Positions 1 through 64,000 of a DNA stretch of 64,000 nt are shown here, piece by piece. This DNA comes from Solimonas variicoloris DSM 15731 (GTDB lineage Bacteria > Pseudomonadota > Gammaproteobacteria > Nevskiales > Nevskiaceae). Made by a program: the position numbers and the translations under genes. Positions within the stretch are counted from its first letter, which is position 1. Each line of letters begins with the position of its first letter. The stretch spans positions 62,001-126,000 of the forward strand of contig NZ_KB907928.1 of NCBI RefSeq assembly GCF_000382285.1, in the 5' to 3' direction. Below the pieces are notes generated by a model, which did not search any database, was not told where the DNA came from, and saw only the letters and a list, made by a program, of their open reading frames with translations.

Positions 1-2273
1 AGGCCGGGTTTGCCTTCGAGGATGACGCGATACTGGTTGGTCTCGGTGAAGATCGTCGAGACGATGCGCTGGCCGAACGCGCTGTACAGCGCGTCGTTGA
101 GTGTCGAGGCGGTGATCGACAGGCGCGCGGCGCTGTCGCGGTCGAGCTTGACGAACGCGGCGCGGCCCTCGGCGCCGGCTTCGGTGGTGGCGTTGCGGAC
201 CGCGTCGAGCTGCTGCATCGCCGCCGTCAGCTGCTGCGCCCACTCGGCGACTTTCTGCGTGTCCGAGCCTTCGAGCGACAGCCGGTACTGCGTCGGCCCG
301 GTTTCGGCGTCGATCGTCAGGTCCTGGGTCGGCTGCAGCCAGATTTGCACGCCCGGCACCGTTTCGACGCGTTCGCGCAGACGCTGCATGATCTCGGCCT
401 GCGAGCCGCTGCGGTCGTCGCGCAGATTGATCAGCATGCGGCCGCTGTGCAGCATCGTGTTGTTGGCCGCGTCGACGCCGATGAACGAGCTGAGGTTGTC
501 GACCGCCGGGTCGGCGAGGATGGCGTGCGCCGCCTGCTGCTGCAGCTCGGCCATGCGCGCGTACGACACCGCATCGTCCATCGCCGTGCGTGCCTGCAGC
601 TGGCCGGTGTCCTGCGTCGGGAACAGGCCCTTGGGGATGAACATGTAGAGCAGGACGGTCAGCACGAAGGTCGCCAGCGCGACCCACAGCGTCGCCGGCT
701 GACGGTCGAGCACATAGAGCAGGCCGCGGTCGTAGTGTGCGACCACGCGGTCGAAGAAGGCCTGCACCTTGCGGCCGAGCGCGTTGTCGCCGGTGTCGTG
801 GCGCAGCCAGCGCGCCGACAGCATCGGCACCAGCGTCAGCGACACCACCGCCGAGATCAGGATGGTGATCGCCAGCGTCACCGCGAACTCGCGGAACAGA
901 CGGCCGATGACGTCGCCCATGAACAGCAGCGGAATCAGCACGGCGACCAGCGAGACGGTCAGCGAGATGATCGTGAAGCCGATCTGGCGGGCGCCCTTGA
1001 GCGCCGCCTGCAGCGGCTTCTCGCCCTTCTCGATGTAGCGCGAGATGTTCTCGATGGTGACGATGGCGTCGTCGACGACGAAGCCGGTGGCGATCGTCAG
1101 CGCCATCAGCGACAGGTTGTTGAGGCTGTAGCCGAGCAGGTACATCAGGCCGCAGGCGCCGATCAGCGAGATCGGCACGGCGAGGCTGGCGATGACAGTC
1201 GCCTGCACGCTGTGCAGGAAGAAGAAGATCACCAGCACGACCATGACGACGGCGAGGATCAGCTCGATCTGCACGTGCTCGACCGAGGCGCGGATGCCGG
1301 TCGTGCGGTCGGCGAGCACGCGCACCTCGACCGCGGCCGGCAGCGAGCTCTCCAGTTCCGGCAGGCGCGCCTTGATCGCGTCGACGGTCTTGATGACGTT
1401 GGCGCCGGGCTGACGCTGCACGTTGAGGATGATCGCCGGCCGGTCGTCGGCCCAGGCGCCGAGGCGCGTGTTCTCGGCGCTGGCGACGATGGTCGCCACG
1501 TCCGCCAGCCGCACCGGCGCGCCGTTGGCGTAGGTGACGATCAGGTTTTCGTAGTCGGCGACGGTGGTCAGCTGGTCGTTGGCATTGATCGAGTACGAGC
1601 GGCTCGGCCCGTCGAAGCTGCCCTTGGCGGCGTTGGCGTTGGCGTTGCTGATCGCCGTGCGGATCGTCGCCAGGCCGATGCCATACGAGGCCAGCAGCTG
1701 GGTGTCGGCCTGGATGCGCATCGCCGGACGCTGGCCGCCGCTCAGCGTCACCAGGCCGACGCCGTCGACCTGGCTGATCTTCAGCGCCAGCCGCGTGTCG
1801 ACCAGGTTCTGCACCTCGGTCAGCGGCAGGCTGTCCGAGGTGATCGCCAGCGTCAGCACCGGCGCGTCGGCCGGGTTGACCTTGGCGTAGACCGGCGGCG
1901 CCGGCAGGTCCGACGGCAGCAGCGAGCTGGCCGCGTTCATCGCCGCCTGCACTTCCTGCTCGGCGATGTCGAGCGCGATGCCGAGCGTGAACTGCAGCGT
2001 GATGACCGAGGCGCCGGCCGAACTGACCGAGCTCATGCGCTGCAGCCCGGACATCTGGCCGAGCTGGCGCTCCAGCGGCGCCGTGATGGTCTGGCTCATG
2101 ACCTCGGGGCTGGCGCCGGGGTAGAGCGTCTGCACCTGGATCGTCGGGTAGTCGACCTGCGGCAGCGCCGACAGCGGCAGGAAGCGCAGGCCGAGCAGGC
2201 CGCCGAGCACGATCGCCGCCATCAGCAGCGTGGTCGCGACCGGCCGTTCGATAAAGGGACGCGAGGGATTCAT
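1..2273 (-). CDS. RND-family multidrug efflux permease, MdtB/MdtC-like (C-terminus beyond window)
   Basis: Inner-membrane proton-driven efflux permease of the HAE1 RND family. The first 757 codons are present; the gene runs off the left edge. The N-terminus ([20 protein letters not shown]) is typical of MdtB/MdtC, with TM1 at about residues 12-34. A first periplasmic porter domain follows, then the TM2-TM6 block from about residue 335. TM4 carries the paired proton-relay aspartates at about 401-402 in [15 protein letters not shown] large second periplasmic region begins after a TM near residue 540. The ATG at 2273 lies 27 bases after the adaptor gene, so the two form an operon. MdtB-type pumps often have a second permease (MdtC) downstream; that would lie outside the window. 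Family assignment is firm; substrate is unknown. Confidence 0.93.
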
Positions 2274-2300
2274 CGCCGTTCCGTCGGAGGCGGGGCGCGC

Positions 2301-3662
2301 TTACTGGCCGCCCGGCGGCGGACCGCCCGGACCGCCGGGGCCACGCGGCGCGCCTGGTCCTCCCGGGCCACCGGGACCGCCGCCCGGGCCGCCTTCCGGC
2401 CGGCGACGCTGCTTGCGCCGTTCGGGGTTGGCGGCGGCGTCGGCCTTGCGCGCGGCGTCGGTCGCCTTCGCCGCTTCGCCCGGCAGCTGCACGGTGGCGC
2501 CGTCCTTGAGGCGGTCGGCGCCCTCGGTGACGACGGTCTCGCCGAGCTTCAGGCCCTCGCTGATCTGCACCTTGCCGGCGGCCTGCGCGCCGCGCTTGAC
2601 GCTGCGCACGCTGACCGTATGGTCGTCGTTGAGCACGTAGACGAAATCGCCACTGGCGCCGTTGCGGACCGCCGACAGCGGCACCGCGACGACCTGCGGC
2701 AGGGTGTAGAGCTGCAGGCGCAGGTTGACGAACTGATTCGGGAACAGCGCGCTGTCGGCGTTATCGAAACGTGCCTTGCCGCCGACCGTGCCGGTGCTCG
2801 TGTCGACCTGGTTGTCGAGCGTCGTGAACGTGCCGCTGGCGAGTTCGGTGGTGCGCGTGCGGTCGAGCGCGACCGCCGGCAGCGCGCCTTCGGCGGCGTG
2901 GCGCAGGATCTCGCCGACGCTGTCCTGCGGCACGGCGAACTTCACGTCGATCGGCGCGACCTGCGTGATGACGGCGATGCCGTTGGCGTCGCCGGCGGCG
3001 ATGTAGTTGCCGGCGTCGACGACGCGCAGACCGACGCGACCCGAGACCGGCGCGGTGACGCGGCTGTACTCGACGTCGAGCTTGGCGCTGGCGACGGCGG
3101 CGCGGTCCGCGGCGACCGTGCCTTCGAGCTGGTGGACGGTCGCCGCCTGCGTGTCGACGTCCTGCTGGGCGATCGAGTCCTGGCCCTGCAGCGTGCGGTA
3201 GCGCTCCAGCTGCAGCCGGGCGTTCTCGAGCTGCGCCTGGTCGCGCTGCAGGTTGCCCTGCGCCTGCAGCAGGGCGTTCTCGAACGGACGCGGGTCGATC
3301 TGCGCGAGCAGCTCGCCCTTCCTGACCAGCTGGCCTTCGCGGAACGCGATCGAGGTGATCACGCCGGAGACCTGCGGCCGCACGGTCACCGTCGCCAGCG
3401 GCGTGACGGTGCCGAGCGCCTCGATCGTCACCGGAATATCGAGCGCCTCGGCCTTGGCGATGCCGACCGAACTGGCCATGCCGCCGCGCATGCCCATGCC
3501 CATGCCGAAGCCGGAGGTCTGGCTGTTGCGCTGGAGCAGGTACCAGGCGAGGGCGCCGATCGCGACCAGCACCAGCAGGACGATGCCGGCGCCGATCCAT
3601 TTGCTGCGGGTGCTGACGCGACGCGGCGCGGACGCCTGCGGACGGGGAGGCTGGGTTTCCAT
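2301..3662 (-). CDS. RND efflux periplasmic adaptor (membrane fusion protein), MdtA-like
   Basis: Periplasmic adaptor bridging the RND permease just downstream to an outer-membrane channel. I chose the ATG at 3662 (453 aa) because AAGGA lies just upstream; a longer reading would add 31 unlikely residues. The N-terminus has a membrane anchor (KWIGAGIVLLVLVAIGALAW). The barrel-sandwich half-motifs follow (TVTVRPQVSGVITSIAFREG and APVSGRVGLRVVDAGNYIAAGD), flanking an alpha-helical hairpin rich in Gln, Leu and Ala. The last 40 or so residues are unusual: an Arg-rich stretch followed by a Gly-Pro-Gly-Gly collagen-like tail ending GGPPPGGQ. MdtA homologues often have a basic/polar C-terminal tail, but this one is long and repetitive. 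Confidence 0.93.
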   Translation of the reverse strand: METQPPRPQASAPRRVSTRSKWIGAGIVLLVLVAIGALAWYLLQRNSQTSGFGMGMGMRGGMASSVGIAKAEALDIPVTIEALGTVTPLATVTVRPQVSGVITSIAFREGQLVRKGELLAQIDPRPFENALLQAQGNLQRDQAQLENARLQLERYRTLQGQDSIAQQDVDTQAATVHQLEGTVAADRAAVASAKLDVEYSRVTAPVSGRVGLRVVDAGNYIAAGDANGIAVITQVAPIDVKFAVPQDSVGEILRHAAEGALPAVALDRTRTTELASGTFTTLDNQVDTSTGTVGGKARFDNADSALFPNQFVNLRLQLYTLPQVVAVPLSAVRNGASGDFVYVLNDDHTVSVRSVKRGAQAAGKVQISEGLKLGETVVTEGADRLKDGATVQLPGEAAKATDAARKADAAANPERRKQRRRPEGGPGGGPGGPGGPGAPRGPGGPGGPPPGGQ

Positions 3663-3851
3663 CGAGGTCCTTGCTGGCCGGAGAACGGCATGCGAACAGC
3701 CGCGATGATAGCCAAGGCCATTGGCGAATCCGCCGACTTTTACCTTCCGATACAAAAATGCGGCGGGGCGTGACGCGGGCGGCGATGCGCGCCTGACTTA
3801 AAATGGGCGGACCGGCGCCCGCTCGGGCGCGATCGAACAGCAAACAGGGCC

Positions 3852-4193
3852 ATGGCCGGCAAGCAGCGTCTCTACCGCATCAGTTTCATGAACCAGGGGC
3901 AGAAGTACGAGCTCTACGCCCGCGAGGTCAGCCACAGCGGCGGCATGCTCGGCTTCATCGAGGTCGGCAAGCTCGTCTTCGGCGAGAAAAGCACGGTGCT
4001 GGTCGACACCAGCGAGGAACGCCTCAAGCAGGAGTTCGCCGGCGTCGAGCGCTTCTACGTGCCGGTGCACGCCGTGGTGCGCATCGACGAGGTCAGCAAG
4101 GCCGGCCCGGTGCGCATCACCGAGGGCGGCGAGTCCGGTTCCAAGGTCACGCCGCTGCCGTTCTATACCTTCGGCGGCGACGGCAGGAAATAG
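3852..4193 (+). CDS. DUF1820 family protein
   Basis: A 113-residue soluble protein that I recognise as DUF1820, a small family found in gammaproteobacteria and of unknown function. Family-like features are the LYRISFMNQGQKYELYAREV start, the GFIEVGKLVFGEKSTVLVD block and the FYVPVHAVVRIDEV segment. No signal peptide or membrane segment is seen. Its own promoter probably lies in the short gap to the divergently transcribed adaptor gene. There is no clear Shine-Dalgarno match beyond a weak CAGGGCC. The next gene starts 17 bases after the stop and may be co-transcribed, though nothing links their functions. Confidence 0.85.
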   Translation: MAGKQRLYRISFMNQGQKYELYAREVSHSGGMLGFIEVGKLVFGEKSTVLVDTSEERLKQEFAGVERFYVPVHAVVRIDEVSKAGPVRITEGGESGSKVTPLPFYTFGGDGRK

Positions 4194-4210
4194 ACGAATG
4201 GGGGCGTGCC

Positions 4211-4486
4211 ATGCGATCTCTTCTGGTTCTGGCGGCGATTGCCGCGATGGCTTGGTATGGCTACCAGCATCATGTTGCCCCGCGCGCGGAGGAATCCGGC
4301 GAAGCGTGGGATGAGCCAGCAGTGCAGCACGTCAGCGCGGCTGTGAAATACAGCTGCGACGGGCGGACCTACTGCTCGCAGATGCATTCCTGTGAGGAGG
4401 CCACCTTCTTCCTGCGTAACTGTCCGGAAACGAAGATGGATGGCAACAACGACGGCGTCCCCTGCGAACGCCAATGGTGTCGATGA
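4211..4486 (+). CDS. Small exported Excalibur-domain-like protein
   Basis: A 91-residue protein with an N-terminal hydrophobic segment (residues 2-18, LLVLAAIAAMAWYGY) that looks like a signal anchor. The C-terminal half is Cys-rich, with YSCDGRTYCSQMHSCEEA and a closing MDGNNDGVPCERQWC. The DGNNDGVPCE loop resembles the DxDxDGxxCE calcium-binding loop of the Excalibur domain found in secreted nuclease-like proteins. I see six cysteines in the mature part, consistent with disulfides in the periplasm. Function is unknown; calcium binding is inference from the motif. Confidence 0.75.
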   Translation: MRSLLVLAAIAAMAWYGYQHHVAPRAEESGEAWDEPAVQHVSAAVKYSCDGRTYCSQMHSCEEATFFLRNCPETKMDGNNDGVPCERQWCR

Positions 4487-4673
4487 CCCGCTTCGTGATG
4501 CCCGGGCCGGGCGGGCTTACATGGACCGCCCTGAATGGCAGTCCGTGCCGCGCGGCGGCCGGTCCGGGAGCGTCTGCGCCGGCGAGGCGCGAGGCGATGT
4601 TGCTCCGAGCGGGGCAGACGCCGGCCCGGGGGCTGGTCGGGCGGTGCATCCGCGCGGCTGACGGCGACCGCGC

Positions 4674-5460
4674 ATGATCCGATTCGCCATGCTCGGCTCC
4701 GGCTCGAAGGGCAACGCCACGCTGATCGAGCACGCCGGCACGCGCGTGCTGGTCGATTGCGGATTCAACCTGAAGGAAAGCGAGGCGCGGCTGCTGCGCC
4801 TGGGCGTCGAGCCGGGCTCGCTGGCGGCCATCCTCGTCACGCACGAGCACGGCGATCATCTCGCCGGCGTCGGCCGGCGTCGGCCGGCTCGCCCGCCGCC
4901 ATCGCGTGCCGGTCTACATGACCTACGGCACGCACCGCGTCTGGCAGGACCCGGAAGTGCCGGCGCTGGTGCGCTTCTCGCCGCACCAGCAGTTCACGAT
5001 CGGCAGTCTGGCGATCGCGCCGTACCCGGTGCCGCACGATGCCGAGGAGCCCTGCCAGTACGTGATCGCCGCCGGTGAAGGCGCGGCGCGCCGGCGCATC
5101 GGCATCCTCTCCGACGCCGGCCACATCTCGCCGCACATGCGTGCGGTGCTCGCCGGCTGCGACGCGCTGATGCTGGAATGCAACCACGATCCGGAGCTGC
5201 TGCGCGTCGGCCCGTATCCGCCGAGCCTCAAGCTGCGCGTCGGCGGCGAGCGCGGCCACCTGTCGAACGTGCAGGCGGCGGCGCTGCTTGCCGGCTATGA
5301 AGTCGCGCGCCTGCAGCATCTGGTGCTGACGCACCTGTCGGAGACCAACAACCGCCCGCAGCTGGCGCTCGACGCGGTGCGCGCGGCAATCGGCGGCGAG
5401 CACGCCGGTCTGCGCTGCGCGCACCAGGAGCAGGGACTGGACTGGGCCGAGCTGGCCTGA
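4674..5460 (+). pseudogene. MBL-fold metallohydrolase (YycJ/WalJ-like), frameshifted by a 10-bp tandem duplication
   Basis: Encodes a metallo-beta-lactamase-fold hydrolase of the YycJ group. The start (MIRFAMLGSGSKGNATLIEH) and the zinc motif THEHGDHLAG are intact. After codon 66 the frame is lost: bases 4863-4888 contain a 10-base unit (CGGCGTCGGC register) present about 2.6 times instead of 1.6. Removing one unit restores AGVGRLARRHRVPVYMTYGT and a single 258-residue protein running to the TGA at 5458-5460. That protein includes the metal-binding ILSDAGH and MLECNHD segments and LTHLSETNN. As written, translation from 4674 ends at 5078 after an unrelated tail. Either a genuine inactivating or phase-variable change, or a sequence error. 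The domain assignment is firm; functional status is open. Confidence 0.85.
4863..4888. repeat. 10-bp tandem duplication inside the MBL-fold gene
   Basis: Perfect period-10 tract, 26 bases long (unit GCGTCGGCCG in one register). The extra copy shifts the frame by +1 and disrupts the metallohydrolase reading frame. Protein alignment by eye on both sides shows that one copy fewer gives an uninterrupted family-like sequence. Confidence 0.9.
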
Positions 5461-5527
5461 ATCCGCCCATGACGCGCGCCCGATCGCGCCGCGTCGTCGG
5501 GCGGCGCGCCGGCGGCGCCTTGGTGCG

Positions 5528-6244
5528 CTAGGCCGGGCTCAGGCCCAGCGCCGCCGGCAGGTCGGCGAAGCGCGGCAGACGCCGCGGCGGTGGCTGCAGC
5601 GCCGCCAGGCCGTCCGCGCCGTAGCCGTAGTCGACGCCGATGAAGCCGGTGCCGGCGGCGCGCGCGGCATCGGCGTCGTGCCGGCCGTCGCCGACCATGA
5701 CGGCATCGGCCGTGGCGACGCCGAGGCGGTCGAGCGCGACTTTCAGCGGCATCGGGTCCGGCTTGCGGCGCGGCGTCGAGTCGCCGCCGATGACGGCCGC
5801 GAAGTAGCGGCGCAGCCCCAGGGCGTCGAGCACGGCCAGGCTCGCCGCTTCCGGCTTGTTGGTGCAGACCGCCATCGGCAGGCCCGCGGCGTGCAGCGCG
5901 GCGAGGGTCCCGGCGACGCCCGGGTAGGGCCGCGTCTGCACGACCGGATGGGCGAGGTAGTCGGCCATGAACACGGCGACGGCGGCATCGAGCGTGGCCT
6001 CGCCGGGGTCAGCGCCGACCGCCGCGAGGCCGCGTTCGAGCAGCTTGCGCACGCCGTCGCCGACCATCGTCCGGACCTGCGCGACGGCCAGCGGCGGCAG
6101 GCCGCGTCCGGCGAGCAGGCGATTCAGGCAGGCATGCAGATCGCCGACGCTGTCGACCAGCGTGCCGTCGAGATCGAACAGCAGCGCGCGCGGCGGGGCG
6201 CCGGGCCAGTGGGTTTCCCCGGTCGGAGCACGGTCCTCAAACAT
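5528..6244 (-). CDS. gph: Phosphoglycolate phosphatase (HAD hydrolase)
   Basis: HAD-superfamily phosphatase of 238 residues, expected to hydrolyse 2-phosphoglycolate formed during DNA 3'-end repair. The catalytic motif I is [12 protein letters not shown] at residues 22-33. Motif II is the VCTNK segment, motif III the RKPDPMPL lysine, and motif [16 protein letters not shown]. The alpha-helical cap between motifs I and II has the Gph-like [16 protein letters not shown] sequence. Start chosen at ATG 6244, which places motif I at a typical distance. It is transcribed divergently from purL with only 36 bases between start codons, so their promoters must overlap coding sequence. The closely related MupP phosphatase is an alternative reading. 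Confidence 0.88.
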
Positions 6245-6280
6245 GCGAAAATAATAGTCCCTCCGACGTCCCGTCCCGCA

Positions 6281-9200
6281 ATGTCCCTGACGATCCTTCC
6301 CGGTGCCGAATCGCTGTCGGCGTTCCGTGCCGAGCGCCTGCTCGCCAAGCTGCGCGTCCACGCGCCCGGCCTGCACACGCTGCGCAGTCGCGACTTCTAT
6401 CTGGTCGATGCGGTCGACACCGCCGAGGCGGACCTGCGCCGCCTGCTCGGCCCGGGCCCGGCCGGCTTCGAGGCCGCCGACCTGGTGCTGTTCGTGGTGC
6501 CGCGGCTCGGCACGCTGTCGCCGTGGTCGAGCAAGGCCACCGACATCGCCCGCGTCTGCGGGCTCGCCGGCGTGCGCCGCATCGAGCTGGGCCGCGCCTA
6601 TTTCCTCGGCGGTGCGACGGCGCTGCCGGCCGCGGCGCTCGACGCGCTGCACGATCCGATGACGGAGTCGGTGCTCGTCGACGAGGCTGGCCTGCATCAT
6701 GTCTTCGACGGCCAGCCGCGCCGCGGCCTGCGCACGGTCGACGTCCTCGCCGGCGGCCGCGCGGCGCTGGTCGCCGCCAATCGCGACTGGGGTCTGGCGC
6801 TGTCCGACGAGGAGATCGACTACCTCGTCGCCTACTGCCGCGAGGCCGGCCGCAATCCGACCGACGCCGAGCTGATGATGTTCGCGCAGGTCAACAGCGA
6901 GCACTGCCGGCACAAGATCTTCAACGCCGAGTTCACCGTCGACGGTCAGACGCAGCCGCACTCGCTGTTCCAGATGATCAAGATGACCTACGCCGCGGCG
7001 CCCGAGGGCGTGCTGTCGGCGTACAAGGACAATGCCTCGGTCATCGAAGGCCACACGGCGATGCGCTGGTTCGCCGAGTCCGACCACGTGTACCGCGCGC
7101 ACGACGAGCCGGTGCACATCCTGATGAAGGTGGAGACGCACAACCACCCGACCGGCATCTCGCCGCATCCGGGCGCCGCAACCGGCGCCGGCGGCGAGAT
7201 CCGCGACGAGGCCGCGACCGGTCTCGGCGGCAAGCCGAAGGCCGGCCTCGCCGGTTTCTCGGTCGCCAATCTGCGCATTCCGGATTTCGTGCAGCCCTGG
7301 GAAGCGGCGCTTTCCACGCCGCCGCGCATGGCGAGCGCGCTGCAGATCATGCTCGACGGCCCGATCGGCGCCGCCGCCTACAACAACGAGTTCGGCCGTC
7401 CGAATCTCAACGGCTATTTCCGCACGTACGAAGCGCTGACGCCGGACAGCCGCAATCGCGGCTATCACAAGCCGATCATGATCGCCGGCGGCTACGGCAA
7501 CATCCGCGCCGAGCACGTGCAGAAGCGCGAGGTCATCGAGGGCGCCAGACTGATCGTGCTCGGCGGCCCGGCGATGCTGATCGGTCTGGGCGGCGGCGCC
7601 GCCTCGTCGATGGCGACGGGCGCATCAAGCGCCGAACTCGACTTCGCGTCGGTGCAGCGCGCCAACCCGGAACTCGAACGCCGCTGCCAGGAAGTCGTCG
7701 ACGCCTGCTGGGCGCTCGGCGAGGACAATCCGATCCTGTCGATCCACGACGTCGGCGCCGGCGGCATCAGCAACGCGCTGCCGGAACTCGTGCACGCCGA
7801 CGATCGCGGCGGCCGCTTCCAGCTGCGCGACGTGCAGAGCGCCGACCCGGCGCTGTCGCCGATGGAAATCTGGTGCAACGAATCGCAGGAGCGCTACGTC
7901 ATCGCCATCCGTGCCGAGGACGTCGCCCGCTTCGGCGCGATCTGCGCGCGCGAGCGCGCGCCGTACGCCGTCGTCGGCACCGCGACCGCCGAGCAGCAGC
8001 TCGTTGTCGAGGACGCGCTGCTCGGTGATTCGGCCGTCGACATGCCGATGCCGGTGCTGCTCGGCAAGGCGCCGCGCATGAAGCGCACGAGCCAGCGCGC
8101 GAAGACCACGTTCCCGGCGCTGGCGACCCTCAAGATCGATCTCGCCGAAGCTGCGCAGCGCGTGCTGCAGCTGCCGGCGGTCGCCAGCAAGTCGTTCCTG
8201 ATCACGATCGGCGACCGTACCGTCGGCGGTCTGATCGTGCGTGACCAGATGGTCGGCCCGTGGCAGGTGCCGGTCGCCGACTGCGCCGTCACCGCGACCG
8301 GTTTCGAGTCGATCACCGGCGAAGCGATGGCGATGGGTGAGCGCACGCCGCTCGCGCTGCTCGACGCGCCGGCCTCGGGCCGCATGGCGGTCGCCGAGGC
8401 GGTGCTCAACATTGCCGCCGCGCGCATCGGCAAGCTGTCGGACATCCGCCTGTCGGCGAACTGGATGGCCGCCTGCGGCCAGCACGACGAGGACGCGCGC
8501 CTGTTCGATACGGTGAAGGCGGTCGGCGCCGAGCTGTGTCCGGCGCTCGGCATCGCGATTCCGGTCGGCAAGGATTCGCTGTCGATGAAGTCCGTCTGGC
8601 AGAACGATGAGGGAGAAGCGCAGACGCAGACCGCGCCGCTGTCGCTGATCGTCTCGGCGTTCGCGCCGGTGGTCGACGTGCGCGCCTCGCTGACGCCGCA
8701 GCTGCGCACCGATACCGGCGACACGCGCCTCGTGCTCGTCGATCTCGGCGCCGGCAAGAACCGTCTCGGCGGCTCGGCGCTGGCGCAGGTCTACAACGCC
8801 GTCGGCGACGTCGCGCCGGATCTCGACGACGCGCAGCGCCTGCGCGCCGCGTTCGAACAGATCCAGCAGCTCAACGCCGACGGCAAGCTGCTCGCCTACC
8901 ACGATCGCAGCGACGGCGGCCTGCTGGCGACGCTCGCCGAGATGGCCTTCGCCGGCCACTGCGGCCTCGAGGTCGCGCTCGATCAGCTCGGCGACGATGC
9001 CGTCGCGGCGCTGTTCAACGAGGAACTCGGCTTCGTCGTGCAGGTGCGTCAGACCGATGTGGTGTCGGTCATCGCCGCGCTGAACGATGCCGGCCTTGCC
9101 GCGATCGACATCGGCACGGTGACGAACAGCGATCGCATCGCGTTCACGCAGGCCAACAAGGTCGTGCTCGAATCGACGCGCACCGACTGGCATCGCCTGT

Positions 9201-10138
9201 GGGCCGAGACCAGCCATCGCATGGCGGCGCTGCGCGACAATCCGGACTGCGCGAAGGAGGAATTCGCCGCGCTCGCCGACGCCGCCGATCCGGGCCTGCA
9301 CGTGGCGCTGACGTTCGCGCCGGAGATGGCGGCGCCGCATCTCGCGCGCCGCCCGAAGGTCGCGATCATCCGCGAGCAGGGCGTCAACGGCCAGTACGAG
9401 ATGGCGTACGCCTTCCATGCCGCCGGCTTCGAGGCCGTCGACGTGCACATGAGCGATGTGCTCGAAGGCCGCGTGAAACTGGCCGACTTCGCCGGCCTCG
9501 CCGCCTGCGGCGGTTTCAGCTATGGCGACGTGCTCGGCGCCGGTCAGGGCTGGGCCAAGACCATCCTCTTCAACGAGCGTGGCCGCAAGGAGTTCGCCGA
9601 CTTCCTCGCGCATCCCGAACGCTTCGCGCTCGGCGTCTGCAACGGCTGCCAGATGTTCGCGGCGCTGAAGGACATCGTGCCCGGTGCCGCGCACTGGCCG
9701 GCGTTCCGCCGCAACCGCAGCGAGCAGTTCGAGGCGCGCTGGGCGCAGGTCGAGCTGCTCGATTCGAAGTCGATCTTCTTCACGGGCATGGCCGGCTCGA
9801 AGCTGCCGATCGCCGTCGCCCACGGCGAAGGCCGCGCCGAGTTCGCCGGCGCCGGTGATCTCGGCGCGCTGCAGTCCGCCGGCCAGGCGGCGATGCGCTA
9901 CGTGACGACGCGCGGCGCAATCGCGACGACGTATCCGGCGAATCCGAACGGCTCGCCGGAAGGTCTCGCCTCGGTCTGCAACGCCGACGGCCGCGTGACG
10001 ATCCTGATGCCGCACCCGGAGCGCACCATCGCCGGCACGACCGGTTCGTGGTGGCCGCAGGACTACGCGGCGAGCGGCGGCAGCGGCAAGACGCCGTGGT
10101 TCCAGATGTTCGTCAACGCGCGCAAGTTCTCGCAGTGA
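6281..10138 (+). CDS. purL: Phosphoribosylformylglycinamidine synthase (FGAM synthetase)
   Basis: Large single-chain PurL (1285 aa, close to the usual 1290-1300 of proteobacteria). It converts FGAR, glutamine and ATP to FGAM in step 4 of purine synthesis. The N-terminal PurS-like domain covers residues 1 to about 150. A linker with [14 protein letters not shown] follows, then the two AIRS-like halves ([23 protein letters not shown] region; second half near [13 protein letters not shown]). The C-terminal class I glutaminase begins at [15 protein letters not shown], with the Cys nucleophile in GVCNGCQMF and the His-Glu dyad in [12 protein letters not shown] at 6281 gives the standard N-terminus ([16 protein letters not shown]). 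Followed by a terminator. Confidence 0.98.
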
Positions 10139-10156
10139 AGCCTCTCGCGTGATGCG

Positions 10157-10184
10157 AAAAGCCCGCCGCGATGGCGGGCTTTTT
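10157..10184. terminator. Bidirectional rho-independent terminator
   Basis: Stem GCCCGCC (10161-10167), loop GCGAT, stem GGCGGGC (10173-10179), flanked by AAAA on the left and TTTTT on the right. It sits between the convergent purL and methyltransferase stops, so it can serve both. Confidence 0.85.
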
Positions 10185-10187
10185 CGT

Positions 10188-11015
10188 TCAGGCGTGCGCG
10201 CCCGGCTTCTCGACGCTGATGACGTGCGCCTGGATCCTGCCGTCGACCGGCCCGTCGCCGAAGCGTCGCGCGATGGCCTGCGCGGCGGCCGCGGTGGCTT
10301 CGTCCAGCGACGGCGTCGCACGCGCCTCGATCTCGCCGCGCAGCGGCGTGCCCTGGCAGAAGGCGAAGGCCGGCACCCGCGGGCTCGCGGCGCGGGCGAG
10401 GGCCGTGATCGTTTCGATGGCGATCGGTTCGCGCCAGCCGCCGGCGCGGAGATCGCGCTCGATCGCCGCGCGGTCGTGGTAACCGTGCGGCGTGCGCGCC
10501 AGGAAGTGCGGCGGATCATCGGGAAACACCGCCGCGAGCGCCCGGGTGACGAGATCGGTGAATTCGTTGTCCTCGATGCGATCCCAGACGTTGAACAGCA
10601 GCAGGCCGCCGGGGGCGAGCACGCGCCGGAATTCGGCGTAGGCCTTCGGCTTGTCCGGGAAGAACATCGCGCCGAACTGGCAGACCAGCGCGTCGAAGCT
10701 GGCGTCGGCGAACGGCAGCGCCTGGGCATCGGCCTGCTGCCACTCGACCGGGCGCGACGTGCCGAGTGCGATCGCCTGATCGAGCATCGCCTGATTGAGA
10801 TCGGTGGCGACGATCGCGCTGCCTTCGTCGAGTACCGCGGCCAGCGCCCGCGTCACGACGCCGGTGCCGGCGGCGACTTCGAGCACGCGCGCCGGGCGCC
10901 GCGCGGCGAGCCGGCGCGCGAGGTCGGCCGCGTAAGGCGCGAAGATCAGCGGCACCAGATGCGTCTCGTACAGCTGCGGTATGGCGCCGGCGAAAACCTT
11001 GTCCTGGGATGACAT
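10188..11015 (-). CDS. Class I SAM-dependent methyltransferase
   Basis: A 275-residue Rossmann-fold methyltransferase of the UbiE/Methyltransf_11 type. Motif I is VLEVAAGTGVVTRALA (residues 44-59), the acidic motif II residue is in IVATDLNQAMLDQA, and the post-I block ADAQALPFADASFDALVCQFG is well formed. Motif III is in EFRRVLAPGGLLLFNVWD. Start at ATG 11015 (MSSQDKVFAGAIP). No neighbour gives the substrate. The C-terminal part (DEATAAAAQAIARRFGDGPVDGRI) matches plant- and actinobacterium-type small-molecule methyltransferases. Substrate unknown. Confidence 0.85.
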   Translation of the reverse strand: MSSQDKVFAGAIPQLYETHLVPLIFAPYAADLARRLAARRPARVLEVAAGTGVVTRALAAVLDEGSAIVATDLNQAMLDQAIALGTSRPVEWQQADAQALPFADASFDALVCQFGAMFFPDKPKAYAEFRRVLAPGGLLLFNVWDRIEDNEFTDLVTRALAAVFPDDPPHFLARTPHGYHDRAAIERDLRAGGWREPIAIETITALARAASPRVPAFAFCQGTPLRGEIEARATPSLDEATAAAAQAIARRFGDGPVDGRIQAHVISVEKPGAHA

Positions 11016-11305
11016 GTGGCCCCCGTTCGCGTGGACGGCGAGCGCAGCATGCGCCGGCGTCACGCGCCAGACAATGCGGGCGGCGGCCACCCGTGTGCCG
11101 CCGGCGCCAGGGTTCGTGAAAGGCGATCGGCGCGGCGCCGCCGCGTCCGAGCGGATCACGGAGCCGCCGCAGCCCCGTCGGTGGCAGGCGGCGGGAGAGG
11201 GTGCTGCGTGGCGCTGGCTGCGGGCAGCGGCGTGCCGGCGAGCCCGTGTCGGGATGCTGCCCAGCGCAACGGCAGGCCGCGCTTGCGTGCCTGCGACACG
11301 TCCGC

Positions 11306-12451
11306 TCAGTCGTAGTTGAAGTAGAGCGGGTTGGTCAGCGCGATGATGTTGCCGTAGAAGCCGAGCACGGCGCCGGCGGCCGGGGCCTCCGGCGTCGTGC
11401 CGCGGACTTCGACGCGGTAGTAGCTGCGTGCAGCGGCGGCGGGCGTGTCCTGGAAGTCGAGGTGATCCTCGCCGACGACGGTCTTCTGCAGGAAGACCTC
11501 GCCGTTGCGGATCACGGTGATCGCGTAAGCCGCGAGCGGCCGCGCGCCGTCGATCGTGACGCGAAAGTCGACCGGCTGGCCGCTCGCCCTCGCGCCGTCG
11601 CCCATCAGCGTTTCGTAGCCGCCGTCGCGATCGGTGTCGGCGGCGAGCACGACACGTTCGGCGGTCGGCGCGTAGCTGATGCTGCTGTTGCCGGCCTTGA
11701 GCGCGGCGAGCACGGCGCCGGCCTTCGGCGCGCTGGCGTAGACCCAGGTCGTCGGATTGCCGACGTTGAAGACCAGCGCTTCGTAGGTGTGCTGGTGGTG
11801 GCAGTCGCTGCCGCCGCGCGCGGCGAGGCGCCGGCCGCTGTTGAGCATGCTGTCCCACAGCGCGACGGCGTCGTCGTTGTTGGTCGGGAAGCGGTACATC
11901 GCGTTCCAGATCTCGACGCTGTCGATGGCCATGTCGAAACCGAATTCCCACGGATCGCCGTTCAGCGGGTGGTTGACCGACAGATGCAGACCCTGCGCGT
12001 GCGCGGCGTCGGCGATCGCCTGGCCGGCCGCGTCGTCGCTGCGATCGCGCAGCGCATACATCGGCAGGTCGTCGAACGGCTGCGTGCCGAGGAGGTTGGC
12101 GTGGCCGCGCGCGGTCGTGTACTCGACGCCGTACAGCATCACCATCGTGTCGCTGCGATAAGCCGGATCGTCCCAGGTCGTGATGTGGCCGTCGACGTGG
12201 TTGTCGTGATCGGTGATGACGAAAAAGCCCATGCCTCTGGACTCCGCTTCCGGGATCAGTTCGGCGATCGGGTTGTCGGCGGCGTCGCTGCTGTGGTCGG
12301 AGTGCAGATGCAGATCGCCCGACAGCCAGGTGCCGGCGCGCAGATCGCTGACGCCGCCGGCGCTGTTGCCGGACGAACTGCTGCTGCACGCGCCGAGCAG
12401 GCCGAGCGCCGCTCCGGCCGCGGCGACGGCGGCGAGATTGCCGAGCTTCAT
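11306..12451 (-). CDS. CehA/McbA-type PHP-domain metallohydrolase, lipoprotein
   Basis: A 381-residue exported protein. The signal ends in a lipobox (LGLLGAC, Cys at about residue 22) followed by a Ser/Gly spacer, so it should be lipid-anchored in the envelope. The PHP domain follows. Metal ligands are visible as GDLHLHSDHS, ITDHDNH, GVEYTTARGHANLLG, SVNHPLNGD and RGGSDCHH. The C-terminal 110 residues form a beta-rich domain ending LTNPLYFNYD. CehA and McbA act on carbaryl/carbofuran-type carbamate or phosphoester substrates, but most members have no known substrate. A strong purine-rich ribosome site (GGGGAGAAGAA) precedes ATG 12451. It is monocistronic here. Confidence 0.85.
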   Translation of the reverse strand: MKLGNLAAVAAAGAALGLLGACSSSSSGNSAGGVSDLRAGTWLSGDLHLHSDHSSDAADNPIAELIPEAESRGMGFFVITDHDNHVDGHITTWDDPAYRSDTMVMLYGVEYTTARGHANLLGTQPFDDLPMYALRDRSDDAAGQAIADAAHAQGLHLSVNHPLNGDPWEFGFDMAIDSVEIWNAMYRFPTNNDDAVALWDSMLNSGRRLAARGGSDCHHQHTYEALVFNVGNPTTWVYASAPKAGAVLAALKAGNSSISYAPTAERVVLAADTDRDGGYETLMGDGARASGQPVDFRVTIDGARPLAAYAITVIRNGEVFLQKTVVGEDHLDFQDTPAAAARSYYRVEVRGTTPEAPAAGAVLGFYGNIIALTNPLYFNYD

Positions 12452-12591
12452 TTCTTCTCCCCCCGAGAAAATCTGTGCAGCCTAGGGGGACGATATGACG
12501 CCGACGCGAAGCGCGCTGTCGTAAATCCGGCCCATGCGGTCCCGGCGCGCCCGGCGTGCGGCGGGCCTGGCGCCGCCACCGGGGGCAGCGC

Positions 12592-13149
12592 TCAGGCCTG
12601 CCGGGCGGCCGCCAGGATCTCGTCGGACAGCGCGCTGGTCCGCACCGCGCGTGCCATCAGCATCGCGCCGACCATGGTGGCGACCGTGCGGATCGCGTCG
12701 GCGCGCCGGTCCTCGTCGGGTGCGTCCGAGACGCTGGCGGCGAGTTCGATCAGTGCCTCGATCTGGGCCTCGAAGCTGCGTCGCGTCCTGGCGCCCTGGC
12801 GGGCGACGTCGGCGCCGAGCGCGGCGATCGAGCAGCCGCGATCGATGCGCTCGCGGTGCTGCGGGCTGAGGTACTGGCCGATGAAGGCCTCGCGGCGCTG
12901 GCCGGGCTCGGCCTGCTCGATGGCCTTGCGCAGCGAGGCCTGGGTCTGTGTCGAGGCGGCGGCAATCGCCTCGGCGAACAGCGCGTCCTTCGACTCGAAG
13001 TGCGCGTAGAAGCCGCCGTGCGTCAGCCCGGCGCGCTTCATCAGATCGGCGACGCCGATGCCGTCGAGACCGTGCGCGCGGAACGCGGCGGCGGCGGTCT
13101 CGACGATGCGGCGGCGGGTTTCTTCCTTCTGGGTGGCCGAGTAGCGCAT
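12592..13149 (-). CDS. TetR/AcrR family transcriptional regulator
   Basis: A 185-residue repressor. The N-terminal helix-turn-helix covers about residues 9-55: TRRRIVETAAAAFRAHGLDG, then IGVADLMKRAGLTHGGFYAHF, the classic TetR recognition helix. The ligand domain has CSIAALGADVARQG, typical of the C_13 branch. ATG 13149 chosen; an upstream extension would include the operator. A dyad GATGAC-GGTT-GTCATC lies 27-42 bases upstream, matching the half-sites of the 30-bp palindrome before the MFS gene, so it probably represses itself and the MFS/hydrolase promoters. It is the last gene of the MFS-thiolase-tetR series on this strand. Confidence 0.92.
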   Translation of the reverse strand: MRYSATQKEETRRRIVETAAAAFRAHGLDGIGVADLMKRAGLTHGGFYAHFESKDALFAEAIAAASTQTQASLRKAIEQAEPGQRREAFIGQYLSPQHRERIDRGCSIAALGADVARQGARTRRSFEAQIEALIELAASVSDAPDEDRRADAIRTVATMVGAMLMARAVRTSALSDEILAAARQA

Positions 13150-13175
13150 GGCGCCTCTCCGATGCAGGTTTTCAG

Positions 13176-13191
13176 GATGACGGTTGTCATC
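13176..13191. promoter_or_regulatory. Dyad operator upstream of tetR
   Basis: Perfect inverted repeat GATGAC-GGTT-GTCATC in the 55-base gap between the thiolase stop and the tetR start. The inner 14-mer ATGACGGTTGTCAT shares the ATGACG...TCAT frame with both halves of the palindrome at 15986-16015. Inference: autoregulatory TetR site. Confidence 0.65.
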
Positions 13192-13204
13192 ATATCGCCT
13201 GCGT

Positions 13205-14362
13205 TCAGACGGCTTCGAGGAGGGTCGCGACGCCCTGGCCGCCGCCGACGCACTGCGTGGCCAGCGCATAGCGCTTGCCCTCGCGCTTCAGCAGCTGCGC
13301 GGCCTTGCCGGTGATGCGCGCGCCGGTTGCGCCGAGCGGATGGCCGATGGCGATCGCGCCGCCGTCGAGATTGACCTTGTCCTGCGCGATGCCGAGCTCG
13401 CGCAGCGAGGCGATCGCCTGGCTGGCGAAGGCTTCGTTGATCTCGACCAGATCGAGGTCGTTGGCGGTGAGGCCGGCGCGTTCGAGCGCCTTGCGCGTCG
13501 CCGGCACCGGCCCCATGCCCATGATCTCCGGCGCCAGGCCGGCAACCGCGACCGCGCGGATGCGCGCGAGCATGTCGAGGCCGTGCCGGCGCGCGTAGGC
13601 TTGCGAGCAGACCAGCACCGCAGCGGCGCCGTCGGTCAGCGGCGACGAGCTGGCGGCGGTGACCGTGCCATCGGCGCGGAACGCCGGCTTGAGCGCGGCC
13701 AGGCCTTCGGCCGTCGACTGCGGACGCAGGCAGCCGTCCTCGACGACGCTGCCGGCGGCGGTCGGCACCGGCACGATCTCCGCGGCGAGGCGCCCGTCGC
13801 CGCGCGCGGCGGCGGCCTTCTGCTGCGAGCGCAGCGCGAACGCGTCCTGCTCGGCGCGCGAGATGCCGTAGCGCGCGGCGACGTTCTCGGCAGTCTCGCC
13901 CATCGCGATGTAGGCCTCGAGATCGATCTCGCAGGACGGCGCGCCGGCGCGGCGGAAGCGCGGATTCGGTGCCGGCGTGAAGCCGCCCATCGGCACGCGC
14001 GTCATCGATTCGACGCCGGCGCAGATGAAGACCTCGCCGGCGCCGAGGGCGATCTGGCCGGCCGCATAGTGGATTGCCGTCATCGACGAGCCGCAGAAGC
14101 GGTTGACGGTGGCGCCGCCGGTTGCGAGCGGCAGGCCGGCGAGCAGGCCGACGATGCGGCCGAGGTTGGCGCCCTGCTCGCCTTCCGGATAGGCACAGCC
14201 GACGATCAGGTCCTCGATGTGGCGCGGGTCGACTCCGCTGCGCTCGACGAGCGCGCGCACGGCGAGCGCGGCGAGATCGTCCGGGCGCACGTCGATCAGC
14301 GCGCCCTTGCGCGCGAAGTGAAACGGGGTTCGGGCATAGCCGGCAATGACGGCGTCGTTCAT
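13205..14362 (-). CDS. Acetyl-CoA C-acyltransferase (thiolase)
   Basis: A 385-residue thiolase (acyl-CoA + acetyl-CoA from 3-ketoacyl-CoA, or the reverse). The acyl-accepting Cys is C90 in NRFCGSSMTAIH. The C-terminal catalytic His is in GGAIAIGHPLGATGAR and the second Cys in CVGGGQG; NEAFASQAI is also present. Closer in feel to FadA/FadI-type beta-oxidation thiolases than to PhaA, but I cannot separate them by eye. Start at ATG 14362 with GGAG seven bases upstream. It lies 23 bases after the MFS stop, so is probably co-transcribed with the efflux gene. This is an odd pairing: it suggests the regulator responds to a fatty or CoA-linked compound. Confidence 0.92.
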   Translation of the reverse strand: MNDAVIAGYARTPFHFARKGALIDVRPDDLAALAVRALVERSGVDPRHIEDLIVGCAYPEGEQGANLGRIVGLLAGLPLATGGATVNRFCGSSMTAIHYAAGQIALGAGEVFICAGVESMTRVPMGGFTPAPNPRFRRAGAPSCEIDLEAYIAMGETAENVAARYGISRAEQDAFALRSQQKAAAARGDGRLAAEIVPVPTAAGSVVEDGCLRPQSTAEGLAALKPAFRADGTVTAASSSPLTDGAAAVLVCSQAYARRHGLDMLARIRAVAVAGLAPEIMGMGPVPATRKALERAGLTANDLDLVEINEAFASQAIASLRELGIAQDKVNLDGGAIAIGHPLGATGARITGKAAQLLKREGKRYALATQCVGGGQGVATLLEAV

Positions 14363-14385
14363 GGTGAGGCTCCGTGGTGAGGGAT

Positions 14386-15966
14386 TCAGTGCGCCGCGCT
14401 CGCCGCGGCGCCGGCCGCCGGCATGCGGCGGCTCAGCGGAATGACGATGAGCGCGGCGAGGAACAGCGCGGCAAACAGCAGGGCGCAGTCGGCGTAGGCC
14501 ATCGTCAGCGCCTCGCGATGGACCGTGCGCGCGAGCAGCGCCATCGCCGCCTGCTGCTGCGTGGCGGCGTCGGCGATCACGCCGCCGGTCGCCACCTGGG
14601 TCTGCGCGAACCATTCGTCGAGGCGCGCGGCACGCAGCGAATCGCCGAGCCGCGAGAAGTGCAGCGAGTAGCGATGGTCGACGATGGTATTGGTCGCGGC
14701 GATGCCGATCGCGCCGCCGAGGTTGCGCATCAGGTTCGACAGGCCGCTCGCCGCCTTGAGGCGCGCCGCTGGCATGTCGGCGAGCGCCATGTTGGTGGCC
14801 GGCACGATGCAGAACATGGTCGCGAAGCCGCGCATCGCCTGCGCCAGCAGCAGCTCGTGTCCGCCCCAGGCCGAGGACAGGCGGCTCAGCTGCCAGAACG
14901 ACAGGCCGAACAGCGTGAAACCGAACACGATCATGTGGCGCGGGTCGACGCGCCGCGACAACGCGGCGGCGAGCGGCGTGGCGAAGATCTGCGCGACGCC
15001 GGTGACGAACACGGCCTGGCCGATGTCGAGGCTACGGTACTCCTGGATGCGCGCGAGGTACTGCGGAATCAGGTAGATCGCCGAGAACATGCCGATGCCG
15101 AGCACGAACTGGAACAGGCAGCCCATCGCGAAGCGGGTGTCGCCGAAGATGCGCAGGTCGATGACGGCGCGCGGCTGCGTGAAGCTGCGCCAGAAGAAGG
15201 TGACGGCGCCGAGCGCGCAGACGACGGCGACCGCGCGCACCGTGCCGTCGTCGAGCCAGTCCCAGCGCGGACCTTCCTCGAGTACGTACTGCAGGCCGCC
15301 GAGGAACACCGCCATGCCGGCCAGGCCGATCGCGTCGAAGCCGCGCAGCACCTCGGGATGCGGCTCGTCGATGCGGCACAGCACCGGCACCAGCGCGCAG
15401 ATCAGCAGGCCTGGCGCAACGTTGATGAAGAACAGCCAGCGCCAGCTCAGCACGTCGGTGATCCAGCCGCCGAAGGTCGGGCCGAGAATCGGTGCGACGG
15501 TGCCGGTCAGGCCGAGGATCGCCGGAATCAGGGCCTGCTGCCGGCCGGTGAAGATCGTGAAGCCGGTCGCGAACACCGTCGGGATCATGGCGCCGCCGAC
15601 GAAGCCCTGCAGCGCGCGGAAGACGATCGCCGACTCGATGTTCCAGGCGAAGCCGCAGGCGACGCTGGCGAGCGTGAACGCCGCGGCCGAGGCGGTGAAC
15701 AGCCAGCGCGTCGAGAACGCCTGCGCCAGAAAGCCGGACAGCGGAATCATGATGATCTCGGCGATCAGGTACGAGGTCTGCAGCCACGAGCTCTGATCTG
15801 CGCCGGCGGCGAGACCGGAGGTGATCTCGGGCAGCGAGGCGGAGACGACCTGCACGTCGAGCAGCGACATGAACATGCCGAGCGCCATGGTCGCGAACAG
15901 CGCCATCTTCGCCCCGTCGCTCATCGCGGCGGCGCTGCTCATGGACGATGCGGCAGGTGCGGGCAC
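14386..15966 (-). CDS. MFS transporter, DHA2 (EmrB/QacA) drug:H+ antiporter family
   Basis: A 526-residue inner-membrane exporter with 14 predicted TM segments. The start region LFATMALGMFMSLLDVQVVSASLPEI carries the DHA2 motif. The antiporter motif C appears as LGPTFGGWITDVLSWRWLFFINV. I place the start at GTG 15966 because AAGGAG sits six bases upstream; an in-frame TTG at 15987 would lie on the edge of the operator. Divergent from an alpha/beta hydrolase with a 30-bp palindrome between them. It heads the MFS-thiolase-tetR series. EmrB-type pumps normally need an EmrA adaptor; none is nearby. Confidence 0.92.
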   Translation of the reverse strand: MPAPAASSMSSAAAMSDGAKMALFATMALGMFMSLLDVQVVSASLPEITSGLAAGADQSSWLQTSYLIAEIIMIPLSGFLAQAFSTRWLFTASAAAFTLASVACGFAWNIESAIVFRALQGFVGGAMIPTVFATGFTIFTGRQQALIPAILGLTGTVAPILGPTFGGWITDVLSWRWLFFINVAPGLLICALVPVLCRIDEPHPEVLRGFDAIGLAGMAVFLGGLQYVLEEGPRWDWLDDGTVRAVAVVCALGAVTFFWRSFTQPRAVIDLRIFGDTRFAMGCLFQFVLGIGMFSAIYLIPQYLARIQEYRSLDIGQAVFVTGVAQIFATPLAAALSRRVDPRHMIVFGFTLFGLSFWQLSRLSSAWGGHELLLAQAMRGFATMFCIVPATNMALADMPAARLKAASGLSNLMRNLGGAIGIAATNTIVDHRYSLHFSRLGDSLRAARLDEWFAQTQVATGGVIADAATQQQAAMALLARTVHREALTMAYADCALLFAALFLAALIVIPLSRRMPAAGAAASAAH

Positions 15967-15985
15967 GGCCGTCTCCTTGTGATGC

Positions 15986-16015
15986 AATGACGACCATCAT
16001 ATGATGGTCGTCATT
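15986..16015. promoter_or_regulatory. Perfect 30-bp palindrome, divergent TetR operator
   Basis: AATGACGACCATCAT followed exactly by its reverse complement, centred between 16000 and 16001. Each half is itself a near-dyad (ATGA...TCAT), so two regulator dimers could bind. It lies between the divergent MFS (start 15966) and hydrolase (start 16036) genes and shares its half-site with the dyad before tetR. Confidence 0.75.
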
Positions 16016-16035
16016 CAAAAAGCGAGGAGCGGACC

Positions 16036-16899
16036 ATGGACTCTTCCGGAACGGCGGCCATCCGGCCGGCGCAGCTGGCGCTGCACATGCTCACGCCGCG
16101 TGCGGTCGCACGCCGCGGCGGGCTCTGGATCGAAGGGGCGGAGCGGCTCTGGTTCACGCTCGACGGCGAGCGCGTGGCGCTGCTGCGCGTGCGCGGCCGG
16201 CATCCGCCGGTGCTGCTCGTGCACGGCTGGGAGGGGGCGTCGGCCGACTTCGTGGACGTGCTGCCGGCGCTGCTCGCGACCGGACATGGCGCGCTGCTGC
16301 TCGATCTGCCGGCGCACGGCCAGTCCGGCGGCCGCACCATGACGCTGCCGGCGGCGGCGCGCGCGGTGTTCGAATGCGGGCGCCGCTACGGACCGCTGCA
16401 TGCGGCGGTGGCGCACTCGCTCGGCGCGGCGGCGCTCGGCGAGGCGATGCGGGCCGGGCTCGGCGTCGGGCGCGCCGTGATGCTGGCGCCGCCGAGGCGC
16501 TATCTCGATGGCGTCGATGCGGCGGTGCGCGCCTGCGGCTACGACGCGCAGGCGCGCGGCGAATTGCTGGCGGCCTTACACCGGCATGGGGTCGACGCCG
16601 CGGCGCTGGATCTGCGCAGCGCCGTGGCCGCGCTGGAAGTGCCGGGGCTGATCGTGCACGGCGAGGAGGACGGCGTGCTGCCGCTGGCCGCCGGCCGCAG
16701 CGTCGCCGCGGCCTGGCCGGGGTGCCGCTTCGTGGCGATGCCGGGACTCGGCCACCGCCACATCCTGCGCGACGCGCGCGTCGTCGATGAGATCGTCCGC
16801 TTCGTCACGGCGCCCGGCCCCGACGCCGCGGCGCCGGCGCCGCTTCACTCGTCCGGCAGATCGGGCTCGACGTACTTCGCCGGCGGGTTGCCGTCGTAG
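16036..16899 (+). CDS. Alpha/beta hydrolase
   Basis: A 287-residue alpha/beta-hydrolase. The oxyanion-loop motif is LLVHGWEG (residues 61-68). The nucleophile is probably S128 in AHSLGA, a variant elbow with Ala in the first position. The acid is in HGEEDGVLPL and the His in GLGHRHILRD. GAGGAG is seven bases before ATG 16036. Expression is probably controlled by the palindrome just upstream. The stop at 16897-16899 lies inside the convergent mlaA gene, giving a 55-base tail-to-tail overlap. The last 18 residues (HSSGRSGSTYFAGGLPS) are simply mlaA read backwards, so the native stop may have been lost. Confidence 0.85.
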   Translation: MDSSGTAAIRPAQLALHMLTPRAVARRGGLWIEGAERLWFTLDGERVALLRVRGRHPPVLLVHGWEGASADFVDVLPALLATGHGALLLDLPAHGQSGGRTMTLPAAARAVFECGRRYGPLHAAVAHSLGAAALGEAMRAGLGVGRAVMLAPPRRYLDGVDAAVRACGYDAQARGELLAALHRHGVDAAALDLRSAVAALEVPGLIVHGEEDGVLPLAAGRSVAAAWPGCRFVAMPGLGHRHILRDARVVDEIVRFVTAPGPDAAAPAPLHSSGRSGSTYFAGGLPS

Positions 16900-17564
16900 A
16901 CGAGGTTCAGCCGCCGTTGCAGATAGGCGGTGCGCAGGAAGACGTAGGGGTCGAGCTGCTGGTCGAGCACGCTGTCGAGATCGAGCAGCTGCGCGCGCGT
17001 GTCGATGGCCTGCGCACCGGCCACGGCGACGCGTTCGCCGAACGTGAAGTCGCTGTACTGCAGCGGCGAGCTCCAGTTGTCGCCGACGCGGCCGACCAGG
17101 TCGCGGTTGGTCGACGGGCCCAGCAGCGGAATCATCAGATACCAGCCTTCGCCGACGCCCCAGCGGCCGAAGGTCTGACCGAGGTCCTCGTCGTTCTTGG
17201 CAAGGCCGACCATGGTCGCCGGGTCGAGCAGACCGGCGAGGCCGAAGGTCGAGTTCATCAGGAACCGCGTCAGATCGAGGCCGGACTGCTTGAACTTGGC
17301 CTGCAGCGCATCGTTGACGATGACCGTCGGATAGAACAGGTTGTCGAAGAAGTTGCTGACGCCGATGCGGATCGGCGAGGGCACGTAGTCGACATAGGTC
17401 TTGGCGACCGGGCGCAGCACGTACTTGTCCGCCGTCTGGTTGAAGGCGTAGATCGGACGGTTCACCGCTTCGAGCGGATCGGCTGGCTCGTACGGCGAAT
17501 GGTGGGCGCAGCCGGCGAGCATCGTGGCGACGATGACAGGCGCGAGGCGCATTCCCTTGTGCAT
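16845..17564 (-). CDS. mlaA: Outer-membrane lipid asymmetry lipoprotein MlaA (VacJ)
   Basis: A 239-residue outer-membrane lipoprotein that removes phospholipids from the outer leaflet and passes them to MlaC. The lipobox is MLAGC (Cys at residue 19). The family core is present: DPLEAVNRPIYAFNQTADKYVLRPVAKTY, FFDNLFYP, RFLMNSTFGLAGLLDPA, GEGWYLMIPLLGPSTNRDLVG. GGGAG lies upstream of ATG 17564. It is the last gene of a complete mla cluster, 21 bases after mlaB; in E. coli mlaA is unlinked from mlaFEDCB. Convergent overlap with the hydrolase gene at its 3' end. Confidence 0.96.
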   Translation of the reverse strand: MHKGMRLAPVIVATMLAGCAHHSPYEPADPLEAVNRPIYAFNQTADKYVLRPVAKTYVDYVPSPIRIGVSNFFDNLFYPTVIVNDALQAKFKQSGLDLTRFLMNSTFGLAGLLDPATMVGLAKNDEDLGQTFGRWGVGEGWYLMIPLLGPSTNRDLVGRVGDNWSSPLQYSDFTFGERVAVAGAQAIDTRAQLLDLDSVLDQQLDPYVFLRTAYLQRRLNLVYDGNPPAKYVEPDLPDE

Positions 17565-17585
17565 GACTTGCTCCCGATGAGCCGG

Positions 17586-17846
17586 CTACGCGGCCAGCTC
17601 GACCACGTTCTGCAGGCCGAAGAACGTGATGAGGCCGCGCAACTGCGGCGTCGCGTTGATGAACGCCAGCGTCTGGCCCTTGCTGAGGGCGCGACGCCGC
17701 AATTCAAGCAGCAGCGCGGCGCCGGCGCTATCGCAGTGCGTCACACTGGCCAGATCGATCGTGCCGGCGCCGGCGAGTTCGTCGGCGCGCGCGAACCAGC
17801 CTTCGGCGGTCGAGAAGCTCAGCGCGCCGCTGAGCGCCGCGCTCAC
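17586..17846 (-). CDS. mlaB: MlaB, STAS-domain subunit of the Mla ABC transporter
   Basis: An 86-residue STAS-domain cytoplasmic protein that binds and stabilises the MlaF ATPase. The STAS signature is in THCDSAGAALLLELRRRA, with the Asp-Ser at the usual phosphorylation-site position. The start is GTG 17846, overlapping the mlaC stop by four bases (GTGA), which implies translational coupling. Length and position between mlaC and mlaA support the call. Confidence 0.9.
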   Translation of the reverse strand: MSAALSGALSFSTAEGWFARADELAGAGTIDLASVTHCDSAGAALLLELRRRALSKGQTLAFINATPQLRGLITFFGLQNVVELAA

Positions 17847-18526
17847 GGGGTCTTGCCCTGCGGCTTGCCGGCGTCGTCCTTGTCGGCGTCGGCGCTGACT
17901 TCGAGCTGACCGTTGTTGAGCCGCTGGATGACCGAGGCCACGTTGCTCTTCTTGATCTCGGCGTCGATCTGCGTGCGGAAGTTCAGCACCAGCGAGATGT
18001 TCTCGGCCTTGATGTCCCAGACCTTCCACTCGCCGTTGTTGTCGCGCAGCGAGAACGTCACCGGAATCGGCGGCTTGCCGTCCTTGCGCACGATCGTGGT
18101 GTCGACGCTGGCGCGCTTGCCTTCGCCTTCGATGCGGCCCGGCTTCACCTGGATCTCGACGCTGTCGTAGTACTCGAGCAGCTTGTCGGCGTAGCTGTGC
18201 ACCAGCATGTCCTTGAACGCCTTCTCGAACTGCCCGATCTGCTCGGGCGTCGCTTCCTTCAGGTGCGCGCCGAGGATGACCTTGGCGATGTACGGCGTGT
18301 CGAAGTGCGGCACGATCTGGCGATCGACCATCGCGTAGAACGCGCTCTTGTCGGCCTGGTACTTCTGCACGTTGGCCGAGATGTCGGCGCGGATCGTGTC
18401 GGTCGTGGTCTTGACGACCTGCTCCGGCGGCGTCGCCGGTGCGGCGACGGCGGCCGTGGCCAGGCCGAACGCGGCGCACGCACCGAGCAGCGCGTGGCGG
18501 AGGATGCGGGGGGCGGTGGACATCAT
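17843..18526 (-). CDS. mlaC: MlaC, periplasmic phospholipid-binding protein
   Basis: A 227-residue periplasmic shuttle carrying phospholipid between MlaA and MlaFEDB. The signal peptide is about residues 1-29 (ALLGACAAFGLATAAVAAP). The Tol_Ttg2 domain follows, with VPHFDTPYIAKVILGAHLKEAT, FKDMLVHSYADKLLEY and KVWDIKAENISLVLNFRTQ. Two ATGs stand in tandem; the first (18526) sits seven bases after AGGAG and overlaps the mlaD stop as ATGA. Confidence 0.96.
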   Translation of the reverse strand: MMSTAPRILRHALLGACAAFGLATAAVAAPATPPEQVVKTTTDTIRADISANVQKYQADKSAFYAMVDRQIVPHFDTPYIAKVILGAHLKEATPEQIGQFEKAFKDMLVHSYADKLLEYYDSVEIQVKPGRIEGEGKRASVDTTIVRKDGKPPIPVTFSLRDNNGEWKVWDIKAENISLVLNFRTQIDAEIKKSNVASVIQRLNNGQLEVSADADKDDAGKPQGKTP

Positions 18527-19071
18527 GGATGGACTCCTGGGGTCACACTGTTGTTCTTGTTCTGCAGCGAATCGGCGAGCTTGCCGATCGCATCGGCGAG
18601 CTTGTCGTCCTTCGACTCGCCCTGCGAGGCGAGGAACTGGCCGATCAGGTTCTCGATGACCAGCGCGCTCTGCGTCAGCGTCAGCTCGCTGCCGTCCTTC
18701 AGGTACTCGTCCATGCCGCCGGCCTCGAGGCCGATGTACTGGTCGCCGAGCAGGCCGGAGGTGAGGATCTTGGCGCTGGAGTCCTCGGGAATCTTGTCGT
18801 ACTGCTGGGCGATGTCGAGCGAGACCTTGGCCTGGAAGGTCTGCGGATCGATGTCGATCGCGCGCACCCGGCCGACCTTGACGCCGGCGATCGTCACCGC
18901 CGAGCCGACCTTGAGGCCGCCGATGTTCTGGAACATGCCGCTGACGCGATAGGTCTGGCCGCTGCCGCCGATGTTCTCGAGGCTGGCGACACGGAAGGTC
19001 AGCACGAAGACGGCCGCCACGCCGAGGCACACGAACAGTCCGACGAGGATTTCCAAGGCTCTGGATTGCAT
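18523..19071 (-). CDS. mlaD: MlaD, MCE-domain substrate-binding subunit
   Basis: A 182-residue inner-membrane-anchored MCE protein. A single TM helix lies at about residues 6-28 (LEILVGLFVCLGVAAVFVLT). The MCE domain covers about residues 39-115, with YRVSGMFQNIGGLKVGSAVTI and VSLDIAQQYDKIPEDSSAKI, then LTSGLLGDQYIGLEAGG, where the LLGDQYI segment forms part of the hexamer pore. Located 23 bases after mlaE and overlapping mlaC. Confidence 0.97.
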   Translation of the reverse strand: MQSRALEILVGLFVCLGVAAVFVLTFRVASLENIGGSGQTYRVSGMFQNIGGLKVGSAVTIAGVKVGRVRAIDIDPQTFQAKVSLDIAQQYDKIPEDSSAKILTSGLLGDQYIGLEAGGMDEYLKDGSELTLTQSALVIENLIGQFLASQGESKDDKLADAIGKLADSLQNKNNSVTPGVHP

Positions 19072-19094
19072 GATCGATCTCTAGCCCGAAGCAA

Positions 19095-19865
19095 TTAACG
19101 GAACATGAATGCGGTGAGGACGAAATCCATCGCCAGCACCGAAAGGGAGGACACGACGACGGTCGAGGTGGTGGCGCGCGACACGCCTTCCGAGGTCGGC
19201 GGCGAGTGATAGCCCTGGTAGACCGCGATCCAGCTGACGACGGCGCCGAACACCGTGGCCTTGATGAAGCACTGGTTGAGGTCGTGGATATCGGTATTGG
19301 CGCGGATCTGCGACCAGTAGCTGCCGGCGTCGACGCCGAGCAGGTCGACGGTGATCAGATGGCCGCCGACCACGCCGATCGCCATCACCGAGAAGATCGC
19401 GGTCAGGATCGGCATCGCCAGCAGGCCGGCGATGAAGCGCGGCGCGATGACGTGGCGCATCGGATCGACCGCCATCATTTCCATCGCCGACAGCTGGTCG
19501 GTGGCGCGCATCAGGCCGATCTCGGCGGCCAGCGCCGAGCCGGCGCGGCCGGCGAACAGCAGCGCGGTCACGACCGGGCCGAGCTCGCGGATGATCGACA
19601 GCGCCACCAGCACGCCGACCGAGTCGGCGGCGCCGAAGCGGACCAGCGCGTGATGCGCCTGCAGCGACAGCACCATGCCGATGAACATGCCGCTGATGAC
19701 GATGATGATCAGCGACAGCACGCCGGACATGTAAAGCTGGCGCACGATCAGGCCCGGCCGCAGCAGCGCCGCCGGAACGGCGCGCAGGATGGCGAGGAGG
19801 AAGAACTGCGCGCGGCCGAGGCCGGCGAGGAAGTTGCCGAGCACGGCACCGAGATTGGCGATCAT
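19095..19865 (-). CDS. mlaE: MlaE, permease of the Mla ABC transporter
   Basis: A 256-residue integral-membrane permease. Typical MlaE sequences are FIGMVLSLQAHHALVRFGA, the coupling region ELGPVVTALLFAGRAGSALAAEIGLMRATDQLSAMEMMAVDP, and the TM-rich C-terminus ending LTAFMFR. ATG 19865 overlaps the mlaF stop by four bases. It works with the MlaF ATPase and MlaB/MlaD to move phospholipids across the periplasm. Confidence 0.97.
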   Translation of the reverse strand: MIANLGAVLGNFLAGLGRAQFFLLAILRAVPAALLRPGLIVRQLYMSGVLSLIIIVISGMFIGMVLSLQAHHALVRFGAADSVGVLVALSIIRELGPVVTALLFAGRAGSALAAEIGLMRATDQLSAMEMMAVDPMRHVIAPRFIAGLLAMPILTAIFSVMAIGVVGGHLITVDLLGVDAGSYWSQIRANTDIHDLNQCFIKATVFGAVVSWIAVYQGYHSPPTSEGVSRATTSTVVVSSLSVLAMDFVLTAFMFR

Positions 19866-20692
19866 GCGCTGCCCAGTAGGTCGTCGCGGAGCGACCTGGC
19901 TTTGTAGTGGAAGGCGACCGGGCCGTCGGGTCGCCCCTGCAGGAACTGCTGCACGTACTCCAGCGGCGAGGCGCGGATTTCGTCCGGCGTGCCACGCGCC
20001 AGCACCTGGCCGTTGGCGATCACGTAGGCCTGATCGGCGATCGACAGGACCTCGTCGACGTCGTGCGAGACGATCACGCTGGTGATGCCGAGCGACTGGT
20101 TCAGCGAGCGGATCAGGCGCATCAGCACGCCCATGCTGATCGGATCCTGGCCGGTGAACGGCTCGTCGTACATGACCATTTCCGGATCGAGGGCGATGGC
20201 GCGGGCCAGCGCGACGCGGCGGCTCATGCCGCCGGACAGCTCTTCCGGGTACAGGTCGCGCGCGCCGCGCAGGCCGACCGCTTCCAGCTTCATCAGCACG
20301 ATGTCGCGGATCGCGCTTTCCGGCAGACGCGTGTGCTCGCGCAGCGGGAAGGCGATGTTATCGTGGACGGACAGGTCGGTCAGCAGTGCGCCATTCTGGA
20401 ACAGCATGCCCATGCGCTTGCGCAGTGCGTACAGCTCGCTGCGGCCAAGGCGGTGCACGTTGATGCCGTCGAACTCGACGGCGCCGGCTTCCGGCCGCCA
20501 CTGGCCGCCGATGATGCGCAGCAGCGTGGTCTTGCCGGTGCCGGACGGGCCGAGGATGGCCGTCACCTTGCCGCGCGCGATGTCGACGTCGACGCCGTCG
20601 TAGATCTTGCGCGTGCCGCGGCTGAAATGCAGGCCGCGCACGCGCACCAAGGTGGCGCTGTCGGCGGCGGAGGGCTGCGGAATGGGTGGCAT
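19862..20692 (-). CDS. mlaF: MlaF, ATPase of the Mla ABC transporter
   Basis: A 276-residue ABC ATPase. Walker A is GPSGTGKTT (about residues 49-57), the Q-loop is MLFQNGALLTDLSV, the signature is ELSGGMSRRVALARA, and Walker B is PEMVMYDEPFTGQD with the switch His in IVSHDVDE. The C-terminal extension (YVQQFLQGRPDGPVAFHYKARS) is the MlaF-specific tail that contacts the neighbouring subunit. It is the first gene of the six-gene mla cluster. Confidence 0.97.
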   Translation of the reverse strand: MPPIPQPSAADSATLVRVRGLHFSRGTRKIYDGVDVDIARGKVTAILGPSGTGKTTLLRIIGGQWRPEAGAVEFDGINVHRLGRSELYALRKRMGMLFQNGALLTDLSVHDNIAFPLREHTRLPESAIRDIVLMKLEAVGLRGARDLYPEELSGGMSRRVALARAIALDPEMVMYDEPFTGQDPISMGVLMRLIRSLNQSLGITSVIVSHDVDEVLSIADQAYVIANGQVLARGTPDEIRASPLEYVQQFLQGRPDGPVAFHYKARSLRDDLLGSA

Positions 20693-20748
20693 CGGGTTCG
20701 GTCGGAAGGCTGGTGTGAGGAGCAGCGTAGACCCTGCAACGGCCGGCT

Positions 20749-20776
20749 ATTGTAACTGACCGTTAACGTCTGTCCG
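20749..20776 (-). promoter_or_regulatory. Possible promoter of the mla operon
   Basis: On the minus strand, TACAAT (20749-20754) as -10, a 16-base spacer, and CGGACA (20771-20776) as a weak -35, in the 92-base gap between lipB and mlaF. The -10 matches five of six consensus bases. Inference from sequence only. Confidence 0.4.
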
Positions 20777-20784
20777 GCGGATCG

Positions 20785-21447
20785 TTAGTCGTGCGTGTGA
20801 ACGGCGTCGTAGCCCAGATGCACCAGCAAGTGGCGCAACAGCGCCTCGCCGGCCGCCTCGACGCTGGCCGGGCCGCCCAGATCGGCCAGCTGCGTCATGC
20901 GCAGACCCTGGTAGCCGCAGGGATTGATGCGCGAGAACGGCTCCAGATCCATCGCCACGTTCAGCGACAGGCCGTGGTAAGTGCGGGCATGGCGGACGCG
21001 CAGGCCCAGCGAACCGATCTTCATGCGCCGGCCGCCGGCATCGTCGACGTAGACACCCGGCGCCTCCGGATCGGCGTAGGCGCGGATGCCGTAGTCGGCG
21101 AGCAGCGCGACCATGCTCTGCTCGATATGCGTCACCAGCGAGCGGATGCCGTAGCCGCGCCGCTTGAGGTCGATCAGGAAGTAGACGACCAGCTGGCCGG
21201 GGCCGTGGTAGGTGACCTGGCCGCCACGGTCGGACTGCACGACCGGGATGTCGCCCGGCATCAGCAGATGCTCCGGCTTGCCGGCCTGGCCCTGCGTGAA
21301 CACCGGCGGATGCTCGAGCAGCCAGATCTCGTCCGGCGTGTCGTCGTCGCGGGCATCGGTGAACGCGCGCATGCGCTCGAACGTGGTCGTGTAGTCGATC
21401 CGGCCGAGGCGGCGGATCAGCGGCGGCACCGCGTTTTCGGGCGTCAT
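20785..21447 (-). CDS. lipB: Octanoyl-[acyl-carrier-protein]:protein N-octanoyltransferase
   Basis: A 220-residue LipB that moves octanoyl from acyl carrier protein to lipoyl domains, the first step of lipoate synthesis. Key segments are [21 protein letters not shown] (residues 74-94), the conserved Lys K143 in [10 protein letters not shown], and the catalytic Cys C177 in RINPCGYQG. Many LipBs have KIAALG where this has KIGSLG, a mild variant. lipA is not in the window. It points away from the divergent fecI-like gene. Confidence 0.97.
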
Positions 21448-21490
21448 CGGGCGGCTTCCACGCGATGCGCGCAGGAGCGCTTACGAGCAG

Positions 21491-21504
21491 GAACGTTCGA
21501 ACGG
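21491..21504. promoter_or_regulatory. GAACGTTYGAAC element, copy 1 (before the FecI-type sigma gene)
   Basis: GAACGTTCGAACGG, 85 bases upstream of the sigma-factor start and 43 bases from the divergent lipB start. The same 14-mer recurs exactly before the first TonB receptor, and a one-mismatch 12-mer in reverse orientation precedes the amine oxidase. It contains the overlapping dyads AACGTT and GTTCGAAC. Confidence 0.6.
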
Positions 21505-21588
21505 TTCATTTCGGAAATCGGTCATGGATCGGCCCGCTTTTTGCGTTTCGGCGAGACGACGACAACGTAGTCGTGTGAGGACGCAGCC

Positions 21589-22167
21589 ATGCAGGCAGTT
21601 GCGAATGCGGTGGTGAACGATGGGCAGCGTGAAATCGCTGATTCCACGCCGCTCGATGCGAAGGCAAGATCGGAAATGGTGCGCCGGCTGTTTCAGGAAC
21701 ACAACCGAGCGCTGATCGGTTTTCTCATCGCCCGCCTGCAGTCCGAAGCCGAGGCCCATGACGTCGCCCAGGAGGCCTATGTGCGGCTGCTCCAGCTCGA
21801 GCAGGCCTCCGCCGTCAGCTTCCTGCGCGCGCATCTGTTCACGATCGCCGGCAACCTGGCGATCGACCGCCTGCGCCAGCGCCGGGTGCGCGAGCGCAAC
21901 TCGCCGCAGGACTTCTTCGAGGACCTGCTGACCCGGCCCGGGCCGGATCGCACCGCGATCGCCCAGCAAGAGATGGGGATCATCAAGCAGGCGCTGCGCG
22001 AACTTCCGGAAAAGTGCCGCCGCGCGTTCATGCTGCATGTCTTCGCGGGCCACAGCGTGCAGGAGATCGCGGCACAGATGAACCTGACCGACCGCATGAT
22101 CCGTCACTATGTCGCGCGCGCCATGGCCACGTGCCGGCAGCGCCTGGATGAAGCCGAAAAAGGATAA
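21589..22167 (+). CDS. FecI-type ECF RNA polymerase sigma factor
   Basis: A 192-residue ECF sigma factor of the iron-starvation/surface-signalling branch. Region 2 lies at about residues 34-105 (LFQEHNRALIGFLIARLQSEAEAHDVAQEAYVRLL, then FLRAHLFTIAGNLAIDRLRQRR). Region 4 lies at about 130-185 (LRELPEKCRRAFMLHVFAGHSVQEIAAQMNLTDRMIRHYVARA). FecI-like sigmas are controlled by the FecR protein encoded next door and usually transcribe the adjacent TonB-dependent receptor. GTGAGGA precedes ATG 21589. Confidence 0.93.
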   Translation: MQAVANAVVNDGQREIADSTPLDAKARSEMVRRLFQEHNRALIGFLIARLQSEAEAHDVAQEAYVRLLQLEQASAVSFLRAHLFTIAGNLAIDRLRQRRVRERNSPQDFFEDLLTRPGPDRTAIAQQEMGIIKQALRELPEKCRRAFMLHVFAGHSVQEIAAQMNLTDRMIRHYVARAMATCRQRLDEAEKG

Positions 22168-22275
22168 AGACGGACGGTCGGCGGCCCGCGCCGTGACGTG
22201 CCTGGCCATGGCACGGCCCGGCGGGATCGTGTGGGCCCCGATAATCTGGAACAATGGCCGTCGGAGGAGCGGCTG

Positions 22276-23367
22276 ATGAATTCCAAGAAAGCGACGACGG
22301 CGCGTCTCGAACAGGCGGCCCTGTGGTGGCAGCGCCTGCGCGAGGAGAGCGTGCGTCCGGAGGAAATCAGCGAGTGGCTCGACTGGTGCCAGCGCGATCC
22401 GGACAATCTGCAGGCTTTCGAGAAGATCGAGGGGCTCGGCGCGCGGTTCGACGCGCTCGACGCCGAGACGCGCGCCGCACTGCTGCGTGAAATGCTCGAC
22501 GAGCCGGCCGCCGAAGCGTCCGAAGCGGCCGAAGCGGCCGCGGCGGCCGTGCCGGCGGCGCCCGTGCGGCGCCGCCACGCCGTGCGCGCGCTGGCGGCCG
22601 GCGTCGCCGCACTGGCGATCGTCGTCGGTGCGTCCTCTTACCTGGGGCGCGGCGGTGAGGCGACGCAGACCGCCTCCTACGTGACCGCCAAGGCGCAGCG
22701 CCAGGATCTGCTGCTCGCCGATGGCTCGCAGGTGTCGCTCGGCGCGGCGACGCGGCTCGACGTCGACTACACGGCGGGCGTGCGCGGCCTGCAGCTCGGC
22801 GACGGCGAGGCTTACTTCGAGGTCGCGCACAATCCGCAGCGGCCGTTCGTCGTGCGCGTCGGCCGTCTGAAGGTCATCGCCGTCGGCACCGCGTTCAATA
22901 TCCGCAAGACCGGCGCGCGCGTCGAAGTGGTCGTCACCCAGGGCGCGATCGACGTCGAGGACGCGGCGCGCGACGCCGCGCTGGCCAGCCAGCAGGCGCG
23001 CCTGCCGAACGACGGCGCGATTCGCGTCGCCGCCGGCCAGCTCGTCGTCACCGAACGCGAAGGGCTGACCGTGCGGCCGGCGGACCGCGAGGCGGCGATC
23101 GCCTGGCAGCGCGGCAGCCTGCAGTTCGTCGACGAAGACCTGTCCGTCGTCGTCGCCAACCTGAACCGCTACAGCCGGCAGGAAGTCGTCATCGCCGACC
23201 GTTCGCTCGACGGTCTGCGCTACACCGGCACCGTCATGCAGGGCCGCGAGGCCGAGTGGCTGGCGGCGATCGGGCAGGTCTTCCCGATCAGCGTGCAGCG
23301 CGACGCGCAGGGCCGCATCAACCTGCAGCGCCGCGAGCTGTCGAGCACGACGCGCAACGCCGGCTGA
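22276..23367 (+). CDS. FecR-family anti-sigma / signal-transduction protein
   Basis: A 363-residue inner-membrane regulator. The N-terminal cytoplasmic part binds the sigma factor (LEQAALWWQRLREESV...EISEWLDWCQRDPDNLQAFEKIE). An Ala-rich stretch follows, then one TM helix (AVRALAAGVAALAIVVGASSYL). The periplasmic FecR domain has VTAKAQRQDLLLADGSQVSLGAATRLDVDY, then GEAYFEVAHNPQRPFVVRVG and VGTAFNIRK. The C-terminus contains a secretin/STN-like segment (VVANLNRYSRQEVVIADRSLDGLRYTGTV). Strong SD (GGAGGAG) before ATG 22276. The sigma stop is 108 bases upstream. Confidence 0.93.
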   Translation: MNSKKATTARLEQAALWWQRLREESVRPEEISEWLDWCQRDPDNLQAFEKIEGLGARFDALDAETRAALLREMLDEPAAEASEAAEAAAAAVPAAPVRRRHAVRALAAGVAALAIVVGASSYLGRGGEATQTASYVTAKAQRQDLLLADGSQVSLGAATRLDVDYTAGVRGLQLGDGEAYFEVAHNPQRPFVVRVGRLKVIAVGTAFNIRKTGARVEVVVTQGAIDVEDAARDAALASQQARLPNDGAIRVAAGQLVVTEREGLTVRPADREAAIAWQRGSLQFVDEDLSVVVANLNRYSRQEVVIADRSLDGLRYTGTVMQGREAEWLAAIGQVFPISVQRDAQGRINLQRRELSSTTRNAG

Positions 23368-23526
23368 CGCGTCGGCGCGGCGCTGCGCCGCGCGTGGGTT
23401 CCCCTTGTTGCCTCAGCGCCCGCGACGGCTCGCGTCGCGGCGTGCCGTGCCGTTCCTTTTCCGTTTCGCGCGTCGTAGCCGTTCCTGAGGCAGGCGGATC
23501 GTCCGCCACCGCATTGGAGCCGCACG

Positions 23527-23742
23527 ATGAGCCGCATCCGGCAACGCCTCAAGAAGTACGTCCTCAACGACACGCGTCCGCAGCGCTGCGCCGCCGCGTT
23601 GGTCCGCAACAGCGCCCCGCGCTGGCCGCAGCCCGGCCTGCCACGCCCGCAGGCCGCGCAGAAGAAGAGGCCCGACCCTGCGCCGACAGCGTGCATCGAT
23701 GCACCGAAGCACGGCGCGCGGGCACCGCGCGCGGGCGCCTGA
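23527..23742 (+). CDS. Doubtful 71-aa basic protein
   Basis: Short frame starting MSRIRQRLKKYVLNDTR, very rich in Arg, Pro and Ala, with a weak GGAG ten bases upstream. I recognise no domain. The first 16 residues look protein-like but the rest could be GC-driven chance. Listed only because the surrounding 500 bases have no other gene. Confidence 0.2.
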   Translation: MSRIRQRLKKYVLNDTRPQRCAAALVRNSAPRWPQPGLPRPQAAQKKRPDPAPTACIDAPKHGARAPRAGA

Positions 23743-23860
23743 GCGCTGCACTGCCGCCATCTGTCACCAGCATGTCGATTTCATTTCCGTTTTCTGCGCG
23801 CCGTCCGTTTTTGATCTCAGGGATGGGTCTGCAAGGCGGGCCCTGGTAACTGAAGCGTCA

Positions 23861-23874
23861 GAACGTTCGAACGG
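23861..23874. promoter_or_regulatory. GAACGTTYGAAC element, copy 2 (abuts the receptor ribosome site)
   Basis: GAACGTTCGAACGG, identical over 14 bases to the copy before the sigma-factor gene. It ends where the GGGAG ribosome site (23873-23877) of the TonB receptor begins, 11 bases before its GTG start. Binding here would act by roadblock or at the mRNA level rather than at a promoter. Confidence 0.6.
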
Positions 23875-23883
23875 GAGTCAGGC

Positions 23884-26481
23884 GTGAGTAAAGTGAATCA
23901 GATCGGAATGGCGATGGAAGCGATGCGGCTGCGTGTGCCGATGCGCAGCTGGGCTTGCGCGCCGCTGGTGTTGTGCGCGGCGCTGACGGCACAGGCTGCC
24001 CACGCAGCCGAAGCCGTGCAGGGCAGCGAAGTGGCGATGGCCGACGCGGCCGCCGAACCCGATGCCAGGATCGAGGAAGTCATCGTCACCGGCACGCGCC
24101 GCACCGGCATGCAGGTGTCGGACAGCCCGGCGCCGGTGCAGGTGCTGAGCGCGGAGACGCTGAAGTCGGCCGGCTCGGCGGATCTCATCGGCTCGCTGGC
24201 GGCGACCGTGCCGTCGTTCACCGCGCAGGCCTTCGGCGGCGACATGGCGAACCAGACGCTGTCGGCGAAGCTGCGCGGCCTTTCGCCGAACCATGCGCTG
24301 GTGCTGGTGAACGGCAAGCGTCGCCACACCACGGCGAACTTCGCGGTGCTGTCCGGCCCGTATCAGGGTGCCTCATCCGCCGATCTCAATTTCATTCCGG
24401 CTTCGGCGATCGACCACATCGAAGTGCTGACGGACGGCGCTGCCGCACAGTACGGTACCGACGCGATCGCCGGCGTCGTCAACATCATCCTGAAGAAGGA
24501 CTACGAAGGCGGATCGGTCGACGGCAGCTACGGCGGCTACAAGGACGGCGGCGGCGAAACGCCGGACCTGTCCGGCAATATCGGCTTCGGCTCCGATGGT
24601 CGCAACTTCATCAATCTGACCGCGGAGATCCGCAATCACGCGAGCAGCGATCGCGGCGACGTCGATCCGCGGGCGGCTTTCGGCATCCACGATCCGGACA
24701 GCTCGCTCTCGACGTATCCGAACACGAACATGGCGCTCGCGCACGGCTATCCGTATCTGAATCACATCATCGGTGATCCGGAGTACCACGCGCAGCTCGC
24801 GATGTTCAATGGCGGCTTCGCGATCGGCGCCGTGGACGCGTACGCGTTCGGCAGCTACGGCAAGAAGAAGGCGGAGTCGTTCGAAAACTATCGCAACCCG
24901 TCGCGTGCCAGCTACACCGACGGCGGCGGCGTGACGCATTACTACTATCCGTTCGGCTTCAACCCGAAGGAAGCGACCGACGAGGAAGATCTTTCGTTCA
25001 CGGCGGGCCTGAAGGGCGAGCTGTTCGATTCGTGGATCTGGGACCTGGCCAGCACCTACGGCAAGGACCGCGTCAAGATCTACACGATCGACTCGCTGAA
25101 CACCGATCTGTACGCGGAGACCGGCGCGTCGCCGACCGACTTCTACGACGGTGCCTACGTGGCGACGCAGTGGACCAACACGCTGGATGTCGGACGCGAC
25201 TTCGAAGTCGGTCTCGCCGGTCCGCTGAACGTGGCGCTCGGCCTCGAACAGCGCTCGGATTCGTACGAGCTCCAGGCCGGCGAGCCGGCGTCCCGCTACG
25301 GCTCCGGCGCTTCGTCGTTCCCGGGCATTCAGCCGGGCGATGCCGGCAGGCATACCCGCGACAACTTTGCCGGTTATGCCGACTTCGCGGTTTCGCCGAT
25401 CGCGGACCTGCAGCTCGACGCGGCGGTCCGCTACGAGCACTTCACCGACTTCGGCAGCACCACGGTCGGCAAGCTGACCGGCCGCTACGACTTCTCGCCG
25501 GCGGTCGCGCTGCGCGGCACGGTCAGCACCGGCTTTCGCGCGCCGACGCTGGCCGAGGAGTACTACTCGGCGACCAACGTCGGACCGACCTCGGCCTTCG
25601 TGCAGATGGCGCCGAACGCACCGGCGGCCGCGCTGCTGGGCCTCGGCAGCGGCCTCAAGCCGGAGAAATCGACGAACTTCAGCTTCGGCGTCGTGCTGCA
25701 TCCGATCGACAAGATGACGGCCACGATCGATGCCTACCAGATCGAGGTGCGTGACCGCATCGTTGGTTCGGGCGCCCTGTACAGCGTCTTCCAGGGCCAG
25801 GATGTGCCGGGGGCCGGCGCGATCTCGGATGCGATCATCGCCAACGGCAATACGCTCGATCCGACCATCAAGACCAGCGGCGGTGACATCGGCATCAATA
25901 TCTTCGCCAACGGTCTGACGACTCGTACCCGCGGCGTCGATGTGGTGGTCGCGTATCCGACTTCGTTCGACTGGGGCAACCTCGACTGGACGCTGAGCGG
26001 CAACTACAACAAGACCGAAGTCACCAATATCAAGGCGAGCCCGTCGGAGCTCGGCGGCCAGTCGCTGTACGACCGGACGGCAATCTCCGATCTCGAAACG
26101 GCGTCGCCGAAATATCGCGTGAATCTGTCGGCGGTGTGGACCTACGGCAAGTTCTCGATCCGTGCCCAGGAAACGCTGTACGGGCAGGCGTCGGAACAGG
26201 TCATGGGTGACGATGGCAACTACTACGAGAACAAGATCGGCGCGACGCCGATCACCGATCTCGAGCTCGCCTTCAAGCCGGTCAAGTCGGTGAAGTTCAG
26301 CATTGGCGCCAACAATCTGTTCAACACCTATCCCGACAAGGTCAATCCCGCGCTGAAGAGCACGTACGTCAGTGCCGCCGACAATCGCTACGACACGGCC
26401 TACGTGACGAAGTACCCGACGTTCTCGCCGTTCGGCTTCAACGGCGCGTACTACTACGGCAAGCTGTCGTACTCGTTCTGA
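23884..26481 (+). CDS. TonB-dependent outer-membrane receptor (no STN domain)
   Basis: An 865-residue TonB-dependent receptor. Start at GTG 23884 with GGGAG six bases upstream. The signal peptide ends near residue 41 (LCAALTAQAAHAAEA). The TonB-box/plug start is ARIEEVIVTGTRR, and the plug covers about residues 60-195 (SPAPVQVLSAETLKSAG, VNGKRRH, IPASAIDHIEVLTDGAAAQYGTDAIAGVVNIILK). The C-terminal barrel ends in YYYGKLSYSF with the usual final Phe. Sequence style matches receptors of Sphingomonas/Xanthomonas type for organic molecules rather than classic siderophores. It has no N-terminal STN signalling domain even though it lies next to FecI/FecR. Substrate unknown; the neighbouring oxidase suggests an amine-containing compound. 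Confidence 0.94.
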   Translation: MSKVNQIGMAMEAMRLRVPMRSWACAPLVLCAALTAQAAHAAEAVQGSEVAMADAAAEPDARIEEVIVTGTRRTGMQVSDSPAPVQVLSAETLKSAGSADLIGSLAATVPSFTAQAFGGDMANQTLSAKLRGLSPNHALVLVNGKRRHTTANFAVLSGPYQGASSADLNFIPASAIDHIEVLTDGAAAQYGTDAIAGVVNIILKKDYEGGSVDGSYGGYKDGGGETPDLSGNIGFGSDGRNFINLTAEIRNHASSDRGDVDPRAAFGIHDPDSSLSTYPNTNMALAHGYPYLNHIIGDPEYHAQLAMFNGGFAIGAVDAYAFGSYGKKKAESFENYRNPSRASYTDGGGVTHYYYPFGFNPKEATDEEDLSFTAGLKGELFDSWIWDLASTYGKDRVKIYTIDSLNTDLYAETGASPTDFYDGAYVATQWTNTLDVGRDFEVGLAGPLNVALGLEQRSDSYELQAGEPASRYGSGASSFPGIQPGDAGRHTRDNFAGYADFAVSPIADLQLDAAVRYEHFTDFGSTTVGKLTGRYDFSPAVALRGTVSTGFRAPTLAEEYYSATNVGPTSAFVQMAPNAPAAALLGLGSGLKPEKSTNFSFGVVLHPIDKMTATIDAYQIEVRDRIVGSGALYSVFQGQDVPGAGAISDAIIANGNTLDPTIKTSGGDIGINIFANGLTTRTRGVDVVVAYPTSFDWGNLDWTLSGNYNKTEVTNIKASPSELGGQSLYDRTAISDLETASPKYRVNLSAVWTYGKFSIRAQETLYGQASEQVMGDDGNYYENKIGATPITDLELAFKPVKSVKFSIGANNLFNTYPDKVNPALKSTYVSAADNRYDTAYVTKYPTFSPFGFNGAYYYGKLSYSF

Positions 26482-26502
26482 GCGTCTGGCGATGTGAGGA
26501 AG

Positions 26503-26528
26503 CGGCGACCTGCGGGTCGCCGTTTCCG
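26503..26528 (+). terminator. Probable terminator after the first TonB receptor
   Basis: Eight-base stem CGGCGACC / GGTCGCCG with a TGCG loop (26503-26522) followed by a broken T-run (TTTCCGTTTCC). It suggests that the oxidase operon has its own promoter. Confidence 0.5.
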
Positions 26529-26636
26529 TTTCCGCGGGGCGAAATGGTTGATTTCCTGTCTTGCGGCGGGTCGGCGGCGTCCTTAGCGTGCGCAGCGGGG
26601 CCTCGTCCGGCGGCAGGCGGATTTCCAACTATCCGG

Positions 26637-26648
26637 GTTCAAACGTTC
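26637..26648. promoter_or_regulatory. GAACGTTYGAAC element, copy 3 (before the amine-oxidase operon)
   Basis: GTTCAAACGTTC on the plus strand, that is GAACGTTTGAAC on the minus strand, one base different from copies 1 and 2. It lies 65 bases upstream of the amine-oxidase ATG in a 232-base intergenic region, a typical operator distance. Confidence 0.55.
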
Positions 26649-26713
26649 AGTTTGGTGCAGCCGCAGCGATGCTCGCGGTTGCCCATCCGTAGTCTTCAGA
26701 AGGGGAGCGATCG

Positions 26714-28315
26714 ATGAGTTCTGGAAGTGCGCCGAGGGCCATCAGCCGGCGCGAGTTGCTGACGCTGATCGGCAGTGTCGCGGGCAGCGCCGTGTCGTAT
26801 CAGGCGATGGCCGGCATGGGCCTGGTGTCCGAGTCGAATTACAAGGGGCCGATCAAGCTCGAAGGCAATCCGAAGGGCGCTTCGGTCCTGATCCTCGGCG
26901 CCGGGCTTGCCGGCATGGTCGCGGCGATGGAACTGCGCAATGCCGGCTACAAGGTGCAGGTGCTGGAGTACAACAACCGCGCCGGCGGCCGCAACTGGTC
27001 GCTGCGCGGCGGTGATACGTACACGGAGCTCGGCGGCTTCACGCAGAAGTGCGAGTTCGATCCGGGCCTGTATCTGAACCCGGGTCCGTGGCGCATCCCG
27101 TATCACCATCACGGCGTGCTCGACTACTGCCGCCGGCTCGGCGTCGCGCTCGAACCCTTCGTGCAGGTCAACTACAACGCGATGGTGCATTCGACGCAGG
27201 CCTTCGGCGGCAAGCCGCAGCGCTATCGCGAGATCCAGGCCGACTACCACGGCCAGATCGCCGAACTGCTGGCCAAGGTCACGCAGCAGAAGAAGCTCGA
27301 CGAGCTGGTCAGCGCCGAGGATCAGGAGATCCTGATGGCCTCGCTCAGACAGTGGGGCGCGCTCGACAAGCACTACCGCTACGTGCCGGGCCGCGATTCG
27401 AGCGAGCGCCGCGGCTACGAGAAGCCGCCGGCGGGCGGCCTGTCCGGCAAGCCGGTCTACTCGAAGGACATCACCGGCCTCTCCGAGCTGCTGAAGTCGG
27501 AGCTCTGGGGTTCGATCGGCGCCGGTCACGGCTACGAGTTCCAGACCACGCTGTTCCAGCCGGTCGGCGGCATGGGCCGCATCGGCGATGCGTTCAAGCG
27601 CGAGGTCGGTGATCTGATCCGCTACAACGCCAAGGTCATCAAGATCCACCAGGACCGCAAGAAGGTCACGGTCACTTACGTCGATCCGAAGAGCGGCGGC
27701 GCGCCGCAGACGGCGACCGCCGACTACTGCCTGTGCACGATCCCGCTGTCGGTGCTGAGCCAGATCGAGCTCAACGTCAATCCGAAGATGCAGGCGGCGA
27801 TCAATGCCGTGCCGTACGAGGCATCGGTGAAGGTTGGCCTGCAGTTCAAGCGCCGCTTCTGGGAGCAGGACGAGCACATCTACGGCGGCATCAGCTACAC
27901 CAATCTGCCGATCCGCCTGATCGGCTATCCGAACACCGATTACCACAGCGCCGGCAAGGGCGTGCTGCTCGGCGCCTACGTGTTCGGGCCGAACGCCTAC
28001 GAGTTCACCGCACTGCCGCCGGCGGAGCGCGTGAGGAAGGCCTACGAGTACGGGGCGATGATCCATCCGCAGTACCAGCAGGAGTTCGAGACCGGCATCG
28101 CCGTCGGCTGGCACCGCGTGCCGTGGACGCTCGGCTGCGCCGGCGCCTGGACCGAGGCGAGTCGTGCGCAGCACTACGACAATCTCTGCCAGCTCGACAA
28201 CCGTTTCCTCGTCGCCGGCGAGCACGCGTCGTACATCCCGGCCTGGCAGGAGGGCGCGATCCTGTCGTCGCTCGACGCGATCCAGCGTCTGCACCAGCAC
28301 GTCGTCAACCGCTAA
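26714..28315 (+). CDS. Tat-exported flavin-dependent amine oxidase
   Basis: A 533-residue flavin monoamine-oxidase-family protein. The N-terminus has a twin-arginine signal (ISRRELLTLIGSVAG, R12-R13), so the folded FAD enzyme should be exported. The FAD motif VLILGAGLAG (G62-x-G64-x-x-G67) is followed by VLEYNNRAGGRN. The C-terminal flavin-binding block is FLVAGEHASYIPAWQEGAILSS. GGGGAG precedes ATG 26714. It is followed within 13 bases by a cytochrome c gene, a strong hint that cytochrome c rather than oxygen takes the electrons, as established for NicA2 and its partner CycN. The FAD fold is certain; the amine substrate is not known. Confidence 0.9.
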   Translation: MSSGSAPRAISRRELLTLIGSVAGSAVSYQAMAGMGLVSESNYKGPIKLEGNPKGASVLILGAGLAGMVAAMELRNAGYKVQVLEYNNRAGGRNWSLRGGDTYTELGGFTQKCEFDPGLYLNPGPWRIPYHHHGVLDYCRRLGVALEPFVQVNYNAMVHSTQAFGGKPQRYREIQADYHGQIAELLAKVTQQKKLDELVSAEDQEILMASLRQWGALDKHYRYVPGRDSSERRGYEKPPAGGLSGKPVYSKDITGLSELLKSELWGSIGAGHGYEFQTTLFQPVGGMGRIGDAFKREVGDLIRYNAKVIKIHQDRKKVTVTYVDPKSGGAPQTATADYCLCTIPLSVLSQIELNVNPKMQAAINAVPYEASVKVGLQFKRRFWEQDEHIYGGISYTNLPIRLIGYPNTDYHSAGKGVLLGAYVFGPNAYEFTALPPAERVRKAYEYGAMIHPQYQQEFETGIAVGWHRVPWTLGCAGAWTEASRAQHYDNLCQLDNRFLVAGEHASYIPAWQEGAILSSLDAIQRLHQHVVNR

Positions 28316-28328
28316 GGAGCCGGGCCAG

Positions 28329-28760
28329 ATGAGCATTCACGCAAAAGCGCTGTTCGCGCTCGTGTTCGCGGCCGTCGCCGGCGGCGCGCACGCGCAGGCC
28401 GACCTGACGTCGTCGACCATTTTCAGCAGCGGCTACTCGTTCGAGGAGCAGGACGGCGAGTCGCTGTACAAGGGCATCTGCCAGGGCTGCCACATGCCGG
28501 ACGCCCAGGGTGCGACCGGTGCCGGCACTTATCCGGCGCTCGCCGCCAATCCGCGTCTGGCGGCCAGGCAGTATCCGATGGTGCTGGTCGTCAACGGTTC
28601 GCGCGCGATGCCCGGCTTCGGCCGCGCCCTCAGCGACGAGCAGGTGGCCGCCGTCGTCAATTACGTGCGCACGCATTTCGGCAACAACTACCCGGATAGC
28701 GTGGCGCCTGCCGAAGTGCAGGCGCTGCGTCCCAAGACCGCTTCAACAGGAGAGGAATGA
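28329..28760 (+). CDS. Periplasmic c-type cytochrome (class I)
   Basis: A 143-residue monohaem cytochrome c. The signal peptide ends at about residue 22 (GGAHA-QA). The haem site is C51-QG-C54-H55 and the likely axial Met is M94 in SRAMPGFG. The C-terminal helix is LSDEQVAAVVNYVRTHFGN. It starts 13 bases after the oxidase stop with a GGAG-type site, and its TGA overlaps the next ATG. Likely electron acceptor of the upstream oxidase, delivering to the respiratory chain. Confidence 0.92.
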   Translation: MSIHAKALFALVFAAVAGGAHAQADLTSSTIFSSGYSFEEQDGESLYKGICQGCHMPDAQGATGAGTYPALAANPRLAARQYPMVLVVNGSRAMPGFGRALSDEQVAAVVNYVRTHFGNNYPDSVAPAEVQALRPKTASTGEE

Positions 28761-29263
28761 TGATCAAGAAACTGCTGACCACCGCCGCCCTCGGCGCCAC
28801 GCTGCTGACCGCCGTGCCGGCTCTCGCCGGCGACAAGGGCGTGGTCATCTACAACCCGAAGAAGGCGCCGATCGCCTCGGCGGTCGAGGTGCCGGCCGGC
28901 AAGACCCTGGTGTTCCTGTCCGGCAAGCTGTCGCAGGACATTGTCGACCCGAAGGCGCCGAAGGATTCGCCGGCGTCGCTCGGCAACACCGAGATGCAGA
29001 CGCTCGGCACGCTCAAGGTCATCGAGGCCGAGCTGAAGTCGATGGGTCTCGGCATGAAGGACGTCGTCAAGATGACGGTGTTCCTCGCCGGCGATCCGGC
29101 GATGGGCGGCAAGCTCGACTTCGGCGGCATGATGAAGTCGTACACGAAGTTCTTCGGCACGCCGGAACAGCCGAACGTGCCGGCGCGCTCGACGGTGCAG
29201 GTCGCGGCGCTCGCCGGTCCGCAGTTCCTGGTCGAAATCGAAGTCATGGCCGTGCGCCCGTAA
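28757..29263 (+). CDS. RidA-family (YjgF/YER057c) protein with a signal peptide
   Basis: A 168-residue Rid-family protein. The family core is intact: AVEVPAGKTLVFLSGKL, EMQTLGTLKVIEAELKSMG, VVKMTVFLAGD. The catalytic Arg is in VPARSTVQVAAL and the conserved Glu in LVEIEVMAV. RidA hydrolyses reactive enamine/imine products of amino-acid enzymes, normally in the cytosol. Here residues 1-24 form a clear Sec signal peptide (LLTTAALGATLLTAVPALAG), so the protein should be periplasmic, matching the exported oxidase that would produce imines. AGGAGAGG precedes tandem ATGs at 28757 and 28760; the first overlaps the cytochrome stop. A strong terminator follows. Confidence 0.93.
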   Translation: MMIKKLLTTAALGATLLTAVPALAGDKGVVIYNPKKAPIASAVEVPAGKTLVFLSGKLSQDIVDPKAPKDSPASLGNTEMQTLGTLKVIEAELKSMGLGMKDVVKMTVFLAGDPAMGGKLDFGGMMKSYTKFFGTPEQPNVPARSTVQVAALAGPQFLVEIEVMAVRP

Positions 29264-29286
29264 GCGCTCGCCAGCGGGCACCAGGA

Positions 29287-29317
29287 CGCGCGGCCGCACG
29301 GCCGCGCGTTTTTTTTT
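29287..29317 (+). terminator. Rho-independent terminator of the amine-oxidase operon
   Basis: Nine-base stem CGCGCGGCC / GGCCGCGCG with a GCAC loop (29287-29308), followed by nine T residues. It ends the oxidase-cytochrome-RidA unit. Confidence 0.92.
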
Positions 29318-29367
29318 GCGTCCGCCGACGCCTCGTCGTGGCCTGCGATTTGCATCTGAGGTAGGCG

Positions 29368-32010
29368 ATGACCCGCCGCGGGCGGGCGATGCAGCCGATC
29401 GGTGCGCCCGCCGCAGGCTGCCGTAGGTGCATGCACGTGACCGGTGCGAGCGTGGGCGGCACAGCGAGAGCAGTGACCATCGGAACGGACGGCGAGCGGC
29501 AGGCGCGGCGGCGGGCCAGGATGTCCTGGGCCGGTCTGCTGCTGCTCGCGCTGGGCAGCCCGCTCGCGCACGCTGATCTCGCCAGCGAAAGCGATTTCCG
29601 CATCGCGCCGCAGTCGCTGGCGACGGCGCTGACCGCGTTCTCCGAGCTGACCCACATCCAGATCGTCACCGCGGCCGCCGACCTGCGCAGCCTGCGCTCG
29701 CCGGGCGTCATGCAGCGCGTGACGGCGGCGGCGGCGCTGCAGGCGCTGCTGCGCGGCACCTCGCTGCATTTCCAGGTGGTCGGCGCCGATACCGTGGTGA
29801 TCGTCGCCGACGCCAGCGAGCCCGCGCCGCCGCCGCCGCCATCCCCCGATGCGTCCGAGCTGATCGACGACCTGCTGGTGATCGGGCACGGCTACACGCG
29901 CGCCTCGAACACGCTGGCGCCGCGTGATGCGCCGGCGCGCCTGGGCGGGGCTCCGGCGCAGGCGTTTCTGGCCGAGCTGCCGGGTGTCAGCGTGCAGAAC
30001 AGCGATCCGTTCGGACTCTACGAATTCGGCAATTCGCTGCGCATCCGCGGCTTCTCGAGCGAGCAGGTCGGGACTTCGCTCGACGGCGTGCCGCTGGAGA
30101 CCTACGACGTGCGCGACGGCAGTCCGCCGGAGCGCTTCGTCGACAGCGAGGAGCTGTCGACGGTGACCGTCGCGCAGGGTTCCGGCGACGTGATGATGCC
30201 CTCGTATCACGCGCTCGGCGGCTCGGTGCGCTATTTCACCGCCGAGCCCGGCGGTGACTGGCACGCGGCGCTGTCCTCGGTGATCGGCAGCAACGACCTG
30301 ACGCGGCTCTACGCGCGGCTCGACACGCCGCCGTGGTGGGCCGGCGGTCCGATCGCCTACGCGAGCGCCTCGCGCACGCGCGCCGTGCAGTTCGACAATT
30401 CGCGCGCGGAAATGGCGGTCGACCACGCCACGTTCAAGCTGCGCCAGGATTTCGCGCTCGGCAGCGCGCTGCTCAGCTACCGCTACGGCCAGCGCGACGA
30501 TCACGACATGCAGGACTACGACGCGCGCGGCCGCGTCGCGACGAGCTTCGACCTGCTCGAGCGGCCGACCGGCGATGCCGAGCGCGATGCGCTGTACTAC
30601 GGCTACTGGACCAACGGCCGCACCGACCACCTGCTGAGCCTGCGCTGGGAATCCGAACTGGCCGCCGGCTGGAAGCTGGATGCGCTGCCGTACTTCGAGC
30701 ACAAGCGCGGCTACGGCTATGCCGGCGTCGCGCCGTCGGCCGCGATCTCGCAATACGACGAGGCGACGTCCGCCGACACCGGCGTGCCCGGACGCACCGA
30801 CATCGTGCCGTACGACGGCAGCGGCATCACCCAGCGCCTGGAATCGCTCAAAGGCGACCGTCGCGGCCTGACGCTGGGCCTGCGCTACGAGGCCTGGCGC
30901 CATACGGTGCAGGCCGGCGGCTGGATCGAGCGCTACCGCTTCGCGCAGGACCGGCCGCTGTACAACGTTGACGACGACGGCCACATCGAGGACGGCGCCG
31001 CGCCGATCGTCGTCTATTACGATCGCCACTACGACACGCGGGTCGCGCAGTACTACCTCAAGGACAGCAGCCGCTGGTTCGACGCCCGGCTGCAGCTCGA
31101 CGTCGGCTTCAAGGGCCTGTACGTCGACCGCGAATTCCACGGCATTCCGAACCGCGATGCGTTCAACCTGCAGCAGCTGGCGCGTATCGCGCGCGTCGAC
31201 CGCGACGCGTTCCAGCCGCAGCTCGGCCTCACCTATCGGCTCGACGAGGTGTTCGAACTGTTCGGCAATTACGCCGAGAACTTCAGCACCGCGCCGCGCA
31301 ACGCGATCGGCTCGGTCACCTACGATCCGCGGCTGCGGCCGGAGACCTCGCACAATATCGACCTCGGCCTGCGCGGCCACGGCGAGCGCTTCAGCGCCGC
31401 GCTGTCGATGTATTACATCGACTACGCGCATCGCATCCTGACGCTGACCGTCACCAACCCGTACCGGATCAGCGAGGAGGTTTATCGCAACGTCGGCTCG
31501 ATCCGCACCTGCGGCGTCGAGGCGGCATCGTTCTGGAAGCCGGCGCGCGGCTGGCGCCTCGGCTCGACGCTGTCGCTGAACCGCTCGCGCTTCCAGAGCG
31601 ACTACGAGCGCTACGACGCGGCGCTGCAGGAAACGATGACGGTGTCGGTGGCCGGCAAGGCGCTGCCGGACACCCCGGACCTGATGGCGAGCCTCGGCGT
31701 GCAGTATCGCCGCGGCGGCCTGTCGGCGAGCGCCGAGGCCAAGTACACCGGCCGCCGCTACTCGACCGCGACCAACGACGAGCACGTGCCCGGCAATACC
31801 GTGGTCAATGCCGCGCTTGGCTACGAATTCGCGGCGGCGCGCGCGCAGGGGGCCGGCCTGCAGCTGCAGCTCACCGTCCACAATCTCTTCGACGAGCACT
31901 ACATCGGCTACATCTCGCCGTCCGAGTTCGTCGACAACGACAACCACGGCAGCTTCCGGCTCGGCGCGCCGCGCAGCGTGTACCTGAGCCTGGCGATGGA
32001 CTGGCGCTGA
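29368..32010 (+). CDS. TonB-dependent receptor with N-terminal STN signalling domain (FecA-type)
   Basis: Up to 880 residues. ATG 29368 has GAGGTAGG upstream but gives a long leader; ATG 29521 (MSWAGLLLLALGSPLAHA) would give a standard signal peptide. Next is an STN domain (FRIAPQSLATALTAFSELTHIQIVTAAADLR, about residues 70-145). A Pro-rich linker follows, then the plug (LAELPGVSVQNSDPFGLYEFGNSLRIRGF, SVTVAQGSGDVMMPSYHALGGSVRYFTAEP) and the barrel, which ends in Leu-Ala-Met-Asp-Trp-Arg. STN domains pass substrate occupancy to FecR-type proteins. The only FecI/FecR pair nearby is six genes upstream. Substrate unknown. Confidence 0.92.
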   Translation: MTRRGRAMQPIGAPAAGCRRCMHVTGASVGGTARAVTIGTDGERQARRRARMSWAGLLLLALGSPLAHADLASESDFRIAPQSLATALTAFSELTHIQIVTAAADLRSLRSPGVMQRVTAAAALQALLRGTSLHFQVVGADTVVIVADASEPAPPPPPSPDASELIDDLLVIGHGYTRASNTLAPRDAPARLGGAPAQAFLAELPGVSVQNSDPFGLYEFGNSLRIRGFSSEQVGTSLDGVPLETYDVRDGSPPERFVDSEELSTVTVAQGSGDVMMPSYHALGGSVRYFTAEPGGDWHAALSSVIGSNDLTRLYARLDTPPWWAGGPIAYASASRTRAVQFDNSRAEMAVDHATFKLRQDFALGSALLSYRYGQRDDHDMQDYDARGRVATSFDLLERPTGDAERDALYYGYWTNGRTDHLLSLRWESELAAGWKLDALPYFEHKRGYGYAGVAPSAAISQYDEATSADTGVPGRTDIVPYDGSGITQRLESLKGDRRGLTLGLRYEAWRHTVQAGGWIERYRFAQDRPLYNVDDDGHIEDGAAPIVVYYDRHYDTRVAQYYLKDSSRWFDARLQLDVGFKGLYVDREFHGIPNRDAFNLQQLARIARVDRDAFQPQLGLTYRLDEVFELFGNYAENFSTAPRNAIGSVTYDPRLRPETSHNIDLGLRGHGERFSAALSMYYIDYAHRILTLTVTNPYRISEEVYRNVGSIRTCGVEAASFWKPARGWRLGSTLSLNRSRFQSDYERYDAALQETMTVSVAGKALPDTPDLMASLGVQYRRGGLSASAEAKYTGRRYSTATNDEHVPGNTVVNAALGYEFAAARAQGAGLQLQLTVHNLFDEHYIGYISPSEFVDNDNHGSFRLGAPRSVYLSLAMDWR

Positions 32011-32036
32011 ACGAGCGTGCGCGGCTCGCGCCAACG

Positions 32037-32062
32037 AAAACGGCGGCCACCAGGGCCGCCGT
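32037..32062 (-). terminator. Rho-independent terminator for dacC (minus strand)
   Basis: Stem ACGGCGGCC / GGCCGCCGT with a five-base loop (32040-32062); on the minus strand it is followed by TTTTCGTT. Located between the convergent receptor and carboxypeptidase genes. Confidence 0.7.
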
Positions 32063-32080
32063 CGGGTGCCGCGAACGCGC

Positions 32081-33223
32081 CTACCAGCCGAACCAGAGGC
32101 GGATCGTGTCGATCAGGCGGTGGAAGAAGCCGCCCTGCTCGACGTCGGCGAGCGCGACCAGCGGCACGCTCTTCAGCGTCTTGCCGTCGAGCGTGATCGT
32201 CGCCGTGCCGAGCGTCTGGCCCTTGGCCAGCGGCGCGACGATTGGGGCGTTGACGGTGGCGGCGATCTGCACGCGCTCGGCGTTGCCGCGCGGCAGCGCG
32301 AGCGCCACCGGTTCCAGCGTGCCGATCGCGATGCTGTCGGTCGCGCCCTTGTAGACGCGCGCCGTCTGCGCCGGCTTGTCCGGGCCGAACAGGCTGGTGG
32401 TGTCGAAGAAGCGGAAGCCGTAGTTCAGCAGTTCGAGGCTGGCCTGTTCGCGGTAGGCCCAGCTCTTGGTGCCCATCACGGCGGCGATCAGGCGGCGGCC
32501 GTCGCGCTGCGCCGAGGTCAGCAGGCAGTAGCCGGCCTCGGAGGTGTGGCCGGTCTTGATGCCGTCGATCGAAGGGTCGCGGCCGAGCAGCAGATTGCGG
32601 TTCGGCTGCTTGATCTTGTTGTAGACGAACTCGCGCTCCGAGAACAGCTTGTACCAGTCCGGGAAGTCGTGGATCAGCGCGCGCGCCAGGATCGTCAGAT
32701 CGCGGGCCGTGGTGTAGTGGTTCGGGTCCGGCAGGCCGGAGGCGTCGGCGAAGTGCGAGTTCTTCATGCCGAGCTTTTGCGCGTACTGGTTCATCAGATC
32801 GGCGAACACCGGCTCGCTGCCGGCGACGTGCTCGGCGACCGCGAGCGTCGCGTCGTTGCCCGACTGGATGATGATGCCGCGCATCAGGTCGATCAGCTTC
32901 ACGCGCGAGCCGACCTGGATGAACATGCGCGACTCGCTGGAGTCGATGCCCTGGCGCCAGGCTTTCTCGCTGATCAGCACCTCGTCGTCCGGCGACAGGC
33001 GCTTCTGGGCGATCTCGTCGAACACGATGTAGCTGGTCAGCACCTTGGTGATGCTGGCCGGGGCGACGCGCTGGTCCGGATTGGACGCCGCGAGCAGCTC
33101 GCCGCTGGCGTAGTCCATCAGCGCGTAGGCGGTGGCGTCGATGGCCGGCGGATCGGGGATCGCGGCGGCGTGCGCCAGCGGTGCGGCGAAAGCGAGAACG
33201 GTGGCGAGTAGCAGCTTTTTCAT
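32081..33223 (-). CDS. dacC: Serine-type D-Ala-D-Ala carboxypeptidase (PBP5/6 family)
   Basis: A 380-residue penicillin-binding protein that trims the terminal D-Ala from peptidoglycan pentapeptides. Signal peptide 1-19 (LLLATVLAFAAPLAHA). The active-site motifs are S57-ITK-60, S121-GN and K223-TG. The C-terminal PBP5-type beta domain runs to an amphipathic end (GGFFHRLIDTIRLWFGW) that would anchor it to the membrane surface. It follows rlpA on the same strand, a common proteobacterial arrangement. I cannot choose between the dacA and dacC names from sequence. Confidence 0.95.
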   Translation of the reverse strand: MKKLLLATVLAFAAPLAHAAAIPDPPAIDATAYALMDYASGELLAASNPDQRVAPASITKVLTSYIVFDEIAQKRLSPDDEVLISEKAWRQGIDSSESRMFIQVGSRVKLIDLMRGIIIQSGNDATLAVAEHVAGSEPVFADLMNQYAQKLGMKNSHFADASGLPDPNHYTTARDLTILARALIHDFPDWYKLFSEREFVYNKIKQPNRNLLLGRDPSIDGIKTGHTSEAGYCLLTSAQRDGRRLIAAVMGTKSWAYREQASLELLNYGFRFFDTTSLFGPDKPAQTARVYKGATDSIAIGTLEPVALALPRGNAERVQIAATVNAPIVAPLAKGQTLGTATITLDGKTLKSVPLVALADVEQGGFFHRLIDTIRLWFGW

Positions 33224-33318
33224 TGTCGGTACGTCGAAACCTTGTGCGGCGGTACGGGGAACTGCGGGGCCTGCAGTTTACGGCAGCGCACCGCCCCTGT
33301 CGGCGGCGCGTGGCGATC

Positions 33319-34275
33319 TCATTCCTTCAGCCAGAACGCGGCGTAGCCGGCGCCGTGCAGCCAGTCGCGCACGTCCTGGGCGTCGGCCTCGGAGGCGTAG
33401 GGACCGATGACGACGCGATGCAGCTTGCCGCCCTGGCCGTCGCGCACGGCGACGCCGGACAGGCCGCGCGCCGCCAGCTCGTCGCGCATCGCCACGGCGT
33501 TGATCGGATCGACGTAGGCGGCGACCTGCAGCCAGCGGCCGCCCGGGCTGGAGTCGCCGCGCACGACCTTGGTCGGCGGCGGCCGCGACGGCGCGGCCGC
33601 GACCGGATCGGGCAGCGGTTCGGCCGACGCGATGGCGCGGCTGTCGTCGCCCGGCTGCAGCGCCGCGATCTGCACCTCGGCGTGACCGTCGCCGATGATG
33701 CCGAGGCGCGCGGCGGCGGCGTACGACAGATCGATGATGCGTTCCGAGTGGAACGGACCGCGATCGTTGATGCGGACCACGGCGCTGCGGCCGTTGTCGA
33801 GATTGGTGACGCGCACGTAGCTCGGGATCGGCAGCGTCTTGTGCGCGGCGGTCATCGCGAACATGTCGTAGGGCTCGCCGCTGGCCGTCTTGCGGCCGTG
33901 GAATTTCTTGCCGTACCAGGAGGCGCGGCCGCGCTGCGTGAAGCCCTCGGTGTCGTCGAGCACGCGGTAGATCTCGCCGAAGGCTTCGTACTCGGTCGGG
34001 TTGCCGGAGCGGCTGCGCGGCTCCCATTTCGGCACCGCGTCCGGCGTGTTGGCGACGTCGGCGGGAATTTCGCCGCGCGTCGGCGCGCTGTCCTTGACGT
34101 CCGGTTCGGCGATGACGACGCGCGGCCGCGTGTGGCCGTGCGCGCGGCCGGCCGTGCCGCCGCTGCCGCCGCCGCCGCTCGTCGGCCGGCCGGGCTCCGG
34201 TTGCGGCGCCGGGCCGACGCAGGCGGCCAGCGGCAGCAGCGCGAGCGCCGCGGCGAGCGCGCGCCAGCGCCTCAT
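33319..34275 (-). CDS. rlpA: RlpA, septal-ring lytic transglycosylase lipoprotein
   Basis: A 318-residue lipoprotein (lipobox PLAACVG, Cys at 19). The double-psi beta-barrel domain has GRASWYGKKFHGRKTASGEPYDMFAMTAAHKTLP with the conserved catalytic Asp/His region, then VRVTNLDNGRSAVVRINDRGPFHSERIIDLSYAAA. The C-terminal SPOR domain (WLQVAAYVDPINAVAMRDELAARG...RVVIGPYASEADAQDVRDWL) binds denuded glycan at the division site. ATG 34275 overlaps the mltB stop by four bases. A Gly/Pro-rich linker follows the lipobox. Confidence 0.96.
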   Translation of the reverse strand: MRRWRALAAALALLPLAACVGPAPQPEPGRPTSGGGGSGGTAGRAHGHTRPRVVIAEPDVKDSAPTRGEIPADVANTPDAVPKWEPRSRSGNPTEYEAFGEIYRVLDDTEGFTQRGRASWYGKKFHGRKTASGEPYDMFAMTAAHKTLPIPSYVRVTNLDNGRSAVVRINDRGPFHSERIIDLSYAAAARLGIIGDGHAEVQIAALQPGDDSRAIASAEPLPDPVAAAPSRPPPTKVVRGDSSPGGRWLQVAAYVDPINAVAMRDELAARGLSGVAVRDGQGGKLHRVVIGPYASEADAQDVRDWLHGAGYAAFWLKE

Positions 34276-35291
34276 GGCGCGGTCGCGCCGGCGGCGGCCT
34301 CGACGCGCTGCGCCAGCTGGGCGACGGCCATCGCGTAGAAGATGCGGGGGTTGTACGTCATGATCGAATAGAAGTTCGGGAAGGCGAGCCAGTACTCGCG
34401 GCCGCCGTCGTCGAGCGGCAGCTCGACGATTCCGACCAGCGTGTCGGCCGGCAGTTCCATCGCCGGCGCCAGCCCGGCCCGGACCAGGTCGCCGACCCGG
34501 TAGAAGTTGTCGCGCGAATTCGCCACCGCGCCCTTGGGCAGCGCGTCGCCCTTGAGCGTCGCCGGCACTGCCACCGGCTCGCCGCGGCGCCAGCGCCAGT
34601 CCGGCTGGTAGTGCGTGAAGTAATTGGCGATCGAGCCGATCGCGTCCGGCAGCGACCACAGGTCGCGCTGGCCGTCGCCGTCATAGTCGAGCGCCAGCCG
34701 GCGGTAGTTGCTCGGCATGAACTGCGCGTCGCCCATTGCCCCGGCGTAGGAGCCCTTCGGCTGCAGCGGGTCGAAGCCGGCGTCGCGGCACAGCACGAAG
34801 AACTCGGTCAGCTCGCTGAAGAAGAACTTGCTGCGCGTCGGATGATCGAAGCCCTGCGTGGCCAGCGCGTCGAGCACGCGCACGCCGCCGGTGATGCGTC
34901 CGTAGCGGGTTTCGATGCCGAGGATGCCGGCGATCACCGCCGGCGGCACCCCGTACTCGAACTCGGCGCGCGACAGTTCCTCGCGGTGCTCGCGCAGCAG
35001 CGCCGCGCCGGCACGGATGCGCGCCTCGTCGATGCGGCGCGAGTACTGGGTCCAGGTCTCGGTGCGCTCCGGCGCCTTCTGCTCCTGCGAGATCAGCTGC
35101 GGCAGCTGCCTGGCCGCAGCCAGCGCGGCGCTGACCTGCTGCAGTTCCGGTTCGGAAAAGCCGTGGCGCTGGCGCAGCGTGTCGAGCAGCTCCGGCGTGC
35201 GCGGGTGGGCGCTGTAGTCGACGCCGTCGGCGGCAGCCGGCAGTGGCGACAGCAGACAGCAGAGCAGGGCGGCGCGGGCGATCGGCCTCAT
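34272..35291 (-). CDS. mltB: Lytic murein transglycosylase B (MltB family)
   Basis: A 339-residue periplasmic lytic transglycosylase. Signal peptide 1-21 (ALLCCLLSPLPAAADG). The catalytic Glu is in AGILGIETRYGRITG. Other family segments are GSYAGAMGDAQFMPSNYRRLALDYDGDGQRDLW and the C-terminal ILEL-like IVELPLDDGGREYWLAFPNFYSIMTYN. It overlaps the rodA stop by one base (TGATG) and the rlpA start by four. Part of the elongation operon. Confidence 0.95.
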   Translation of the reverse strand: MRPIARAALLCCLLSPLPAAADGVDYSAHPRTPELLDTLRQRHGFSEPELQQVSAALAAARQLPQLISQEQKAPERTETWTQYSRRIDEARIRAGAALLREHREELSRAEFEYGVPPAVIAGILGIETRYGRITGGVRVLDALATQGFDHPTRSKFFFSELTEFFVLCRDAGFDPLQPKGSYAGAMGDAQFMPSNYRRLALDYDGDGQRDLWSLPDAIGSIANYFTHYQPDWRWRRGEPVAVPATLKGDALPKGAVANSRDNFYRVGDLVRAGLAPAMELPADTLVGIVELPLDDGGREYWLAFPNFYSIMTYNPRIFYAMAVAQLAQRVEAAAGATAP

Positions 35292-36433
35292 CAGTTGGCG
35301 AGCAGCTTGCGGTGGGTATGGATGGACATCAGGATACCGAAGCTCGCGAGCAGGGAAACCGCCGAGGTGCCGCCGTAGCTCACCAGCGGCAGCGGCACGC
35401 CCACCACCGGCAGCAGGCCGATGACCATGCCGATGTTGATGAACACGTAGATGAAGAAGGTCATGCCGAGGCTGCCGGCGAGCAGGCGCTGGAAGGTGTC
35501 CTGGGCGCGCGCGGCGATCCACAGGCAGCGGCCGACGATCGCCAGATACAGCACCAGCAGCAGCATGACGCCGATGAAGCCCAGCTCCTCGGAGTACACC
35601 GCGAAGATGAAGTCGGTGTGCGCTTCCGGCAGGAAGTCGAGCTTGGCCTGCGTGCCGTTGAGCCAGCCCTTGCCGAAGGCGCCGCCGGAGCCGATCGCGA
35701 TCATCGACTGGGTGATGTGGTAGCCGGCGCCGAGCGGGTCGGACTCCGGATCGAGCAGGGTCAGGATGCGCTGCCGCTGGTAGTCCTGGAGCTGTTCCCA
35801 GAGGATCGGCGCGGCGGCGCCGATCGCCAGCAGCGCGCCGATGATCCAGCGCCACTGCAGGCCGCCGAGGAACAGCGCGAAGCCGCCGGCGGCGACGATC
35901 AGCAGCGCGGTGCCGAGGTCCGGCTGCTTGGCGATCAGCGCCGAGGGCAAGCCGATCAGCGCCAGCGTGACGAGGATCGTCAGCAGCGTTGGCGGCAGGC
36001 GCCGCGTGTGCAGGAAGGCGGCGATCGTGGTCGGCATCGCCAGCTTCATGAACTCGGAGGGCTGGAAGCGGATGATGCCGAGATCGAGCCAGCGCTGCGC
36101 GCCCTTGGCGTGGTCGCCGAGCAGTTCGACGAGCACCAGCAGCACGATCGTGCCGAGGTAGGCCCAGGGCACCACGGTCCGATACAGGTCCGGCGGCGCC
36201 TGCGCGATCACCGCCATCACGATGAGGCCCAGGCCGACGCGCTGCGCCTGGCTGATGACGCCGTCGATCGAATGCCCGGACGCCGAGTACTGGATGAAGA
36301 TGCCGATGCCGGCGACTGCCAGCAGCAGCAGCAGCAGCCAGATGTCGATGTGCCAGCTCTCGAGCCAGTCGGCGAGGCCGGGCTCCGGCTTGTCCGGACG
36401 CTTGCGCATCGGGTGCAGGACGTCAGCGATCAA
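35291..36433 (-). CDS. mrdB: RodA, SEDS peptidoglycan glycosyltransferase
   Basis: A 380-residue polytopic SEDS protein that polymerises glycan strands with PBP2 in the elongasome. Typical segments are IQYSASG, FQPSEFMKLAMP, AKQPDLGTALLI, LPEAHTDFIFAVYSEELGFIG and the closing PLPLVSYGGTSAVSLLASFGILMSIHTHRK. I favour the TTG at 36433, which overlaps the mrdA stop and has GGAGGAAG upstream; ATG 36409 (MRKRPDKPEPG) lacks a good ribosome site but is possible. Confidence 0.96.
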   Translation of the reverse strand: MIADVLHPMRKRPDKPEPGLADWLESWHIDIWLLLLLLAVAGIGIFIQYSASGHSIDGVISQAQRVGLGLIVMAVIAQAPPDLYRTVVPWAYLGTIVLLVLVELLGDHAKGAQRWLDLGIIRFQPSEFMKLAMPTTIAAFLHTRRLPPTLLTILVTLALIGLPSALIAKQPDLGTALLIVAAGGFALFLGGLQWRWIIGALLAIGAAAPILWEQLQDYQRQRILTLLDPESDPLGAGYHITQSMIAIGSGGAFGKGWLNGTQAKLDFLPEAHTDFIFAVYSEELGFIGVMLLLVLYLAIVGRCLWIAARAQDTFQRLLAGSLGMTFFIYVFINIGMVIGLLPVVGVPLPLVSYGGTSAVSLLASFGILMSIHTHRKLLAN

Positions 36434-38493
36434 CGGTCTTCCTCCTCCGGCGGGGCCGCGTCCGGCGTCTCCGGCGCCGCTGGCGCGGCGGCGGCCGGTG
36501 CGGCGGACGGCACCGGCTTCTGCAGCATCTGCTGCAGCTCCGGCGGTACCGGCAGGCCCGGCACGATCGACGGGGTCACGCGGCTCGAGGCCTCGGTCGC
36601 GTTCTCGTTGCCGTACAGCACGTAGCCGAGCAGATACTGGTCCATGACCTGCCGCGCGATCGGCGCGGCGATCGAGGCGCCGTGGCCGCCGTGCTCGGCC
36701 ATCACCGCGACGGCGATGCGCGGCGCCTCGGCCGGCGCGAAGGCGATGAACAGCGCGTGGTCGCGCAGGCGCAGCGGCATGTCTTCCTGCTTCGGCGCGC
36801 GCACCTCGTCCTGGCGCAGGCCGGCGACCTGCGCCGAGCCGGTCTTGGCGGCGATGCGGTACGGCGCGCTGCGGCCGATCGCGTAGGCAGTGCCGCCGGG
36901 TTCCTGGGTGACCGCTTCCATCGCCGCGATCACCGTGTCCCAGTTGGCGTTGTCCTTGAGGTCGATCTTCGGCAGCGGCTCCGGCTGGATCTCGGACAGC
37001 TTGCGCGTGATCGGATCCTCGATCGCGTGCAGCACGTGCGGTTTGTAGCCGTCGCCGCGCATGGCGATGCGCGCCGTCATCTGCGCGAGCTGCAGCGGCG
37101 TGACCAGCACGTAGCCCTGGCCGATGCCGGTGTTGAGTGTCTCGCCCGGATACCAGTTCTCGCGGCGCGCCTTGCGCTTCCATTCGCGCGACGGGTACAG
37201 GCCACCCTTCTCGAGCGGCAGGTCGACGCCGGTCACGTGGCCAAGCCCGAAGCCGGTCATCGCCTCGTGCATGCGGTCGATGCCGAGCATCGTCGCCAGG
37301 TTGTAGAAGTAGATGTCGCAGGAGCGCTTGACGCCTTCGAGCATGTCGACCGTGCCGTGGCCGGAGCGTCGCCAGCAGCGGTACTTGCGCGACGAGCCGG
37401 GCAGCGTCATCTCGCCGCGGCAGTACTCGGTGTGCTCCGGCGTGACGACGCCGTACTCGAGACCGGCCAGCGCCATCGCCGGCTTGACCGTCGAGCCGGG
37501 CGGATAGAGGCCCTGCAGCGAGCGGTTGAACAGCGGCCGCTGCGGATCGTTCAGCAGCGTCTGGTAGGTGCTGTTGTCGATGCCGCCGACGAACAGCTGC
37601 GGGTCGAAGCCGGGCTTGCTGACCAGGGCGATGACCTCGCCGTTGCGCGGATCGAGCGCGACGACCGAGCCGAGGAAATTGCCCATCGCCTGTTCGGCGA
37701 CGGTCTGCACCTTGGTGTCGATCGACAGATACAGATTGCGGCCCGGATAGCCGCGCCGGTAGTCGAGCTCGCGCAGCGGCCGGCCGTAGGCATTGGCCTC
37801 GATGATCTTGGCGCCCGGTTCGCCGCGCAGCAGATCTTCCTGGCTCTTCTCGACGCCGTTCTTGCCGATCTGGGTGAGGCCGAGGAACTGGCTTTCGTTG
37901 GCGGCGCGCAGCTCCTCCTCGCTGATGCCGCCGACGTAGCCGACCAGATGCGCGGCCGAAGCGCCGAACGGGTAGTTGCGCGTCAGGCCGGCGTTGATCT
38001 CGACGCCCGGAAACTGGTAGCGGTCGATTTCGTAGCGCGCGACCTCTTCCATCGTCAGGTTCGAGCGCAGCGGCACGCCGCGGTAGCGCGGCGACTTGCG
38101 CACGCGATCCTTGAAGCGGGTGATGTCGGCGTCGGTCAGGGCGACGACGCGCTGCAGCCGCGCCAGCAGCGCGTCCATCGCCTCGCGATTGCCGACCTGC
38201 TCCGGCGTCACTTCGAGCACGAAGGCCGGCTGGTTCTGCGCCAGCAGCGAGCCGTTGCGGTCGTAGATCAGGCCGCGCACCGGCGCGACCGGCGTGACGC
38301 GCATGCGGTTCTCGTCGGCGCGCGTCTGGTAGTGCTCGTGCTCGACAATCTGCAGGTCGACCAGGCGCACGACCAGCACCACCACGCCGACCAGGCAGAA
38401 CAGCACGGCGACCCCGGCGCGGCGCAGGAAGGCGTCGCGCTCGGCGTGGACGTTCTTCAGCGCGTCACGACGCCGCTTGCCGAACAGGGTCAT
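36430..38493 (-). CDS. mrdA: Penicillin-binding protein 2, elongasome transpeptidase
   Basis: A 687-residue class B PBP. One TM helix at about 26-48 (GVAVLFCLVGVVVLVVRLVDL). The N-terminal pedestal has RGLIYDRNGSLLAQNQP. The transpeptidase motifs are S334-TVK-337, S391-CD and K550-TG. The C-terminal 45 residues are a Pro/Ala-rich tail ending in acidic residues, not conserved in the family. ATG 38493 overlaps the mreD stop as TGATG. It is the partner of RodA. Confidence 0.97.
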   Translation of the reverse strand: MTLFGKRRRDALKNVHAERDAFLRRAGVAVLFCLVGVVVLVVRLVDLQIVEHEHYQTRADENRMRVTPVAPVRGLIYDRNGSLLAQNQPAFVLEVTPEQVGNREAMDALLARLQRVVALTDADITRFKDRVRKSPRYRGVPLRSNLTMEEVARYEIDRYQFPGVEINAGLTRNYPFGASAAHLVGYVGGISEEELRAANESQFLGLTQIGKNGVEKSQEDLLRGEPGAKIIEANAYGRPLRELDYRRGYPGRNLYLSIDTKVQTVAEQAMGNFLGSVVALDPRNGEVIALVSKPGFDPQLFVGGIDNSTYQTLLNDPQRPLFNRSLQGLYPPGSTVKPAMALAGLEYGVVTPEHTEYCRGEMTLPGSSRKYRCWRRSGHGTVDMLEGVKRSCDIYFYNLATMLGIDRMHEAMTGFGLGHVTGVDLPLEKGGLYPSREWKRKARRENWYPGETLNTGIGQGYVLVTPLQLAQMTARIAMRGDGYKPHVLHAIEDPITRKLSEIQPEPLPKIDLKDNANWDTVIAAMEAVTQEPGGTAYAIGRSAPYRIAAKTGSAQVAGLRQDEVRAPKQEDMPLRLRDHALFIAFAPAEAPRIAVAVMAEHGGHGASIAAPIARQVMDQYLLGYVLYGNENATEASSRVTPSIVPGLPVPPELQQMLQKPVPSAAPAAAAPAAPETPDAAPPEEEDR

Positions 38494-38987
38494 CAGTCAT
38501 CGTCTCCGCCGGGCTGGCGGATCAGTTCCATCACGCTCCACAGCAGCGGCCAGAACAGCGTCGTCGAGATCGCCGGCAGCCAGCGCAGCCAGATTTCCGG
38601 GCGATGGTTGGTGGCGCCGTCGATCCAGAACATCAGGAAGCAATACAGCACCCAGGCCGGGATCAGCGCGAGCGTCGCCTGCCAGAGCGGGAACATGATG
38701 AAGAAGCTGCGCAGGCGCACGACCAGATACACGACCACCACCAGGCCCAGCGCGTGCTGGCCGAACGGTGCGGCGTACAGCACGTCGAGCATCAGGCCGA
38801 TCAGAAAGGCCGGGATCAGCGACGGCAGCTGCGGCTCGCGCAGCGCCCAGTAGGACAGCATCAGCGGCATCCACAAGGGACGCGCCGCCGACAGCGAATC
38901 GGGCAGCTCGACCAGCTGCAGCAGCAGGCCGACGATCAGGCTCAGCAGGAAGGCGGCCCAGACGGCCTGCGGACTCGGACGGCTCAT
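38493..38987 (-). CDS. mreD: MreD, rod-shape-determining membrane protein
   Basis: A 164-residue inner-membrane protein with about five TM helices (AAFLLSLIVGLLLQLV; LPSLIPAFLIGLMLDVLYAAPFGQHALGLVVVVYLVVRL; TLALIPAWVLYCFLMFW). The LMLDVLYAAPFGQHAL segment is a MreD hallmark. ATG 38987 overlaps the mreC stop by four bases. Confidence 0.94.
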   Translation of the reverse strand: MSRPSPQAVWAAFLLSLIVGLLLQLVELPDSLSAARPLWMPLMLSYWALREPQLPSLIPAFLIGLMLDVLYAAPFGQHALGLVVVVYLVVRLRSFFIMFPLWQATLALIPAWVLYCFLMFWIDGATNHRPEIWLRWLPAISTTLFWPLLWSVMELIRQPGGDDD

Positions 38988-40132
38988 GGCTTCCTGGCCG
39001 GGGGATCCGGCTTGCGGGTCGGGGCCGGGGCCGCTTTCGGGGCCGCCGGCTTCGGCGCCTCGGCCTGCGCCGTGCCGGCGGCCGCGCCGCCATTCGGCGT
39101 GGCGGCCTTCGGGGCGGCCGGCGTGGCGGTCGGCGGGGTGGTCGCGGCACCGGTCGGGCCCGGTGAGGTGGTCGCGGCGGGCGGCGTCGCGGCGGCGGGC
39201 GCGTCGGCGCCGGCGGCACGCACGGCGGCGTCCGGATCTTCCTGCACGGCCGCGCGCTCGGCGGCCGCGGCGGCTTCCGCCTCGGCCTGCGCGCCGCGGT
39301 TCCAGACCAGCAGCGCCTGGCGGCCCTGGTTCAGCTTGGCAGCCGGATAGGCGTAGGCCTCCATGAAATGCTCGCCGGCGACCGGCTTGACGTCGTAGAC
39401 GATGCCGACTGGATAGCCGGCCGGAAAGCGGCCGCCGAGCGAGGACGAGACCAGCAGGTCGCCGTTCTTGATGTCGGCGTTCGACGGCAGGAACGGCAGG
39501 CGCAGGCCGCGCTCGTCGCCGAGGCCGACGGCGATGGTCTGCAGGCCGGTGCGATTGATCTCGACCGGCATGCCGTGATCGGGATCGGTGACCAGCAGCG
39601 CCTTGCAGCTGTTCGGCGCGACGTCGACGACCTGGCCCATGACGCCGTGCGCGTCGACCAGCGCCTGGCCGATGTAGATGCCGTCGCGCGAGCCGCGGTT
39701 CAGCGTGATCTGGTGGCGGTACGGGTCCTGGTTGACGGCGACGATCTCGGCGACCAGGACCTGGTCCGGCAGCTGTGCCGACGAGGCCAGCAGCTCGCGC
39801 AGGCGCCGGTTCTCGGCTTCCAGCGCCTCCATCTTCGACAGCTGCGCCGAAAGCACGAATTGCTGCGCCTTGAGCGTCTCGTTCTCCTGCTCGAGGCTGT
39901 TGCGCGTGTCGATGCCGCGCGCGAGGTTGACCAGGCGCGCCGGCACCGCGGCCAGCCAGATCACCGGCGTCAGCGCATAGGCCGTCCACGCACGCGCCGG
40001 CTTGAGCGTGTCGCCGCGCATGTCGTAGAAAATCAGGGTCAGCGAAAGGCCGATGAGGAACAGCGTCCGCAGGCCGAAACCGGGGCCGCGCGGGAACAGC
40101 GGTCGGTGGTAGGAGTCGTGCAGCGAGTTCAA
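38984..40132 (-). CDS. mreC: MreC, rod-shape-determining protein
   Basis: A 382-residue bitopic protein. One TM helix at about residues 21-38 (LRTLFLIGLSLTLIFYD), a periplasmic coiled coil (NSLEQENETLKAQQFVLSAQLSKMEALEAENRRLRELL), then the MreC beta domain with DQVLVAEIVAVNQDPYRHQITLNRGSRDGI and VTDPDHGMPVEINRTG. After about residue 270 comes a 110-residue Ala/Pro/Thr-rich tail, longer than usual. Separated from mreB by 121 bases containing an 11-bp hairpin. Confidence 0.95.
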   Translation of the reverse strand: MNSLHDSYHRPLFPRGPGFGLRTLFLIGLSLTLIFYDMRGDTLKPARAWTAYALTPVIWLAAVPARLVNLARGIDTRNSLEQENETLKAQQFVLSAQLSKMEALEAENRRLRELLASSAQLPDQVLVAEIVAVNQDPYRHQITLNRGSRDGIYIGQALVDAHGVMGQVVDVAPNSCKALLVTDPDHGMPVEINRTGLQTIAVGLGDERGLRLPFLPSNADIKNGDLLVSSSLGGRFPAGYPVGIVYDVKPVAGEHFMEAYAYPAAKLNQGRQALLVWNRGAQAEAEAAAAAERAAVQEDPDAAVRAAGADAPAAATPPAATTSPGPTGAATTPPTATPAAPKAATPNGGAAAGTAQAEAPKPAAPKAAPAPTRKPDPPARKP

Positions 40133-40212
40133 GGGCGCGCCGTCAGGCTTGCGAGATGGTTAAAAACTGGCCGCAGCATAGAGGCGCGGGGGACCTCCGG
40201 CAACGCCGGACG

Positions 40213-40241
40213 CCGGTGCCCGCCGGCCATGCGGGCACCGG
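40213..40241. other. Strong hairpin in the mreB-mreC spacer
   Basis: Perfect 11-base stem CCGGTGCCCGC / GCGGGCACCGG with a seven-base loop, with no T-run on either strand. It may adjust the ratio of mreB to downstream messages by processing or partial termination; this is inference. Confidence 0.5.
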
Positions 40242-40253
40242 CCCTGGGGCGTC

Positions 40254-41324
<1,071 letters not shown>

Positions 41325-41521
41325 TTAGTCCCGGCAGCCTGGCGCCGCCGGAAACGCTGTGTCGCCGCATCGGGGCGGCGATGCACCTTCTCACATTCCA
41401 GTAGAATTGTGCATTCGCACATCATAAACCATTTCCCGGGCCCGTCAGGCCCCCGGAACGGCGTCAAATCCGGCCGGTCGCAACAGCCCGAAAACCCCGT
41501 CAGACAAAGCCCGCCACCGCG

Positions 41522-41809
41522 ATGAGTCTCTCTCCCGAAAACGTCAAGCAGGTCGCCCATCTGGCGCGCCTCGAACTGCCGGCCGAGAAGATCGGCCCCT
41601 ACGCTCAGCAGCTGTCGAACATCCTCGATCTGGTCGGCCAGCTGTCGGGCGCCGACACCGCCGGCGTCGAGCCGATGGCGCACCCGCTGGACATGCACCA
41701 GCGTCTGCGCGCCGACGCCGTGACCGAGCCGGATCGCCGCGAGGCCTTCCAGGCGATCGCGCCGGAGGTCGACAACGGCCTGTATCTGGTGCCCAAGGTC
41801 ATCGAGTGA
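41522..41809 (+). CDS. gatC: Asp/Glu-tRNA amidotransferase subunit C
   Basis: A 95-residue GatC that wraps and stabilises the GatA-GatB complex. Family features: LSPENVKQVAHLARLEL at the N-terminus, ILDLVGQLSGADTAGVEPMAHPLD in the middle and APEVDNGLYLVPKVIE at the end. First gene of gatCAB. GatCAB converts Glu-tRNA(Gln) and/or Asp-tRNA(Asn) to the amidated form. Confidence 0.97.
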   Translation: MSLSPENVKQVAHLARLELPAEKIGPYAQQLSNILDLVGQLSGADTAGVEPMAHPLDMHQRLRADAVTEPDRREAFQAIAPEVDNGLYLVPKVIE

Positions 41810-41817
41810 ATTCGCGT

Positions 41818-41839
41818 GCCGCCCGCCGATGCGGGCGGC
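41818..41839. other. Hairpin between gatC and gatA
   Basis: Nine-base stem GCCGCCCGC / GCGGGCGGC with a CGAT loop just after the gatC stop, no T-run. Possibly a message-stability or attenuation element within the operon. Confidence 0.45.
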
Positions 41840-41889
41840 CCGGCGCCGGCCCTTGAGGGCAGCGCCGCCAACCGATCCGGAATCGAAGC

Positions 41890-43347
41890 ATGCACACGCT
41901 TTCCATCAAAGAAATGTCCGAGGGGCTGCGCGCGAAGAAGTTCTCGTCGCGCGAGCTGACCGCCCATTACCTCGCGCGCATCGAGCGGCACGACGGCGCG
42001 CTCAACAGCTACATCACTGTCACCGCCGAGCGCGCGCTGAAGCACGCCGAGGCCGCCGACGCGCGGCTGGAGCGCGGCGATGCCCACACGCTGACCGGCA
42101 TCCCGCTGGCGCAGAAGGACATCTTCTGCACGCTCGGCGTCAAGACCAGCTGCGCGTCGAAGATGCTCGACAGCTTCATCGCGCCGTACGACGCCACCAT
42201 CGTGCAGAAGCTGCACCATGACGCCGGCATGGTGATGCTCGGCAAGTGCAACATGGACGAGTTCGCGATGGGCTCGTCGAACGAGACCAGCTTCTACGGT
42301 CCGGTGAAGAATCCCTGGGACACGACGCGCGTGCCTGGCGGCTCCTCGGGCGGCTCGGTCGCCGCCGTCGCCGCCGGTCTGGCGCCGGCCGCGACCGCCA
42401 GCGATACCGGCGGCTCGATCCGTCAGCCGGCCGCGCTGTGCGGCCTGACCGGCATCAAGCCGACCTACGGCCGCGTCTCGCGCTACGGCATGATCGCCTT
42501 CGCCTCCAGCCTCGACCAGGCCGGCGTCGTCGCCCGCTCGGCCGAGGACGCCGCCCATGTGCTGCAGGCGATGTCGGGCTTCGATCCGCTCGACTCGACC
42601 AGCATCGAGCGGCCGGTCGACGATCTGGTCGCCGGCCTCGGCGCGTCGATCAAGGGCCTGAAGATCGGCCTGCCGAAGGAATACTTCGCGGAAGGCCTCG
42701 CCGCCAGCTCGCGCGAGAAGATCGACGCGGCGATCAAGACGCTGCAGTCGCTCGGCGCCGAGATCGTCGAGATCTCGCTGCCGAACTCGCCGCTGTCGGT
42801 GCCGACCTATTACGTCGTCGCGCCGGCCGAGGCCAGCTCCAATCTGGCGCGCTTCGACGGCGTGCGCTACGGCCATCGCGCCGAGGGCGTGAAGACGCTG
42901 GAAGAGCTGTACAAGCGCTCGCGCGGCGAGGGCTTCGGCGCCGAGGTGCAGCGCCGCATCATGGTCGGCACCTACGTGCTCAGCCACGGCTACTACGACG
43001 CCTACTACCTGCAGGCGCAGAAGGTCCGCAAGCTGATCTACGAGGACTTCAAGCGCGCGTTCGAGCGCGTCGACCTGGTGCTCGGGCCGACCGCGACCGA
43101 CGTCGCCTTCGGCCTCGGCAGCAAGACCGACGATCCGGTCGCGATGTACCTCAACGACATCTACACGATCGCCGCCAACCTCGCCGGCATTCCGGCGATG
43201 TCGCTGAACTGCGGCTTCGTTGAAGGTCTGCCGGTCGGCCTGCAGCTGATGGGCAACTACTTCAGCGAGGCCAGGCTGCTGAACGTCGCGCACCAGTTCC
43301 AGCAGGCAACCGATTTCCACAAGCAGATGCCCAAGGCATACGTTTAA
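41890..43347 (+). CDS. gatA: Asp/Glu-tRNA amidotransferase subunit A
   Basis: A 485-residue amidase-signature enzyme that releases ammonia from glutamine for GatB. The Ser-cisSer-Lys triad is visible: Lys in GIPLAQKD, cis-Ser and neighbouring Ser in [14 protein letters not shown], and the nucleophilic Ser in [14 protein letters not shown]. The C-terminus [20 protein letters not shown] is typical. Start ATG 41890 ([13 protein letters not shown]). Confidence 0.98.
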
Positions 43348-43359
43348 GGGCGCACCGAC

Positions 43360-44835
43360 ATGGCATACGACAGCTCTACCTGGGAAGTGGTGATCGGACT
43401 CGAAGTCCACTGCCAGCTCCTGACGCAGTCCAAGATCTTTTCCGGCGCGGCGACCGCCTACGGCGCGGCGCCGAACACGCAGGCCGATCCGGTCACGCTG
43501 GGTCTGCCCGGCGTGCTGCCGGTACTGAACCGGAAAGTGCTCGAATACGCGGTGAAGTTCGGTCTGGCGGTCGACGCCAAGATCGCGCCGCGCTGCGTGT
43601 TCGCGCGCAAGCACTACTTCTATCCGGACCTGCCGAAGGGCTACCAGATCTCGCAGTACGAGCTGCCGATCGTGTTCGACGGCCATCTCGACATCGAGGT
43701 CGACGGACCCGATGGCAGCAAGACCGTCAAGCGCATCGGCATCACCCGCGCGCACATGGAGGAAGACGCCGGCAAGTCGCTGCACGAAGGCTACGTCGGT
43801 CAGTCGGGCATCGACCTCAACCGCGCCGGCACGCCGCTGATCGAGATCGTCTCCGAGCCGGATATCCGCTCGGCGGCCGAGGCAGTGGCCTATCTCAAGA
43901 AGCTGCACCAGCTGGTCGTCTACCTCGGCGTCTGCGACGGCAACATGCAGGAAGGCTCGTTCCGCTGCGACGCCAACGTTTCCGTGCGCCGCCGCGGCGA
44001 AACCAAGTTCGGCACGCGCACCGAGACCAAGAACGTCAACTCGTTCCGCTACGTCGAGAAGGCGATCGAATATGAAATCGAGCGCCAGATCGACGTCATC
44101 GAGTCGGGCGGCAAGATCGTCCAGGAAACGCGCCTGTTCAATCCGGACACCGGCGAGACGCGTTCGATGCGCTCGAAGGAAGACGCCAACGACTACCGCT
44201 ACTTCCCCGATCCGGACCTGCTGCCGGTGGTGGTGACGAGCGAGGACATCGAGCGCATCCGTGCGACGATGCCCGAGCTGCCGGAAGCCAAGCGCGCGCG
44301 CTTCGTCGAGCAGTACAAGCTGCCCGCCTACGATGCCGGCGTGCTGACCGGCGAGCAGGCGCTCGCCGATTACTACGAGGCCGTGATCGCGACCTCGAAG
44401 GCCGATGCCAAGACCTGCGCGAACTGGGTCATCACCGATCTGCTCGGCGCCCTCAACAAGCTCGGCAAGGGCATCGAGGATTCGCCGGTGACGGCGCCGA
44501 TGCTGTCCGGTCTGGTCGTGCGCATCGCCGACAAGACCATCTCCGGCAAGATCGCCAAGGACGTGTTCGAGGCGATGCTGGCCGGCGAGGCGACGGGTGA
44601 CGACGCCGCCGACCAGATCATCAAGGCCAAGGGCCTGGTGCAGATCACCGACGAGTCGGCGATCGTGGCGGCGATCGACGACATCATGGCGAAGAACCCG
44701 CAGCAGGTCACCGACTACCGCGCCGGCAAGGACAAGCTGTTCGGCTTCTTCGTCGGCCAGGCGATGAAGGCGACGCAGGGCAAGGCCAATCCGGAGGCGC
44801 TGAACCGGCTGCTGAAGGAAAAGCTGGCGGGCTGA
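43360..44835 (+). CDS. gatB: Asp/Glu-tRNA amidotransferase subunit B
   Basis: A 491-residue GatB that phosphorylates the misacylated tRNA and transfers ammonia. Family segments: [22 protein letters not shown], the [15 protein letters not shown] motif, [29 protein letters not shown] and [16 protein letters not shown]. The C-terminal YqeY-like tRNA-binding domain ends [13 protein letters not shown]. Lies 12 bases after gatA. Confidence 0.98.
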
Positions 44836-44919
44836 GACGGCAGAAGCCGGAGTCACGGATTGCACAGATGGTGCGGACTGGAAGCGACGCTGGTCTCTTG
44901 CCTGTCTGTGGAATCCGTG

Positions 44920-44947
44920 GTTGATAAGCCCCTGGTCCGCCCCATAT
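44920..44947 (+). promoter_or_regulatory. Sigma-32-like heat-shock promoter of hslO
   Basis: GTTGATA (44920-44926), 13-base spacer, CCCCATAT (44940-44947), compared with the E. coli sigma-32 consensus CTTGAAA-N11-16-CCCCATNT. The -10 ends seven bases before the hslO ATG, so the transcript may begin at or next to the start codon. Confidence 0.6.
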
Positions 44948-44954
44948 AGCGCCG

Positions 44955-45851
44955 ATGAACAACCGACTCACCGAATTCCTGTTGCCGGAACTGGGCGTGC
45001 GTGGCGCCGTCGTCGAGTACGAGGCTGGCGTCGATACGATGCTGGGCTCTCGGCCCTACGCGGCGGACGTGCGCCGGCTGCTCGCCCAGGCGATCGCGGC
45101 GATGCCGCTGCTCGCCGCCCACACCAAGCTCGAAGGCCGCATCAGCCTGCAGTTCCAGCACACCGAGGGGCCGGTGCAGATGCTCGTCACCCAGGTCGAG
45201 CACGGTCGTGACGGCGATCCGGAACGGGGCCTGCGCGTGCGCGGCATGGCCAAGGCCAGGGCCGACGCCAGCGGCGATTTCACTGCGCTGCTGCATGGCG
45301 GCCGCCTCGGCCTGCTGATCGAGCCGGAGAACGGTGGGCAGGACTACCAGGCGATCGTCGGCATCGAAGGCGAGCGCCTCGCCGACGCCCTCGAGCACTA
45401 CTTCGCGCAGTCCGAGCAGCTGCCGTCGCTGCTGCGCCTGGCCTACGACGGCACGCACGTCCGCGGCCTGATGCTGCAGCGCCTGCCGCTCGGCGAGATG
45501 AACAGCAGCGAGCTGCACTGGGAACACGTGCAGGTGCTGTTCGACACGCTCGGCGAGGATGAGCTGGCCAGGACCCCCGGCCTGACGATCCTGCGCCGCC
45601 TGTTCAACGAGGACACGGTGCGGGTGTTCGATCCGCAGCCGGTGCGGCTTGCCTGCCGCTGTTCGCGCGAGGGCATCGGCGCGATGCTGCTGTCGCTCGG
45701 CGCCGAAGAGATCGCCGATCATCTGAAGACGCACGGCCGTTTCGACGTGACCTGCGAATTCTGCGGTCGCGAGTATCGTTTCGACGAGGCGGACGTGCAG
45801 CAGCTGTTCCTCAGCGCCCACATGCAGCCCTCGAACGAGACGCGACACTGA
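44955..45851 (+). CDS. hslO: Hsp33, redox-regulated holdase chaperone
   Basis: A 298-residue cytoplasmic chaperone activated by oxidative stress. The N-terminal domain has VRGAVVEYEAGVDTML and GRISLQFQHTEGPVQMLVTQV. The C-terminal zinc switch has the CxC...CxxC pattern: LACRCSREG and CEFCGREYRFD. No Shine-Dalgarno is visible before ATG 44955, and a heat-shock-type promoter abuts it, suggesting a leaderless message. Followed by a symmetrical terminator. Confidence 0.95.
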   Translation: MNNRLTEFLLPELGVRGAVVEYEAGVDTMLGSRPYAADVRRLLAQAIAAMPLLAAHTKLEGRISLQFQHTEGPVQMLVTQVEHGRDGDPERGLRVRGMAKARADASGDFTALLHGGRLGLLIEPENGGQDYQAIVGIEGERLADALEHYFAQSEQLPSLLRLAYDGTHVRGLMLQRLPLGEMNSSELHWEHVQVLFDTLGEDELARTPGLTILRRLFNEDTVRVFDPQPVRLACRCSREGIGAMLLSLGAEEIADHLKTHGRFDVTCEFCGREYRFDEADVQQLFLSAHMQPSNETRH

Positions 45852-45862
45852 GGCACGCGCAC

Positions 45863-45892
45863 AAAAAAGGCCGCCCGCGGGCGGCCTTTTTT
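45863..45892. terminator. Bidirectional rho-independent terminator
   Basis: AAAAAA, stem GGCCGCCC around a GCGG turn, GGGCGGCC, then TTTTTT: a perfect 30-base palindrome between the convergent hslO and barrel-protein genes. Confidence 0.95.
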
Positions 45893-45902
45893 GCGGTGCC
45901 GA

Positions 45903-46730
45903 TCAGAACCGGTAATGCAGGCCGAGCGTCAGCACGGGCCAGAAGCGGAAGTCCTTCGCATCATCCTCGAGCTTGGCGATCTCGGCGTCCTTGTCGGCCT
46001 GGAATTGCTGGGCCAGCGCCGTGGTGCCGTTGACGTCGAAGCCTTCCGGACCGTTCGGATCGCAGACGCCACCGCTGGCATCGCAGGCCCGGCCGCTGGC
46101 GTCGAGCCGCACGTTCGGCGACTTGCCGAACATCACGCCCAGATCGAAGCTGGCGCCGAAGCCGCTGCCATTGGTCGTGCCGCCCCAGCCGATGCCGGCG
46201 TATGGGGTGACCTTGCCGAGATCGACGCGGCCATTGAGCTTCAGATCGCCGCGATAGATGGTGTCATTGATCTCGTAGTCGTCGAGACCGGCGGCCTTCA
46301 AGGTCGCCTCCGGCATGCGGCTCAGCACGCCGAGGCTGAGGCGGAAGCCGCCGCCGAACGGCTTGATGTCGACCATCGCTTCGGCCGCGCTGATCTTCAG
46401 CTTGGCGCGGTAGTCGATGCCTTCTTCCTCGGCGTTGAACGAGTAGCTGCCGAACTGGTAGCCGGCGCGCAGATCGACGTAGCGGCTCAGGCCATAGGTG
46501 TAGTCGACGCCGAATCCGCCAGTGCCGAAGCGCAGGCCAAGCCCGTGATGCGAGCGGCTTGCCGCGGCCGCCGGTGCGGTATCGGCCGCTGCTGCGGCCG
46601 TCGCGGCGCCGTCGGCGGCAGGGGCCTCGACGGTCGCCGGCGTCGCGGCGGGCGGCGTGTCGGTATTTTCGGCCGCGGCGGCACTGCCCAGCCATGCGCC
46701 CATGGCCAGTACGATCAACTGCTTCTGCAT
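45903..46730 (-). CDS. Outer-membrane beta-barrel protein of unknown function
   Basis: A 275-residue exported protein. Signal peptide 1-20 (LIVLAMGAWLGSAAAAE), then an Ala/Pro/Thr-rich low-complexity stretch to about residue 58. A barrel-like region with alternating hydrophobic residues follows (GLGLRFGTGGFGVDYTYGLSRYVDLRAGYQFGSY; VTPYAGIGWGGTTNGSGFGASFDLGVMFG). It ends in PVLTLGLHYRF, with the C-terminal Phe recognised by BamA. A segment with two Cys (GRACDASGGVCDPNG) probably lies in a loop. Style resembles OmpA/OmpW-like small barrels seen in Xanthomonadales-type genomes. Confidence 0.75.
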   Translation of the reverse strand: MQKQLIVLAMGAWLGSAAAAENTDTPPAATPATVEAPAADGAATAAAAADTAPAAAASRSHHGLGLRFGTGGFGVDYTYGLSRYVDLRAGYQFGSYSFNAEEEGIDYRAKLKISAAEAMVDIKPFGGGFRLSLGVLSRMPEATLKAAGLDDYEINDTIYRGDLKLNGRVDLGKVTPYAGIGWGGTTNGSGFGASFDLGVMFGKSPNVRLDASGRACDASGGVCDPNGPEGFDVNGTTALAQQFQADKDAEIAKLEDDAKDFRFWPVLTLGLHYRF

Positions 46731-46956
46731 GAATCTCCCTTTGTGTTTGCTGCGCGCGACGTGGCTCTGTCGCGCCCCGGCACATTATCGACGGACGCGG
46801 GCCGACGAGCGAGCGGCGCGTATTGTCAAGTGGCTGACGGGATTCTGACGAAGTGCCATCGTGCCGGTGCCCGCCCGCATCGCCGATTCGTGCTGACGGA
46901 GCAGCGGCGAGGCACTAAGCTGCGAGGCTCCGCCACCGGTTTGGCTTTTCGTCGCC

Positions 46957-47418
46957 GTGATCGTCCCTCGCTATCGAGTCGCCCCATCGCTCATTCCCCA
47001 GGCCGGCAAGGGCCTTTATCTCGACGAGGCGGTGTCGCGTGGCGCCGTGATCGTGGCGCCGGACAACATCCACACCGTGTGGCCCGAGGCCAAGCTGCGC
47101 GCCTGCGCGGCCGATTCGATCGAGGTCGAGTCCAGCGTGCGCTGGTTCGAGAACTGGTTTTCGTTGACGCCGGAGTGGAGCGACGAGTGCTACGTCAACC
47201 ACAGCTTCGCGCCGACCGCGCTCTGGCACCTCGGCTTCATCTTCGCGCTCGACGATCTGCCGGCCGGCACTGAAGTGACGATGGACTACCGCTACGTCAT
47301 CGGCGACGGCGAGCGCATGCCGTTCGCCGACAGCGTGACCGGCCGCGAGATCGTCGGCCTGCCGTGGCGGCAGGTCCTGGCCGACGGCGCCCGCCGGCTG
47401 CTCGATCTGTCGGCTTAG
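46957..47418 (+). CDS. SET domain-containing protein
   Basis: A 153-residue protein built almost entirely of a SET domain. Visible motifs: PQAGKGLYLDEAVSRGAVI at the N-terminus, CYVNHSFAPTALW (NHS motif of the SAM/lysine site) and PAGTEVTMDYRYV near the C-terminus. SET proteins methylate protein lysines; bacterial stand-alone versions are less common and their targets are mostly unknown. Start is GTG 46957 with no clear ribosome site, so the start is uncertain. Confidence 0.8.
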   Translation: MIVPRYRVAPSLIPQAGKGLYLDEAVSRGAVIVAPDNIHTVWPEAKLRACAADSIEVESSVRWFENWFSLTPEWSDECYVNHSFAPTALWHLGFIFALDDLPAGTEVTMDYRYVIGDGERMPFADSVTGREIVGLPWRQVLADGARRLLDLSA

Positions 47419-47510
47419 GCGGCGCCGGCCGGCGCCGCGCTCGCCGCCGCGCCTGCCGCGGCATCCATTGCCGCGGTTCGCGCGTAAAGGGGAATCGAAG
47501 GAGATTCCCG

Positions 47511-48308
47511 ATGCCGCCGCTGCCTGCTTTCCTGCTGACCGTGCTGATCGCCGCCGCCGCCAAGAGCGCGGCCTGGCTGCTGCAGCGCCGTACCGGCAAC
47601 GCCGGCACGGTCGATGCGATCTGGGCATGGACGCTCGGCGGCCTCGCCGTCGTCTATGCACTGGCCGGCAGCGCGCCGCCGGGCCTGCGCGTGCTGCTGG
47701 CGGCGATGGGCGGTCTCTGGGGGCTGCGTCTGGGCGTCTATCTGTGGCGCCGCAACCACGCCCAGCCCGAGGACTGGCGCTACGCGCAGCTGCGCGCCGC
47801 GTGGGGCCCGCAGGCGCAATTCCGGCTGTTCTGGTTCTTCCAGTTCCAGAATCTGTTCACGCTGCTGCTCGCGGCCTCGGCGTTCCTGCCGGTGGCCTAT
47901 CGCGCCTCGACGCCGTCGGCCGCGGCGCTCGTGCTGGCGATCCTGATCTGGACCGTCGCGGTCGCCGGCGAGGCGCTCGCGGACCGCCAGCTGCGCGCGT
48001 TCCGTGCGCAGCCGGCACATCGCGGCAGGGTCTGTCGCCGCGGTCTGTGGCGCTATTCGCGCCATCCGAACTACTTCTTCGAATGCCTGCATTGGCTGGC
48101 CTACGTGCCGCTGGCGCTCGGCGCGCCGTGGGGCTGGGTCAGCCTGGCGGCGCCGGTGGTGATGGCCTTGCTGCTGACCCGCCTGTCCGGCCTGCCGCTG
48201 CTCGAACGCGAGCTGGTGCGCCGCAAGCCGGGCTACGCCGAGTACATGCGCACCACGAACGCGCTGCTGCCCTGGTTTCCCAAACGCCGAGAGGACGATG
48301 CCCCGTGA
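47511..48308 (+). CDS. DUF1295 (steroid 5-alpha reductase-like) membrane protein
   Basis: A 265-residue polytopic protein with about six TM helices. The family signature is the C-terminal GLWRYSRHPNYFFECLHWLAY, with TRLSGLPLLERELVRRKPGYAEYMRTTNALLPWFP after it. DUF1295 proteins are related to NADPH-dependent steroid 5-alpha reductases and isoprenylcysteine methyltransferases. AAGGAG precedes ATG 47511. The stop overlaps the GTG of the next gene, and DUF1295 commonly neighbours cyclopropane-synthase-like methyltransferases, suggesting joint lipid modification. Confidence 0.88.
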   Translation: MPPLPAFLLTVLIAAAAKSAAWLLQRRTGNAGTVDAIWAWTLGGLAVVYALAGSAPPGLRVLLAAMGGLWGLRLGVYLWRRNHAQPEDWRYAQLRAAWGPQAQFRLFWFFQFQNLFTLLLAASAFLPVAYRASTPSAAALVLAILIWTVAVAGEALADRQLRAFRAQPAHRGRVCRRGLWRYSRHPNYFFECLHWLAYVPLALGAPWGWVSLAAPVVMALLLTRLSGLPLLERELVRRKPGYAEYMRTTNALLPWFPKRREDDAP

Positions 48309-49372
48309 CCCTGAATGCGATCGACTGCTGTGAGCGAGGCTGGATTCCCGATCCGCTGGCACGCGCCGGCATGCGCCGCCTGATCGGACAGCGGCTCGTC
48401 GACGAGGGCAGCCGCGATGGCGAGCGCCGCGCCGCGCGCTTCTCCCGTCTGCTCGACGAACTGCGTGCCAGCCCGATCGCGATCGAGACCGGCGCCGCCA
48501 ACGAGCAGCATTACGAGCTGCCGGCGGCGTTCTTCCACGGCCATCTCGGCCCGCGGCTCAAGTACTCGTGCTGCCTGTATCCGCGCGGCGACGAGACGCT
48601 GGCCGAGGCCGAGGAGCGGATGCTGGCGCTCTACGCCGAGCGTGCCGGCCTCGCCGACGGCCAGTCGATGCTCGATCTCGGTTGCGGCTGGGGCTCGCTG
48701 TCGCTGTGGCTGGCCGAGCGCTACCCGCACGCGCGCATCGTCGGCCTGTCGAACTCGCACGGGCAGCGCGAGTTCATCGAGGCGCGCGCCCGTGCGCGCG
48801 GCTTGCGCAATCTGCGCATCGTCACCGGCAACATCGTCGACTTCGAGATGCCGGCCGAGCTGCTGCAGCACGGCTTCGACCGGGTGCTGTCGATCGAGAT
48901 GCTCGAGCACATGAAGAACTACGGCCTGCTGTTCGCCAAGCTGGCGCGCTGGCTCGCGCCGGACGGGCGCCTGTTCGTGCACGTGTTCGCGCACAAGCTG
49001 CTGGCGTATCACTTCCAGGACGAGGGCCACAGCGACTGGATGAGCCGCCATTTCTTCACCGGCGGCACCATGCCGAGCGCGGCGCTGTTCGCGCATTTCC
49101 AGGACGATCTGAAGCCGGTCGGGCAGTGGTGGGTCAACGGCCGGCACTACGAGAAGACCTCGAATCACTGGCTCGGGCGGCTCGACGCGCAGCGCGAGAT
49201 CCTCCTGCCGATGCTGCACGAGGCCTACGGCGATCAGGCCGAGCGGTGGCTGCAGCGCTGGCGCATGTTCTACATGGCGGTCGCCGAGCTGTTCGGCTAC
49301 GACGACGGCGAGGAGTGGGGCGTCGCCCATTATCTGTTCGCGCGCCGCGGCGCGCCGGGTGCTGCGCCGTGA
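48305..49372 (+). CDS. Cyclopropane-fatty-acid-synthase-like SAM methyltransferase
   Basis: A 355-residue protein of the Mycolic_acid_synthase/CMAS clan. Key segments: NEQHYELPAAFFHGHLGPRLKYSCCLYPRGDETLAEAE, SAM motif I MLDLGCGWGSLSLWLAERYP, VGLSNSHGQREFIE, and VLSIEMLEHMKNYGLLFAKL with the active-site region. The C-terminus TSNHWLGRLDAQREILLPML...RWRMFYMAVAELFGYDDGEEW is typical. GTG 48305 overlaps the DUF1295 stop (GTGA). Likely methylates an unsaturated lipid acyl chain; whether the product is cyclopropane, methyl-branched or a furan precursor cannot be told from sequence. Confidence 0.9.
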   Translation: MTLNAIDCCERGWIPDPLARAGMRRLIGQRLVDEGSRDGERRAARFSRLLDELRASPIAIETGAANEQHYELPAAFFHGHLGPRLKYSCCLYPRGDETLAEAEERMLALYAERAGLADGQSMLDLGCGWGSLSLWLAERYPHARIVGLSNSHGQREFIEARARARGLRNLRIVTGNIVDFEMPAELLQHGFDRVLSIEMLEHMKNYGLLFAKLARWLAPDGRLFVHVFAHKLLAYHFQDEGHSDWMSRHFFTGGTMPSAALFAHFQDDLKPVGQWWVNGRHYEKTSNHWLGRLDAQREILLPMLHEAYGDQAERWLQRWRMFYMAVAELFGYDDGEEWGVAHYLFARRGAPGAAP

Positions 49373-50130
49373 CGCCGCGCCGCGCGGCCCTGATCGGCGC
49401 GATGATGGGCGCGATCGGGACGCTGACGGCGGCGGCCGGGCCTCAGCCGCTCAAATTCTATGGATATGCCTACGACCTTGGCTCGAACCGCTATCTCTAC
49501 ACCGAGGTGCACGACCAGCGCGTCGATGGCGAGCGCTGGCTCGGCGGCACGATCGCCTACTACGCGGCCGACGGCACGCGGCTCGGCCGCAAGACGCTCG
49601 ATTTCTCGCAGGATCCCTATGTGCCCGTGTATCGGTTCGAAATGGACGCCAGCGGCTATCTGGAGGCGATCTTCCGTGTCGATGAGCGCGTGTACATGCG
49701 CCGGCGTCTGCGCCGTGGCGAGGAACTGAAGGAAACCGCGGTTCCCCGTCTGGCCTCGATGTGCGCCGACTCCGGTTTTCACGCGCTGATACGGGCCCGC
49801 TTCGACGAGCTGATGTCCGGACGGGCGCTGCATCTTCAGCTTGCTGCCGCCGGCAGCCTCGATTCGTACAAATTCGTCGTGCGGCGCGTCGACGACGGGC
49901 TGTTCGAGGGGCGCGCGGCCGTGCGCCTGCGTGTCGAACCGGATTCGGTCCTGCGCTGGTTCGTCGCTCCGCTGGAACTTCGTTACGCGCCCGCGCAGCG
50001 CCGCCTGCTCGAGTACCGCGGGCTGTCCAACATCCCCGATCCGGCGAGCGGGCGCCGCCGCGACGTGCGCATCGCTTACTATGCCAAGCCCCCGAACGAT
50101 GTGCCGGTCCTGCCGGCATTGGAGCCGTGA
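49369..50130 (+). CDS. Exported protein of unknown function
   Basis: A 253-residue protein starting at GTG 49369, overlapping the previous stop by four bases. Signal peptide about 1-23 (AALIGAMMGAIGTLTAAAG). The body is beta-rich (LKFYGYAYDLGSNRYLYTEVHDQRV, YAADGTRLGRKTLDFSQ, FEMDASGYLEAIFRVDERVYMR) and ends near VRIAYYAKP. I recognise no named domain. Tight coupling to the lipid-modification genes suggests a periplasmic accessory role; that is inference. Confidence 0.8.
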   Translation: MTPRRAALIGAMMGAIGTLTAAAGPQPLKFYGYAYDLGSNRYLYTEVHDQRVDGERWLGGTIAYYAADGTRLGRKTLDFSQDPYVPVYRFEMDASGYLEAIFRVDERVYMRRRLRRGEELKETAVPRLASMCADSGFHALIRARFDELMSGRALHLQLAAAGSLDSYKFVVRRVDDGLFEGRAAVRLRVEPDSVLRWFVAPLELRYAPAQRRLLEYRGLSNIPDPASGRRRDVRIAYYAKPPNDVPVLPALEP

Positions 50131-51503
50131 TGTCCAACCGCCCGCTGCTGTCGCTCGTCTCCGTCGCCCTGCTGCTCGCCGCCTGCGGCGAGCGCCAGTC
50201 CGCCCAGGCTCCGGCGCCGGCCCCGGTTGCCGACGCTGCGCCGGCCGCGACGCGGGCCTCGCTGTCGTTCGACGAAGGTCTGGCCCAGGCGCGTGCGCGG
50301 CAGGCACCGCTGGTCGTCGATTTCCATGCGCCGTGGTGCTACTCCTGCTACTTCATGGCGACCAACGTGCTGACCGGCGCCGACTGGGACGCGGTCGAGA
50401 AGAAGGCCGTGGTCGTCGAGGTCGACGCCGACTCGCCGGACGGCGCGGCGCTCAAGGACCGCTACGGCATCAAGGCCCTGCCGAGCTACCTCGTGCTCGA
50501 CGGCGAGGGCCGCGAGCTGGGACGCATCCTCGGCGAGCAGACGCGCGCCGAGTTTTATCCGCAGATCAACCGGCTGGTCGACGGCGGGCAGCCGCTGACG
50601 GCCGTCGCCGAGCAGGTTAAAGACGGCTCGGCGGCATCGGTCGAGGCCGGCCGCGCCGTGCTCAAGTCCTACCAGGCGCGCTACGACGCCGACGGCGGCC
50701 TGCGCTGGTTCTCGGCGCTGCCGGCACCGGCGCGCGAGGCGCTGCGCCGGGATGCCGCCGCGCAGCTGCTCGTCGCGCGCCTGCAGTTCCTGCAGGCGGT
50801 ACAGCAGAACGATGCGAAGGCCGCGCTGGCGGTCGGCGCACAGGTGCTCGCCGGCGAGCTCGGCTGCGAGCGCCCGTACGAACTCGACCGCTATCTCGCG
50901 TTCGCGACGCAGCAGGCCGACGCCAAGGCGCTGGTCGCCGCGCAGCGTCCGGCGATGGAGAAGCTGGTCGCCGACGGCGTGTTCGGGCCGGCGCCGTGCG
51001 CGGACAAGCGGTCCGCCGTGCTCGCGCTCGCCGATGTCGACGCCGTGCTCGGCGACCAGGCGGCGCGCCGGACCTTGCTCGAGAAGGCGATCACCGACGT
51101 CGAGCGGCAGATCGGCGGCGATCTGAAGAAGGACCGCAATCTCGACGACAACCTGCGCATCTACCGCGATCAGCTCGCCGAGCTCAGCGGCGACTACGCG
51201 GCTTACGACGCGCTGATGCCGAAGCTCATCGCCGCCTGGCCGGACGATTACGTCTACGCGGCGCGCTGGGGCAAGAGCCTGCTGGCGCGCGGCCAGGCCG
51301 AGCAGGCGCTCGTGCAGCTCGATGCCGCCGCTGCCAGAGCCTATGGCGTCAATCGGCTCAAGGTTGCGCAGGATCGCGTCAAGGCCCTGCAGGCGCTGCA
51401 TCGCGACGCCGACGCCCGGCGCGTCGTCGCCGAGACGCTGAAGGCCAACGGCCCGTGGTTCCCGGACGAGGCTGCCAAGCTCAAGGATCTGGTCAAGACC
51501 TGA
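50130..51503 (+). CDS. Thioredoxin-like lipoprotein with a helical-repeat C-terminus
   Basis: A 457-residue lipoprotein (lipobox LLLAACG, Cys at 20). Residues about 45-150 form a thioredoxin domain with the redox motif in FHAPWCYSCYFMATNV and the cis-Pro in IKALPSYLVLDG. The rest is alpha-helical with TPR-like repeats (AVLALADVDAVLGDQAARRTLLEKAI; VYAARWGKSLLARGQAEQALVQLDAAAARA). ATG 50130 overlaps the previous stop by one base. Probably a periplasm-facing disulfide or thiol-repair protein. Confidence 0.87.
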   Translation: MSNRPLLSLVSVALLLAACGERQSAQAPAPAPVADAAPAATRASLSFDEGLAQARARQAPLVVDFHAPWCYSCYFMATNVLTGADWDAVEKKAVVVEVDADSPDGAALKDRYGIKALPSYLVLDGEGRELGRILGEQTRAEFYPQINRLVDGGQPLTAVAEQVKDGSAASVEAGRAVLKSYQARYDADGGLRWFSALPAPAREALRRDAAAQLLVARLQFLQAVQQNDAKAALAVGAQVLAGELGCERPYELDRYLAFATQQADAKALVAAQRPAMEKLVADGVFGPAPCADKRSAVLALADVDAVLGDQAARRTLLEKAITDVERQIGGDLKKDRNLDDNLRIYRDQLAELSGDYAAYDALMPKLIAAWPDDYVYAARWGKSLLARGQAEQALVQLDAAAARAYGVNRLKVAQDRVKALQALHRDADARRVVAETLKANGPWFPDEAAKLKDLVKT

Positions 51504-51604
51504 GCCGCGGACGCGCATCGCGCGGCGGCTGAGGAGTTCCCCGGTGGCGCCGCTTCCGGTATAAACGCGCCTCCCGCACGTGCCGCGGGGCCTCGCTGCG
51601 CGCC

Positions 51605-52474
51605 ATGACGACCGAATCCGACACCACCGCCCGCCTGCTGATCACCTGTCCGGACCAGCCGGGCATCGTCGCCGCGGTCACGACGTTCCTGTATCACCAC
51701 GGCGTCAACATCACCGAGCTCGATCAGCACTCGACCGATCCGGAAGGCGGGCGCTTCTTCCTGCGCCTCGAATTCCAGACGCCGCATCTGGACGTCTCGC
51801 GCACCGCGCTCGAGCGCACGTTCCGCGATGCCGTCGCCAGCCGCTTCACGATGGACTGGCGCATCAGCTACGCGGCCGACAAGCCGCGCATGGCGATCCT
51901 CGTCTCCAAGCACGATCACGCGCTGATGGAGCTGCTGTGGCGCTGGCAGCGCGGCGAACTGCGCGTCGATATCCCGGTCGTGATTTCCAACCACGACGAT
52001 CTGCGCGCCGAGGTCGAGCGCTTCGGCGTGCGCTTCGAGCACGTGCCGATCGACGCGGCGACGCACGTCGCAGCCGAGGCGAAGATGCTGGCGCTGCTCG
52101 ACGGCCAGACCGACTTCATCGTTCTGGCGCGCTACATGCGCATCCTGTCGGCCGATTTCGTCGCGCGCTATCCGCATCGCATCATCAACATCCACCACAG
52201 CTTCCTGCCAGCGTTCGTCGGTGCCGATCCCTATCAGCAGGCGTACACGCGCGGCGTGAAGCTGATCGGCGCCACCGCGCACTATGTGACCTCCGACCTC
52301 GACCAGGGGCCGATCATCGACCAGGACACCGGCCGCGTCTCGCACCGCCACGAAGTGCCCGACCTGCGCCGCCTCGGCCGTGATCTCGAACGCCAGGTGC
52401 TCGCCCGTGCCGTGCGCTGGCACGTCGAGGGCCGCGTCATCGTCGACGGCAACAAGACGATCGTTTTCGCCTGA
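51605..52474 (+). CDS. purU: Formyltetrahydrofolate deformylase
   Basis: A 289-residue enzyme hydrolysing 10-formyl-THF to formate and THF, balancing one-carbon pools. N-terminal ACT domain (ARLLITCPDQPGIVAAVTTFLYHHGVNITELDQH). The C-terminal formyltransferase fold has PVVISNHDDLRAEVERFGVRF, then RIINIHHSFLPAFVGADPYQQAYTRGVKLIGATAHYVT with the catalytic His-Asp. The Asn-His pattern and EVPDLRRLGRDLERQVLARAVRW are PurU-specific. Monocistronic. Confidence 0.96.
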   Translation: MTTESDTTARLLITCPDQPGIVAAVTTFLYHHGVNITELDQHSTDPEGGRFFLRLEFQTPHLDVSRTALERTFRDAVASRFTMDWRISYAADKPRMAILVSKHDHALMELLWRWQRGELRVDIPVVISNHDDLRAEVERFGVRFEHVPIDAATHVAAEAKMLALLDGQTDFIVLARYMRILSADFVARYPHRIINIHHSFLPAFVGADPYQQAYTRGVKLIGATAHYVTSDLDQGPIIDQDTGRVSHRHEVPDLRRLGRDLERQVLARAVRWHVEGRVIVDGNKTIVFA

Positions 52475-52539
52475 TGCCGGACCGCGCACGGCGGCCGCCG
52501 TGCGCAGGCGCCGTCAGGACGCGGGCTTGCGTCGCGCAT

Positions 52540-52565
52540 AAAAAAGCCCTCGCGGAGGCGAGGGC
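52540..52565 (-). terminator. Rho-independent terminator of the acyl-CoA synthetase gene
   Basis: Stem GCCCTCGC / GCGAGGGC with a GGAG loop (52546-52565); on the minus strand it is followed by six T residues (52540-52545). Confidence 0.9.
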
Positions 52566-52609
52566 CGAAACGCGCATGCCGGCACGAGCGGCCGGCACTG
52601 TGCAGGTTT

Positions 52610-54262
52610 TCAGTCTTCCCAGACGACCTTCGTGTCGCGGTCGCCCGCGCACTTTTCGAGCAAGGCCGCATAGCGCTTCTCGACCTCGTTGCGCTTGACC
52701 TTCATCGTCGGCGTCATCATGTTGTTGTCGATCGTCCAGGCGTCCTTGGTGACGACGATCTTGGCGATTTCCTCGTGGTTTTCGAGCGTGGCGTTGACGG
52801 CTTCCATTTCCGCGATCAGGCCGGCCTCGACCTCGGCGCGCGATCTCTTCAGCGCCTCGGCGGTCAGCGTCACGATCATGATCGGCTGCTTGAGTCCGGC
52901 GCCGACGAAGCACAGCTGGTCGATGTCGGTGTCGCGCGACAGCGCGCCCTCGATCGGCGCCGGCGCCACGTACTTGCCCTTCAGCGTCTTGAAGATGTCC
53001 TTCACGCGGCCGGTGATGTAGAGATAGCCGTCCTCGTCGACGCGACCCTTGTCGCCGGTGCGCAGCCAGCCATCGGCGGTGAACAGCTCGGCGGTCTTCT
53101 CCGGATCCTTGTAGTAGCCCGGCGTGACGGCGGCGTGCTTGAACTGGATTTCGCCGTCATCGCCGATGCGCATGTCGGCGCCCGGCTGCGCGCGGCCGAC
53201 CGAGCCCCAGCGATTGGCGCCCGGCAGGTTCACCGTCGCGTAGATGTTGTTCTCGGTCATGCCGTAGCCCTGCAGCACGGTGATGCCGAGCTTGTCGAGC
53301 CACTGCATCAGCGGAATCGGCATCGGCGCGGCGCCGACGATCAGGTAGCGCGCGTTCTGCAGGCCGATGCCGGTCTTGATCTTCTTCTTGATCAGCGACG
53401 AGAGGACCGGGATCTTCAGCAGGACGTCGAGCTTCTTCTGCGGCAGCTTCTTGAGGATGCCGGCCTGGAAACGGCCGTAGACCAGCGGTACGCCGAAGAA
53501 GCGCGTCGGCGCGACTTCCGGCAGCTGCTCGGCGAGTTTCTCGAGGTTCTCGAGGAAGAACACCTCGGCCCCGTAATAGATCGAGCCGAGCTCGACGGCA
53601 CCGCGCTCGAAGGCGTGCGCGAGCGGCAGGTACGAGAAGAAGCGTTCCTGGCCCTTGGCCGGCATCGACTTGAGCATGCCTTCGGCCGCGAACAGGACGT
53701 TGCCCATCGTGATGATGACGCCCTTCGGATTGCCGGTGGTGCCGGAGGTATAGACGAGCGTGTGGATCGCGTCGAGCGCCGGCGGCTGATAGCCGGCGAA
53801 CGGCTCGGATGCCCGCACCAGATCGTCCCAGAGGTGGTCGCAGCCGGACACGCCGGCGTACGGGAAGCCGATCTTGACGATGCCTTCCGGCAGCGCCTGC
53901 ATGAACTCGTCGGCATCCGGCATCGGGCCGATGAAGATGGCCTTGGCCTCGGCGTGGTTGAGGATGTACTTGACGGCGTCGCTGGCCTGCTTCGGATAGA
54001 GGCCGACGCTGATGTAGCCGGCCATCGCGATCGCCAGATCGGCGAGGAACCAGTGCGCGGTGTTGCGCCCGGAAATGGCGATGCGCGAGCCCGGCGGCAG
54101 GCCGAGCTTGCGCAGCGCGGTCGCCATGCCGCGAACCTGCGCTTCGCATTCGGCGAAGGTGTACTTCTTCCAGATGCCGTCGACCGGCTGGTAGAGCCAG
54201 GCCTTGTTCGGCTGCTCCTTGGCCCATTGCACCAGCATCTCGACCGGGTTCTTGAGAGACAT
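52610..54262 (-). CDS. AMP-dependent (long-chain) acyl-CoA synthetase
   Basis: A 550-residue adenylate-forming enzyme. The P-loop is LVYTSGTTGNPKGVII, A5 is LQGYGMTENNI, A7/A8 are GWLRTGDKGRVDEDGYLYITGRVKDIFKTLKGKYVAPAPIE. The closing part carries the Lys-containing A10-like segment TPTMKVKRNEVEKRY. It activates a carboxylic, probably fatty, acid to acyl-CoA. AGGAG precedes ATG 54262. Two TetR-like genes lie just upstream on the same strand and may control it. Confidence 0.92.
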   Translation of the reverse strand: MSLKNPVEMLVQWAKEQPNKAWLYQPVDGIWKKYTFAECEAQVRGMATALRKLGLPPGSRIAISGRNTAHWFLADLAIAMAGYISVGLYPKQASDAVKYILNHAEAKAIFIGPMPDADEFMQALPEGIVKIGFPYAGVSGCDHLWDDLVRASEPFAGYQPPALDAIHTLVYTSGTTGNPKGVIITMGNVLFAAEGMLKSMPAKGQERFFSYLPLAHAFERGAVELGSIYYGAEVFFLENLEKLAEQLPEVAPTRFFGVPLVYGRFQAGILKKLPQKKLDVLLKIPVLSSLIKKKIKTGIGLQNARYLIVGAAPMPIPLMQWLDKLGITVLQGYGMTENNIYATVNLPGANRWGSVGRAQPGADMRIGDDGEIQFKHAAVTPGYYKDPEKTAELFTADGWLRTGDKGRVDEDGYLYITGRVKDIFKTLKGKYVAPAPIEGALSRDTDIDQLCFVGAGLKQPIMIVTLTAEALKRSRAEVEAGLIAEMEAVNATLENHEEIAKIVVTKDAWTIDNNMMTPTMKVKRNEVEKRYAALLEKCAGDRDTKVVWED

Positions 54263-54512
54263 CTGCACTCCTGCAAGTTGCGAAAACCGTTTGCGGAGCG
54301 ATCCACCGGCGGACGACCGCCAGCCTAGGGCGCCTGCGGACGCGCCGGCATGAACAGGCACGGGTCCGGCGGATCCGGATGGTCGTATGGCCCGTCGAGG
54401 GTGAACGGCTCCGAGGGCGGCGCGGGGCGGCGGGGGAAATCGCGGCGCGGCGGCCCTTCTGTCGGGCGATTGTAGCGGCGTTCGCCGGCGACGTGGTCCG
54501 CGCGAGCGCGCG

Positions 54513-55085
54513 TCAGCGGGTGGTCAGGCGCGATGCGAGCGGCGTCGGCGCGCCGGCGTGGTCGAGGAAATGCCAGAGCGCATCGCGGTACGCGTTCTGG
54601 CGTCCGCCGGCGCGCAACTCGATGCTGGCGACCTCGTTGAGCATCGCCAGATAGAGACGCGCCAGCGCGTCGGCGTGCGCGCGGCCGGCCGCGCGCATTT
54701 CGGCGGCCAGCAGCAGGCCGTAGATCTGCGTCTGCTGCCGGATCGCCTGCAGCACGCTAGGCTGCCCGTAGGCGGCCAGCAACCAGTGGCGCAAGGCGGC
54801 GTTCTCGAGGTTGTAGCCGAGGTAGGTTTCCGAGGCGAGCATGATCCGCCGCAGCCCCGGCGCGGTGCCTTCGGTGACTTTGATCAGCCGCTGCCGCATC
54901 TGCTCGAGAAAGTGGTTATGCAGGGCCTCGACATAGGCGGACAGATCGTCGAACGCCAGGAGAAAAGCGCCCGGCGTGACGCCGCCGGCCGTGCAGACGC
55001 GTTCGACGGAAAGCGCGCTGTACGGGACACGCTCGGCCAGCTGTGGCGCCACGGCGAGCAAGCGCGAGCGAAGCTGATGCGTCAT
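54513..55085 (-). CDS. TetR-like transcriptional regulator (second of a pair)
   Basis: A 190-residue protein. The N-terminus has a degenerate TetR helix-turn-helix (LRSRLLAVAPQLAERVPYSALSVERVCTAGGVTPGAFLLAFDDLSAYVEAL). The C-terminal helical domain includes LRHWLLAAYGQPSVLQAIRQQTQIYGLLLAAEMRAAG. ATG 55085 overlaps the stop of the preceding TetR-like gene by four bases (ATGA), so the two are co-translated. May act as a heterodimer with it. Confidence 0.75.
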   Translation of the reverse strand: MTHQLRSRLLAVAPQLAERVPYSALSVERVCTAGGVTPGAFLLAFDDLSAYVEALHNHFLEQMRQRLIKVTEGTAPGLRRIMLASETYLGYNLENAALRHWLLAAYGQPSVLQAIRQQTQIYGLLLAAEMRAAGRAHADALARLYLAMLNEVASIELRAGGRQNAYRDALWHFLDHAGAPTPLASRLTTR

Positions 55086-55627
55086 GCCGCGCGCACCTGA
55101 TCGAAATAGCCGAGCAGCGCGGCGCGCAGCTCCGGCAGGCGCCGACCGGCCGCGGCTTCGGCGGCCGCCGTCTCGATCAGCGCGGCCGTGCACAGCCGCG
55201 CGGTTTGCGGCGCGAACGGCCAGCCGACGGCGTTCAGCTCCAGCTGGAACATCAGGCTGAAGCCGGTGACGCGCTGGCGGATGATGGCGGCGCCTTGCGG
55301 ATGGAAGCGCAGCCGACGGGCGAGGGTGGCGAGTGCCGGTCGATCGAGCAGGGCCTGCAGGTAGGTGTCGATCGCCAGCTGCAGGCGCACGCGGCCGGCC
55401 GGCATGTTCAGCGTCAGCTTGGCGACGAGATCGCGTACCTCGTCGTACAGCCGGGCAAGCAGTTCACACTGCAGGGCGACGCATCCGCCGAAATGCGCGT
55501 CGACGGCGTCTGGCGGCATCTGCGCCGCCTGGGCGATGCGTGCAGCGTCGAGCGCCGCGCCGCCCTCGCTGGCGAGACGGCGCGCGGCCTGCAGCAAACG
55601 GATTCTGGGCGGAAGCGATTCGGACAT
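55082..55627 (-). CDS. TetR-like transcriptional regulator (first of a pair)
   Basis: A 181-residue protein with a TetR-like DNA-binding head (PPRIRLLQAARRLASEGGAALDAARIAQAAQMPPDAVDAHFGG) in which the usual Gly-Val-Ser...Tyr-His-Phe recognition helix is altered to MPPDAVDAHF. The C-terminal part is helical (LQLAIDTYLQALLDRPALATLARRLRFHPQGAAIIRQRVTGFSLMFQLEL). Overlaps the second TetR-like gene. Divergent from rpmB. Ligand and targets unknown. Confidence 0.75.
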   Translation of the reverse strand: MSESLPPRIRLLQAARRLASEGGAALDAARIAQAAQMPPDAVDAHFGGCVALQCELLARLYDEVRDLVAKLTLNMPAGRVRLQLAIDTYLQALLDRPALATLARRLRFHPQGAAIIRQRVTGFSLMFQLELNAVGWPFAPQTARLCTAALIETAAAEAAAGRRLPELRAALLGYFDQVRAA

Positions 55628-55708
55628 CGGCGGAGTATCCTTTGCGGCCGAGTCTGTCGTCCTTGCGCGGGATCACGGCAGTCCTCGAACGTGGGGTGTC
55701 CGCGCCTC

Positions 55709-55737
55709 TTGCTCTGGCCGAGTTCGGCTGGCACAAT
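55709..55737 (+). promoter_or_regulatory. Probable promoter of rpmB-rpmG
   Basis: TTGCTC (55709-55714), 17-base spacer, CACAAT (55732-55737), 58 bases before the rpmB start. Spacing fits a housekeeping promoter; match is moderate. Confidence 0.45.
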
Positions 55738-55794
55738 TGCGCCCCTTTTCGTGGCCCTTGGGCCGCGTCGCACTGTCCCTAAGGGTTTTGTGTC

Positions 55795-56031
55795 ATGTCG
55801 AAAGTCTGTCAGGTCACCGGCAAGCGTCCGATGGTCGGTAACACCGTCTCGCACGCCAACAACAAGCGCCGTCGCCGGTTCGAGCCGAACCTGCACACGC
55901 ATCGCTTCTGGCTGGAGTCGGAGAAGCGCTTCGTGTCTCTGCGTGTTTCCGCGCAGGGCATGCGCATCATCGACAAGAAGGGCGTCGACACCGTCGTCGC
56001 CGAGCTGCGCGCGCGCGGCGAAAAGGTCTAA
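55795..56031 (+). CDS. rpmB: 50S ribosomal protein L28
   Basis: A 78-residue L28 with the hallmark start [20 protein letters not shown] and the basic [18 protein letters not shown]. It has a single Cys, so is the zinc-free form. Immediately followed by rpmG, as in most proteobacteria. Confidence 0.98.
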
Positions 56032-56050
56032 AGAGACCGGGAGCTAGATC

Positions 56051-56221
56051 ATGGCCAAGAAGAAAGACGTCGAGAAGATCAAGCTGGTGTCGACTGCCGA
56101 TACCGGTTATTTCTATACGACGACGAAGAACCGCAAGAACACGCCGGACAAGTTCGAGTTCAAGAAGTACGATCCGGTCGCGCGCAAGCACGTCGCGTTC
56201 AAGGAAGCCAAGATCAAGTAA
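56051..56221 (+). CDS. rpmG: 50S ribosomal protein L33
   Basis: A 56-residue L33 beginning [19 protein letters not shown] and ending [10 protein letters not shown]. No cysteines, so it is the zinc-independent form that does not need replacing under zinc limitation. GGGAGC lies ahead of ATG 56051, 19 bases after the rpmB stop. Confidence 0.97.
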
Positions 56222-56250
56222 AAGCCGCCAGGCTTTTGCTGGTTTGTGCC

Positions 56251-56278
56251 GACAACGCCGCCCTCGGGCGGCGTTGTC
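56251..56278. other. Perfect 12-bp hairpin after rpmG
   Basis: GACAACGCCGCC - CTCG - GGCGGCGTTGTC, 30 bases after the rpmG stop, without a T-run. Probably a 3'-end stabilising or rho-linked structure for the ribosomal message. Confidence 0.6.
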
Positions 56279-56329
56279 CGTTGGGCCCCGAAGATTCGCG
56301 AACGGCGGCAGACGGCATCCACGCGCAAC

Positions 56330-56356
56330 AAAAAGCCGGGCATTGCCCGGCTTTTT
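56330..56356. terminator. Bidirectional rho-independent terminator
   Basis: AAAAA, stem GCCGGGC, loop ATT, stem GCCCGGC, TTTTT. It separates the convergent rpmG and the small exported-protein gene. Confidence 0.92.
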
Positions 56357-56375
56357 GCATGAAGTCCGTCGCCGT

Positions 56376-56681
56376 CTAGTGATGGTGGCGGTGATGGTCC
56401 CGGCCATGCGGCGGAGGACCGTAGCCGCGCGGGCCGCGGTCGACGTAGACGACACGCCGCTCGTAGTAATACGGCGCCGGGTAGTACGCGACCGGGGCCG
56501 GCGCGTAATAGCGCGGCGGCGGGGCGTAATAAACCGGGGCCGGCGCGACGTAGACCGGCGGCGGCAGGCCGAGGCCGATGCTGAGGGATACGTCCGTATG
56601 CGCCAGTGCCGGCAGCGGCGCCACGGCTGCGGTCAGCAGGCCGGCAGCCACGAAGGCGGTCATTTTCGTCTTGATGTTCAT
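56376..56681 (-). CDS. Small exported Pro/Tyr-rich protein with His-rich tail
   Basis: A 101-residue protein with a clear signal peptide (MTAFVAAGLLTAAVAPLPALAH, cleavage near 27). The mature part is dominated by repeats such as PVYVAPAPVYYAPPP and YYAPAPVAYYPAPYYYERRVVYVDRG, and it ends in HGRDHHRHHH. Proteins of this sort are common in proteobacteria and have no known role. The His tail could bind metal; that is inference. Confidence 0.75.
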   Translation of the reverse strand: MNIKTKMTAFVAAGLLTAAVAPLPALAHTDVSLSIGLGLPPPVYVAPAPVYYAPPPRYYAPAPVAYYPAPYYYERRVVYVDRGPRGYGPPPHGRDHHRHHH

Positions 56682-56937
56682 GGTCGATGCTCCTGTCCTC
56701 CTCGGACGCCTTGCAATCTACGGGCAGGCGATGAACCGCTTCTGAATATCGCCCGAGATGGCGCGCTCCGGCGGGCGCGCCGCTGGCGTGCGCTTGCGCG
56801 TTGGGGCGGCGCGCATCGACGGTGCTGCGGTGCGTGCACTAGTTACTTCGTCCGCGCGGCGGCGTAGAGTCGCGCGCTTTCCCCAAGAGCACGCCGGCGC
56901 CATGCAGCGCCGGCCGACGACGACGGAGTTCGCAAAC

Positions 56938-57750
56938 ATGAGAGGCGCTCTGCTGCTGCTTGCGCTGTGCCCGTTTTCCCTACCGGCACTGGCACAGCAA
57001 GCCGGCTCGGTCGTCCTGCAGGCTGGCTGGATTCATGGGCAGACGCTCGACAGCAGCAAGCCGCTGCATACCGACCTCAAGCCGGGGCTCGGTGCGCTGA
57101 TCGGCATTCCCGACAGCTTCGATTCGCCCGGCACCGCGGCGTCCATCAACGATGCCGATACGCTCCTGCTGGCGAGCACCTATTTCGCCACCGATCATTG
57201 GGCCGTGAAGATCGAGGGCGGCATTCCGCCGACGTTCGATCTGCACGGCGAGGGTGTCGTGCAGCCGAACCGGAACATCGACGCGCTGAGGGTCGATCTC
57301 GGCGCGCACAATCCGATCGCCTCGTCGCGCCAATGGAGTCCGGTGCTGCTGCTGCAATACCACTTCGGCCGCGCCGAGGCGCGCTGGCGGCCTTATCTCG
57401 GCCTTGGCGTGACGTACACGTGGTTCACCAACGTCGAGCTCGGCAAGGGTTTCTACGATGATCTGAACAACACCTTCGGTCGCGCGCTGGCGGTGGCCAA
57501 CGGCAAGCCGCCCGGCGACACCTATGTGGAGGCCGATTCGTCGCCGGGCTGGGGGCCGATCGTCAACGCCGGCCTGTCGTACGCACTCAGCCGGCAATGG
57601 GGGCTGTCCGCTTCGGCTTCGTACGTGGCGTTCAAGACCGAATCGACGATCGACATCTATGCCGGCGACGGCACGCGCCTGTCGCACAGCACCACGCAGA
57701 TCGACGTCGATCCGCTGGTGATGGCGCTGATGCTGACGTACGTCTGGTAA
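56938..57750 (+). CDS. ompW: OmpW-family outer-membrane protein
   Basis: A 270-residue eight-stranded barrel. Signal peptide 1-20 (LLLLALCPFSLPALAQ). Family segments: LQAGWIHG, DADTLLLASTYFATDHWAVKIEGGIPPTFDLHG, LLLQYHFGRAEARWRPYLGLGVTYTWFTNVELG and the C-terminal DVDPLVMALMLTYVW with an aromatic end. GGAG precedes ATG 56938. OmpW channels small hydrophobic molecules. A loop around the FGRALAVANGKPPGDTYVEAD segment is longer than in E. coli. Confidence 0.88.
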   Translation: MRGALLLLALCPFSLPALAQQAGSVVLQAGWIHGQTLDSSKPLHTDLKPGLGALIGIPDSFDSPGTAASINDADTLLLASTYFATDHWAVKIEGGIPPTFDLHGEGVVQPNRNIDALRVDLGAHNPIASSRQWSPVLLLQYHFGRAEARWRPYLGLGVTYTWFTNVELGKGFYDDLNNTFGRALAVANGKPPGDTYVEADSSPGWGPIVNAGLSYALSRQWGLSASASYVAFKTESTIDIYAGDGTRLSHSTTQIDVDPLVMALMLTYVW

Positions 57751-57831
57751 GCGCGGCCGCCGTCCAGCGAAGGCCGGTCGGATGACCGGCCTTCGTCGTT
57801 GCGGGCGCGGCGCTTGCCGCCGCAGCGTCTG

Positions 57832-58650
57832 TCAGCCCGGGACGCCGGCCGCGAAGGCTTCGGCCAGGAAGTCGCGCATCAGCGCGAAGGCGCGGCGCGC
57901 GGTCTTGGCGTCGTACATCGACTGGCCCGGCTGATTGGCTTTCTTGTCGGTGAACGAATGCACGGCGCCGCCGAAGTGCACCAGCTCCCAGTCGACGCCG
58001 CTGCTGCGCATTTCGACGAGGAACGGTTCGATCTGATCGGCCGGCACATAGGGATCGGCGTCGCCATGCAGCGCCAGGATGCGGGTGCGGAACTTCAGGT
58101 TCCGGTCCGGTGCCGCGATCGCGAGGTTGCCGTGGAACGACACCGTCGCTGCCAGCGGTTCGCCGGTACGGGCCAGTTCCAGCGCCGTGCCGCCGCCGAA
58201 GCAGAAGCCGATGATGGCGACCTTGCTGGTATCGGCGATCCGCGCCTCGCCGGCGTAGCGGACGGCCTCGTCTTTCGCGGCCTTGGCGCGGCGGCGCAAC
58301 TCGGGGCGATCGCTGTACAGCGCACGCACCGCCTGGCCGGCGGCCGCGGCGTCGGCCGGCTGGCGGTCGCGGCCGTACATGTCGGCGACGAACACGACGT
58401 AGTCGCGCGCGGCGATTTCGCGCGCCTGCTCGCGGTTGTCGGCGTTCGTGCCGAGCCAGTTCGGCACCATCACGACGAGCGGCAGCGGCTGCTTCACGGC
58501 GTCGTCGTAATAGACGTAGCCGCGATACTCGCCATCGCCGATCTTGTAGTCGACGATCTTCTCCACGCTGCGTGCCGCCACCGGCATGCTCAGCGCAGCG
58601 AACGTCAGGGCGCCGGCGGCGGCGAGCAGGGTTGTCATCTTCGTTCTCAT
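57832..58650 (-). CDS. Exported dienelactone-hydrolase-family protein
   Basis: A 272-residue alpha/beta hydrolase of the DLH family with a signal peptide (TTLLAAAGALTFAALSMPVAA, cleavage near 27). The catalytic triad is Cys in GFCFGGG, Asp in HGDADPYVPAD and His in GGAVHSFTDK; Cys replaces Ser, as in true dienelactone hydrolases. GGAGGAG lies just before ATG 58650. Substrate unknown; exported DLH-like proteins are frequent in gammaproteobacteria. Confidence 0.9.
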   Translation of the reverse strand: MRTKMTTLLAAAGALTFAALSMPVAARSVEKIVDYKIGDGEYRGYVYYDDAVKQPLPLVVMVPNWLGTNADNREQAREIAARDYVVFVADMYGRDRQPADAAAAGQAVRALYSDRPELRRRAKAAKDEAVRYAGEARIADTSKVAIIGFCFGGGTALELARTGEPLAATVSFHGNLAIAAPDRNLKFRTRILALHGDADPYVPADQIEPFLVEMRSSGVDWELVHFGGAVHSFTDKKANQPGQSMYDAKTARRAFALMRDFLAEAFAAGVPG

Positions 58651-58687
58651 CGGGACTCCTCCATGGTTCTTCGTGTCAATGCGCGCG

Positions 58688-59244
58688 TCAGCGACGATGC
58701 CAGAGCGCCCACTCGCGCAGCGCGAGCAGGAACTTGCCGAGCAGCTCGCGGGTCGGTTCGTGCACGAGCTGGCCGCTCGCGTCAAAGCGCTCCGGCGCGT
58801 GGCCGATCATCACCTCCGGCTTGTTGAGAAAGCGCAGATCCAGATACACGCCGATCTGCCGCAGGTGATATTGCGCACGTGCCGTGCCGAGCATCCCGGA
58901 ACTGGCGCCGATGATCGCCGCCGGCTTGCCGGCGAACGGATTCGGCTGCAAGCGCGATACCCAGTCGATCGCGTTCTTCAGCGTGCCGGGCACCGAGTAG
59001 TTGTACTCCGGCATCGCGAACAGCAGAGCGTCGGCTTCCGCGATCTGCCGCGCCAGCCGCAGCACCGCTTCGGGATAACCCTCAGCCTGGCGGTCGGCAT
59101 CATAGAGCGGGACGTCGGCGATGCTGCCGATGTCGATCTGCATGTCTTCCGGGGCCAGCGCCTGGCAGGCGCGCAGCGCGGCGGTGTTGTAGGAGGCCCG
59201 GCGGAGACTGCCCGATAGGGCGAGACCTTCAGTGCGTGTGACAC
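58688..59244 (-). CDS. NAD(P)H-dependent FMN reductase, apparent frameshift near the start
   Basis: Flavodoxin-fold reductase. The FMN loop LALSGSLRRASYNT, then LLFAMPEYNYSVPGTLKNAIDWVSR and GKPAAIIGASSGMLGTARAQYHLRQ are classic. The reading frame of the domain has no good start nearby: the only in-frame ATG (59305) adds 27 unlikely residues. A GTG at 59244, with AGAGGA nine bases upstream, begins MSHALKV in another frame. Inserting one base near 59223 would give MSHALKVLALSGSL and a 185-residue protein of normal size. I therefore infer a one-base deletion, real or a sequence error. As written the protein may be made poorly or not at all. Confidence 0.8.
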
Positions 59245-59373
59245 GGATTCGATTCCTCTTGGATGACGACCGATCCCAGACCCCGCGCGCATGGTAGCGA
59301 AGCATCACGCGCCGCGGTGCGCACGCGTGCCGCCGCGATGCGACAATGCCGCGGCCGCCATGAGTACGCACCG

Positions 59374-59580
59374 ATGAACGACGACCGGCTGATCGATCTC
59401 GAGACCCGCCTGACTTATCAGGAGGCGCTGCTGCACGATCTCAACGCGGTGGTGGTCGCGCAGCAGCAGCGCATCACCGAGCTGGAGACGCTGGGTCGCC
59501 AGCTGCTGGACCGCGTCGTGCGCCTCGGCCAGGACATCGACAAGGGTTCGGCGGCGGACGAGATTCCGCCGCACTACTGA
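59374..59580 (+). CDS. slyX: SlyX-family protein
   Basis: A 68-residue coiled-coil protein: LIDLETRLTYQEALLHDLNAVVVAQQQRITELETLGRQL, then the diagnostic C-terminal PPHY. Function of SlyX is unknown. Start chosen at ATG 59374; the 5' region overlaps none of the reductase domain. Confidence 0.9.
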   Translation: MNDDRLIDLETRLTYQEALLHDLNAVVVAQQQRITELETLGRQLLDRVVRLGQDIDKGSAADEIPPHY

Positions 59581-59588
59581 CGCCGCCG

Positions 59589-60104
59589 TCAGCGCGCCGG
59601 GTTCCTGCGCGTGAACGTCTTCGCGAACCAGGCGTCGAGCATGTCCTTCTCGTAGCGCAGCGGCTCGCTCGAGCGGCGCAGGCTGCTGTTCGCCAGGTAG
59701 CTCATGTCGCTGAGGCTGGCGTCGCTGTCGGCCAGCGTGCGACCGTCCTGCTGCAGCGTGTAATGCAGGTCGATGCGCGGCCAGTCGACGTCGCGCATGA
59801 TGCGAATGCGATCGTTGCCGCCGGGCTGCGGATCGAAGCGGCCGGCGAGGTCGATGTCGGTGATGGTGATCTGCAGCGTCTCGCCGGCCGGCAGCTTCTT
59901 CGCGCCGAGCTGCTCGAGATGCGCTTTCAGCGCATCCAGCACCTGGGGACTGGTGCGCGAGCCGATGCCTTCGGTGCCGGCGTCGGTGAACTTGTCCGGT
60001 TTCTTGAAGCTGACCGTGGTGTTGCCGGCTGGCGGCGCAGCGGCTGGCGGGGCAGCGATCGCTGTGCCGGCGACCAGCAGCAGCAACAGGGCGGGAGCAC
60101 GCAT
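59589..60104 (-). CDS. DUF3016 family exported protein
   Basis: A 171-residue periplasmic protein with signal peptide 1-17 (APALLLLLVAGTAIAA). Family segments: TVSFKKPDKFTDAG, LEQLGAKKLPAGETLQITITDIDLAGRFDP, RIRIMRDVDWPRIDLHYTL and YEKDMLDAWFAKTF. Function unknown. Convergent with slyX, nine bases apart. Confidence 0.85.
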   Translation of the reverse strand: MRAPALLLLLVAGTAIAAPPAAAPPAGNTTVSFKKPDKFTDAGTEGIGSRTSPQVLDALKAHLEQLGAKKLPAGETLQITITDIDLAGRFDPQPGGNDRIRIMRDVDWPRIDLHYTLQQDGRTLADSDASLSDMSYLANSSLRRSSEPLRYEKDMLDAWFAKTFTRRNPAR

Positions 60105-60168
60105 GACGGAACTCCAGGCTGGGTGAACGCGGCTAGTGTGCGCCGGACGCCGGGCGGTCGCCACACGG

Positions 60169-61218
60169 TCAGGCGCCTTGCCCCTGCTGCGCGGCGACCC
60201 AGTGTTCGAGGCGCTGCCGCTCGTCGGTGAAGGCGCGCCCGATCGCGTCGTGCAGGCCGTCGTGCGCGAACCAGTGCGCCGAGTAGGCCAGCTCGGCGGC
60301 GAAGCCACGCGCCAGCTTGTGCTCGCCCTGCACGCCGGCGTCGAAGTGCGGCAGTCCGCGCGCCAGGCAGCGCTCGATGCCCTGGTAGTAGCAGAGTTCG
60401 AAGTGCAGCGCGTCGACCGGCATCGCCGCGCCCCAGTGCCGGCCGTAGAGCGTGTCGCCGTCCTCGAAGAAGAAGGCCATCGCCAGCAGGCGCGGGCCGT
60501 GGCGGGCGAGGCAGAACGACATGCGCACGCCGAACGCGTCCGCCCAGCGGCGCAGGCAGTCGAGATTGAGGTACGGTTCCTGGCCGCGCTGCGCATAGGT
60601 GCCGGCATACAGCGCGTAGACCTGCGGCCATTCCGTGTCCGACAGCTCGGCGCCGCTGCGCCACTCGATCGTCAGCTCCGTCAGCTTGCGGCGTTCGGCG
60701 CGGATGTTCTTGCGCTTCTTGCCCGGCAGGCGGGCGAGAAAGGTGTCGAAGTCGGCGGCGCCGTCGGCATGCCAGACGTAGCGCGGCTGGGCGCGGCCGA
60801 TCCAGCCGTCGGCGGCCAGCAGCGCCAGCTCCTCGCGCGGCAGGAACAGCACGTGCGCGCCCGAGCCGGCGCGGCCGGCCTGTTCGCGCAGCGTCGCGCC
60901 GAGCGCGCGCCGGCCGGCGTCGTCCGCGGCGAGCAGGCGCGGGCCCGGCACCGGCGTGAACGGCACGCAGGCGACCTGCTTCGGGTAATAGCGCAGCCCC
61001 ATCTGGCGATAGACGCGCGCGATCTCGAAGTCGAAGACGAACTCGCCCCAGGAATGGCTCTTTTCGTAGCACCAGACGCGGCCGGCGCCGGTCTCGACGT
61101 GGCGCGGCGTCCAGCCGGTCTCCGGTGTCGCGCAGCCGCTGTCCTCGAGCGCGGCGATGTAGGCCGGATCGGTGAACAGCGTAGCGGGCGGCGGGCGGGA
61201 TGGCACGGCTGCGATCAT
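60169..61218 (-). CDS. FemAB-like / DUF482 GNAT-fold acyltransferase
   Basis: A 349-residue member of the peptidogalycan-biosynthesis/DUF482 group. Visible blocks: ALEDSGCATPETGWTPRHV, the KSHSWGEFVFDFEIARVYRQMGLRYYPK motif, FLARLPGKKRKNIRAERRKL, YAGTYAQRGQEPYLN and RHWGAAMPVDALHFELCYYQGIERCLARGL. These proteins have tandem GNAT domains and an unclear substrate, probably an aminoacyl or acyl transfer. Start at ATG 61218; ATG 61242 is equally possible. Divergent from msrA. Confidence 0.87.
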   Translation of the reverse strand: MIAAVPSRPPPATLFTDPAYIAALEDSGCATPETGWTPRHVETGAGRVWCYEKSHSWGEFVFDFEIARVYRQMGLRYYPKQVACVPFTPVPGPRLLAADDAGRRALGATLREQAGRAGSGAHVLFLPREELALLAADGWIGRAQPRYVWHADGAADFDTFLARLPGKKRKNIRAERRKLTELTIEWRSGAELSDTEWPQVYALYAGTYAQRGQEPYLNLDCLRRWADAFGVRMSFCLARHGPRLLAMAFFFEDGDTLYGRHWGAAMPVDALHFELCYYQGIERCLARGLPHFDAGVQGEHKLARGFAAELAYSAHWFAHDGLHDAIGRAFTDERQRLEHWVAAQQGQGA

Positions 61219-61305
61219 TGTGGCGCAAATATCCGTCCCCATCTTCACGAACCCGGCCGGCGCAGGCGCTATCGTGTGGCCGGTCCCCGCACTCGGAGCA
61301 GGCAA

Positions 61306-61926
61306 ATGATCGGCAGTCTTTTCGGCGGCAGTCTCAAGATCAGTCCCAAGGACGTTCCGGCCGCGGCCTACGATCCGCCGGAAAGCGGCGCGCCGAAGCT
61401 TGCGGTACTGGCCGGCGGCTGCTTCTGGTGCGTCGAGGCGGTCTATCGCGAGCTCGACGGCGTGCTGGCAGTGACCTCCGGCTACGCCGGCGGCAGCGCG
61501 CAGACGGCCGACTACAAGGCGGTCTGCAGCGGCGATACCGGCCATGCCGAAGTCGTGCAGATTGCCTACGATCCGGCGCGGACCAGCTTCGGCAAGCTGC
61601 TGAAGATCTTCTTCGCGGTCGCCCACGATCCGACCCAGCTGAACCGCCAGGGCAACGACGTCGGTACGCAATACCGTTCGGCGATCTTCTACGCCGACGC
61701 CCAGCAGAAGCAGGTCGCCGAGGCTTACATCGCCCAGCTCGACGCGGCCGGCATCTACAAGGCGAAGATCGTGACCCGGCTCGAGCCGCTGCAGGCCTTC
61801 TTCGAGGCCGAGGCCTACCACCAGAACTACGCGGCGCTGCATCCGGATCAGCCCTACATCGCCGCGATCGCGCTGCCCAAGGTCGACAAGCTGCGCGCCT
61901 ACTTCGGCGAAGACCTCAAGGTCTAG
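61306..61926 (+). CDS. msrA: Peptide methionine (S)-S-oxide reductase
   Basis: A 206-residue MsrA. Catalytic Cys C39 in GGCFWCVEAVYRELDGV, then TSGYAGGSAQTADYKAVCSGDTGHAEVVQI, the YDP...HDPTQLNRQGNDVGTQYRSAIFY signature and EAYHQNYAALHPDQPY. It reduces methionine-S-sulfoxide. Cytoplasmic (no signal peptide). GGAGCAGG precedes ATG 61306. Confidence 0.97.
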   Translation: MIGSLFGGSLKISPKDVPAAAYDPPESGAPKLAVLAGGCFWCVEAVYRELDGVLAVTSGYAGGSAQTADYKAVCSGDTGHAEVVQIAYDPARTSFGKLLKIFFAVAHDPTQLNRQGNDVGTQYRSAIFYADAQQKQVAEAYIAQLDAAGIYKAKIVTRLEPLQAFFEAEAYHQNYAALHPDQPYIAAIALPKVDKLRAYFGEDLKV

Positions 61927-62090
61927 CCGCGCTGAGGGCGAACCGCCGGCTGCGTCACAGTGCGCGGCCGGCTTAAGGATTCTTTATGGTTTTCTTAATC
62001 AAGAAATAAGAACGCCGGCGTTCCCGCTTGCCTACAGTGACGGCCATCCGGAGCAAGGCCTCCGCCCCAACCACGAGCCGGGAACCGACC

Positions 62091-62795
62091 ATGCAGCACA
62101 GTGAACAGACCATCGCGCGCTACGACATCTACGCGCGCATCCACAAGGCCATCCGCGCGATGATGAGCGAGACGCTGACGGCGGTCGGGCGCTGCGACTG
62201 GCTCGATCGCGATGAATGCGCGCAGACGCTGGCACAGCTTCGCGATCTCGCCGACTTCTGCTTCGCGCACCTGACGCACGAGAATCAGTTCCTGCATCCG
62301 GCGATGGAAGCGCGTGCGCCGACGACGTCGATGGCGGTCGCGCACGAACACGTCGAGCACGAGACGGCGATCAAGCGCCTGCGCACGCAGGCCGCCGCCG
62401 TCGAGATGCTGAACGGCGATGCGCGCCTGGCTGCCGGCGATGCGCTGTACCGCATGCTCGCCGCCTTCGTCGGCGAGAATTTCCTGCACATGCACGACGA
62501 GGAGACGCGCCACAACGCCGTGCTGTGGGCGACCCATAGCGACGCGGAGATCGCCGGCATCGAACAGGCGCTGGTCCGTTCGCTGGCCCCGGGAGAGAAC
62601 CAGCAGTCGATGCGCTGGATGATTCCGTCGCTGACGCATCACGAGCGCGTCGCGCTGTTCGCCGGCATGCGCGAGCATGCGCCGGCGCCGGTGTTCGAAG
62701 GCACGCTGGCGATGGCGCGCGGTCTGCTGCCGGCCGCCGACTGGAACAAGCTCGATGCGGCGCTGCAGCTCGGCGTGCAGGCTAACGCCGCCTGA
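62091..62795 (+). CDS. Hemerythrin-like HHE-domain protein
   Basis: A 234-residue protein. The His/Glu pattern of a di-iron hemerythrin-like bundle is visible: IHKAIRAMM, FCFAHLTHENQFLHPAMEA, AVAHEHVEHETAIKRLR and NFLHMHDEETRHNAVL. After residue 160 the sequence is unlike typical HHE proteins (MRWMIPSLTHHERVALFAGMREHAPAPVFEGTLAMARGLLPAADW). The upstream 100 bases hold an AT-rich patch with the inverted repeat TTCTT-AATC-AAGAA (61992-62005), probably the promoter region. Possible role in iron, oxygen or nitric-oxide sensing or storage; inference. Confidence 0.82.
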   Translation: MQHSEQTIARYDIYARIHKAIRAMMSETLTAVGRCDWLDRDECAQTLAQLRDLADFCFAHLTHENQFLHPAMEARAPTTSMAVAHEHVEHETAIKRLRTQAAAVEMLNGDARLAAGDALYRMLAAFVGENFLHMHDEETRHNAVLWATHSDAEIAGIEQALVRSLAPGENQQSMRWMIPSLTHHERVALFAGMREHAPAPVFEGTLAMARGLLPAADWNKLDAALQLGVQANAA

Positions 62796-62827
62796 GACGG
62801 CGTCCACGCGACTGCGGCGAGATTTCC

Positions 62828-64000
62828 TCAGGCCACTTCGATGAGGCGCAGCGGCCGGCCGACCTGCAGGCGGAAGCGGCCGCGGCCGGTCTTCTCGATG
62901 CGCAGGCAGTCGCTGCGCTCGGCCAGGCGCCGGGCGAGCAGCACGAGGCGCGCCTCGAGGTTGTCGGCGATTTCCGGCAGGCGCAGCGAGGGATCGAGGC
63001 GCAGCTCGCGATTGCTGAAATCGGCGCGCCCGTCCCGCTGCCAGCTGCCGAGCAGCTTCCAGATGATGGCGCCGGCAACGCCCTTGATCAGGTAGTCGTC
63101 GTCGAGGAACACGCTGTCGTCGCCGCGGTAGCGGCGTACCGTCAGCGGCGCGCCGGCGGACGCCGGCGCCGGTGCCGCGGCCAGGCCGCGTTCGTCGGCG
63201 ACCGCTTCGGCGTCGTCCTGCTGGGCCGCCCGCTGCGCCTGTTCGAGCGCGAGCCCGAGCTGCGCGGCGAGCGCCATCAGCGCGTCCTCGTCGTCGTAGC
63301 CGAAGCGACGCTGCTGCGGGCTCTCGGCGTAGAGCGCGCCGAGCACTTCGCCGCCGTGCACGATCGGCACCGCGAGCTGGCTCTCGGCGTCGGCGAGCCC
63401 GGGAAAGGCGATCTCGGTCGGCGCCGGCGGCAGGCCGCTGCCCTGCGCGGCGGCGCGCACGTAGCTGTACTCGGAAGTGGCGTAATTGATGCGGATCGGG
63501 ATGTTGTGCGCGGCGGCGACGCCGATCACGCCGTCGCCGAGCGCGATCTCCGCGCCGACGCCGGACTCGGCATAGCCGCGGCTGGCGATCGCGTAGAGCC
63601 GGCCGCGGCCGACGTCCAACATCAGCAGCAAGGCATGGCGGATGTCGAAGTGGCGCTCGAGCGCATCGAGGGCGGCGTCGAGCAGCGCCTCGAAGCCGCC
63701 GTTGCACGACGCGATCGCGGTCGACGCGGCGCGCAGCGCGGCAAGTGGCTTGCGGCCCGGGGGCCGAGGCAGCGGCGCCAGACCGGGCACGGCCTCGATC
63801 TCGCGCACGCGGTAGACGTCGGCGCCGCGCAGGCGGAACACCGCAGCCATGCTGCTGTGCGAGGCGATGCCGGCGAGTCGCGCCTTCATGCGCTCGAACA
63901 GCGGTCCCTCGGATTCGGTGCGCAGATAGTCCAGCGTCAGACGATAGCTGGCGCCGGTCTGCGAGTCGGTCGCGTAGAGCACGGCCTCGCGCCGGCACAG
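62828..64000 (-). CDS. GAF-domain protein with C-terminal winged-helix-like region (N-terminus beyond window)
   Basis: At least 384 residues; the frame stays open to the window edge, so the N-terminus is probably outside. The GAF domain covers about 110-255 of the visible part: LLDAALDALERHFDIRHALLLMLDVGRGRLYAIASRGYAESGVG, IALGDGVIGVAAAHNIPIRI, and ESQLAVPIVHGGEVLGALYAESPQQRRFGYDDEDALMALAAQLGLALEQA. After a polar linker there is a compact C-terminal region (SVFLDDDYLIKGVAGAIIWKLL...LRLPEIADNLEARLVLLARRLAER) that looks like a response-regulator-type winged helix. It reads as a sensory transcription factor or signalling protein. Ligand unknown. Confidence 0.8.
   Translation of the reverse strand: MCRREAVLYATDSQTGASYRLTLDYLRTESEGPLFERMKARLAGIASHSSMAAVFRLRGADVYRVREIEAVPGLAPLPRPPGRKPLAALRAASTAIASCNGGFEALLDAALDALERHFDIRHALLLMLDVGRGRLYAIASRGYAESGVGAEIALGDGVIGVAAAHNIPIRINYATSEYSYVRAAAQGSGLPPAPTEIAFPGLADAESQLAVPIVHGGEVLGALYAESPQQRRFGYDDEDALMALAAQLGLALEQAQRAAQQDDAEAVADERGLAAAPAPASAGAPLTVRRYRGDDSVFLDDDYLIKGVAGAIIWKLLGSWQRDGRADFSNRELRLDPSLRLPEIADNLEARLVLLARRLAERSDCLRIEKTGRGRFRLQVGRPLRLIEVA

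Follow-up and report, generated by a model that had tools for sequence, protein, structure and literature searches.

A group of genes in the soil-type bacterium Solimonas variicoloris DSM 15731 probably encodes a periplasmic module of the lao-cccA-ridA kind that oxidises L-amino acids, in which a cytochrome-linked flavin dehydrogenase would work together with a Rid3-type protein and in which, in Solimonas, neighbouring TonB-dependent receptors and a sigma factor would provide import and induction. The genes lie in a stretch of 64,000 nucleotides, here called the window, and are arranged as follows.

21589..22167, + strand: ECF sigma factor (FecI-like); Pfam Sigma70_r2/r4_2, NCBIfam sigma70-ECF above cut-off
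22198..23367, + strand: FecR-like anti-sigma factor; PF04773, PF16220; an internal ATG may be the true start
23884..26481, + strand: TonB-dependent receptor 1, putative importer; PF00593, PF07715; no STN domain found in the Pfam domain search
26714..28315, + strand: lao, Tat-signal L-amino-acid oxidase/dehydrogenase (LAO), 533 aa; PF01593; best PDB match 2jae
28329..28760, + strand: exported monoheme cytochrome c, 143 aa, CQGCH; PF13442/PF00034
28757..29263, + strand: exported Rid3-type imine deaminase, 168 aa; PF01042; best PDB matches PFL1385 and PSPTO3006
29283..29312, + strand: intrinsic terminator-like hairpin, 13 pairs and a T run
29368..32010, + strand: TonB-dependent receptor 2 with STN, FecA-like transducer; PF07660 (STN), PF07715, PF00593

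The L-amino acid oxidase (LAAO), cytochrome c and Rid genes are adjacent and co-directional, as in the lao-cccA-ridA cluster. The gap between the oxidase and cytochrome genes is 13 nt, and the Rid start codon (ATG, 28757) shares bases with the cytochrome stop codon (TGA, 28758-28760). The LAO N-terminus contains ..SRRELLTLIG.., read from the sequence as a Tat signal, and that of the Rid resembles a signal peptide. Open reading frames and domains bear out the trio as a preliminary description had given it, with a flavoenzyme bearing a Tat signal, a cytochrome c with an export signal 13 nt on and an exported Rid overlapping the cytochrome stop, and the sequences support export signals on all three proteins. 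The same description closed the trio with a strong terminator. The hairpin at 29283-29312 is indeed present, but the terminator scan found 2 hairpins versus 1.6 +/- 1.4 in shuffles, so that only hairpin strength favours a terminator. No sigma-70-type site was found by a promoter scan of 26400-29450. The extent first assigned to the module, 26714-29263, contains the trio but is too narrow, since the sigma and FecR genes (21589-23367) and the two TonB receptor genes (23884-26481 and 29368-32010), all absent from that description, travel with it across Solimonas.

The LAO is closest to L-amino acid oxidases. Among the best 60 of 98 PDB sequence matches, the first was the Rhodococcus LAAO 2jae (E 1.2e-85), followed by further LAAOs at 1e-34 to 1e-42, L-glutamate oxidases at best at 1e-20, monoamine oxidases at about 1e-13 and three entries titled merely 'Amine oxidase' (8eef, 8eej and 8een) at about 3e-10. 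In the same way, a fold search with the LAO model gave L-amino acid oxidases as nearest among the best 50 of 1861 matches. Rhodococcus opacus LAAO (RoLAAO; 2jae, 2jb1), an O2-using enzyme, is the closest solved structure among the matches listed, with 36% identity over 488 columns, and has Arg, Tyr, Trp and Lys positions in common with the window LAO. R127, K373 and W511 are kept in 30 of 30 sampled LAOs, and at position 422, 27 of them have Tyr and 3 have Phe. By the RoLAAO structure, we take R127 and Y422 to be the substrate-site Arg and Tyr and W511 to be the active-site Trp; K373 is presumably the flavin-side Lys. In the structure model (pLDDT 75), the loop 125-130 that holds R127 has a pLDDT below 50. 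As the LAO is nearest to L-amino acid oxidases and keeps the substrate-site residues, its substrate is likely to be an amino acid and not the amine that had been proposed together with a 'NicA2-type' enzyme. Close kinship to NicA2/Pnao was not found among the matches listed (best 60 of 98 by sequence, best 50 of 1861 by fold): LAAOs outscore by far every other one, and none bears a nicotine-enzyme name. It was from these sequence and fold matches, together with the active-site positions, that a NicA2-type amine oxidase was rejected.

The association of the three genes was surveyed in two samples. The first comprised 86 relatives, with 80 genome loci that are the best among the matches listed and are thus near kin, and 6 plasmid loci from 39 plasmid records with a match. 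A CXXCH cytochrome adjoins the LAO in 85 of these 86 (the exception being locus L087), a regular expression detects a twin-arginine motif in 77, and a Rid lies within 4.5 kb in 48, with none nearby in the other 38. Start codons were picked partly to favour hydrophobic N-termini in this survey, so the cytochrome and Rid signal peptides found there are not independent evidence. The second sample, drawn more widely from 398 genomes of Pseudomonadota, yielded 31 LAO homologues in 27 genomes; these lie in 30 loci, the two LAOs of L129 sharing one Rid and one receptor. The cytochrome is adjacent to 23 of the 31 (20 monoheme, 3 diheme) and a Rid lies within 5 kb of 25, with 6 lacking one. Looking for co-occurrence in other genomes had been proposed at the outset, and both partners are present at 18 of the 31 LAOs. 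Of note, L127 and L128 are near copies from one genus. The counts in both samples led to rejection of a chance neighbourhood.

A cytochrome as constant partner of the LAO was rejected as well, because it is absent at 8 of 31 LAOs, 7 of which have a Rid. Locus L126 has a Tat signal, an exported Rid and a TonB receptor yet no cytochrome, and the LAO of L180 is without cytochrome, Rid or receptor; L123 was scored cytochrome-free but has a 114-aa CXXCH ORF that the profile misses. On a tree of 30 of the 31 LAOs, in which RoLAAO forms a long branch, the cytochrome state changes twice, against a shuffled mean of 9.3. All 20 LAOs that have a monoheme cytochrome, including that of the window, group on the same side of one branch, and this side contains no LAO lacking a cytochrome. 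Across 13 aligned cytochrome rows, the heme Cys, Cys and His and the downstream Met-Pro are invariant. The Solimonas genome has four COX1-family matches and one TatC.

The operon cytochrome c is thus a likely dedicated electron acceptor of the LAO, a role that had already been suggested and that adjacency in 85 of 86 and 23 of 31 cases supports. The Tat signal, the flavin amine oxidase (FAO) fold and an operonic monoheme cytochrome c are common to the window locus, NicA2/Pnao-CycN and other Tat FAO dehydrogenases (PMC12224317). In that 2025 study, a Tat signal with an operonic cytochrome c predicted dehydrogenase function well for those clades that were assayed; the set was built from NicA2 BLAST hits, and its rule is therefore extrapolated when carried to the LAAO branch. 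Clade 1 pairs react only modestly with their own cytochrome, which is diheme as in three of the 31 LAOs here, and the B. anthina enzyme reacts with O2 too. The text of PMC12224317 contains neither 'Rid' nor 'amino acid oxidase'; the LAO of the window has LAAOs as its closest kin.

Among solved structures, the window Rid matches best PFL1385 and PSPTO3006, imine deaminases classed as Rid3 (PMC5619798, PMC4433059). The catalytic residues R144 and E160 are kept in 25 of 25 Rid matches, as is I39, which would occupy the position of the RidA Tyr, in agreement with Rid3; some of these Rids miss the P.RS pattern yet keep the Arg. Two Rid3 proteins lower imine trapping in L-amino acid oxidase assays (PMC5619798), and genes for RidA, in some cases for Rid3, are found clustered with those for FAD amine oxidases (PMC5619798, PMC4433059). 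Imine hydrolysis, also foreseen in the preliminary description, is the likely role of the Rid, with its conserved Arg and Glu. The words 'signal' and 'periplasm' do not occur in the main text of PMC5619798, in contrast with the signal-peptide-like N-terminus of the window protein.

It had been stated that no described system joins all three proteins. This novelty claim falls, since lao-cccA-ridA of Gluconacetobacter diazotrophicus (GDI2456-2455-2454), which comprises the same three families, was published in 2016 (PMC5053998). That paper reports transposon mutants, RT-qPCR, a predicted Tat signal on the LAAO and conservation in Caulobacter and Xanthomonas; lao insertions left tryptophan unused and abolished IAA, rice roots inoculated with one lao mutant were smaller, and mutants in cytochrome c maturation (ccm) are cited as keeping 5% of IAA. 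Peptides from its six RT-qPCR primers (for each primer, a single reading frame of the three was picked by eye) resemble motifs of the window families: YPSHGYF and QVIHPNY for LAO, AIYQHV (a weak match) and NYVRSH for the cytochrome, ASTIYL and KLGKID for Rid. Two Xanthomonas loci compared with the window are 63-64% identical in LAO, 50% in the cytochrome and 60-64% in Rid. The G. diazotrophicus LAAO is predicted to have at least three transmembrane domains, and neither 'TonB' nor 'receptor' occurs in the text of PMC5053998. In parallel, Chlamydomonas LAO1 with LAO2/RIDA, as presented in the accessible part of PMC10805672, which cites PMC5053998, is a periplasmic LAAO with a RidA partner that yields ammonium and keto acids, and IAA from tryptophan; it is eukaryotic and H2O2-forming, and no cytochrome c partner is mentioned in that part.

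The Solimonas module forms an accessory island. Seven genes (ECF sigma, FecR, receptor, LAO, cytochrome, Rid, STN receptor) sit beside lipB; of 10 genomes of the genus, 5 carry the LAO together with an ECF sigma gene at the lipB side, and the remaining 5 lack a LAO and have dacA and lipB joined without interruption (translations were read by eye to identify LipB and the Mla genes). By Pfam and NCBIfam, ECF sigma, FecR and STN-domain receptor together make up a FecI/FecR/FecA-type set. FecI/FecR homologues lie near only 1 of the 31 LAOs, that of the window; the further loci inspected have them solely in Solimonas and Hydrocarboniphaga. In Hydrocarboniphaga sp. (locus L015), the receptor downstream of the LAO also has an STN domain. 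The link with TonB receptors extends further: one lies within 5 kb of 15 of the 31 LAOs versus 3.9 expected, and none that near the other 16, the receptor profile having been built partly from LAO-adjacent receptors and the expectation taking receptor density from first-look candidate numbers and ignoring kinship. In a comparison by hand, 13 of 21 genomes, that of the window among them, have their top-scoring receptor 1 match no more than 5 kb from a LAO. A single clade of LAO-specific TonB receptors was rejected, with 6 changes on a 42-row tree; yet 11 of the 42 rows form a clade of LAO-adjacent receptors (support 100/99), into which receptor 1 falls. No published description of the TonB-LAO link was found in a search with most subscription journals outside it, and the receptor excess and the seven-gene island are possibly new.

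Other readings of the enzyme have to be weighed. That the LAO is a true O2-using periplasmic L-amino acid oxidase making H2O2, with the cytochrome c only disposing of peroxide or acting as a minor acceptor, appears unlikely. Its closest solved relatives are named oxidases; K373 is kept, which leaves room for O2 reactivity, and the cytochrome-free homologues mostly have a Rid. Against this, the monoheme LAOs, that of the window among them, stand together on their side of the branch, and PMC5053998 cites a loss of IAA in the ccm mutants of G. diazotrophicus. A NicA2-type dehydrogenase acting on a carboxylate-free amine would share the gene signature (PMC12224317), and the clusters compared in a nicotine review include rid, cytC and a TonB receptor, according to a figure legend (PMC7688666); we nevertheless hold it very improbable, as sequence and fold are nearest to LAAOs, with Arg127 present in all 30 sampled LAOs and Tyr422 in 27.

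The purpose of the genes may also differ. Iron uptake is the best-known setting of FecI/FecR/STN systems, and there is a weak resemblance of receptor 2 to FecA and ferripyoverdine receptors and of receptor 1 to enterobactin-type receptors, so that the FecI/FecR/TonB part could be ordinary iron or siderophore uptake sharing the insertion site, with no role in amino-acid oxidation. A fur box is moreover reported upstream of a 15-gene group with nuoA-N and lao in G. diazotrophicus (PMC9368920). This reading deserves real weight while being the less probable one, given that the unit is intact across Solimonas genomes, recurs reordered and without Rid in two Hydrocarboniphaga loci, and that TonB receptors near LAOs exceed expectation across the phylum. 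In addition, the module could serve to make a product instead of feeding the cell, for example by converting tryptophan to indole-3-pyruvate and IAA as G. diazotrophicus does, in keeping with the phenotypes of the lao mutants (PMC5053998) and with the many near relatives from plant-associated genera. We regard this as improbable: Deinococcus radiodurans also has a LAO homologue with a cytochrome, and several LAO copies in one island (locus L202) suggest more than one substrate.

The analysis itself establishes gene content, sequence signals, residue conservation, co-occurrence and the structure of the island. For the preferred reading, an amino-acid dehydrogenase module, we infer the class of substrate, the acceptor and the hydrolysis of the imine from protein families and published work. 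By removing a hydride, the Tat-exported FAD enzyme would convert an L-amino acid, or some compound that carries a free alpha-amino acid, to an imino acid, and the reduced flavin would be reoxidised mainly by the operon cytochrome c, which would make the LAO a dehydrogenase feeding terminal oxidases and not chiefly an H2O2-making oxidase. The exported Rid3 would make the imino acid hydrolyse faster, releasing ammonium and a 2-oxo acid. Receptor 1 of Solimonas probably carries the substrate across the outer membrane; receptor 2, which has the STN domain, probably acts with FecR and the ECF sigma to sense an external ligand and switch on the genes. The cargo of the receptors and the targets of the sigma factor are conjecture.

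More tentatively, and as something less likely than not, the cytochrome-dedicated enzymes of the LAAO branch may be a separate lineage of amino-acid flavin dehydrogenases. Together with a TonB receptor they would form a route from outer membrane to respiration, with import of bulky amino-acid-bearing compounds, periplasmic deamination, imine clearance by Rid and electrons passing straight to cytochrome oxidase, a route that in Solimonas its own ligand would switch on via FecI/FecR. The counts make a loosely described cluster a measurable module. LAOs with a monoheme, a diheme or no cytochrome, each on one side of a tree branch, offer a natural comparison set for the trade of O2 for cytochrome in flavin enzymes. 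Finally, if the TonB link is real, periplasmic amino-acid oxidation would be coupled to active import across the outer membrane.

The trio has the architecture that the preliminary description had given it: a twin-arginine flavoenzyme (LAO) is followed after a 13-nt gap by a cytochrome c, whose gene overlaps that of a Rid protein, and a hairpin with a T run comes after. The three genes were assigned by family profile and their neighbours by domain searches.

Features of the trio and its surroundings, in window coordinates
21589-23367, ECF sigma factor and FecR
23884-26481, TonB-dependent receptor 1, no STN domain detected
26714-28315, LAO, PF01593 flavoenzyme of 533 aa with a twin-arginine start
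28329-28760, cytochrome c of 143 aa
28757-29263, Rid of 168 aa
29283-29312, hairpin with T run
29368-32010, TonB-dependent receptor 2 with STN

The S. variicoloris genome contains one TatC match, four matches of the COX1 family (cytochrome and quinol oxidases counted together), 31 TonB barrel matches and a second PF01042 match of 127 aa without evident signal peptide. On the minus strand, window 16845-20692 holds an Mla-type phospholipid transport-like set, named by eye from translations.

An amine had been proposed as substrate, and this class was not supported. The top PDB sequence match of LAO was the L-amino acid oxidase of Rhodococcus opacus (RoLAAO, 2jae, E 1.2e-85), followed by snake and reconstructed vertebrate L-amino acid oxidases (6e-42 to 2e-34); among the matches listed, monoamine oxidases were found at about 1e-13. 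A fold search with the LAO model (mean pLDDT 75, the remaining four models 55-64, input alignment of 28 rows) gave a similar picture: ranks 1-3 went to the R. opacus enzyme (E 1e-45), ranks 4-32 to oxidases of L-amino acids, L-glutamate or L-lysine, and rank 33 to monoamine oxidase A. Alignment to RoLAAO showed that R127 (substrate-site Arg), Y422, W511 and K373 (flavin-side Lys) are all retained, at positions that we take to be the carboxylate- and flavin-binding residues of RoLAAO; R127 falls in a low-confidence loop of the model. Arg, Trp and Lys are present in 30/30 sampled LAOs, and the Y422 position is Tyr in 27/30 and Phe in 3/30. Given this kinship by sequence, model fold and active-site positions, an amino acid is the most likely substrate. 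On a Microvirga plasmid, an M20-family peptidase gene lies just 5' of the trio (L003 4362-5765), a hint of peptide-derived substrates.

The window Rid matched best PFL1385 and PSPTO3006 in the PDB (about 2e-33), other Rid proteins giving 4e-8 or weaker. PMC5619798 classes both as Rid3 and reports that they reduced imine trapping in snake L-amino acid oxidase assays. Arg144, Glu160 and Ile39 are kept in 25/25 Rid hits (24 loci).

Contrary to the claim that no described system joins all three genes, lao-cccA-ridA of G. diazotrophicus is in print. According to PMC5053998, two Tn5 insertions in lao abolished IAA, one lao mutant had lowered transcripts of lao, cccA and ridA, the LAAO has a predicted Tat signal of 38 residues, and the cluster is conserved in Caulobacter and Xanthomonas; ccm mutants with 5% of IAA are cited there, and cytochrome and RidA are proposed to act together with LAAO. 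Chlamydomonas has periplasmic LAO1 and LAO2/RIDA, in a paper citing the G. diazotrophicus cluster (PMC10805672), and in PMC7688666 the genes named for nicotine clusters include rid (Rid6), cytC and that of a TonB receptor. In PMC12224317, many FAOs with a Tat signal and an operonic cytochrome c, drawn from NicA2 BLAST hits, are cytochrome-using dehydrogenases, clade 1 pairs reacting only modestly. Neither "Rid" nor "amino acid oxidase" occurs in its text, whereas the window has a Rid and an LAAO-like enzyme. By comparison with these systems, the core belongs to an already described kind; the outline of the preliminary interpretation stands, without its substrate class and its novelty.

Co-occurrence in other genomes, on which that interpretation had been made to depend, was found. 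Among 86 near relatives (the best 80 genome loci of a longer list and 6 plasmid loci), a CXXCH cytochrome adjoins LAO in 85 and a Rid lies within 4.5 kb in 48. At E <= 1e-60, 27/398 Pseudomonadota genomes contain 31 LAOs. In their neighbourhoods (up to 6 kb each side), a cytochrome was present near 23/31 (monoheme 20, diheme 3), a Rid within 5 kb of 25/31, both at 18/31, and both with a TonB receptor at 9/31. In a tree joining RoLAAO to 30 LAOs, a single branch sets apart each of the groups (monoheme 20, diheme 3, cytochrome-free 7), and two changes are enough, vs 9.3 in shuffles. The diheme cytochrome is a second kind of partner, in a separate LAO branch; at L135, L136 and L137 it lies, with two CXXCH, between LAO and Rid, PF00034 matching twice in L135 and L136. 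In the near-copy loci L127 and L128, export loss and cytochrome absence coincide: LAO retains RR with charged residues interrupting the Tat hydrophobic stretch, the Rid lacks a signal peptide, and a search for CXXCH ORFs below 260 aa found none. Nevertheless, other cytochrome-free loci, L126 for example, still have a Tat signal and an exported Rid, which counters a simple export-cytochrome rule. On a Deinococcus radiodurans plasmid (L005 5553-7937), the cytochrome gene lies upstream of the LAO homologue rather than downstream.

In Solimonas the trio is part of a seven-gene set that is an accessory island. The closest named relative among the matches listed is Solimonas flava DSM 18980 (L012; LAO identity 98%). 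The seven genes sit between lipB (named by eye) and dacA in the window, S. flava, G404 (probably S. flava itself) and G405. LAO is present in 5/10 same-genus genomes, and in each of these the lipB side carries sigma, FecR, receptor 1 and LAO in that order. All seven genes are present in G404, G405 and G407, dacA not being found in the 4.3 kb beyond them in G407. In G398 (L202; G398:C1:88500-105500, 2016-9728), one island holds three LAOs, two cytochromes and three Rids, receptor 2 being interrupted by the end of the stretch; in G400, where 8 kb separate sigma from lipB, the stretch ends inside LAO. G404 and G398 each have one further LAO elsewhere. The other five genomes gave no LAO at 1e-60. 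At window 20785-33223, the island parts lipB and dacA, which are direct neighbours in those five; this junction is a variable site within Solimonas.

A TonB receptor lies within 5 kb of 15/31 LAOs, with 3.9/31 expected by chance given the receptor candidates that the 27 genomes contain, loci being treated as independent despite kinship. Receptor 1 has a match at 1e-30 in 21/27 LAO-bearing genomes, and the best match is within 5 kb of LAO in 13/21 (compared by hand, the window's own included). In a 42-receptor tree, 11 LAO-adjacent receptors, the window's among them, form a clade (support 100/99). LAO adjacency takes 6 changes in all on this tree, so receptors were recruited to LAO more than once; a single clade of all LAO-adjacent receptors is ruled out. 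At two Xanthomonas loci the receptor gene ends some 20-65 bases 5' of LAO, the distance varying with the start codon assigned to LAO. FecI/FecR homologues stand beside LAO only in Solimonas and Hydrocarboniphaga among the loci examined. No description of a TonB or FecI/FecR link to LAO was found in searches of open-licence papers, and the wider unit of trio, receptors and FecI/FecR is the part worth testing.
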